From a virus: DNA of 38,216 nt. Position numbers and translations under genes: made by a program. Of this stretch, positions 1-38,216 are shown one piece after another (the stretch's first letter is position 1; each line of letters starts with the position of its first letter). The stretch is from positions 1 to 38,216 of the IMG/VR virus record IMGVR_UViG_3300024346_005423; one strand, 5' to 3'. The notes under the pieces were generated by a model. That model was given only the letters and a program-made list of their open reading frames with translations, had not been told where the DNA came from and ran no database searches.

Positions 1-56
1 ATACTATACAGTCTATCTGCACTTTTAAGTTTCCCTAAAGTAATCCGGTGCACCAT
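1..56 (-). CDS. Possible start of a gene running off the left edge
   Basis: From an ATG at 54-56 the minus frame stays open to base 1 and reads MVHRITLGKLKSADRLYS. An AGGA lies directly against the ATG, which is too close for a normal ribosome site, and a GTG follows as the second codon. A late-promoter-like GATAAATA lies 44 bases upstream. The nearest in-frame stop upstream is at 84-86, so the gene cannot begin much earlier. Only 18 codons are visible, so no family can be named and the call rests on context. Confidence 0.35.
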   Translation of the reverse strand, partial: MVHRITLGKLKSADRLYS

Positions 57-99
57 TCCTGAGATTTGATACAATCTAATCTTCTATAATATTAACTCT

Positions 100-107
100 T
101 ATTTATC
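100..107 (-). promoter_or_regulatory. Possible T4-type late promoter (GATAAATA)
   Basis: The minus strand reads GATAAATA in the short gap after the glycine-zipper gene and before the putative gene starting at 56. It differs from the T4 late -10 box TATAAATA only at the first base. The same form occurs in the gap before gp6. It could also be a chance hit in AT-rich DNA. Confidence 0.4.
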
Positions 108-121
108 ATACGATAATAAAA

Positions 122-523
122 TTAATTACCAAATGTCTGTGTAAACACTCGTCCACGATAATTAAAAGTTACTATCTCACCTTGTTGCACCTGAACTGGC
201 ACGTATCGGCAAACTTGTCTCTGCTCTACCCGAGCAGGCTCACGGGACATTTCGTTACCAATTGCCCCGCCAATCAAGGCACCAATTACTGTACCTGCTA
301 AATGATCGTTGCGGTTACTACCAAGTGTGCTACCTAGTAATCCACCTGCCACTGCCCCAATTGTAGTGCCTGATCCGTTGTTACCGTCACGTACAACCTC
401 TTGTATTTGGCATTGTTGCTGGTTCACAGTCACTAGCCTAGGCTGTACACTCATTACATAAACTTCTTGTGCCATAACAGCACCAACCGACACCAGCATA
501 GAAATAATAAAAACTTTTTTCAT
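122..523 (-). CDS. Secreted glycine-zipper protein
   Basis: 133 residues. Residues 1-18 form a signal peptide: MKK, a hydrophobic core, and VMA before the likely cut at A18/Q19. There is no lipobox cysteine, so it is not an obvious lipoprotein. Residues 52-90 are a Gly/Ala-rich glycine-zipper segment (TTIGAVAGGLLGSTLG, then GTVIGALIGGAIGN) of the kind found in the Rickettsia 17-kDa antigen/SlyB-like outer-membrane families. Cys38 and Cys105 flank the zipper and could form a disulfide after export. The ATG overlaps the stop of the zinc-ribbon gene as ATGA, so translation is probably coupled. The protein should reach the periplasm or outer membrane of the host. A role in envelope remodelling, lysis or superinfection exclusion is inference. 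Confidence 0.85.
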   Translation of the reverse strand: MKKVFIISMLVSVGAVMAQEVYVMSVQPRLVTVNQQQCQIQEVVRDGNNGSGTTIGAVAGGLLGSTLGSNRNDHLAGTVIGALIGGAIGNEMSREPARVEQRQVCRYVPVQVQQGEIVTFNYRGRVFTQTFGN

Positions 524-660
524 AATATATCCTCAAATAATTTTCCACAATGTGGACAGTATAATTTTTTTGGTTTCCAATCTTCCATCGTAGCAATACT
601 AAACCATCCCTTGCACTCTTGACAAGTGAAATGATAAATGGTTTCTTTTTCTACTTTCAT
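520..660 (-). CDS. Small zinc-ribbon protein (46 aa)
   Basis: A 46-codon gene starting at an ATG at 658-660 and ending with TGA at 520-522. The protein has two CxxC knuckles, C13-x2-C16 and C35-x2-C38, spaced like a rubredoxin or zinc ribbon (CQECKGWF ... YCPHCGKLFE). The start overlaps the stop of the 841-residue gene by one base (TGATG), and the stop overlaps the start of the glycine-zipper gene by four bases (ATGA). It is therefore held between two translationally coupled neighbours, which argues that it is real despite its size. Such ribbons bind nucleic acid or protein partners; which applies here is unknown. Confidence 0.8.
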   Translation of the reverse strand: MKVEKETIYHFTCQECKGWFSIATMEDWKPKKLYCPHCGKLFEDIL

Positions 661-3185
661 CATTGATGACAATTGTATTTAGCTTGAAAATATGCATGTA
701 ACCATAGCCAGTCATAGCTAAGTTTTAATTTATCAAAATTTCTGCTAACTTCATTACAGTATTCTACTGCATGTTTGGCACCCTGTAAACTATATTGGGA
801 AAATTCACCCATACCTATTGTTAACCATGTATTTAAACGTGCGGTGTTTTCTTCGGTTTCGGATACCTTTAATTTTATGCATTCACGGAATGCGGTGCGC
901 CAAGTATCCCACTCGCTACTGTTATACATTCCTATACCACTGTTAATCGGTACAACTTCATGCTCACTATCCATGGTAAAGTCTAATCCAGTTCCAAAGT
1001 TATCCAATGTAAGTTTCTTATTGTTTGCAACAATAGCTTGGTGACCATATACAAGCCCGTTCACGGGATTAGTAGCGTGAAAAATATAATGTTTTGGTAT
1101 CTGTAATCTATCGGGTTGCCAACTAAAATCAAACTTTGAAGCTACTTTTAGTTTAGCATTTACTAAGAAATACCATGATGTATTGCTACTGTTTGCTGCG
1201 GCGTGTTGACTTTTCACCCGACCATTTATACCGTCTATTCTAGTAACTTTATTGGGTAAGTTCTTTGTTATACTCAACAAATGTTCATAATTTTTGTCTG
1301 CACAAGCTTCCCCATTACTAAAGAATACAACATCTAATGGATTGGATTCTACGAGTTTACTATTTTTACTAATATAAGGGTAATCGTATAATTCTTTTTT
1401 CACATAGTTTTTAGCTTCTTTTGGAACAACAATTCTTGTACCACCTTTACTGGTAATAGTAATATTTTTAGTTTCATCACTCCATAGATTCATTGGTTCA
1501 ATATCAACTATATTGATGTTTTTATTATCTTCAGTTACTAACACTGCATATGGAAAATCAAATTCAGTAGTAATACTAGACACATGCGAATCCCCTTTGC
1601 TAATTATCACTGGGGCAGGTAATCTTTTTACACGTTGATGTTGATTATAGTTAATTTTATTAAAATCTTCCAACGTATTCATACCATCTATTAGTATTCT
1701 TAATTTGTTTACATCAATTAAAAAGGTGTCTCCAAACTTTTGTTTATCACTGGGAAATACATGCAATTGTTCTTTGGTGAACGGATCACAAATGTATGTA
1801 AAATCAAAATTGAGATAATCACATATACTGCTAACTATCCAAACATAATGTTCTTTTTTAGTAGGTAAACTTTCTAGAATTTTTTTGAATGTTTGTAGAT
1901 AACTTTGATCATAATTAAATACTAGGTTACCTTCACGTTTATCATCAGATAAATTACCATGATCAATATAAATTATATCATATAATATATTAGTTGCTTT
2001 AGCCCGTCGGTGTTTTACAAAGTTAATATTAGACAAATGTTCAATGATTTTAATATATTTTGTATCTTCAGTAAACGTATCTTTGTTAACCATAAATGTA
2101 GTTCCCCAATGACTCCATTGAGTACCAAAGACATGCACCATTTTCATTTGCCATGGATTAGGGTAGTATTCAAAATTAAAATTAGTATAATCTAATTCAC
2201 TATTGAGTATCCAACACAATTCAGTTGTACTACGAGTAATACAACGATTGATTGTATCAACCCAACCGTTTAGATAGCGAGTTTTTTGTAGATTGGGGAA
2301 CTGTTGTTTTAATTTTTCAAAACGTGCGGTAGATTCACTATTTCTTCTATCAATAAAGAACATATCTGATTTTTTGAATAGGGTAGCCAAATACTTTTCA
2401 GTAAGTTCCTCAGTTTGAACAAATTTAAAGTCTATATATCCCTTAAGGTACATGTTAGCATTGACAAAGTATGTTTGAGTAGTCTCGCTGTCAGTTGTAC
2501 CGAACACATATACATATTCATTTTCCCATTGAATATTAACTATCTCGGGGCGCCATTCAAAATTAAATTCAGTATAATCAATCCTATCATGCAATGCCCA
2601 AAAAATCTCATTTGGATGTTTATTAACTAAATCTGCTAATGTTGTTTCAATTATATATTTAGGAACAACAGTAAGTTCAAGCCCATCACTTCGTTTTAAA
2701 TAAACTATTATGTCACTTGCATCAGGACAAATATATTGAGGGCCATCTTCCTTGTTAAGTACTGTACCAAATTGATATATGTACGGCGGACTAGTTGGAT
2801 TTGGGTGCCAGCTGAAATCAAATTTACTAGTATCTACTTCATCTGATATTACCCAATTAGTATTCTTTTCAGCTTTTCTTTTTACAACATCAACATCAGC
2901 ACGATATATTATTATCTCACTGGGTTGTTTAGCGCATAGCCAAGTACCACTATCTTGTTGATATTGACTAGGCCATACATTATTATGTTTTTCTGCCCAT
3001 ACATCTTCGTCTGGTAGAAATTCAAAAGCCCAGTCCCAATCAAAATTACGATAATCACAATATTCGTTAATTATCCAAAAATGTTCAGTGGTACATTGCT
3101 TTATCGCATCTGCTAATGAAGTTGCGAATTTTTCTCTTGGGTGAACGTTGGGTTGGTTGCCGTAATAAAATACATCTCTTATCAT
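660..3185 (-). CDS. Repeat protein of six glycosyltransferase-like (GT-A) units
   Basis: 841 residues. A unit of about 50 residues recurs at roughly 36-86, 110-155, 195-245, 324-370, 448-492 and 670-722. Its pattern is W-(I/V/F)-x-x-(S/N)-x-x-D-Y-x-x-F-(D/N)-F-x-(W/Y)-x-P, then (V/I)-(H/Y)-x-F-G-T and a Thr-Phe-(I/V)-N strand end. The last unit continues to the C-terminus (617-841) and aligns with the 318-residue GT-A-like protein encoded at 8693-9649. Shared features are RIDG versus RVDG near the start, EWDTWRTAFRECIKL versus SFQAWRAGFREGVKM, and the TIGMGE versus NVGMDV segment. Where that protein has the metal-binding DGD, these units have NAK, NSE, HDR or SSI, so catalysis is doubtful. 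I infer an array of inactive GT-A-fold modules, perhaps binding sugars or scaffolding the enzymes encoded upstream. No Shine-Dalgarno site is visible. The start follows a 54-base gap after the broken glycosyltransferase gene. Confidence 0.8.
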   Translation of the reverse strand: MIRDVFYYGNQPNVHPREKFATSLADAIKQCTTEHFWIINEYCDYRNFDWDWAFEFLPDEDVWAEKHNNVWPSQYQQDSGTWLCAKQPSEIIIYRADVDVVKRKAEKNTNWVISDEVDTSKFDFSWHPNPTSPPYIYQFGTVLNKEDGPQYICPDASDIIVYLKRSDGLELTVVPKYIIETTLADLVNKHPNEIFWALHDRIDYTEFNFEWRPEIVNIQWENEYVYVFGTTDSETTQTYFVNANMYLKGYIDFKFVQTEELTEKYLATLFKKSDMFFIDRRNSESTARFEKLKQQFPNLQKTRYLNGWVDTINRCITRSTTELCWILNSELDYTNFNFEYYPNPWQMKMVHVFGTQWSHWGTTFMVNKDTFTEDTKYIKIIEHLSNINFVKHRRAKATNILYDIIYIDHGNLSDDKREGNLVFNYDQSYLQTFKKILESLPTKKEHYVWIVSSICDYLNFDFTYICDPFTKEQLHVFPSDKQKFGDTFLIDVNKLRILIDGMNTLEDFNKINYNQHQRVKRLPAPVIISKGDSHVSSITTEFDFPYAVLVTEDNKNINIVDIEPMNLWSDETKNITITSKGGTRIVVPKEAKNYVKKELYDYPYISKNSKLVESNPLDVVFFSNGEACADKNYEHLLSITKNLPNKVTRIDGINGRVKSQHAAANSSNTSWYFLVNAKLKVASKFDFSWQPDRLQIPKHYIFHATNPVNGLVYGHQAIVANNKKLTLDNFGTGLDFTMDSEHEVVPINSGIGMYNSSEWDTWRTAFRECIKLKVSETEENTARLNTWLTIGMGEFSQYSLQGAKHAVEYCNEVSRNFDKLKLSYDWLWLHAYFQAKYNCHQ
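1020..3080 (-). repeat. Six-fold protein-level repeat inside the 841-aa gene
   Basis: This is the span coding for residues 36-722. The copies are diverged and irregularly spaced (about 75 to 220 residues apart), so the array is ancient and not a recent tandem duplication. The linker between units 5 and 6 (about residues 500-615) shows no clear copy. Confidence 0.7.
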
Positions 3186-3239
3186 TTAAATACTTATTGA
3201 AAAAATATCCATTCATAGTTTTTGTATGATGTTTTCAAT

Positions 3240-4502
3240 TTAAGCTACTCCATATTGTTCTACTAAATTGGTGATTATTTTATTTTCTTTCAAGTTTGTC
3301 AATTGACCTATATTATGGTTAACTATTGATCTACATTGTTCCATAACTAGAACTTTTTTATCATCACTCCAATTAGAAATTTCTTTAACTAGTTCTAATA
3401 TTTTAAAGAATCTTTTAGTATGATCTAGTTCCTCATCATAACTTTCATCCCATATCGTACCAAATGTTTGAAATCCTATATTTCTCAAATGTTTAAGATA
3501 GTGAGGTACTGACAAAATGATAAATGGTTGCATATACAGTATTGGTTTAAATATTTTTTCTGTGGTATGAACAACATCTGAGAAGAAATATGTTTCGGCT
3601 ACTAAGTTGATACAGCTAGTGTTATATAATGATAAAGTTTTTTCAGATTTCAGATACATCATATTCGGTGTCAAATCATCAAAATCCAAATATAATGGTA
3701 ATTCTTTTTCAATTTCTTGTATTAATGTTTCATCTATGACAAAATCTTTTTAGTAGGATGCAAATCCAAGCATATGATCGGAATACGATCCTCCGTTGTC
3801 AATTTCATATTTTGAAAAACTTATGTGAAAATGGTCTATTAATTTTTCTTTGTATAAGTAATATAAAAATAACGCTCGGTGAGGATGATTACCCCATCTG
3901 CGATTAAACATCAAAAATTCTTTTTCTTTTGGACCATCATAATAGTTTATTTTTTTCATAGAAAATTGCCTATAAACGTTCATGTAGAAAGGAATATACA
4001 TGGGTGTCATGCTAGGCTCGATGTTTCGTTCAGCACAGTATTTTTGATATAATTCCGATCCGTTGGGACTACACGTAAAATATAAAATGTGCGATGAAGG
4101 AATTTCAGTATGTGTAAAATATGAATGTATCTTGTCTAAATGATTCGGGAACACACAGCTTTCCATAGGTATAGATACCACTAAGTAAGCAGTTTTATTT
4201 TTAATGCGTTCCATCACATTAACAGGGCAAATGTTTCTTGATAGAAATCCGTTATTACCAAAATAATCCTCTATTGGGAACCACCAATGCCACTCATATT
4301 CAAAGAAAAAAACATCATTTGGTAATTTTGTTACAGGATACACTTTTGCCAAACCTAACTGTGAATATATATTATACAATGAATTATGTCTAGTATCATG
4401 CGTCATGTCATAGTTCAAGTTTACATTATCAATTACCACATCTAGTACATTAGGACAGTTTGGTGATTTTTCTTTAAATACAAAATTTATATTTTTATTC
4501 AT
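3240..4502 (-). pseudogene. GT-B-like glycosyltransferase split by one in-frame TAA
   Basis: One reading frame of 420 codons runs from the ATG at 4500-4502 to the stop at 3240, interrupted only by TAA at 3750-3752 (codon 251). The first part (250 aa) holds EKEFLMFNRRWGNHPHRALF and a following HFHISFSKYE. The second part (169 codons after the stop) holds VAETYFFSDVVHTTEKIFKP, LRNIGFQTF and a WDESYDEE segment. Both halves align in order with the intact 391-residue protein encoded at 5124-6299 (MLNFSLLSRKYTNDRLLLF; VVETFYD...TWITEKTYRAM; LRKLGFKTY; NESYD). The C-terminal TEK region resembles the donor-binding end of GT10-type fucosyltransferases. The start overlaps the FkbM gene by 8 bases with a GGGGTGA ribosome site upstream. 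No Shine-Dalgarno site or ATG supports separate translation of the second half. This is a nonsense mutation, a strain polymorphism, a sequencing error or, less likely, readthrough. Confidence 0.8.
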
Positions 4503-5127
4503 AGTCTGTCACCCCTACGCTATTTAAAACGTACAATGCATCACACCTATCTTTGAATCGTTCAGTATAACCTAGCGATTCCATTAGTGATCTAAATTCA
4601 TTATAAGTTGTTCCAGTCTTATACATATGAAACTCACTAATTTCTGCCCATACTATACCAGGACGTAGATTGCCAATTGCACTGAATACTTTATGTTCGG
4701 CACCTTGTACATCAATGTGAATAAAATCCGGGCTTACATTATGCTCTGTGCAAAACGTTTCTAGTGTAGTGCTAGGTACTGTATATCCATCACCCCACTT
4801 CCAACGGTTATTTAATAAGTTGGGTCCCGGCTCGCATACGCTACCGGACCACGGCCATTCTTGCCCGTCTAGTACAGCACTAGGATAGAATGTTAAATTC
4901 TCATTTGTGTTAGATACTGCCACATGAAAATAAGTAATATTGTGTTCAACTGCTGTTCTTTTGTTTTGTACTTCCCAGTAATCAGCACATTCAAATGCAT
5001 AAAATGTTGCTTGCGGGAATTCAGCCTTAATACGTCTAGTATCATTTAAGTCTGCTGCACCTATGTCAAATATTATTGCGGTTGACCTTAGATTTTCAGT
5101 CAGCCATTTTAAATTAAGATTGCTCAT
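4495..5127 (-). CDS. FkbM-family SAM-dependent methyltransferase
   Basis: 210 residues, a compact Rossmann methyltransferase. Motif I is IFDIGAAD at 19-26, followed by an acidic end of strand 2 at YAFE (43-46). The FkbM hallmark DFIHIDVQGAEHKVF lies at 134-148, preceded by TTLETF (120-125). Family members O-methylate sugar hydroxyls on polyketides, lipopolysaccharide or other glycans; the acceptor here is unknown. The gene overlaps the upstream glycosyltransferase gene by four bases (ATGA) and the downstream one by eight. TTAGGA precedes the ATG. Placement between two glycosyltransferase genes points to methylation of a sugar, possibly a capping step on the glycan built by this cluster (inference). 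Confidence 0.9.
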   Translation of the reverse strand: MSNLNLKWLTENLRSTAIIFDIGAADLNDTRRIKAEFPQATFYAFECADYWEVQNKRTAVEHNITYFHVAVSNTNENLTFYPSAVLDGQEWPWSGSVCEPGPNLLNNRWKWGDGYTVPSTTLETFCTEHNVSPDFIHIDVQGAEHKVFSAIGNLRPGIVWAEISEFHMYKTGTTYNEFRSLMESLGYTERFKDRCDALYVLNSVGVTDYE

Positions 5128-6299
5128 TTGAAAATTCCTAACTGTTTAAATTTTTCTAATCTTGACGAATATTTTTTAAATAAAATTGTTGCATTGTACT
5201 CACTGATAATATTGCATTGGTTAATAAATTGAGTTGCTTCCTGGTTGTTGAAACTAGAAATTCTTTTTATCTCAGCAACAATGGCTTTCTGGCGTAAAAC
5301 TGAATCAGTTATTAAATCATATGATTCATTGATATACGGGCTATATGTTTTAAATCCCAGCTTTCGTAAATCCTCCAATGCAAACGGAGTGGTATAAAAA
5401 ATCAATGGTTTCTTGCAAGACATTGCTCTATATGTTTTTTCAGTGATCCAAGTTTGCCCTGCATTACAATCATAAAATGTTTCTACAACAATGTGAACAT
5501 CTGATTCTTCTATTATAAAGTTTAATGCATCTTTACCAATGTTCCGGGGCAATTCGTCGGGCTCAATTGAATAGGGGATTCCCTTCAACCATTTTTTTAT
5601 TAATTCAGCATTATGATTGCAGTCAATTGGAATAATACTTTCCATAAAGTTAAGAGACTTAGCTGAATTTAAGACTTCTTCATTTGTACCATACGGGAAT
5701 ATATTATGGAAAGTATACAAACATTTGTTAATAAGTCCTTCATTGACCAATTCAATGAATAGTAACAATCGGTCGTTGGTATACTTTCTACTTAACAAAC
5801 TAAAATTAAGCATTTTTGTTCTTTTGGTAAAGTAAGAAGTTTCCGAATTAATTGCGCTCAATGATATTGAATATAACCAATGGTTATAAAAGTCAAAATT
5901 GATATAGTTCATATCATACTCTGCTAACATTTCTTCTAATCGGCCGGCATGTAATTCGTCGGGCAGAATAATATAAATCTGTTCTTGCTTAATATTTAAT
6001 TTGCCAGTTAAATATTTTAGTTGAAGTAATAAATGGGGTATACTTAATGTTTCATACGATGTATCAAACATAAAAATAGATGATCGGTCGTTTGCAAGAT
6101 GTTCCCACACTTCATTTGAGAAAGGTGCTGCAAATTGTCCTTCTTCATTTGTTACACCCGCGGGCTGTAAATCATAATTAGTGAAATATAAGATTGACAT
6201 CGGCAGTGATTTAAAATTTGCAATGTCAATCTTCTCTGCCACTACATCTAGTTTTGAAAATCTAGGTATTTTCTTGTAAAACAGTTTTAGATACGGCAT
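5124..6299 (-). CDS. GT-B-like glycosyltransferase (GT10-like C-terminus)
   Basis: 391 residues. The C-terminal half carries the diagnostic stretch: DVHIVVETFYD at 267-277, TWITEKTYRAM at 283-293, KKPLIFY at 296-302, LRKLGFKTY at 311-319 and NESYD at 324-328. This 'E.....TEK.yra....kPli' pattern resembles the donor-binding region of fucosyltransferase-type (GT10) and related GT-B enzymes. The N-terminal 150 residues show no motif I can name. The protein is the intact paralogue of the broken gene at 3240-4502. The start lies inside the end of the epimerase gene (13-base overlap). If GT10-like it would use a GDP-sugar, which would fit the GDP-mannose epimerase just upstream; that pairing is inference. 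Confidence 0.7.
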   Translation of the reverse strand: MPYLKLFYKKIPRFSKLDVVAEKIDIANFKSLPMSILYFTNYDLQPAGVTNEEGQFAAPFSNEVWEHLANDRSSIFMFDTSYETLSIPHLLLQLKYLTGKLNIKQEQIYIILPDELHAGRLEEMLAEYDMNYINFDFYNHWLYSISLSAINSETSYFTKRTKMLNFSLLSRKYTNDRLLLFIELVNEGLINKCLYTFHNIFPYGTNEEVLNSAKSLNFMESIIPIDCNHNAELIKKWLKGIPYSIEPDELPRNIGKDALNFIIEESDVHIVVETFYDCNAGQTWITEKTYRAMSCKKPLIFYTTPFALEDLRKLGFKTYSPYINESYDLITDSVLRQKAIVAEIKRISSFNNQEATQFINQCNIISEYNATILFKKYSSRLEKFKQLGIFK

Positions 6300-7258
6300 T
6301 GAGATTCAATCCAATCGTATGTCTTATTCAACCCGTACTCTAGGTTATCACCAGGCGTCCAACCTATTGTTTCTTGAATAAGGTTGTTGTGGCTAGTACG
6401 TCCCATAACACCACGCGGGCCATCTACGTTCTTAATAAGAATCGTTTTGTAAGTTAGTTTAGCAATTAGCAATGCTAGATCGTTGATGCTAATCATGCGT
6501 TCACTGCCCAAATTTAAAGGAAACTCACAACTGCTTTCCATAATGCGATGTATCCCTTCGATACATTCGTCAATGTACAAGAAGCTACGAGTTTGATTAC
6601 CCGGTCCCCATATCTCTACAGTACCACCTTCATTGCATTGAGCAACCTTACGGCACAATGCCGCTGGAGCTTTTTCTTTACCGTTATTCCAAGATCCCAT
6701 TGGACCAAATACATTATGTAATCTTGCTATCCTTGCTTTAATACCGTAATTACGGGCATAGGTTAAGTATAGTCGCTCACTAAATAGTTTTTCCCAGCCA
6801 TACTCACTATCCGGATTAGCAGGATAAGCTGATTCTTCTGACAGTAATGGATTTATGCAATCCATTTGATTATGAATAGGATACACACAAGCACTACTAG
6901 TATAAAATATATTTTTTATCCCAACCTTGTTCATTTCATTCAAAATATTTAGATTAATCATTGCAGAATTATGCATTATATCTGCATCATGCTCACCGGT
7001 AAAAATGTATCCGGCACCGCCCATATCAGCGGCAAGTTGATAAATTGAATCTATTTCCGAGTTTAATAAGTTTCTAACATTTTCTTGCTCACGCAAATCC
7101 ATAATATAAAATTCATCTGCATTTGATTTGCTGAATTCAGGATATTTTAAATCAACACCAATGACATAGCAACCCTTAACCTTAAGACTAGTTACTAAAT
7201 GACTACCAATAAATCCTCCGGCACCACATACTATAATTTTCTTCATACTATATTTCAT
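6287..7258 (-). CDS. GDP-mannose 3,5-epimerase-like SDR enzyme
   Basis: 323 residues from the ATG at 7256-7258; another ATG four codons in, giving MKKIIVCGAGG, is an equal candidate. The open frame reaches an ATG at 7306, but that would overlap the radical SAM gene and add 16 unlike residues. It is an extended short-chain dehydrogenase. It has GAGGFIG (12-18) for NAD, LAADMGGAGYIF around 75-86, SSACVYP with Cys124, the YxxxK pair Tyr153/Lys157 (EYGWEKL), LHNVFGP, GKEKAPAA with Lys196, and TRSFLYIDE. The AADMGG, SSAC and EKAPAA motifs match GDP-mannose 3,5-epimerase, which turns GDP-mannose into GDP-L-galactose, rather than UDP-glucose 4-epimerase. The Cys and Lys expected as its acid/base pair are present. 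It likely supplies an activated sugar to the nearby glycosyltransferases. Confidence 0.88.
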   Translation of the reverse strand: MKYSMKKIIVCGAGGFIGSHLVTSLKVKGCYVIGVDLKYPEFSKSNADEFYIMDLREQENVRNLLNSEIDSIYQLAADMGGAGYIFTGEHDADIMHNSAMINLNILNEMNKVGIKNIFYTSSACVYPIHNQMDCINPLLSEESAYPANPDSEYGWEKLFSERLYLTYARNYGIKARIARLHNVFGPMGSWNNGKEKAPAALCRKVAQCNEGGTVEIWGPGNQTRSFLYIDECIEGIHRIMESSCEFPLNLGSERMISINDLALLIAKLTYKTILIKNVDGPRGVMGRTSHNNLIQETIGWTPGDNLEYGLNKTYDWIESQCRI

Positions 7259-7268
7259 TAATGATTTT

Positions 7269-8693
7269 TTATTTTGTTTTTTTCCATTTAGTATATGCTT
7301 GTTCAAATTCAGGAAATGTTTCTAGGAAATTTGTACCTCGGCGTAGATCATGTTCATCAACAAATTTAACAAAATTATTTCTATTGATAGTTGTAAGTTC
7401 GTTGAATATATTTTCTTTTGCCATATTATATATTCTTTTTAACTTATCTGCTTCGTATTCATAAAATCCGCGATTAGCAGTACCATACCAATTTTTATAT
7501 TCCAAATTCTTATACATATGAGTAACCTGATCATAAAGCATTGGTAGCATTTCAGGTTCTAATAAAAATATTGCTTGATGATCAGGGTATCTTAGATAGG
7601 GTATATCTAATAGCATAGGATTTCTATTATCGTTATATGTCCCGTATTGTCTTTTTATATCAACTATATCATCTAAAAATTTTATGTAAGAAGTTAAACT
7701 AAGTAGATTGTATGTACTCATTATTGTAAATTCAATCGTTGGTATTTCTTTATACACCCTATGAATATTACTTAACCACTTATCATAGTTCATACCAAAC
7801 CGTATATATTCGCTTTGTTTTCCGTGCGCTTCAGCACTAGTAAAAAGTTTAAATTTCTTCAACTTCTTTTCGTTGATAATGATCTTAACTTTTTCTAAAA
7901 ATTTAGCAAATAGATCGTCCGGCGGATTCATATTAGTATTAATACTAACCTCTAGATTGGGGTTAGGATTAGCAATAATGTAATCTAAAACTTGAAAAGT
8001 ATTTTTATTCAATAATGGTTCACCGCCTGTAATTCTAAAATGATGCAAGCTAGTATACATAGTTGGCCACCATGCCCAAAATGCATCAACATACGGATTT
8101 TCTTCCCTGTTGGGAATAGGCATCATGTTTTCAGACTTTAACCATTCTAAATTATTAAATTTAGTTGAAGTAGGATAAGGACCGTATCTTTCTATTTCTT
8201 CCATCCATTGACTACTAATGTGAGGAGCACAATAACTACATTTGAAATTACAAACATTGCTAAAACTTACCTCAACATAACTAGGATCAACATCATCATC
8301 CCAGGATTTATTGCGTATATCTTCTACAAAAGGTTGTGCCCAGTTGTCTGCACTTTTGTAAATTCTATCGCTATACACACTTTGAGAATCATCAGAACGT
8401 GTATTATTATCTTCTACTCTCCAACAATAATCACATTCGGCTGGTCTCTTGCCTTCAAGCATTAATTTTCGTTGTTGCTTTTTAAATTCACTATTATGCA
8501 ATGCAGTAGGATTGAATTTAATCTCAGTCACTGGCACCACGTGCGGCTTTGGGTGATGACAACTATGATTCATCCCGTTTTGCAAATGCATAGTAACTTG
8601 TTTCCATTTTGCTACGCAAAATGAAGGACTAACACTATCTAATTTTGCCTTGGTGTTATCTAAATGTTGTTGATATCCGTCGTATTGTGACAT
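7269..8693 (-). CDS. Radical SAM protein with accessory cysteine clusters
   Basis: 474 residues. The radical SAM site CNFKCSYC gives Cys148, Cys152 and Cys155 for the [4Fe-4S] cluster, and ITGGEPLLN (221-229) is the SAM-binding GGEP motif. Four further cysteines lie ahead of the barrel: Cys26 (FCVAKW), Cys45 (SCHHPKP), Cys87 and Cys90 (CDYCW). They suggest an auxiliary metal centre of the SPASM/twitch type, here N-terminal. Such proteins modify peptides, sugars or cofactors; the substrate cannot be read from the sequence. The start overlaps the stop of the upstream GT-A-like gene by one base (TAATG), with GAAGG as ribosome site, so it belongs to the same unit. Its place between a glycosyltransferase and a sugar-nucleotide epimerase hints at sugar or protein modification. 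Confidence 0.88.
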   Translation of the reverse strand: MSQYDGYQQHLDNTKAKLDSVSPSFCVAKWKQVTMHLQNGMNHSCHHPKPHVVPVTEIKFNPTALHNSEFKKQQRKLMLEGKRPAECDYCWRVEDNNTRSDDSQSVYSDRIYKSADNWAQPFVEDIRNKSWDDDVDPSYVEVSFSNVCNFKCSYCAPHISSQWMEEIERYGPYPTSTKFNNLEWLKSENMMPIPNREENPYVDAFWAWWPTMYTSLHHFRITGGEPLLNKNTFQVLDYIIANPNPNLEVSINTNMNPPDDLFAKFLEKVKIIINEKKLKKFKLFTSAEAHGKQSEYIRFGMNYDKWLSNIHRVYKEIPTIEFTIMSTYNLLSLTSYIKFLDDIVDIKRQYGTYNDNRNPMLLDIPYLRYPDHQAIFLLEPEMLPMLYDQVTHMYKNLEYKNWYGTANRGFYEYEADKLKRIYNMAKENIFNELTTINRNNFVKFVDEHDLRRGTNFLETFPEFEQAYTKWKKTK

Positions 8694-9649
8694 TACCAGC
8701 CTTCTACCTTTCTTATTACATCCATCTCAGTTACTAATGGACCAATGTTGTACTTATCAGCATTATAGTGTCGTTTGAAGAACTGACTTTGGTCTGCATC
8801 TAATATACACATTGGTAATCCTAATTTGGTTTTTAACTCTATGCCATATGTTTCTGATAATATTAATGGATCTTCATCTTTAACATGTTGCCACATTTCA
8901 ATATAGTTATCAAACCATTGGACAGTATGTACATCCCAATCAGTAAGCATGGTCATATGAGTTCCCATACGTGCCCCCATGATTGCCCACTCTCCGTTAT
9001 CTACATCCATGCCTACGTTCTGCCAAATAGTCAAATTGTTTAGATTTCGTGTAGCCACTGTTTCTTTGAATTCATTAACGGTTGGGCGCACGCCGCGGTT
9101 TAAACTCATCTTTACACCTTCACGAAACCCTGCTCTCCATGCTTGGAATGATGTATGATTGGGATATGTTGTGCTATAACAATCGTGCATTGCCCAATAT
9201 AAACTATCTTGACTATCTAAACAAAAATCAGCAATACGTGAAACATCACCTTCAGTTTGATTTTCATGTGTTTTCATTTCACGTACATATGTTTTAGTCC
9301 ATGAACTCATTCCTCCATTACCATAACGCAATCCGTTAATACTGTTAATTGCTTTCCAACGATATTGTGCTAATTTGTATTTAGGATCCTTTCCGGTGAA
9401 ATTTAATTGCATATTGAAGAAACTTTCTTCGGGCATATTATCACCGTCAATTAGAATAAACCGTTCAGTATCACTTGCTTCTCCTGCGGCTTTATGCGCT
9501 GCATCACTACCTTTTACTCCATCTACTCGTTTAGCCCATGGAACCATGTTTTTAATTTTTAGCCAAAATTCTTCTTTCTGCGGTTCATCGTATGACAAAT
9601 ATATGCAATCTAAATCTGCAACATCAATTATTTTGTCAAGTGAGTTCAT
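8693..9649 (-). CDS. GT-A-like protein with intact DGD motif
   Basis: 318 residues. The order beta-strand YLSYDEP (17-23), RVDGVKGSDAAHKAAGEA (41-58) and RFILIDGDNMPEE (63-75) is the start of a GT-A fold, with DGD at 68-70 in the place of the metal-binding DxD. AQYRWKAINSINGLRYGNGG and SFQAWRAGFREGVKM are shared in pattern with the C-terminal unit of the 841-residue protein encoded at 660-3185, so the two are paralogues. This copy alone keeps the acidic triad and is the likely active enzyme. Donor and acceptor are unknown. The gene overlaps the 111-residue gene by 14 bases and the radical SAM gene by one. Confidence 0.7.
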   Translation of the reverse strand: MNSLDKIIDVADLDCIYLSYDEPQKEEFWLKIKNMVPWAKRVDGVKGSDAAHKAAGEASDTERFILIDGDNMPEESFFNMQLNFTGKDPKYKLAQYRWKAINSINGLRYGNGGMSSWTKTYVREMKTHENQTEGDVSRIADFCLDSQDSLYWAMHDCYSTTYPNHTSFQAWRAGFREGVKMSLNRGVRPTVNEFKETVATRNLNNLTIWQNVGMDVDNGEWAIMGARMGTHMTMLTDWDVHTVQWFDNYIEMWQHVKDEDPLILSETYGIELKTKLGLPMCILDADQSQFFKRHYNADKYNIGPLVTEMDVIRKVEGW

Positions 9650-9971
9650 ATGTGTTTAATTTCCATTTGGTGTGTTCATAGGTTGTATCAACAACAATGC
9701 TTAGGTCTTCTTTATGACAACTACGACCTTCAGTGTCGGGCATTAATTTATACACTACTTGGTTAGGTTGAGCAGTTGAAATCTTACCATTGATAACTCT
9801 TAGGTCAGGTCTTGCTTCGGCAAAAGTTTGGGTGTCTATGACAATGTAATTACCTTGAGTAGATGCATCGCCTGAATAGCAAATTACTTTACCCTCAGCA
9901 TCATAATATAATCTAAGTTCAGGTGGTACTATTTTAGGTGCTTCCCAAATTATAATATGTTCTTCACTCAT
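9636..9971 (-). CDS. Conserved-looking hypothetical protein (111 aa)
   Basis: I do not recognise the family with confidence. The protein is soluble, mixed alpha/beta in appearance, with a Pro-rich start (WEAPKIVPPELRLYYD) and a repeated pattern of beta-strands (GKVICYSG, GNYIVIDTQTF, NQVVYKLMP). There is no signal peptide, membrane segment or metal-site motif. The start overlaps the upstream GT-A gene as ATGA and the end runs 14 bases into the next gene. It is therefore co-translated with the glycan genes and may be an accessory subunit. Confidence 0.75.
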   Translation of the reverse strand: MSEEHIIIWEAPKIVPPELRLYYDAEGKVICYSGDASTQGNYIVIDTQTFAEARPDLRVINGKISTAQPNQVVYKLMPDTEGRSCHKEDLSIVVDTTYEHTKWKLNTYELT

Positions 9972-10723
9972 AGTACTATTTTATCACAAAAGTTTTTTAT
10001 ATGATAGTGAAACGGATACTGCTGCGGTATAGTTTGAATTCTAATTTGATTAGGCAAGCATTCGTAAATAAACGTATCTGTCCAATTTTCAGTAGGAGTA
10101 CCATTTATAAATTGTTTCATATGTACCATACTCATTTCCGTAAACACCGGCATTGTAGTTTTTTCTGCCCCTAGAATATGACATGCTATGGCATAAACCC
10201 AATCAGTTGTCGCTACTTCAGCTGGATTACATTTTAATATTTTCTTGTATTCTTCCCAATTAGTAAAGATTTCCTTAACTAAGTTAAAGAATTCTTGTGC
10301 AGTAGTAGACTTCTTAAAATAAGTGATGGCATTATATACATCCGGCAAGTTATTATCATCTATAAACCTACGATAAACTCTTACCGTTGATATCTCTTGT
10401 TTAAAATTTCTTATTGTACTAGATACTACAACATCTCGGTCTTTAAGCATATCCCACCAATAGTCTATGTTGCGTGGAATATACATATCAGCTTCTAACT
10501 TGATTGTATAATCATACGGACTTGCTTCATATATTTGCCAATCATTAATTAGTTTCCAATCACTATCAATTGCTAAATCACCGTAAGGTAACATATCAGT
10601 TGAAATAATAGTTACATTGGCCTCAGGCATTACTCTAAGTATACTTTTCTGTAGCGTTTTAGCACACTTAGTATAACTAGTTTTCTCGGTGTCTAGAGCC
10701 ATTATAACAAACCCTTTATTCAT
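9968..10723 (-). CDS. GT-A-like glycosyltransferase, EAD variant
   Basis: 251 residues. The N-terminal strand GFVIMALDTEKTSY leads to VTIISTD (37-43), then ASPYDYTIKLEADMYIP (67-83). EAD at 77-79 sits where GT-A enzymes bind the metal. The layout matches the next gene upstream (10716-11522), which has SPYDETLLLDTDYMV, so the two are a diverged duplicate pair. TTDWVYAIACHILGAE and a histidine-containing VHMKQFING further on are compatible with a GT-A acceptor half. GGAG-like bases (GGAGTTAATTA) precede the ATG inside the end of the upstream gene, with an 8-base overlap. Confidence 0.7.
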   Translation of the reverse strand: MNKGFVIMALDTEKTSYTKCAKTLQKSILRVMPEANVTIISTDMLPYGDLAIDSDWKLINDWQIYEASPYDYTIKLEADMYIPRNIDYWWDMLKDRDVVVSSTIRNFKQEISTVRVYRRFIDDNNLPDVYNAITYFKKSTTAQEFFNLVKEIFTNWEEYKKILKCNPAEVATTDWVYAIACHILGAEKTTMPVFTEMSMVHMKQFINGTPTENWTDTFIYECLPNQIRIQTIPQQYPFHYHIKNFCDKIVL

Positions 10724-11522
10724 TAATTAACTCCATAAAGTTCTCTTTTGACATAACGTGAAAGTCCATATTTTTTATGGTAATGTATTCTTTGCGAATC
10801 TTGCCCTTGTTCCAGTTATCAAACATTATAGTATATTCTGTATTAAATTCATAATCAGAATTGTGATAAACACTAGTATTCTTTCCTACATGCAACAAGT
10901 TCCACGGTATTACATCTGTATTTAAAGTTGTATGCCCATTGACAATTCTAGTAGCTAATGTTAGTCCGTAATCGTTTCTAAAAGTTGCAGATATAAATCC
11001 ATGAATACTTGCATAATGGTCAAAGTTATTTTGAACCATTTCTAAGCAGTTAAATATTTGTTCTGCTCTTTTAGTTTTCTTAAACATAATAACAGTTGCC
11101 CATACCGTATTAAAACTGTACACCCCTAACATTTCTTGTGCAGCATTTGGGTGCATTAAAAAACTAGTAGTGTTATGACAACAAAAATCAGTAGGCAAGT
11201 CAAACGTCTTTGATAGTTTATTTGAATTCACCATATAATCAGTGTCTAACAAAAGTGTTTCATCATATGGACTAAATTGATATGCACGATATCTACCTTT
11301 ATTGTACCATAGTCCCCAGTCTCTTTTGTTTGTTTTATCTGCGGGTGCTATAACAACATTGTCAAATTGATATGATTGATCAACCGGTAATGATTCACTA
11401 TCTGTTACCAATGTAACAGGGAGTCCCAAAAAGTGATTGATACGTTTAGCAGTAGCTACTGCCATTTTATAATAATTGTATTTTGGGTTGTTGAATGCGA
11501 AAAGTAGTGCTCCTCTATTCAT
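10716..11522 (-). CDS. GT-A-like glycosyltransferase with DTD motif
   Basis: 268 residues. GALLFAFNNPKYNYYKMA begins a nucleotide-sugar-binding fold, LPVTLVTD follows at 34-41, and FSPYDETLLLDTDYMV (83-98) holds the DxD site as DTD at 93-95. This is the typical order of glycogenin-like (GT8-type) and other retaining GT-A enzymes, but I cannot fix the family. The gene overlaps the upstream 101-residue gene by four bases (ATGA) with an AGAAGAAAAG ribosome-site candidate. It is the second gene behind the late promoter at 11840, so it is expected late in infection with the fibres. Confidence 0.75.
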   Translation of the reverse strand: MNRGALLFAFNNPKYNYYKMAVATAKRINHFLGLPVTLVTDSESLPVDQSYQFDNVVIAPADKTNKRDWGLWYNKGRYRAYQFSPYDETLLLDTDYMVNSNKLSKTFDLPTDFCCHNTTSFLMHPNAAQEMLGVYSFNTVWATVIMFKKTKRAEQIFNCLEMVQNNFDHYASIHGFISATFRNDYGLTLATRIVNGHTTLNTDVIPWNLLHVGKNTSVYHNSDYEFNTEYTIMFDNWNKGKIRKEYITIKNMDFHVMSKENFMELINE

Positions 11523-11824
11523 CTTTTCTTCTCTAATTCAGCCCATTCAGTATACCATTCTTCCATAACATTTTTATATATGTCGGTAAGTTTTTCTAGC
11601 AGGTTAATTCTATTAACCTTGACCGGGTTATTAAAAGTATCAATTAATATTACCCACGTATCTGATGATGAGTTTAAAAAATTAATAGTTTCTAAATTGG
11701 CTCTCCAAAGCCCGGCCTGGTCAGCCACGATAAACTTACTATCGTACTTGTCTTTTAGATATACTTTAGCTGAGTTATGGTTGAAGCGGGCTTTAGCTTC
11801 AGTGATTAATGACAGTGTATCCAT
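11519..11824 (-). CDS. Small acidic/helical phage protein of unknown function (101 aa)
   Basis: 101 residues, no recognised domain. The ends are helical and charged (MDTLSLITEAKARFNHN; KLTDIYKNVMEEWYTEWAELEKKR), with a central hydrophobic beta stretch (SDTWVILIDTFNNPVKVN). The start is unusually well supported: TTAGGAG (11830-11836) sits five bases before the ATG and a perfect TATAAATA lies just upstream. It is the first gene of the transcript that continues into the glycosyltransferases. Its place between fibre genes and glycosyltransferases would suit an adaptor or fibre chaperone, but nothing in the sequence proves this. Confidence 0.8.
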   Translation of the reverse strand: MDTLSLITEAKARFNHNSAKVYLKDKYDSKFIVADQAGLWRANLETINFLNSSSDTWVILIDTFNNPVKVNRINLLEKLTDIYKNVMEEWYTEWAELEKKR

Positions 11825-11839
11825 GTGTACTCCTAAGAG

Positions 11840-11847
11840 TATTTATA
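11840..11847 (-). promoter_or_regulatory. T4-type late promoter TATAAATA
   Basis: The minus strand reads TATAAATACTCTTAGGAG and then five bases to the ATG at 11824. TATAAATA is the exact T4 late -10 box, recognised in T4 by the gp55 sigma-like factor, and it is followed at once by a strong Shine-Dalgarno site. It lies in the only real gap (47 bases) between the fibre genes and the glycan cluster, so it most likely starts transcription of 11824-660. Confidence 0.75.
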
Positions 11848-11871
11848 TAGATATCCCTTCAAGATTAAAAA

Positions 11872-12825
11872 TTATGAGCCGCTGACAGATCCAGTAACTG
11901 ATATTGCGCCCCAACTATTGGCAATATAAGTTGTTTCAGGTTTGGCTACCGTAACAGTAGTTGTTGAACCAGTGCCAACAGTAAGCCCGTTTGGCACTTC
12001 ATCCCAAATTGTGTATAACGTAATTATGCTACCTGCATCACTATACGATCCTTGTGTACCGTTAGACTTGGCAATAACACGAATGAATGTGTCTAAATAA
12101 CCTGCCGGGCTACCTGAAGCCAATTGAGTAAATACGGTTACATTTGAAGTAGTCATTGAATAATAACCGCTGTTTGTACTTATCGTGGGAGCGGTTCCGC
12201 CACCACCTACCTTTGTGATACCGTTGAATGATGATCCTGCAATCGATATGGATCCTGATGTTTGTGCGCTCATAGCAACTGTACCAATATTACTTGCCAA
12301 GCCATTAAACAACAAATTAATGCCTGCGGTAGTATTAGCATGTGAGCATGTTACTTTTAATTGCCCACCCGAATTAAAAAAGTATCTTGCAGCATTGCCA
12401 TCTGGAAAGTCTATAATATGTACAAAAGTTAACGCAGTAGACCATGTACTTGCATAAACCGCAGCATTTGATATAGTTGCACCCTGAGATGTTGCATTCA
12501 ATCTACTATTATAGATTGTTGTTAAGTTTGTTGGAATTGCGGTTAACGCCGCAATTACGTTACCTACCGCCGGTGCAGTTACTGATGTTATTGCAGTTCC
12601 TTGATGCAATGCAGCGTTAGCAGTACGATTTACTAAAGACGCCCACTCAGTGGCTTGAACTACTGCACCAACATTTACATTACCCAATGCAGTCTGTCCA
12701 TACCCTTTATCATTTCCGCCGATTGCCCAGACTGCATTTAAAGTGCCAGAAGTTGTAGTAGGGTCTCCACCTACCAATGTATTATAATCAGTAGCTTGTA
12801 TAGTGCCATATTGTGCGTATGTCAT
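11872..12825 (-). CDS. Fibre-like virion structural protein (317 aa)
   Basis: 317 residues, rich in Thr, Ser, Ala, Asn and Gly and poor in charged residues, as expected for a phage fibre or decoration protein. The N-terminus holds tandem-like segments ending in ATEWASLVNRTANAALHQGT, and the middle has NAARYFFNSGGQLKVT, a motif common in phage tail structural proteins. The rest is predicted beta-strand and low complexity (GSISIAGSSFNGITKVGGGG). There is no signal peptide. AAGGA precedes the ATG, partly inside the end of the upstream fibre gene, nine bases away. A receptor-binding or baseplate-attached role is inference from composition and position. Confidence 0.7.
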   Translation of the reverse strand: MTYAQYGTIQATDYNTLVGGDPTTTSGTLNAVWAIGGNDKGYGQTALGNVNVGAVVQATEWASLVNRTANAALHQGTAITSVTAPAVGNVIAALTAIPTNLTTIYNSRLNATSQGATISNAAVYASTWSTALTFVHIIDFPDGNAARYFFNSGGQLKVTCSHANTTAGINLLFNGLASNIGTVAMSAQTSGSISIAGSSFNGITKVGGGGTAPTISTNSGYYSMTTSNVTVFTQLASGSPAGYLDTFIRVIAKSNGTQGSYSDAGSIITLYTIWDEVPNGLTVGTGSTTTVTVAKPETTYIANSWGAISVTGSVSGS

Positions 12826-12834
12826 TATAAATCC

Positions 12835-14079
12835 TTATTTTGATACAGTTACAGTTGCTAGCACAGTACCAACACTATTGTCAAGTTTATTAGTCAATGC
12901 ACGACCAATTACGTTAAACGCGGTTGCCTCGCCTACAGTAGCTGCACGGGCTATTCCATTACCTGCGCTAACTAAACGATTGCCTTTCTTAACTATACCA
13001 GTAACTTTAACTTGAACACGTCCTGTCATAGCAACAGGAGGATGTGTAGTATCATCACCGGCACCTGAATTCATTAAATAAGCAGCAGAATTAGAAATGA
13101 CACCAAATATATCCTCACTCAATTCGTATTTTACACTGGTGATTTCTTTATCTCCGCCTAATTCAACAACGGTTCCTGCATCATAATATGCATCAGCTTC
13201 AAATCGTTCTGCCAAGTCAGCATATGTTGCATTAAGTCTAGAACCAGCTGTTAATGTCCAGTTACCTGTAATCGCACCAGCAGTAGAGTTTCCGCCAGTT
13301 GTTATGTTTCCAGTAGTTACGCTACTAGGGGCAATAACTCCGGTAAATTGACTAACTGCATTTGATCCTGTCAAGTAATCAAAAACATTACCATTATTAT
13401 AAGTACCTGCAAAACTGATAGGGGCGCCATTAGCGTACATATACCTATCAGTTCTAATACCAATAGTATTACCGGCATTATTGATTACGATGTTACCAGA
13501 ATTAACATATACACTAGTTCCTGCTACTGTATTTGCAGTTCCTGAACCATTAATAATCCAGGTACCGGTTATTGTACCTCCGATAGTGTTACCACCAGTT
13601 GTAATAACTGCGGTATTCAATGTTCCAATATTACCGGTAGTAATATTTGCATTTGCAATAGTTGCATTTGCAGTTACTGTAGCTAGCCGAACTGTAATAG
13701 TATCACCTACCAAAGCATTATTTGCTGTGATATTGTTTGCTAATATATTTCCAGTAACTGTTACTGCTCCAAAGGTTGTTGTTCCACCACTAGAAGTTGA
13801 AGTTAGCGATAACCAGCTACTAGCAGCAGCACCATCTGATGGGCAAAGTTTTAATAGTTGATTATTAGTATCATACCACAATTGACCTGTCAATGAGTTA
13901 GTAGGAGGATTTGCATTAGCAAAATTTTCCAATTGATGAACAAAGTTTGTATCTAAGTATGCGCCGTATCCAGCATAGTTTCTACCAGGTAATGCTAGGG
14001 AAGTACTGTTAGTGTTGATAGTACCATCAGCAATAGTTGTCAGTACTTGACCATTACTTTTTACAATTGTATATGCCAT
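12835..14079 (-). CDS. Tail fibre with C-terminal processing-type domain
   Basis: 414 residues. The N-terminus (1-75; NGQVLTTIADGTINT, YAGYGAYLDTNFVHQLENF, LTGQLWYDT) is a virion-attachment module I know from T4-like phages of aquatic bacteria. Residues 100-280 are a shaft of short turns (ITTGNIGTLN, ITGTWIING, ITGNWTLTAG). From about 283 (ATYADLAERFEADAYYDAGT) to the end is a globular domain with GVISNSAAYLMNSG and MTGRVQVKVTGIVKKGNRLV. Domains of this kind at fibre ends include peptidase_G2-like autoproteolytic chaperones, so self-cleavage after trimerisation is possible but no catalytic residue is proven. GGAAAG lies ahead of the ATG. It is the clearest receptor-binding candidate in the window apart from the giant protein. 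Confidence 0.82.
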   Translation of the reverse strand: MAYTIVKSNGQVLTTIADGTINTNSTSLALPGRNYAGYGAYLDTNFVHQLENFANANPPTNSLTGQLWYDTNNQLLKLCPSDGAAASSWLSLTSTSSGGTTTFGAVTVTGNILANNITANNALVGDTITVRLATVTANATIANANITTGNIGTLNTAVITTGGNTIGGTITGTWIINGSGTANTVAGTSVYVNSGNIVINNAGNTIGIRTDRYMYANGAPISFAGTYNNGNVFDYLTGSNAVSQFTGVIAPSSVTTGNITTGGNSTAGAITGNWTLTAGSRLNATYADLAERFEADAYYDAGTVVELGGDKEITSVKYELSEDIFGVISNSAAYLMNSGAGDDTTHPPVAMTGRVQVKVTGIVKKGNRLVSAGNGIARAATVGEATAFNVIGRALTNKLDNSVGTVLATVTVSK

Positions 14080-14110
14080 TTTAAAATCTTTCCGATATCT
14101 GTTATATATC

Positions 14111-14731
14111 TTAAGTTGTTACTAAGTTAGTCAGACTTTGAATTCTAACAGTGTAATCAATCTGAATCTGTCTATTTAAACTCTTTTGAACTGGGTGAAA
14201 AATCACGTGGGTTAATAATCTTGTGATAACTGACCCTGTATTGGTTGTACCATAATTAGCAAGCAGTCCCAATTCATCAAATATATAAGAACTATCTGTT
14301 TGTGTGCTATTATCAAATGCTGCTTGACCCGCCGGTTCCCCGTAATCTAGCAAACATTGTACCAAAATATCAGTATAATATTTACCGGTTGTATGGGTTA
14401 CGGTCATCTTGTTGCGTGTAGGATCCAAGTTAAAAACACTAGTATCGTCTACAATTTTTGCATATGTTTGATTGTAAAGTGCAGCATTCTGCCCAGTAAC
14501 ATTTGGTGGTAAATAAGTAATAACTCCAGTATCTGATACACTTGCTCCGCCGTTTCCAAACGCCATTTGATATATTTCGCCGTACCCGCGACTGCTTAAC
14601 GTGTCAGCAATAGCTTCTGACATAGTTTCGTAATTGATAGCATTTTTCTTGTCTACAAATATTTCTCCGTCATTGGGGTCGTAGATTTTCAAAAATCCTT
14701 CTATTTTATATGATAGTGTTATTACTGACAT
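14111..14731 (-). CDS. Virion structural protein (206 aa), probably tail or baseplate
   Basis: 206 residues. It begins with beta-strands (ITLSYKIEGFLKIYDP), then EIYQMAFGNGGASVSDTGV, and ends with IFDELGLLANYG, RLLTHVIFHPVQKSLNR and IQIDYTVRI. The FDELGL...LLTHVIFHP pattern is typical of small structural proteins encoded beside the baseplate genes of large myoviruses; I cannot match it to a T4 gene number. The start overlaps the stop of the 50-codon gene by one base (TAATG), with GAGG about ten bases upstream. No transmembrane segment or enzymatic motif is seen. Confidence 0.7.
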   Translation of the reverse strand: MSVITLSYKIEGFLKIYDPNDGEIFVDKKNAINYETMSEAIADTLSSRGYGEIYQMAFGNGGASVSDTGVITYLPPNVTGQNAALYNQTYAKIVDDTSVFNLDPTRNKMTVTHTTGKYYTDILVQCLLDYGEPAGQAAFDNSTQTDSSYIFDELGLLANYGTTNTGSVITRLLTHVIFHPVQKSLNRQIQIDYTVRIQSLTNLVTT

Positions 14732-14883
14732 TAATTATCGCCTCGCATCTGGACTAATACTTCTTTAGTATCAGGATCTGTTATTTTAATACTGGAAGAA
14801 AAGTAAAACCCACCGTGTTCATTGGGTTTTGCTTCAGGCTTTTCAGTCTGCTTTTTCTTGTTTTCATCCGTTTTTTCGTTCAT
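14731..14883 (-). CDS. Small hydrophilic protein (50 aa) between tail genes
   Basis: A 50-codon gene with ATG at 14881-14883 and TAA at 14731-14733. The first 22 residues are strongly charged and probably disordered (MNEKTDENKKKQTEKPEAKP). The C-terminal part GGFYFSSSIKITDPDTKE, then VLVQMRGDN, reads as a small beta-rich domain. It fills the gap between the giant gene and the 206-residue gene exactly and shares a TAATG junction with the latter, so it is probably translated with it. No good Shine-Dalgarno site is visible. Function unknown; a small structural or assembly factor is a reasonable guess. Confidence 0.7.
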   Translation of the reverse strand: MNEKTDENKKKQTEKPEAKPNEHGGFYFSSSIKITDPDTKEVLVQMRGDN

Positions 14884-14897
14884 ATATTTATTTATCT

Positions 14898-17800
14898 TTA
14901 ATTTATATCCGTTCTTAAGAATTCTGCACCATCTGTATATGCAATCTGTAACGGGTCACCCTCAGTGTAGTTATAGATTCCGGGTATTGGATTCCAAACA
15001 GTGTCATACAATACACTTGACATTTTATTTGTGGGCATTATACCAAATACTTCTGTAAAGGTTGGATTGTAAACCTGTACTCCCGTACCATTTACACCTC
15101 TTGTTAATTGAGATAATGTATTAGCTGCTAAATCACATTCACCAAACCCAATCTGTTCGCCGTTAATATAAATTAGACGGCCTTCAACTGAAGTAATGGT
15201 CAATTCATTCCCCACAGAAACTTGAGCAGAAATCTGTAATATTGGTGCAGTATCAATGATAACTATATTGTAATTTGAAGGATTGACTAAGGTTGAAGTA
15301 GTATTGTTGTAAACAATAACAAGACTAATTGCGTTCTTATTAGCAGTTAATCCAATATCATATGTCCCGTTAACTTGAACTGGACATATAACATTTTGTA
15401 CTATATTGTCAGTTACTCTTGACAAATCGTTCAGATAAATAATCTCATCAGTATTTTGCAATGGTTCTGTTAACCATGTTCTAGTCTCTACATTGGATCT
15501 GAATACCGTAGAATTGCCTTGCAGTGACACATTCAACAAATATACTTGCTCATTTGGAGTTGCCGTTGGCATCATACTTGTAATAATAACTTCATCCCCA
15601 GATACAATAGTAGTTAATATGCTCAACTTATTGTATGGATTTAATTTCAAGTTTTTTGAAGGTACACGGTAACCGTTAACAGTTACCCACAATCTATCCA
15701 CATTTACTTGTTGGAATAGTGAAACATTAATTGCTCCGGAATCATTTGATAATACAAATTCAGATTCATTTGGATATCTATTTTCAGAAATAGTAAATGA
15801 TAATGTGTCAGGTTGTACAGCTAATACAAAGTATTCAGTTTTTTCTTCAATCCCACCTAGAATATCAGTTCCAGCAGGTGAATCATCTAACGTGAAATAA
15901 ACAGGAGTTCCGGGAGTTAAATTAGTAGTACTATCAACTGTAATTTTATTTCCAGTTGAACTTGTAGCAGTTGCTATAGTGTCTGCTACCGTAAACAATT
16001 GATTTAGCCAAACAAAACCACCAGATATATATGTTGAACAAAACGGTACTGGATAATTTTGAGCACCCGGAGTAGAATCATACGGAGCAGTATATAAATC
16101 AATTATTCTAGTTGTTATTATGTTAGCATAATAAGTATTGTTATTTAACTGTGTAGAACCAAGTATATCGTCAATACGAACTATTGCATTTTGTGTTAAG
16201 TTTGTATCTATACCAGTAGTAACTCTTACTACAGGATCACCGCCCACAGTAACTATGGTTATAGCTACAATATTTGCTACAGTCACTCCGGTAATATTAT
16301 ATTGGCTGCTTAAATATTGACGATCAGTTAAGTTATATGAAGTTACAGCAATAACTGACCCATTACTAGGAGCAACATCAAATACTATTGTATTAGTATC
16401 GGTACTGATAGTATAAGCTGAACTTGTTTGTCTTATACCATCAATTTCAACTATAGCATTTAGTGGATTGTTGTCACCTATATAGTTAGTCAATACGAAT
16501 GAGACTGTTGAACCATTGCCAGTGAATAACTGAGTTTGTGGTATTGTATAACCATATTGTATTGGTAATGTTTCTCCAAACAATGTAAAATTCAAATAAT
16601 CAACTGATGCATCATATGAGGTTAATATTGTAGGATTTTCTGGATCGTATTTTCCTGCAAAAACAAGTTTAGCAAAAGTACTATTACTTATAATACCAAT
16701 AGCATAATCTTTACTTATAAAACTTGCACCGCCGATGCTATCGGTTAAAACAACAACTGATCCACCGGGACTAGTTGAAATAGTAAATTCAGTACCATTT
16801 ATAATTGTTTTAACATAATAAATTCTATGCGGGACAATGATACCACCAAACATAGTATCGCTAAACACTATTTGATCATTTGTTGCTAAGCCGGTAGTAG
16901 TGAGACATGTAATTGCATTGTTACTTGCCTTAGTGCGTGTTATTGGTTTTGTTGTTCCTAACACCAGGTTAGTACCATTGTAAATTGTTAATGGTAAAGT
17001 CCATGTAGCCCCATATTCATATTGAATTTTCACTTGCATTGACCCTGATGCAGTACTCAACTGAAAAGTAGGACCTGCTATACCATTTGGCGCAGTAAGT
17101 GAAATAGTTATTTGATTTGTAACTAAACTTATAGTTTTAACATAGTAAATAATATCTACTACCACCCCTCCAAACACTGTTCCTTGAAAATATATTGGAC
17201 CATTTAATACAAACTCAGTAACATTATCACAAGTGATACTATCTACTGATGAATTAGTTGATGTAGCTATTACTGTATCAGGTGGAGTAGCTGGTCTAAT
17301 CAAACCTGACCCCTGAGATATATCTGCTCTATAACTTGCATCTACATATATTTCATTAAATCCTGTAACACTATTGGTTCTTATAGGAGAATTTTCGGTA
17401 TCTGTTTTTACTAATTGATAACCGTTGCCCACTTCATATACGTCAATTCTTAAACTATCAGAGATTCCCTCAGACACAAAATAAGACAAAGGATCATTTA
17501 ATATTACTACTTTATTAATCCAATCAATTGTAAAATCAATGCCGTCGTAAATGGTATTACTCAATTCAGTTGAGTATGTAATAACAAAAACACTCAACTG
17601 TGCAGGGGTTTGTACTAAATTAGCAAAACTATATTCAGTCTGTGCTCCTGAAGTTGGGAAAATTTCAGTTGATACTACGTTATATCCTACATTTTGATAT
17701 ATAGTTTCATCCCAGTTTGTTCCTGGACGAGTTCTGACTATCATTGATATTGTGTCGGATACTATCCCGGCTACTAATTCTTCTGGGCCATATCCATTAG

Positions 17801-20800
17801 TAAACGCATCACCTTGCACATCATATACACTGGGTAATAGATTAAAAGTATTTGTTAATGACCATGTTTCTGCATCCGGACTAGAAATTATTGTATTGTT
17901 TAAACCAACTGCCACATATTCACCGGCTGAAGTATTAACAACAACGCTTAGTAAATCATCAGTAACACTTGATGTTTGTATTTCCCAAGTTATACCAAAT
18001 ATATCAGATGTGAGAACAGCTCCGTTTTCACCTACTACAACAAATAACTCGCTAATAGCGTCCCATATGATATGATTTAAATCATCTGCCACGCCCGAAG
18101 ATTGGACGAACCAAACATTGATATCAGAAATACTTGTATAAATTATACCATTGTCTCCGACTGCTACAATTTCTTGTTCGTTGTATGCTACACTGTTAAA
18201 TCCAAACGAAGTATCGTAAAACGGAACTTGTGTCCATGTTATACCATCTGAACTTTTATAAATTATTCCAAAGTTAGTAGCAATACTACTTATTACTTGT
18301 TGACTAAACCCTACTGCTATGTAACCAGTATATCCAGCAGAAACAACATAAGTTACATCATTTAATACATTAGTTAACCCGGTAGTAAACGCAAAACGCT
18401 CAGTCCAAGTTATTCCATCAGTTGATGTAACAATGTTATCTCCCACTGCAACAAACATCCCACTATGATATGTCACTGAATTTAATGATGTTGCTGGGAC
18501 TGTTTTAGCTGACCAGTTAAATCCATCAATACTTAATAAAATAGGAGTAGCTTGATTATTTGTTGTGATTAAGTATTTTCCACCGGCATACAACATGTTT
18601 GAGATGCCGATTGGATAAGCAGATATTTTGTTTATCTCCCAGTCGTCTCCGGTTGTACTTGCATTTATAGCAGTATAAGTTGAAGTATCTGATCCGGTCA
18701 AATAAGTTAATCCGTTCCAAACAATAGCTTTTAAATCAATGCCGACTGGATAGAATGGTTGATCTATTAAAATAGTATCAAGGGCAAACTCGTCGGCTGG
18801 TGCAAATGCATTACCCATATAAGTACTATTAGGATATGTTATTCCCGAAACCAATTGAGTTAAGTCTACCCCGGGCATATTAATTGTAGGTTCGTAGTAA
18901 CCAATGATTCTATCTAGGGCATTTAATCTATTGTCACCGGAGCTTAATACCTCCCACTTACCAAATACAAATTCTAAATCGTTGTTACTGATAACACATT
19001 GATACAATTGTTTATTGAATTTTACAATACTTGGATTGAAGAAAAACGGTTCAGGTAATAACGCATAATCACCTGATTTAGCCATATTCATTGTTCCGGT
19101 TGCATCAGCTAATATATCAAATACTGAACCGTCTATTGTTTCAGAAATAGTCACAGTAGTTACTGTTGGTTTGCTTTTAACATAGTAGGTAAACCCTGCC
19201 GTTAATCCACCAAACACAGTTGATATAACTGTTCCAGTACCTGAAGAAGTTTGAGTAGCAACAAATACTTGACCTACAGTATTAGTTACTGCACCGGCTA
19301 AGGTAAAATTGCTTGTACCTAATGTTAATATCTGATAAGTTTGTCCGGCTTCAATAGAAGTAGCATTAATTATTGCTGTAAATTCTACTGCATCATTGAT
19401 ATTAAAATCATTTGAACTTGCTACAGTTATTCGGTTGGTTGATTCAGTTACACCTGTCACAGTTGTTGATGTTATTCCAATGAACGGGAAGTTTTGACCA
19501 GTAACTGCCGCTGTTAGTTCAGGATTTGAGTATAACTCAATTTGATTTTCAGAATAAACTTTAACATAGTATTGTTGATTATCTCCTACAGGAGTTCCTG
19601 TACCTATTCCGGTTAGGACTCCGCCGGTTGAATTTATAGTCAATACTTGATATGACAAATCATTTGTTATAGTTGTTCCGCCAACATCTGTACCTAAAAT
19701 AGTTATAATATTATTAACTGCATATCCACTTCCTAAAATTTCAGGAACTGTGATGTAACCACCTAAAGTATAACTTACATTAAATGTTGGTGTAGTACCT
19801 ACTACTTGTGTTAATGTCACCGGTCCAAGTTGAGTTGATAAGCTATTGCTTACTGTAATGTAGGTTTCTCCAGTACCGGTCATTGTTCCAGTACTGGTAG
19901 TAACAGTGACCGCGGAAAGGCTATCAATTGCAGATGCAATTTTAAATCTACCTGTGTTAACTGGTGGACTACCATCAATACTAAAAACATAGTATACTGT
20001 GTTCAATGATATTCCACCCAATGATGTACCGGTGAATACTATTGGCATACCAACATACAAGATAGCAGTTGTGTTGGGGTTAGAAGCTACCGGCAAAGTC
20101 AACCAATTCCCTGTTGCATTAGTATTAGTTACTGTAACTAAAGTAACACCATTGTCTATAATAGTATATGGCCCACCTGCTGTTGTTAGTCCACCTATGT
20201 TACTAGCAACATTAAAATCCATATCATCATAGATATTAGTAATACCACCACTTGCTGCTGATAAACAAATTCTATTTACTGATGTTAAAGTTGAAGTAAT
20301 TTCTCTGGTTAATAAGTTAGAAACAGTCCCTGATACACCAACATATGGACCACCTGAAACATAGAATGTTAATGCTTGGCCGTTGATTTGACCCGGACTG
20401 ACAGGTAATCCAACATTAAGTGTCATTAATCCTGTCCCGGTAGTTAACTGTAATGCATCTGCTTGACTTGTCAATACGCAAGTAGAATCAACTAATGGAA
20501 TTGAATAATTTGATAGAGAAACAGCCGAGCCATTTATACTAAGAGAAATAGAGAATGTTGTATTTCCACCAAACAATTCTCTTATATAGTATAATTGTCC
20601 AGCGACTATCCCACCAAACACACCTCCGGTGAATATGATTGGTTCATTTACCCTCAAATCTAGTGTACTCTCACACGTAATAGAATTATTAGCAGAAGAA
20701 GTTGCAGAAATATAAAATAGTGTTGGATCACTATTAGTTGACATAGTGAATGTTTTATTATCAATTACAGTTATTACATAATAAATTTCGTTTTCTATAA

Positions 20801-23800
20801 CTCCACCAAACACATCCCCTACCAAGAATACAGGAAGTCCAACGTAGAAACCAGTTGTACCGTTTAGTCCTGTAGGGGATAATTGTACAGTAACAAAATT
20901 AGTAGTTACTGCGGTATTAGTAACTGATCTTATTCCACTGTAATTTAAAGTCATTACTGCTACGTTAGTGAGTTCACCAACATACAATGTTAGTCCGGCT
21001 AGTGATATGGTTGCTGTATTTTGTGCAAAAACTGCGCCTGGGTTACCGTTTACATCAATTGAAGCAGAAAGTGTAAACCCGGTATTTTCTAATAGAGTCG
21101 CAGTACCTGTGCCACCGGCTGTAGATTTTGATATAATAACATCTCCCGCTGCATAAGTTATGCTTATTGTATCAGCTACGCTATTCCAATTAGTTGTGCC
21201 TAATACAGTAATTACATAATTATATCCTATACTAAGGGCAGAAGAAGATGTACTAGTTGCAGTTGGTAACTGTACTAGTGATTTTACATAATAGATGGTT
21301 TCATCAACTAGGGTAGTTCCTGTAACAGAGCCTATAAATTTAACTGGCATTCCTATATAGAAACCAATTGTAGAACCAATGCTACCTGCTACCGGTGCTC
21401 CACCTTCACTAGGAATAATTCTTATTGCATTTTGATAAGCAGTAGTAGAATATCCAGAACCATAAGTTTGAACAGTAGCTCTAGTTCTAGATGACCAAGT
21501 CAATGTTTGTTGATTTTCTGCATCTACAATTTCAAAACTTGAACCCGTTACACTAGCTGAAACAGAATTTATTGGGGGTTGTGTACTACTTAATAAAATA
21601 GATGATGATGATGCTGATGATATTTGATTACTAGTATTCAAGTCTCCTGCATATGATGCTCCATAGAAGTTACCTGAAGCCCAAGGAATAATTTGAGAGT
21701 TATAAGTAGTTCTATCAAATTTAATTGATATGATATTTTCTCTTGTAGGAGTTGAACTTGGTACGCAGCTAGCAATTGCACCAAGACTAAAATTTTGAAT
21801 TCCTGAACCAGAATCAACCAATTCAATTCTGCCGTGATCTGCTAATGCTGCTTGATATGTATTGTAAAGAGCAAAGATTGGAACAGGTGCTATTTCTAAC
21901 AAGTTTATATAATATTTTTGATTAGGTATTAGACCTTGAATTCCTGAAGACCCTGCAGGAATAGTGTATACTATCAAATCTCCTGTCTGCAATGCCAAAG
22001 TATTTATTTGAATAGTATTGAACATACTACTTACATTAGAACTATCAACAGAAACAGTAAATGATGGCTCAATATTAATTTCAGGAAGAACTGCATATCC
22101 TTCTCCCGGATTGATGACATTGACTCCGATAACACTTCCTAAACTCATTATTGGGACAAACTGTGCTTCTACTCTTGGTGGCGGATACAATGATAAGTCA
22201 ATGTATACTGTAATTTTTGGAGGGTTTGTATATGCTTTTCCTGCATAAAGTACTAATACAGCAGGTAAGTCAGTGTAAATTTTTTCTCCGGGTAAGTGTA
22301 TAGTAATGGTTGTGCTATCTACTCCGCGTGAAATTCCAGTTAATTGATTAGTTGCTATATTTCTACCTACATAGCTTATTTTTTCTTCACCAATCGTTAT
22401 TACACCAGTTACCGGGAAACCATTTATATTAGAAACATATAATATAGTTGAATTCAAACTCATGTAAGATTCTAATAAAGCTATTGGATAATTAGTTTGT
22501 CCGGAAATATTCAATCCATAATTATTAAACCATTGACTATACGCATTAGTTTGCCATATTGGGGCAGTGTATAAATATTCATTATCTCCATCGGCTGATG
22601 AATATACTAACGCAGGCGTTATAAATTGTTGTATATCAGACTGATATTGTGCAGGTAAATCAAAGTCAGTAATATCCCCTTCAAATATATCAGTTCTAGT
22701 ATATTTGAAAATAAATTCTTTAATTACCACATGATATGGTTTTACTTCATCCAAATACCCTTCTAAGAACAGTTGGTTGTCAGTGCGAAAAACTTGTAAC
22801 GGTACTAATTCACGTATAGTATGTGATACATCTAAGAATGATGTTTTGTTTAACCAGGTCAAGTAATTTTGACTTTCAATTGTTTCACTTTGAATGTATT
22901 CAAACAACAAAATCAAACTTTTATTTCTGAAAATCAATAATTCATTAGTATAAATTTGTTCATTTAACGCACGAATTATATAACGAGTTTCAGTTGATGG
23001 ATATGAATCATATGGTGTAGTATCAAAGAAACTATCACCAAACCCCAATCTACCTTCAGCGTAATCCCACAAGGTAGATTTAAATTCAATAGTACCGTTT
23101 GTAAGTCCAATTCTAACCCAAACTCCCTCATTGCTTAAAATATAAGTCTCACTATTACTGTTACCATTTAATGCTACTGTAACAATAGTTCCTGATGCAA
23201 CACTTAATGTTGATAAGTCAGCGTATATTGGCACTTGCAATGCGGATTTAGTATTATTACTATAGCCAGGTGCCCACCAGTTTACATAATTCCAATAATC
23301 TGTAGTGTTGAAAAATTCACCTGTCTCAGACAAAAATGTAGCATTTCTCAATTCAGTAATAGGGAATTGTGACAATATAATATTAGCATATTGTAAATAA
23401 TTTTTTAATGCACCAAATCTATCGTAGAAGAAACCTTGTCTAGGTCTTGCTAATACACCAGTTTGCACTGCTTTTGGTAATAACGGATCAGGTACAACTC
23501 CACCTGCATTATCTACACCGCACATACTGTCTAGCATTCTGTTATATAAACCAATTGGTTCTGTTATTCCTACTGATGCATGATTTTGATATGCTGCACC
23601 AGAACCAGGAAAACCTGATAAGAAATCATCTGCATAATTTGCACGTATAAGACTATACTGAGAATGTGCTACATCGTCATTTGATCCAGTGGCATATCCA
23701 ATATGCAACACCGTATCTTTTGCATTTATATACTCAAAGCAATTATATAAACCAAACACGTTTGACAATAATGGCGCAAAGAAACTAATGCCAGATGACG

Positions 23801-26800
23801 CAGGCTGGGTAATATAAAATTCTAACGTAGAATCAGCTAAGGTCTTTCCTATTTTTTCAAATATAATATTTGTGTTTCTTGCCCAGAAATAATATACGGG
23901 TGTTATTAAGCCTTCAGCGTTAATCACTCCACTAGTTGTATAGTTATCAATACTATACGGGGTACCTGGACCTTGATATAAACTAGGAGGAACGTTACTT
24001 ACTATCCATGAATAAACAGCAACATTGCTACCCGGAAATAGTCTACCCCAATATTGACTATTATAGGTTATATCATTCTGGTGATAGTTCATAAAGCGAG
24101 AATTACTAGTATTAAACCATAACTGCCCAATTTTATCTGTGCCCCAAATTAACCCACCTTGCGTATATGATACACTGTTATAAGAAGCAGGATCAGCGTT
24201 TGAAACTACATCAATATTTTCTGCAACTGCACCTAACAATTTACCTTGCAATGGATCAATATAATCCAAGTTTTGTACTGTGTTATTAGTAGAAGCACTA
24301 AACAATTGAATGTTAAATACCCCATTGATATCTACTATTTCAGACGAACTTCTAAATACTGCCCAATCTGGTTCAGATATTGCACTATTGTATACCACTA
24401 CTTGCCCAATATAATCAGTTCCTAAATTGAAGTTTGGTGTACCAACTACTACTGTGTTATCGTTAAAATCTAATGCTGTTCCATAATATGGTTGTGAACC
24501 ATAGTCTAAATCTTGTGCGTTAATATTTTGTGCATAGACAAATTTGCCCGGAGTATTCAAGTCCTCATTATATGCAGCCACGTAATCAAACATATAAACT
24601 GCACCAGCATTAGTAAATGTATCAACCCATTGTGTTGCATTATTGTCAAATACGGTATCATTATCTAATTCATCATCTGTAAAGTCAAATGTAGTACCTG
24701 AAAAACGTGTGCCAGCTGGGGCACTAATTACAATAGACCCAGACGAGTTGTTGAGTTTTATCATAGAACCAAATTGAGTTCTACCAGCCAAGTGCGGACA
24801 ATATATCTTCTGTGTGGGCGTATACAATGTTACACCCATCTCACTCAACGTATTACTGTTTAACACAGTCAATGAAAGTTTGTTTCCGGCAACACTTAAA
24901 TTTGTATCAATTAATGATATTATTAATTTACCATTCAAATCAGATGCATAGATGTTAGTTATTGCTAGAAAGTTAATACTAGCTGCTACTGTAGCAGCAT
25001 CACCTGCAGGAAGTACAGCTTTAAACCCGTTTAACAATACGGTTCTTGGAGTAGTTATATTGCAATCTTCTATACCAATGATAGTGCCATATTTTTCGCC
25101 GCCATTTGTATATCTATGCACTGCACCTTCATAATTTTCTGCACTTAACTCAAATGGAGCACCTACTAGAATTTCATTTGCAAATTTATTAGTTTCTACA
25201 CTTGTTCCAAATTGTACACCTATTCTAGCAGTCTCGTTGTTAGTTAGTGTTTGAGTCAATACAAAATTTATACTGCTTACATTTAAAATATCCCCTGCAT
25301 TCAAAGTAGGTGAAGCGCCACTGTAAATGTTTAGTGTAGACCCTATTACACTATAATAGCTATCTTCCATAGCAGTTCCATTGTTTGAAACAAACAACGG
25401 TGATGTTTGACCATTTGCGGTCATTGTTCCAGAACTATTAGTTAGTGCAAGAGTAGTACCGTCTCTGGTCAATGACAAAGTTATTGTTGAACCTGAAATA
25501 AGTTTTACATAATACACTGTGTTAGCGGCTATTCCGCCATATGGAGTACCTGTAAATACAATAGGTGTTCCTTCAGCCCCACCAATTAGTCCTAATATAC
25601 TACCTAATGTAATTGCATTACTTGATATTGAATTAGCGGTTGTAGTTAACGCAGTAGGAGTCCATGCTAATTGAAATTGTAATGGAATATATGCCTGACT
25701 AGTAGATTGTGCTTCAAAATTCTGTATAGTTCTACCAAATACATATGTATAACCGTAATTCGCAGTGTTAATATCATAGTCTTGCTGCGGTGTTCCAATT
25801 ACAATAGTATCTCCGTAATAATCAGTTGAGATTGAGTAACCAAACGAATCTGCTGATATTACTCCTGCTACTGATAATGTTAATGCAGTGCCGTCGAGGT
25901 TTTTAACCTGAACATATAATGTAGTAGCAGGAGATCTACGATAAACATATACTTTAGCATTATCAGTATCAGAAATGTATAACCAATTTTTATCTCCTGA
26001 CATGGCAGTAGACCTGCCCCAATTAGTTACTCCTGTCGGAGCTGCTATAGTTTGATACAAATCTAAACTATTTTGAAGTTGCGTTATTACTAATTGGTAA
26101 ATGTAAACCTTCTTGTCACCGGTTGGTTCTGATATCACAAACAAATCATCAATGTATGATATCTCTGATCCAAAAGATGCACCCTTAGTAATAGTTTGAA
26201 GTATAGAATATGAATTAGTTTCTGGGTAATATCTATAACGATAAACTTCACCAGAAATACTATCACCAATTAAAAATCCTAAATTAGTTGTAAAAGCCAC
26301 TGCGCTACCAAAGTAGTTGCTACCTACATTTTCTATTTGTTTGGTATATTGATAGTTTATGCTCTTGCGATAAACTGCCCAGTCTCCATCATTATTTGTA
26401 TCTACCCAAACTTTTAATTTATTAAATTCATTATCTAATAACGGTAGATTAATAATTTCAGGTGCTGTTACTACACGATAGGATTGCATTCTAAATCCAA
26501 TCCCCAATCCAGCAATATTTGTTAGTTGTGGATTCAATACCGTGTTAATGATAACATTAAATGAGTCTACTACCAGTGCTACAACATAGTAATTGTCAAT
26601 ATTAACATTAAAGTTGGCAATTGCAAAAATTTGATATCTTGTTAAGTTATGTGGGTATCTAAAGGTAATAGTTACTGTACCATTTAAATTATTCTTGGCA
26701 TTAATTACTGGTCCCAAACTAGCAGGAGAGTACACTTGCCAATCTGCCATATAGTTTGCTAACCAAACATAATCACGAACATAGAATTCACTAATAGGTA

Positions 26801-29800
26801 TAATTGTTCCGGCAGCGTTTTGTGCCCTGCCTAATCCAGAATAGTAATAACTAGCCATTTTAACGTCATTAAAGTTTACATAGCCTGCGGTAGGATATAA
26901 TGTAGATGGTTGGGTATATGATAGCGTTTGTAAAACATTTGGTGATGTGATTGGTCTACCGTAATTGAAAACGTTGGATAATGGAACTTCTTGTTGCACC
27001 CCGGTGTTGGTTATAATACCATTTGTCAACCCTACAATAGAAGGATTACCAGTTAAATCAGGTTGACTTAACCTGAATTCAATAAAGTTGTTATTTAATA
27101 CCCCGCCAAACTCACCGGATTGTATAGCCCAATTTTCATATAATTCATAATCAATACCACCTTGTGGTAAACTAGCACCCTTGAAAGCACTAGCTGCATT
27201 TAATGTACCTTTATCTTTGATTAAATTTTGATATATGTTGACTTGAGTTATGTCAGTAAAATCAGCTAACGCCATGTAAGAACGTGGGCGATAACCAATC
27301 AAACTGAAACTTAACAAGTCAGCATCATTTTCTAAATTAGCGGTGTTTACATCATAATACAATGTACTTTCGTATGAACGAGTTTGACTGTTAGGTAATA
27401 AACCTTTTTGTATTTCATCATATGAGGTTACTACCCAATCTCGTTCATTGAAAATTGCAGCAGCTTGTATTATTCTTAACGCTGACCAGTACCGATTCTT
27501 ATATTTTACAATAGAACCTTGGGTATATTTTATTTCGGTACTCCACTCTTGGATATTATCTTGGTTAAGTATAAAACCAAACGCATCTATTTTTCCATCC
27601 CACTCAGCAGTTTTTGTGCCACGCACCGTAATACGATTTTGTCGTAGACCAGTGACTAAATTATAGATTATATCATTGAATAATGTTACATTATCAAATA
27701 CAATGCCATTTTCAACATTGCTTATATTAAGTTGACTATAAGCAACGGTATCACCTTGATTTAATGGTTTAGCTGAGAATAAAGTACCTTCACGTATTAT
27801 CTCCATATCGGTTAATGATATTGGATATAGATTTTGATTCAACACAAAGTTTGATTTTTGTATTGTCAATGGTTGTACAATTTGACTTTCTTTGTCAATT
27901 GAAAGTATATTAGCTGAAGGGTTAATAGTAGTAATACTTCCTAAGCCCCAACCGGTTTGTACCCAATATAAAAATTCTGCAACCATTTGTTGCCATGTAA
28001 TAGGTATACCATTTTCAATTTGTTCAAAAATAACGCCCTGACTAGTTAAATATTCACCGTAACTTACTAAGAATTGTGATACTTGTTCTGGGTTGTAAAA
28101 TTCAGTACCGTAGGGTATTATTGTTACATCATCAGAAAATTGAGTGGTAGTAACTACTGTTAATTTTTCTACTTTAGTTTCTTGAAAGCGGCCGCCGGCA
28201 ATAGGAGTGGCTATTTTAAAATACGCATTTGTCTGCGAGTTGCCGTATACTTTGTAACTGAATGCATTAGAAGTTATATTGGGTTTAGATATTTGAATTA
28301 TTACACTACTATAAACAATTCTATCAAACGGTTGATTTTCATACAACAATAAGTTGTAGCTTTCGTCAGGAATCAGCAATGAACTGTTATTGCTATTAGC
28401 TGAACTTTTTTCTACATAAAATTGTAATAAATTTTTATCGCTAAATCCTGCCATGCGATATACTAAACGAACATCTAAATTATTCAATAAGGTTGTAATG
28501 TTAGTTGTTGCATCAACCCCAACTTGTTTTTCGTAATCAATTATCCAATTGATATAGCTAGTTGCAGGTGTACCTAAACCATAGATAGGTATATCAGTTA
28601 TTGATAAATGAGTTCTATTATTTACTAGATATTGATTAAATTCTAAATTGTATTTGTAGTGATCTACATCTACCCCCAAATTAAAGAAGTCGGCTGGTTT
28701 TGTTAACGCTAATATACGCATCCAATCAAACGGCCAAGTACTACTTCTACGATAACTAAATTCAGTTGGGCCAACATCTCCTATTTTCCAATCACGCTGA
28801 AATAAATTTTGATTGTAGTTACCTACAATTGACTCAAACGGAGCTATTAAATCACCGTTACTATTTACTGGTATTATATCTAGTAATCCATCACGAATAT
28901 ATTTAGGTCTTACAAAAGGTTCTCCATTATTCCAAACTACACCGGCAGCTAAATCTCCCCAAAGAACTAAGTTTTCACTTGTGTATGGTGCAGCACCATA
29001 CCTAATTTCCCACCAAGTTGGCTTATTAGTAAAACCAATCATTTCCCACGGGGTTTCGTCAGGAGTAGAAGTATCGTAAAAATACAAATATGTACCTCTA
29101 AAATAACCTTGCTCAATAGCAGCCCTGTCTAGTTTGTTTCCACTATTTCGGTAGTTTAAACTATATTGATTGGTTTTATTAAATAATTGTGTTTTATAGT
29201 CAATTCTGTTTTGACCCACCCAATTTAAAAATGATTCACTATATATTTGTAAAAACTCATCATAGTTATAATCTGTATTTCTAAAGAAACCAGGAATAAC
29301 TAAACCTTCATATGAACCAGCAGGAACCGTTTCGCTTAATTTCAAATTGTTATATACCCGAGTTTCGTACTCAAGTAATACTTGGTCTCTGAAATCAGAT
29401 AAGGTATTTGTTGTAGAGTTATATTCTCCGTATAGCTTGTTGAAAGAACCGTCATGCCCAACAATAAAATAAGTAGGGGTAGAGTATGCAGTATCTAAAG
29501 TTACGTTAGGTATTGTTGCAGGATATAATCCTAACTTTGTAGGAGTGTTTGGAACATAACTACCATATGTTTGATTATATTCGTTGACAGTAATCTGGTC
29601 ATTTGGTATTAAGTCAGTTGTTATAGTCAACACCGGTGAGTCTGAACTTACCGTGTAGTCCACTCCTGAAATTAATTGAGTTTGAACTCCGGAACGAGTT
29701 AGATAAACTAACACCCCGTAATAGTTTGCAGTAGCAAAAGTATAAATTCTGCTTAATGGATATCTACTGGTATCAAGTGAGTTTGCAAAAGAATATGTAT

Positions 29801-32800
29801 TTGAAATATACGGTGCCTTAGATGGCAACATATCACTCCAAAAGAATGATTGACTATCAGTATATGATGCATTGATTTGGTCTAGTGCAGTATCAAGCAT
29901 AACTGCAGGATATAACCTAGTAGTAAAATCAGTATTATCAATAGTATTAACTAATAAATTTTTAAAGTTAATGTATTGTCTGCTGTTATATAACAATGCA
30001 TTAAACAAATCATGTGACTGATTGTGTAAGAATGTGCTGGGTAAAACTAATGATGCACTGTTCTGAATAATTCGGCTACCCCATGGTACTAAGTTTCCTA
30101 AATTATGATAGTTGTTTGATCCAAACACTTCACCAAGTGTATAAGGATTATTGTAAAAAATACTTTGATATTGTCCTCGTATATCACCTATATTAACCGA
30201 TGTTATATCTTCATTAAATGGATTGTTATTTAAATTAATAGGAGTTTGATAATATGCAGTAGAACTAACTTGGTCGCTAATTATTAACACTTGAATTACA
30301 GTATTAACTAATGGTAATTCTAATAATTCTATTGTAGTTGTATCACTAGTTGTAGTGAAATTATACAATGCGGTAGGTAAATAATTATTGTTAATATAAA
30401 CTTGTACCGTTGGCCAATTAGTAGATGTTGAACTTACCGGAGCAATGTCGCAAGTGAAAATATTAATATTTTCTAAAACATTAAAATCAAAATTAAATAT
30501 TTGATATTGTACACTTGGTGATACTGCTGTCTGCCAACCTAACTGTTTAACTACAGTGTCAACACTGGTGTTATTATACACATAACCTATATTAACCTTT
30601 TCATTAATTGAGGTAGTTCCTTCAACATAATTAAATGTTTGATTATTCAAAGTTATATCAAAACTTATATCTCCTAGATTATCAACTGAATTATAGCGTA
30701 ACGGGAATCCTAAAATAATATCATTACTTCCGGTACCAATTCCATATGAGAACAAAGTACAACCAGTAAATGATGTGCTTACATATACAGTGTTATCACC
30801 TAAACTTACGCCATTATAATCAAACAAATCAAATTTAGGTGCTTGTTGAAGTTGAGTTTTTTGTTGACTTTCTATCCAATCTTCCCCGTCAAAATAAAAA
30901 TCATTACCTGTATAATTGTATCCTCGATAAACAGCAGTTTGCTCGTTTGGTAATACTAGTCCGTCGTCTGCTTCAGTTAATGTTATAATAGGGGTAGTGT
31001 CATTTACAATAGTAGAAAATCTTGAAATGTATATTTTATTTCTAACACTTAGATTTGTGTCCGCAGCAAACACGATCCGTGCGCCATCAAACAACGAATA
31101 ATTATCTAAAGGAGTATCAGCGGTAACTAGCGATGCCACTGATGTGCCAAGAACAGTAGTTGGGCTATACCAAGATACAGTTAATACTGTATCCGGGCCT
31201 ACTACATTAACATCAGTTACGCTGGTAATTGTTGGTAATACTCCGGTTGAATCTGTAATATATTGTCCATTTTTAAATAACCCAAATACGCTTGTAGTGG
31301 GTATAGTAATGTAGGTGCTGAACAAAGTTATAACCGTAGTCATAGTCCCCGATGCAGTTGTCAACACCAGAGGTGTACCTTGAAATAATTCAGATATTAC
31401 AATATTATTTCCTTCAATATTGTTAATATAATAAGGTTTATTTGCTTGTATGTTTCCAAACACTGAACCTGTAAAGGTAATAGTGTCGTTGATATGTAAG
31501 TCGTCTGTAGTAGAAAGAACAACTTGATTTACTAACGCTAGTGTTTGAGTAGCTGTTATAGTTGTAATGTTTGCTGTTACCGGGGCAATAACAGCATCAT
31601 AACCAGTCCAACCTGCTACATCAGGATAATAACTAGTTTGTCCTGCCACATATGTAAATGCATCGGTAGTTCTAGTATCAATAAAATCAATTAGATTTTT
31701 ACCCACAATACCTGAATTAAACAACCGAAGATTAGGATAAAATTCAATAATTGGTCTTCTTGCTTTATTAGCCGGTGCAGTGTAAAGAGTTAGTAACTCT
31801 GGATTATTGTTGTATTCAGCAGTTGCGGTAATAACGTCAATATGAAACCAGCGATTACCGCGTGACCACGGATTTCTACTGATTGAATTTCTAGCTATAG
31901 TAATGTAATCCGGTGTTACTGGGAGATATAAACTACTATCATAGTTTCCAATATCATACGGTACGGTATCGAATGGTGTGAATTCACCTGCAGTAAACGT
32001 TTCGGGAGATACCAACGAAGTAACAGCAATAAGTTCAATTGCTGTACCAACACCTTCTACGTAATATTCAGTATTAATATATGTAGTAGGGATTACATTA
32101 CCTTGAAATATTACTTTCAATCCATTGGTAAATACTACTCCTGTAGGTGAAGTATAGTTTACTTTACCTAAAATACTATCAACATCAAGTACATTAGAAG
32201 CGGTATCTTCAGCTAGATTGATGATCCCTACTTTATTAGGATTAGTTCCATCTTGATAATATAGTATATCTACAATTGCACTGTTAAATGGTATCAAGGA
32301 AATTTCACCTGCGCCACTTCTATAGAATGCGTTGTTTATCCACTCATTACCGTAATTTGCAGTTATTCTCTCGTTGGTAGGAATTACAGACGAAGGGGCG
32401 GGGGTAAGTTGTATCTCCGGATTGTCTAGTGATCCTAATAGTGAGATAATATAAAAAGTTGCATTTACTTGATTACCGTCTGGATCAATTTCATTAGGAA
32501 CTCCAGTATTGTAAAACATAACTGTCAACCCTTCAAGTGCAGTTACACCATCTATACCACCTATATCATTTACTAATGCCTCGTTTACCTGACTAAAAGG
32601 TAATGTAGATATTACGTCAACACGATTGTTGCCGGGAAAATTATACTCATCTAGTGCATTTTTTTGCGGAACAGTAAATGTTACAACTCCTTGAGTTATT
32701 CCGTTGTTGGTTACCCCATATACATTTCTAGTTTGTATATTTTCTACATTGTACCCAGTAACTCCAGGAACACCTTGAATCCAAAACTGAGTAGTTTGGT

Positions 32801-33383
32801 CCACCGTGAAAGTGTAAGTTCCTCCTCTTAATAGAGTTAGTGATGGATTTTCAATAGGGGTAGGATTGTTAGCTGAAGAAAATAAATAGAACGAATTAGT
32901 TGATTGAACTAGGTAGTCTGCTGTATTGTATTCAATGGAAGAAGAAACCGTAACGCTACTGGGACCTGCTGGCAACCAGTAATACTGATTGAAGTTAATA
33001 ATTGTATCTAGATTAGTAAATGAATCCCAAGAATAGAATTCACTATTAAAAAGTCTATTGTTATTGTTTGTTATTCCACCTTGTAATTTTAAGGCATCAA
33101 TTATACCCGGATAACTGATAAAATCTTTTGCAGTAGTATCATTTTCTTTTAAGAAAACAACACCTGGATCTAATTGATAATCAGTTCTAGTTTTTGTAGG
33201 TTCAGTAACATAGTAGTCTTTAGCATTAACACCATATCCAAATCTACTACCTATATATCCTTGTATCTTTTGAGTATTTGGTTGAGCAACCAGTTGGTCT
33301 AATGTAGCAGCCAAAAATTGACTGTTGGAAGCTGTTTTAAATATCTCTGGAAGAAAATTTAATGTTCTAATTCTTGTGGCCAT
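14898..33383 (-). CDS. Giant tail/baseplate-associated protein (6161 aa)
   Basis: A single uninterrupted frame of 18.5 kb in the place T4 uses for gp7, right after gp6. T4 gp7 has about 1030 residues, so this is about six times longer. Residues 1-170 (RIRTLNFLPEIF, TLDQLVAQP, LFNSEFYSWDSF, NFNQYYWLPAGP) form a module I associate with large structural proteins of aquatic T4-like phages. Residues 1100-2150 contain Trp/Tyr-rich globular parts, including a chitin-binding-like segment near 1938-1977. An FG-GAP-type propeller follows at about 2350-3010. A segment near 3500-3550 reads LTWLNKTSFLDVSHTIRELV and YLDEVKPYHVVIKEF, again tail-like. Then come many short 'GGI..NT.YYV' modules, an Asp-box-type propeller at about 4885-5180, a GNGSTVSFVL adhesin-like domain, and a C-terminal INGEQIGFGE/LTRGVNGT module. 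There is no signal peptide or coiled coil. It is probably a long baseplate-attached side structure or host-contact protein; an exact gp7 equivalence is inference. Confidence 0.85.
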   Translation of the reverse strand: MATRIRTLNFLPEIFKTASNSQFLAATLDQLVAQPNTQKIQGYIGSRFGYGVNAKDYYVTEPTKTRTDYQLDPGVVFLKENDTTAKDFISYPGIIDALKLQGGITNNNNRLFNSEFYSWDSFTNLDTIINFNQYYWLPAGPSSVTVSSSIEYNTADYLVQSTNSFYLFSSANNPTPIENPSLTLLRGGTYTFTVDQTTQFWIQGVPGVTGYNVENIQTRNVYGVTNNGITQGVVTFTVPQKNALDEYNFPGNNRVDVISTLPFSQVNEALVNDIGGIDGVTALEGLTVMFYNTGVPNEIDPDGNQVNATFYIISLLGSLDNPEIQLTPAPSSVIPTNERITANYGNEWINNAFYRSGAGEISLIPFNSAIVDILYYQDGTNPNKVGIINLAEDTASNVLDVDSILGKVNYTSPTGVVFTNGLKVIFQGNVIPTTYINTEYYVEGVGTAIELIAVTSLVSPETFTAGEFTPFDTVPYDIGNYDSSLYLPVTPDYITIARNSISRNPWSRGNRWFHIDVITATAEYNNNPELLTLYTAPANKARRPIIEFYPNLRLFNSGIVGKNLIDFIDTRTTDAFTYVAGQTSYYPDVAGWTGYDAVIAPVTANITTITATQTLALVNQVVLSTTDDLHINDTITFTGSVFGNIQANKPYYINNIEGNNIVISELFQGTPLVLTTASGTMTTVITLFSTYITIPTTSVFGLFKNGQYITDSTGVLPTITSVTDVNVVGPDTVLTVSWYSPTTVLGTSVASLVTADTPLDNYSLFDGARIVFAADTNLSVRNKIYISRFSTIVNDTTPIITLTEADDGLVLPNEQTAVYRGYNYTGNDFYFDGEDWIESQQKTQLQQAPKFDLFDYNGVSLGDNTVYVSTSFTGCTLFSYGIGTGSNDIILGFPLRYNSVDNLGDISFDITLNNQTFNYVEGTTSINEKVNIGYVYNNTSVDTVVKQLGWQTAVSPSVQYQIFNFDFNVLENINIFTCDIAPVSSTSTNWPTVQVYINNNYLPTALYNFTTTSDTTTIELLELPLVNTVIQVLIISDQVSSTAYYQTPINLNNNPFNEDITSVNIGDIRGQYQSIFYNNPYTLGEVFGSNNYHNLGNLVPWGSRIIQNSASLVLPSTFLHNQSHDLFNALLYNSRQYINFKNLLVNTIDNTDFTTRLYPAVMLDTALDQINASYTDSQSFFWSDMLPSKAPYISNTYSFANSLDTSRYPLSRIYTFATANYYGVLVYLTRSGVQTQLISGVDYTVSSDSPVLTITTDLIPNDQITVNEYNQTYGSYVPNTPTKLGLYPATIPNVTLDTAYSTPTYFIVGHDGSFNKLYGEYNSTTNTLSDFRDQVLLEYETRVYNNLKLSETVPAGSYEGLVIPGFFRNTDYNYDEFLQIYSESFLNWVGQNRIDYKTQLFNKTNQYSLNYRNSGNKLDRAAIEQGYFRGTYLYFYDTSTPDETPWEMIGFTNKPTWWEIRYGAAPYTSENLVLWGDLAAGVVWNNGEPFVRPKYIRDGLLDIIPVNSNGDLIAPFESIVGNYNQNLFQRDWKIGDVGPTEFSYRRSSTWPFDWMRILALTKPADFFNLGVDVDHYKYNLEFNQYLVNNRTHLSITDIPIYGLGTPATSYINWIIDYEKQVGVDATTNITTLLNNLDVRLVYRMAGFSDKNLLQFYVEKSSANSNNSSLLIPDESYNLLLYENQPFDRIVYSSVIIQISKPNITSNAFSYKVYGNSQTNAYFKIATPIAGGRFQETKVEKLTVVTTTQFSDDVTIIPYGTEFYNPEQVSQFLVSYGEYLTSQGVIFEQIENGIPITWQQMVAEFLYWVQTGWGLGSITTINPSANILSIDKESQIVQPLTIQKSNFVLNQNLYPISLTDMEIIREGTLFSAKPLNQGDTVAYSQLNISNVENGIVFDNVTLFNDIIYNLVTGLRQNRITVRGTKTAEWDGKIDAFGFILNQDNIQEWSTEIKYTQGSIVKYKNRYWSALRIIQAAAIFNERDWVVTSYDEIQKGLLPNSQTRSYESTLYYDVNTANLENDADLLSFSLIGYRPRSYMALADFTDITQVNIYQNLIKDKGTLNAASAFKGASLPQGGIDYELYENWAIQSGEFGGVLNNNFIEFRLSQPDLTGNPSIVGLTNGIITNTGVQQEVPLSNVFNYGRPITSPNVLQTLSYTQPSTLYPTAGYVNFNDVKMASYYYSGLGRAQNAAGTIIPISEFYVRDYVWLANYMADWQVYSPASLGPVINAKNNLNGTVTITFRYPHNLTRYQIFAIANFNVNIDNYYVVALVVDSFNVIINTVLNPQLTNIAGLGIGFRMQSYRVVTAPEIINLPLLDNEFNKLKVWVDTNNDGDWAVYRKSINYQYTKQIENVGSNYFGSAVAFTTNLGFLIGDSISGEVYRYRYYPETNSYSILQTITKGASFGSEISYIDDLFVISEPTGDKKVYIYQLVITQLQNSLDLYQTIAAPTGVTNWGRSTAMSGDKNWLYISDTDNAKVYVYRRSPATTLYVQVKNLDGTALTLSVAGVISADSFGYSISTDYYGDTIVIGTPQQDYDINTANYGYTYVFGRTIQNFEAQSTSQAYIPLQFQLAWTPTALTTTANSISSNAITLGSILGLIGGAEGTPIVFTGTPYGGIAANTVYYVKLISGSTITLSLTRDGTTLALTNSSGTMTANGQTSPLFVSNNGTAMEDSYYSVIGSTLNIYSGASPTLNAGDILNVSSINFVLTQTLTNNETARIGVQFGTSVETNKFANEILVGAPFELSAENYEGAVHRYTNGGEKYGTIIGIEDCNITTPRTVLLNGFKAVLPAGDAATVAASINFLAITNIYASDLNGKLIISLIDTNLSVAGNKLSLTVLNSNTLSEMGVTLYTPTQKIYCPHLAGRTQFGSMIKLNNSSGSIVISAPAGTRFSGTTFDFTDDELDNDTVFDNNATQWVDTFTNAGAVYMFDYVAAYNEDLNTPGKFVYAQNINAQDLDYGSQPYYGTALDFNDNTVVVGTPNFNLGTDYIGQVVVYNSAISEPDWAVFRSSSEIVDINGVFNIQLFSASTNNTVQNLDYIDPLQGKLLGAVAENIDVVSNADPASYNSVSYTQGGLIWGTDKIGQLWFNTSNSRFMNYHQNDITYNSQYWGRLFPGSNVAVYSWIVSNVPPSLYQGPGTPYSIDNYTTSGVINAEGLITPVYYFWARNTNIIFEKIGKTLADSTLEFYITQPASSGISFFAPLLSNVFGLYNCFEYINAKDTVLHIGYATGSNDDVAHSQYSLIRANYADDFLSGFPGSGAAYQNHASVGITEPIGLYNRMLDSMCGVDNAGGVVPDPLLPKAVQTGVLARPRQGFFYDRFGALKNYLQYANIILSQFPITELRNATFLSETGEFFNTTDYWNYVNWWAPGYSNNTKSALQVPIYADLSTLSVASGTIVTVALNGNSNSETYILSNEGVWVRIGLTNGTIEFKSTLWDYAEGRLGFGDSFFDTTPYDSYPSTETRYIIRALNEQIYTNELLIFRNKSLILLFEYIQSETIESQNYLTWLNKTSFLDVSHTIRELVPLQVFRTDNQLFLEGYLDEVKPYHVVIKEFIFKYTRTDIFEGDITDFDLPAQYQSDIQQFITPALVYSSADGDNEYLYTAPIWQTNAYSQWFNNYGLNISGQTNYPIALLESYMSLNSTILYVSNINGFPVTGVITIGEEKISYVGRNIATNQLTGISRGVDSTTITIHLPGEKIYTDLPAVLVLYAGKAYTNPPKITVYIDLSLYPPPRVEAQFVPIMSLGSVIGVNVINPGEGYAVLPEINIEPSFTVSVDSSNVSSMFNTIQINTLALQTGDLIVYTIPAGSSGIQGLIPNQKYYINLLEIAPVPIFALYNTYQAALADHGRIELVDSGSGIQNFSLGAIASCVPSSTPTRENIISIKFDRTTYNSQIIPWASGNFYGASYAGDLNTSNQISSASSSSILLSSTQPPINSVSASVTGSSFEIVDAENQQTLTWSSRTRATVQTYGSGYSTTAYQNAIRIIPSEGGAPVAGSIGSTIGFYIGMPVKFIGSVTGTTLVDETIYYVKSLVQLPTATSTSSSALSIGYNYVITVLGTTNWNSVADTISITYAAGDVIISKSTAGGTGTATLLENTGFTLSASIDVNGNPGAVFAQNTATISLAGLTLYVGELTNVAVMTLNYSGIRSVTNTAVTTNFVTVQLSPTGLNGTTGFYVGLPVFLVGDVFGGVIENEIYYVITVIDNKTFTMSTNSDPTLFYISATSSANNSITCESTLDLRVNEPIIFTGGVFGGIVAGQLYYIRELFGGNTTFSISLSINGSAVSLSNYSIPLVDSTCVLTSQADALQLTTGTGLMTLNVGLPVSPGQINGQALTFYVSGGPYVGVSGTVSNLLTREITSTLTSVNRICLSAASGGITNIYDDMDFNVASNIGGLTTAGGPYTIIDNGVTLVTVTNTNATGNWLTLPVASNPNTTAILYVGMPIVFTGTSLGGISLNTVYYVFSIDGSPPVNTGRFKIASAIDSLSAVTVTTSTGTMTGTGETYITVSNSLSTQLGPVTLTQVVGTTPTFNVSYTLGGYITVPEILGSGYAVNNIITILGTDVGGTTITNDLSYQVLTINSTGGVLTGIGTGTPVGDNQQYYVKVYSENQIELYSNPELTAAVTGQNFPFIGITSTTVTGVTESTNRITVASSNDFNINDAVEFTAIINATSIEAGQTYQILTLGTSNFTLAGAVTNTVGQVFVATQTSSGTGTVISTVFGGLTAGFTYYVKSKPTVTTVTISETIDGSVFDILADATGTMNMAKSGDYALLPEPFFFNPSIVKFNKQLYQCVISNNDLEFVFGKWEVLSSGDNRLNALDRIIGYYEPTINMPGVDLTQLVSGITYPNSTYMGNAFAPADEFALDTILIDQPFYPVGIDLKAIVWNGLTYLTGSDTSTYTAINASTTGDDWEINKISAYPIGISNMLYAGGKYLITTNNQATPILLSIDGFNWSAKTVPATSLNSVTYHSGMFVAVGDNIVTSTDGITWTERFAFTTGLTNVLNDVTYVVSAGYTGYIAVGFSQQVISSIATNFGIIYKSSDGITWTQVPFYDTSFGFNSVAYNEQEIVAVGDNGIIYTSISDINVWFVQSSGVADDLNHIIWDAISELFVVVGENGAVLTSDIFGITWEIQTSSVTDDLLSVVVNTSAGEYVAVGLNNTIISSPDAETWSLTNTFNLLPSVYDVQGDAFTNGYGPEELVAGIVSDTISMIVRTRPGTNWDETIYQNVGYNVVSTEIFPTSGAQTEYSFANLVQTPAQLSVFVITYSTELSNTIYDGIDFTIDWINKVVILNDPLSYFVSEGISDSLRIDVYEVGNGYQLVKTDTENSPIRTNSVTGFNEIYVDASYRADISQGSGLIRPATPPDTVIATSTNSSVDSITCDNVTEFVLNGPIYFQGTVFGGVVVDIIYYVKTISLVTNQITISLTAPNGIAGPTFQLSTASGSMQVKIQYEYGATWTLPLTIYNGTNLVLGTTKPITRTKASNNAITCLTTTGLATNDQIVFSDTMFGGIIVPHRIYYVKTIINGTEFTISTSPGGSVVVLTDSIGGASFISKDYAIGIISNSTFAKLVFAGKYDPENPTILTSYDASVDYLNFTLFGETLPIQYGYTIPQTQLFTGNGSTVSFVLTNYIGDNNPLNAIVEIDGIRQTSSAYTISTDTNTIVFDVAPSNGSVIAVTSYNLTDRQYLSSQYNITGVTVANIVAITIVTVGGDPVVRVTTGIDTNLTQNAIVRIDDILGSTQLNNNTYYANIITTRIIDLYTAPYDSTPGAQNYPVPFCSTYISGGFVWLNQLFTVADTIATATSSTGNKITVDSTTNLTPGTPVYFTLDDSPAGTDILGGIEEKTEYFVLAVQPDTLSFTISENRYPNESEFVLSNDSGAINVSLFQQVNVDRLWVTVNGYRVPSKNLKLNPYNKLSILTTIVSGDEVIITSMMPTATPNEQVYLLNVSLQGNSTVFRSNVETRTWLTEPLQNTDEIIYLNDLSRVTDNIVQNVICPVQVNGTYDIGLTANKNAISLVIVYNNTTSTLVNPSNYNIVIIDTAPILQISAQVSVGNELTITSVEGRLIYINGEQIGFGECDLAANTLSQLTRGVNGTGVQVYNPTFTEVFGIMPTNKMSSVLYDTVWNPIPGIYNYTEGDPLQIAYTDGAEFLRTDIN
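16805..21355 (-). repeat. Array of short 'GGI..NT.YYV' modules in the giant protein
   Basis: The unit reads (P/E)-(I/V)-x-F-x-G-x-x-F-G-G-(I/V)-x-x-x-x-x-Y-Y-(V/I), then a beta strand and a Gly-Thr-Met end. Clear copies lie at about 21281-21352, 20770-20840, 20585-20650, 19985-20050, 19165-19220, 17135-17200 and 16808-16878. Outliers occur near 25502-25568 and 31425-31490, with weaker forms near 21890-21990 and 15825-15910. Such repeats in phage tails are sometimes labelled FCCH-like by similarity to ubiquitin-activating enzyme domains; no ubiquitin link is implied. Confidence 0.75.
17845..18730 (-). other. Asp-box (BNR-like) beta-propeller inside the giant protein
   Basis: Codes for residues about 4885-5180. 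At least six blades carry the signature S-x-D-G-x-(T/N)-W or a close variant: STTGDDW, SIDGFNW, STDGITW, SSDGITW, DIFGITW and SPDAETW. Each follows a strand such as FVAVGDN, YIAVGFS, IVAVGDN, FVVVGEN or YVAVGLN. This is the blade pattern of sialidase/YCF48-like propellers. The catalytic residues of a sialidase are not evident, so binding rather than cleavage is more likely. Confidence 0.75.
24354..26336 (-). other. FG-GAP (integrin-like) beta-propeller inside the giant protein
   Basis: Codes for residues about 2350-3010. Blades start with FGSAVAF, FGSEISYI, WGRSTAMSG, FGYSISTDYYG, FGTSVETN, FGSMIKLN and YGTALDF, and continue to VIGTPQQDY, ILVGAPFEL, IVISAPAG or VVVGTPNF, then V-Y-x-Y/F strands. 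This is the FG-GAP repeat order. A short-module insert (PIVFTGTPYGGIAANTVYYV) sits within the propeller at about 25500-25570. Confidence 0.75.
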
Positions 33384-33404
33384 TTTTAAATCTTTATATA
33401 GTAC

Positions 33405-36400
33405 TTATGCTATTTGTAATTCGGCGGGTGTAAGAGCAGCTATCACAAGCACATCACTTGAGGTTGCTGCGTTTACAAATATTTCATACGGTAAACATTT
33501 AATTTCATATAAATCCCCAAATGCCATTGTGGGATCATTGGGCACTAACACACAAGAACTTACTAGTTCTCCTATTTCAGCATGAATATAAGCACTTAAC
33601 TCACTGAAATAAAACGTATCTCCAAAATTCCAATTATTAATATTAAAGTAGGTATTCATGGTTGACAAGACCAAGCTGCGAATCTCACTATCACTTGCAT
33701 TTGTTTTAGAATTTTTAATAACTTTAATAGTGCCCCTTAAAGCGGCTGCGGCTTTAGGACCAAATAAAGGTTTAAAAACTACACTGTTTAATATGGCACT
33801 ATCGGTTAACATTTTGTAATCTTGTATCTGACTATATGCAGTTGTTAACTCACTTATACTTGGACGAGTTGGCATTGGTACGGTATCGGTAACATCTTGT
33901 ATCCAATTTTGATATGCAGTATAATATGCTTGATTTACCACATATAAGTCAATGATGTTAGTTGTAGCCGGGTCTATGCGTGTGGTATTATTACTATTGT
34001 GACGATATTGAAATTGTAATCCTTGTCGCCCTGATTTTCTGCTATATTGTGGTTGTGCCACTAAATTATAAAATGGAATCAAAACAGTTGGGTCTTGTAC
34101 AGTAATAAAAAATATGTTATCTGAATAGGCATAGAATAGTTGACCTTCCGGGTATTCATATTTTACAATTTCAATTTGTGATTGAGTTGAATATTGATAT
34201 ATTACTTGAGTAGAAAAAATTAACTGCTTACGTGATAAATTGATAGCATCTTGTATTTCTTCAAAAAATACATATATGCCAATATTAGTATTACCAGTTA
34301 CATATCCCGTGATTTGGTTAAAGAAGTCTGGGTTATCTATGAGTGTTCTATCATTCACATTAATACTAGCAACTTCTACTTCAAAATCATCTATGTACCC
34401 GTCACTTTGAACAGTTTGTCCAATGATGCTAGCAGTAACTGGTTGACTTAAAGGATAATTACTACTAGGCTGTGTGTTTGTTGCTAACACTTTAACAAAG
34501 TCTTGTAATATAATACCAGAGAAAGGATCAAATACTAATTTACCTGCTTCAAACGTAAATCTAGTATCAGCGACACTACCAAAATAATATGCTAGTGAAC
34601 GATATGTTACTGTGTATCTGTTGTACCCAACACTTTGAAAATTAACAAAATAAGAACTAGTATTATATGGTTCTACACTCCAACGTGTTTGAGCAATAGT
34701 TAAACTATTATTGAAAACTAATGAGAAGTTTTGTTGTAAATCTAATCTAATAGTACATTCATCAGTAACTGACTTTGGTAAAGTATTACTAAAGGTAGGG
34801 ATAACGGTAGTCATAATTGCATCAGACGGCACAAATCCATTTAATGTTATTGGTCCGGTTCCGTTAGCAAACTGTCCTATTCCATTATTATATCCGTCAC
34901 CTATTACATTTAATACAGTAGTCCAAATGTATGTTACATCTGATGGGCTTGCGATTCCGCGGACTAACCTATTATTGTTGTCAAAGTAATATCCTGAGGG
35001 TGCAATAAATTTTAACAATGCACCTTTTGTAATATATTTTGTATTATTTGTTGAGTAAATACCAACTGATATGGGTGTGTCCACTGAATTTATTATGCTA
35101 TAAAAATAACCAGTATTACTGTTAGCATCAACTGTGCTAGTTTGCCAATACACTGCACTGGTAGAGGGATCACTAACTAATGTAAGATCAGTGGTTGATC
35201 CAATAGCATATCTAGAATAATTTTGAATATAATATTGTAGTGACCTATTATCCGACAAGATAGCAGCCAAAGTGCCAGTTAAGAAAGTGGTAATATCACT
35301 AAGGCTGTTTATAGTTAATAAAGCATTTCCAATAGTATCATCTAACCAAACTCCACCATCATTTGAATAACTATTAGTGCTACTATACTTACCTGTAGGA
35401 TCAAGTAAATCTAAGTTTTTACTTACACCTACACTACTACGATTAATTGCTTTACTCTTTATAATTGAACTGTATAGTGTGTAAGGAAAATTATTATAAT
35501 CTTGCCCATTGACCATACGATTTTGTGTATAGTAGCGGCTTGGTGCACGTTGTTTAATGTCAGCAAGTGATTCCCGAACCTGAGCAGTTGTTACAGGCAA
35601 TGGTAAAGATAAACCAATTGTCATTGTCTCAACTCTACCCACTCTACTTACATAGCTAATTGAAATGCTAAGTCCTTGTATTTCAGTAGGTTGAACAGTA
35701 TAAGTCAATGCATTACCCGCACGAACATATGCTCTAAAGTTTCCTACTGGAATCTCACTGAACACACCATCACCAAATATATAACTTACTTGGTCATTAA
35801 ATCTGCTATTAACTGAGTAAATTTCTCTTTCGCTATTCTCAGTTTGTAAATAAGCATCAGCATAAATGTTATCAACTTTGTTCCATAATCCAAATGCACC
35901 GTTAGCTTGACTTATTTGATACAACCAAATATCAGTATTATTGACCCCTTGAATATTACCAATATCAATTACTTGGTTTGATATTTGATTTTGCAATGTG
36001 AAATCAAAATTAGTTAATGATCCTTGTTTGAAATAGAAGAAAAAGCCGGTGTTTGGACTACCATAACCTAATTTGTCATTGCGATATAACATATTAAATC
36101 TGTTTGTAGGTGCAGGTGGTAATTCATAAACATAATCTTCACCTACTGTACTCACACTGCACAATTCAAAATTCATGTTTATTCCACTAACCGTAGCATT
36201 AAATGGTATTACAGGTAAGCTGCCTGCCGGTATTTGTAAAGTATATTCGTCGGTTTTTACACCAAGAATTTGTGCCGTGTTTGCAGGTAATCCAACTCGT
36301 TGTGTGTTAACCAAAGATGCATTAATAATGGTATTAAACTGTTCTAACCAACTGGCGTTTGCAGGGTCATTCCAAAGTATAGGTACATTACTTAAATTAA

Positions 36401-36803
36401 ATCCATTCAAATCAGTAATATTTTGAGTGGTTCGAATATTAGTTACTTTTAAATAACCACGTGCTTCTATATTACGCTTGGGAGTATAGCTTACAAGATT
36501 TGCTAATTTAATAACACTATCTCTACGTTCAGCAGTATCAATAAAGTTTTCACGAGTATTTAAATCATTGCGGAATGCAAGACCCTGTCCCATAAACGCC
36601 ATAACGTCAAGCAATGCAATAAATTCAGAACTTTCAATATAATCATTGAATGTTTCAGGATAATATGCACGTAAATAATCTATGAAACTTTTACGCAAGG
36701 TTTCATAGTCAAAGCTACGAAAATCAGCTTGGTTGAAAGTTTGGTATATTGCTTTCCAGTCGTTTACACCGAATATTGCACTTTTACGACTGCTGGTTGC
36801 CAT
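33405..36803 (-). CDS. 6: Baseplate wedge protein, T4 gp6-like (Baseplate_J type)
   Basis: 1132 residues against about 660 in T4 gp6, so it carries large insertions. Residues 1-120 match the gp6 start in pattern: FNQADFRSFDYETLRKSFIDY, FIALLDVMAFMGQGLAFRND, AERRDSVIKLANLVSYTPKR. The Baseplate_J core lies at about 335-450 with QVSYIFGDGVFSEIPVG, then REVR-like VRESLADIKQRAPSRYYTQN and MVNGQDYNNFPYTL. The C-terminus has MNTYFNINNWNFGDTFYFSE and a YEIFV end typical of the family. In T4, gp6 dimers form the inner ring of the wedge that ties the six arms together. AGGAA lies upstream of the ATG, and the gap before it holds a GATAAATA box and a 30-codon ORF. Gene order with gp25 just upstream supports the call. 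Confidence 0.92.
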   Translation of the reverse strand: MATSSRKSAIFGVNDWKAIYQTFNQADFRSFDYETLRKSFIDYLRAYYPETFNDYIESSEFIALLDVMAFMGQGLAFRNDLNTRENFIDTAERRDSVIKLANLVSYTPKRNIEARGYLKVTNIRTTQNITDLNGFNLSNVPILWNDPANASWLEQFNTIINASLVNTQRVGLPANTAQILGVKTDEYTLQIPAGSLPVIPFNATVSGINMNFELCSVSTVGEDYVYELPPAPTNRFNMLYRNDKLGYGSPNTGFFFYFKQGSLTNFDFTLQNQISNQVIDIGNIQGVNNTDIWLYQISQANGAFGLWNKVDNIYADAYLQTENSEREIYSVNSRFNDQVSYIFGDGVFSEIPVGNFRAYVRAGNALTYTVQPTEIQGLSISISYVSRVGRVETMTIGLSLPLPVTTAQVRESLADIKQRAPSRYYTQNRMVNGQDYNNFPYTLYSSIIKSKAINRSSVGVSKNLDLLDPTGKYSSTNSYSNDGGVWLDDTIGNALLTINSLSDITTFLTGTLAAILSDNRSLQYYIQNYSRYAIGSTTDLTLVSDPSTSAVYWQTSTVDANSNTGYFYSIINSVDTPISVGIYSTNNTKYITKGALLKFIAPSGYYFDNNNRLVRGIASPSDVTYIWTTVLNVIGDGYNNGIGQFANGTGPITLNGFVPSDAIMTTVIPTFSNTLPKSVTDECTIRLDLQQNFSLVFNNSLTIAQTRWSVEPYNTSSYFVNFQSVGYNRYTVTYRSLAYYFGSVADTRFTFEAGKLVFDPFSGIILQDFVKVLATNTQPSSNYPLSQPVTASIIGQTVQSDGYIDDFEVEVASINVNDRTLIDNPDFFNQITGYVTGNTNIGIYVFFEEIQDAINLSRKQLIFSTQVIYQYSTQSQIEIVKYEYPEGQLFYAYSDNIFFITVQDPTVLIPFYNLVAQPQYSRKSGRQGLQFQYRHNSNNTTRIDPATTNIIDLYVVNQAYYTAYQNWIQDVTDTVPMPTRPSISELTTAYSQIQDYKMLTDSAILNSVVFKPLFGPKAAAALRGTIKVIKNSKTNASDSEIRSLVLSTMNTYFNINNWNFGDTFYFSELSAYIHAEIGELVSSCVLVPNDPTMAFGDLYEIKCLPYEIFVNAATSSDVLVIAALTPAELQIA

Positions 36804-36895
36804 TATAGTATTCCTATCTTTTTAAATATAGTGTAATTTTCAAAATGATATATTTTCATATTGTTTTTTTCTTCCGTTAGTTTATATTCAAACAT
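36803..36895 (-). CDS. Possible 30-codon leader ORF before gp6
   Basis: An ATG at 36893-36895 opens a frame coding MFEYKLTEEKNNMKIYHFEN and ten more residues, ending in a TAA that overlaps the gp6 ATG (TAATG). It starts about 20 bases downstream of the GATAAATA box. There is no Shine-Dalgarno site (ATAGAATAAAACT). The exact start/stop coupling resembles other junctions in this window, but an ORF this short can arise by chance. If real it is a coupling leader or a tiny protein. Confidence 0.3.
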   Translation of the reverse strand: MFEYKLTEEKNNMKIYHFENYTIFKKIGIL

Positions 36896-36914
36896 AGTTT
36901 TATTCTATTTTAAG

Positions 36915-36922
36915 TATTTATC
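36915..36922 (-). promoter_or_regulatory. Probable T4-type late promoter (GATAAATA) for gp6
   Basis: The minus strand reads TATGATAAATACTTAAAATAG in the 147-base gap between gp25 and gp6, the longest gap in the window. It matches the T4 late box at seven of eight positions and shares the following ACT with the promoter at 11840. It would drive gp6 and the giant gene. Confidence 0.55.
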
Positions 36923-36950
36923 ATACCTGATAACAGGCGTTTTTAAGGAA

Positions 36951-37400
36951 TTATTGTAAAATAGCTATATTGGTAGCACTATTAAAGAATACACTTAGTT
37001 CTAGTGCTTGATTAAACGGAGATACTGCTATTTCAACTTCTAACAATATCCCGTTTTCATGAGGATATGCACGAACTGTGTTAAGAATTAATCTAGGATC
37101 AAAATTTGCTACTCTGCGTATCTCATTTTCTAATTGAAATTGAACATCTGTGGTGTTTGGTTCAAAAATAAATGACCACAATGTGGTTCCGTACCCCGGT
37201 TGCCCTACTTTTTCTCCTTGCCGAATGTTAAGAGAATTTACAAAATCTTGTATTACCAATGGGGTATCAACTAATCCAAATTGACTTCCTACATTATATG
37301 GTTTTACTGGTGATCCTGTGCCGGCTGCCGGTCCGGTGGGAAGATTCGTAGAACGGGGCGTATAAGCGTTTTGAGTGCTAAATCCAATATATGAAGGCAT
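36951..37400 (-). CDS. 25: Baseplate wedge protein, T4 gp25-like (GPW_gp25 family)
   Basis: 149 residues, close to the 132 of T4 gp25, with a Pro/Thr-rich N-terminal extension (1-45). The family core is clear: PLVIQDFVNSLNIRQGEKVG, QPGYGTTLWSFIFEP, then LENEIRRVANFDPRLILNTV and GILLEVEIAV. gp25 joins the gp6 ring of the baseplate wedge to the tail sheath and initiates sheath assembly; relatives are also found in type VI secretion and R-type pyocins. The start is seven bases after the stop of the upstream gene. A CATAAATA overlaps that stop, but no Shine-Dalgarno site is evident. Confidence 0.93.
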   Translation of the reverse strand: MPSYIGFSTQNAYTPRSTNLPTGPAAGTGSPVKPYNVGSQFGLVDTPLVIQDFVNSLNIRQGEKVGQPGYGTTLWSFIFEPNTTDVQFQLENEIRRVANFDPRLILNTVRAYPHENGILLEVEIAVSPFNQALELSVFFNSATNIAILQ

Positions 37401-37407
37401 GATGTAT

Positions 37408-38216
37408 TTATGCTGATAAAATAGTTGATCTTGACGGCGGTGGTTGACCGGTAGTTAGTGTATACTGTTCATTTCGTAGGGTTATTACCTTTTTATCCAA
37501 GTCTTCTAATTTAGTTTTAGCTGTTACAACTGCTTGTTCTAATGCAGGTATAGCAGGGTCACCTTGTGGTAAATCTTGTTTAGCTTTAGTAAGTGCATAT
37601 CTTGCATCTCTTTCAGCCTTAGCTAAATCAAAACGAGACTCATCTAATGTTTCAATTTCTTTTTTATTTGCATCATATGTAGCAATTTCAGCTTGGGATA
37701 AACCTCGATTAGAAGCTGCAACCGATCCTGAAAAGTTTGGTGCAGGCACTTTGGTGTCACCCAACAAGTTACGAATTTGTGATGTTAATTCACTTCTATC
37801 CGTTGTATTCACTGCTACAGTTGGCATCTTTATTGGATTTGCTCCTCCCGCATTAAGAGAATTAATACTTGCTGAAAGTGAAGCTGCTGCACCAACAGAT
37901 AATCCGGTACTAGCTAATGATAATAAACTTTGATTTCCGGCTGATATATTTTTTGTTAGATTAGGTACGTTGGATGATAGTCGGTTGATTGACCCACTCG
38001 TAGCTGAATTACCAACCGAAAGAGAAGTTACTATACTTGATAATGCACTAGATACAGGTATTCCGTTTAACGTACTAGTTGATGCATTTTTTGTCACAGA
38101 TGCTATATTAGTCAAGGCAGGCAAAGATAAACTTGAACCAGTTGCTTTATTTACAACAGCAAACGCTGCTGCCGCTCCACCTGGCAATGCATTTAAACCA
38201 CTAGCAAGTGAAGAAC
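37408..38216 (-). CDS. Low-complexity structural protein, 5' end outside the window
   Basis: The frame is open through the right edge, so at least 269 residues of a longer protein are visible. A TTG at 38185-38187 is not a convincing start, because the residues before it (SSLASGLNAL) continue the same composition. The visible part is Ser/Ala/Asn/Thr-rich (SLSVGNSATSGSINRLSSNV), followed by a charged, heptad-like helix around the last 90 residues (EIETLDESRFDLAKAERDAR; VVTAKTKLEDLDKKVITLRN) and a Pro-rich tail. The composition and the position ahead of gp25 point to a baseplate or tail protein. I cannot match it to a T4 gene. Confidence 0.7.
   Translation of the reverse strand, partial: SSLASGLNALPGGAAAAFAVVNKATGSSLSLPALTNIASVTKNASTSTLNGIPVSSALSSIVTSLSVGNSATSGSINRLSSNVPNLTKNISAGNQSLLSLASTGLSVGAAASLSASINSLNAGGANPIKMPTVAVNTTDRSELTSQIRNLLGDTKVPAPNFSGSVAASNRGLSQAEIATYDANKKEIETLDESRFDLAKAERDARYALTKAKQDLPQGDPAIPALEQAVVTAKTKLEDLDKKVITLRNEQYTLTTGQPPPSRSTILSA

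Follow-up and report, generated by a model that had tools for sequence, protein, structure and literature searches.

The window analyzed here, a 38,216-bp virus record that is probably a fragment, raises the question of what a single gene of 6,161 codons is doing directly behind gp6, the place taken in T4 by gp7 (1,032 aa). In contractile tails of the T4 type and of simpler types, the core of the baseplate wedge consists of one gp7-type and two gp6-type chains. We consider the best explanation, with a probability of about 0.65, to be that the giant serves as the gp7-type chain alongside gp6 in the wedge of a myovirus related to RaK2 and PA5oct. Direct support for this reading comes from the position of the gene, the conservation of this position and of the frame, its membership in a known family and the detection of the relatives' proteins in virions.

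Reading frame and genomic context

Read from its ATG, the giant gene contains a sole, terminal stop, and the other five frames across the same stretch have 323 to 713 stops each, with no open run longer than 125 aa. The GC content by codon position (41/41/21%) is gene-like. Compared with a relative found on a 263,709-bp contig (G001), dN/dS ranged from 0.10 to 0.34 along the whole length, with dS near saturation, and the frame appears to be under purifying selection from end to end. In this comparison, evolution is faster over the last 2,500 residues; the C terminus was matched in 28 of 29 long IMG/VR contigs. Complete homologous frames from 25 IMG/VR contigs measured 5,968 to 6,992 aa (median, 6,482 aa), and a single in-frame TGA was found in one further homologue (contig G013). 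The extreme length and this lone TGA might suggest an assembly or frame error that fused several genes, but judging from the relatives, with 25 other contigs open at this size and selection acting over the whole frame, this possibility is negligible and already refuted. The uninterrupted frame behind gp6 described in the original prediction was thus confirmed by its single terminal stop, by its openness in relatives and by purifying selection.

The position held equally well. In IMG/VR, 374 stretches encode relatives of the giant, and in the best 80 of them (49 to 70% identity) the end of gp6 lay 3 to 34 bp upstream of the giant homologue without exception (80/80); in the window the distance is 21 bp (Table 1). 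The giant gene is therefore conserved and not peculiar to this contig. The order in G001 is hub, gp25, gp6, giant (6,597 aa), the 206-aa gene and fibre-like genes, followed by apparent sugar-modifying genes.

Table 1. Features of the window and modules along the giant chain (residue numbers refer to the giant protein)
Feature	Positions	Strand	Remarks
Giant, putative wedge-type virion protein	14898..33383	-	6161 aa, PHROG 10938 family
gp6 baseplate wedge subunit, expected partner of the giant	33405..36803	-	PHROG 10646, E 1e-249
gp25-like sheath initiator	36951..37400	-	PHROG 43/261
206-aa protein	14111..14731	-	PHROG 11259
N-terminal module, residues 1-137 (FLPEIFKT...NFNQYYW)	32973..33383	-	Kept in all relatives; low confidence in model
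Cupredoxin-like (YHYH-type) beta domain, residues 151-392	32208..32933	-	AF2 model, structure alignment
Helix like first part of gp7 core, residues 1767-1808 (FL..YG.YL..QG)	27960..28085	-	hhalign; helix in model
Small CBM5/12 (chitin-binding type 3)-like module, residues 1940-1988	27420..27566	-	Inserted in the core region
gp7-core-like element, residues 1998-2077 (KGT at 2058-2060)	27153..27392	-	Top hhalign segment
FG-GAP-type beta-propeller region, residues ~2330-3000	24384..26396	-	FG-GAP_2, E 1.7e-6
Third conserved module, residues 2990-3620 (DEVKPYH...TDFDLP)	22524..24416	-	Conserved in the family
Second propeller-like region, residues ~4870-5190	17814..18776	-	Weakly supported; F510_1955, THOC3

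Relatives and counterparts at the gp7 position

The giant matched PHROG 10938 (E 6.5e-22 to 4.7e-110) in pieces spanning residues 8 to 3614. Searches with tblastn retrieved 57 phage records, the same number being obtained with the N-terminal module alone; they comprised RaK2-like, PA5oct-like and Atu_ph07-like jumbo phages, Vibrio 2.275 and Salicola SCTP-2. In the six records that we compared, the homologues were 3,326 to 4,449 aa long, and gp6 adjoined them in five (PA5oct, CBB, RaK2, Atu_ph07 and Vibrio 2.275), the exception being SCTP-2, where the gp6 match lies elsewhere in the record. A sister clade (G030 and G031) has homologues of 4,586 to 4,599 aa. Scans for more distant relatives with the Atu_ph07, RaK2 and SCTP-2 proteins as queries returned only the queries themselves or nothing. 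The jumbo-phage proteins show sequence kinship to residues 1-137, 400-570, 760-2120 and 3000-3600 of the giant, but they are shorter, and residues ~137-400, ~570-760, most of 2120-3000 (including the first propeller region; no BLAST alignment over ~2210-2990) and ~3620-6161 remained unaligned. Further repeat insertions are found at other sites in the relatives. PHROG 10938 is filed under head and packaging, a label that is probably wrong because the gene stands in the baseplate cluster behind gp6.

Virion proteomics in a relative, a check proposed along with the original prediction, already exists in published form. Virion mass spectrometry gave 21 peptides for the giant homologue CBB_236 of CBB (PMC5259590) and 17 for gp245 of phAPEC6, a 381.9-kDa protein adjoining the baseplate wedge protein gp244 (PMC7247149) and, from its mass and this location, presumably another homologue. 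The record of the PA5oct homologue carries the note ESI-MS/MS. From these relatives, we infer that the giant of the window is a virion protein. The passages of the jumbo-phage literature retrieved by term search contained no identification of the giant as gp7.

The size and position of the giant are not new because genes of 3,884 to 6,171 aa at the gp7 position are known in cyanophages. SSSM5_094 of S-SSM5 (6,171 aa) lies directly behind gp6, P-HM1 has a 4,446-aa gene annotated as gp7 with a separate gp8 behind it, P-SSM2 has a gp7-position protein of 5,195 aa, and the protein of S-CAM9 (3,884 aa) is annotated as baseplate wedge initiator. These proteins resemble the giant in their location directly behind gp6 and their comparable size, and their gp7 core is split by insertions, as the candidate core of the giant would be, but similarity to it was detected only in this candidate core element and in one short repeat, and hhalign of the giant's blocks to the gp7 of P-HM1 and P-SSM2 gave probabilities of at most 5.1%. 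A GxGY-type repeat occurs both in the giant (residues 3714-3796) and in SSSM5_094 (residues 441-520; E 0.001), proteins that are otherwise unrelated.

The core of T4 gp7 (residues ~644-826) has its homologue near the N terminus of the gp7-position proteins of Cr30, cyanophages and related phages (hhalign, 96.9%). Within these proteins the KGT motif stands at about residue 98 in Cr30, at 204, 205 and 220 among S-CAM9, HTVC008M and P-HM1, and at 701 in S-SSM5, the same core being split to an increasing degree by insertions in cyanophages and a pelagiphage. Pelagimyophages have been described as lacking gp7, with VrlC in its place (PMC7029224), a view at odds with the annotation of P-HM1 and with the cyanophage-type gp7-core match (96.9%).

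A candidate gp7 core and the surrounding modules

Whole-length profiles gave no link to gp7. The giant is six times longer than T4 gp7 and not significantly similar to it, either over the full length or by direct comparison with T4 profiles; when the three conserved blocks (N-terminal, middle and third) were each compared whole by hhalign with the gp7 of T4-like phages and cyanophages, no probability exceeded 6%. PHROG 964 (gp7) had no match in ten non-T4 records of the family, nor did Tail_P2_I (P2 gpI, Pfam) at an E value of 10 or lower in 14 records including the window. PDB sequence searches with the three block profiles gave no significant hit, and T4 gp7, gp8 and gp10 did not appear among the Foldseek and VIA-align matches listed, which in itself does not speak for their absence.

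A signal emerged when a core profile built from nine non-T4 phages was compared with 439 segments of 110 residues taken from regions conserved among the giant and its homologues. Residues ~1998-2077 ranked first (score 34.9, E 4.8e-5, probability 68%) against a scan mean of 13.5 (standard deviation, 4.8), and the top eleven of the 439 segments all fell at 1960-2130. The next independent region, residues ~1767-1808, was the best outside the KGT element (score 26.6, probability 18%) and is a helix in the AF2 model, where the KGT region itself is of low confidence. Both regions match successive parts of the core in the expected order, partly overlapping in the template, and 75 of 78 family sequences have KGT, the other three having KGS. 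A composite of the two pieces reached probabilities of 84 to 89% and scores of 41.5 to 44.1 against non-T4 gp7 cores and scored 31 to 35 against the pooled core (decoy maxima, 19.8 for 200 shuffled templates and 16.9 for reversed ones), although its helix partner was picked after the scan and earlier picks (the N terminus and residue 1345) scored nearly as high; the all-pairs partner scans covered 1,902 of 2,922 and 1,470 of 3,762 pairs. The contiguous block 1750-2110 reached only 41%, T4-like gp7 profiles alone gave the composite less than 4%, and a PHROG scan with the KGT segment alone retrieved its own family and otherwise chance-level matches. The N-terminal LPEIF helix, which would imply an insertion of ~1,950 residues, was rejected as the core helix, since its composite reached 52% and a wider scan gave equal or better partners.

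On the whole, the profiles are suggestive of a diverged gp7 core at residues ~1767-2077, with a core helix and a KG(T/I) element possibly common to T4 gp7 and the giant. The original prediction had placed tail-type modules at residues 1-170 and near 3500; these are conserved family-wide, but the best gp7-core match lies elsewhere.

As for the remaining modules, residues 151-392 aligned in the AF2 model to rusticyanin (VIA-align Z 10.0, rmsd 2.0 over 93 aa) and have BFVD structural neighbours named YHYH; alignment gaps indicate that this domain is missing from several jumbo relatives. Residues 1940-1988 had their best structural match in the Milano phage receptor-binding complex (VIA-align Z 7.7), with chitinase binding domains ranking below, and a Pfam CBM_5_12 match below the cut-off (E 0.008). 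Two different propellers had been predicted: the first was recovered as an FG-GAP_2 match exceeding the curated cut-off in an isolated piece of the giant, but the second gave only weak propeller-type matches (F510_1955, E 4e-5, far below cut-off; THOC3, E 0.0037).

Role in the baseplate wedge and neighboring genes

If the giant is the gp7-type chain, its diverged core would lie against the two gp6 chains of a (gp6)2-gp7 bundle, as the profiles lead us to expect. By analogy, the long segments flanking and interrupting this core (cupredoxin-like and chitin-binding-like domains, propellers and repeats) would project from the wedge, where the outer modules might brace the baseplate rim and make contact with fibres or the cell surface. 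The gp7 orthologue of Vibrio phage XM1, gp17, holds the spikes by a loop inserted in its core and by a C-terminal tail (PMC10457771). The giant, with its core held in the wedge and modules facing outward, is most likely a larger-scale version of this layout, a likeness by analogy; gp17 has only 242 aa. The gene would then have grown by modules inserted into or appended to gp7, and not by fusion of gp7 with gp8 to gp10.

The latter had been the original proposal, a single chain replacing gp7 to gp10, and it was not supported. The size of the chain fits it, as does the lack of a recognizable separate gp7 (PHROG 964) or gp8 in the ten non-T4 records, where the matches of PHROG 438 (gp8) were confined to repeats within the giant protein of Atu_ph07. 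In the window, as predicted, neither a gp8 nor a gp10 gene was recognized, but this says little because the window covers 38 kb and the relative G001 264 kb. Against replacement, hhalign gave probabilities below 1% for gp8 and gp9/gp10 in conserved residues 1-1187, 1270-2130 and 2990-3640, and weak T4_gp9_10_N matches, below the curated cut-off, fell on separate ORFs in three relatives (G001, G002 and G003), so that genes of their own may encode gp9/10-like docking domains there. In addition, P-HM1 retains its separate gp8 beside a giant gp7, and simple contractile phages of the XM1 type manage without a wedge set as elaborate as that of T4 (PMC10457771). We regard replacement as very improbable. 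Less remote, if still unlikely, is that the giant is a tail-fibre or adhesion protein that merely stands beside gp6 and has no role in the wedge core. Its propeller, chitin-binding-like and repeat modules do give it an adhesin-like composition, PHROG annotates it only as a virion structural protein, and its C-terminal part evolves faster. Against this reading stand the exceptionless gp6 adjacency in the best 80 of 374 loci, blocks that stay conserved across more than 2,000 residues even in very distantly related phages, the gp7-core-like element and profile searches that recognized no further gp7 candidate.

More tentatively, at somewhat less than even odds, the gp7 reading could be extended to two or more origins of a giant gp7, one among cyanophages and another in the RaK2/PA5oct/Atu_ph07 lineages, each through insertions accumulating at the same place of the wedge core domain, making the third wedge chain the main surface-contact scaffold; PHROG 10938 would then be the gp7 of the RaK2, PA5oct and Atu_ph07 phages. 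If the gp7 reading is right, it would give a function to a widespread family for which databases now offer only the labels virion structural or head and packaging, supply the missing gp7 of these three types of jumbo phages and point to one gp7 site where baseplates acquire new host-contact modules, which could be tested on cultured phages.

The 206-aa gene downstream was present in 26 of 29 long-contig records (81 to 97% identity) and near the giant in every jumbo phage compared, on the opposite strand in CBB and RaK2; its homologues were detected by MS in CBB and PA5oct. Profile comparison of the 206-aa protein with gp8, gp9, gp11 and gp53 gave no signal. Contigs sharing this protein at 81 to 97% had giant C termini that were mostly only 44 to 70% identical. 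Farther along, a fibre-like protein (12835-14079, minus strand) has a Peptidase_G2 self-cleavage domain (PF11962, just above cut-off), and G001 encodes a 2,796-aa collagen-repeat fibre (171361-179751) whose N terminus is weakly like the gp9/gp10 docking domain (E 2.3e-4, below cut-off). Behind the fibre genes, epimerase-, radical-SAM-, methyltransferase- and glycosyltransferase-like frames (3240-11824, minus strand) were recognized by eye from the sequences, as was a similar block at 76168-100639 in G001. Near the start of the window, a 133-aa protein (122-523, minus strand) combines a signal-peptide-like start with a glycine-rich zipper-like stretch.
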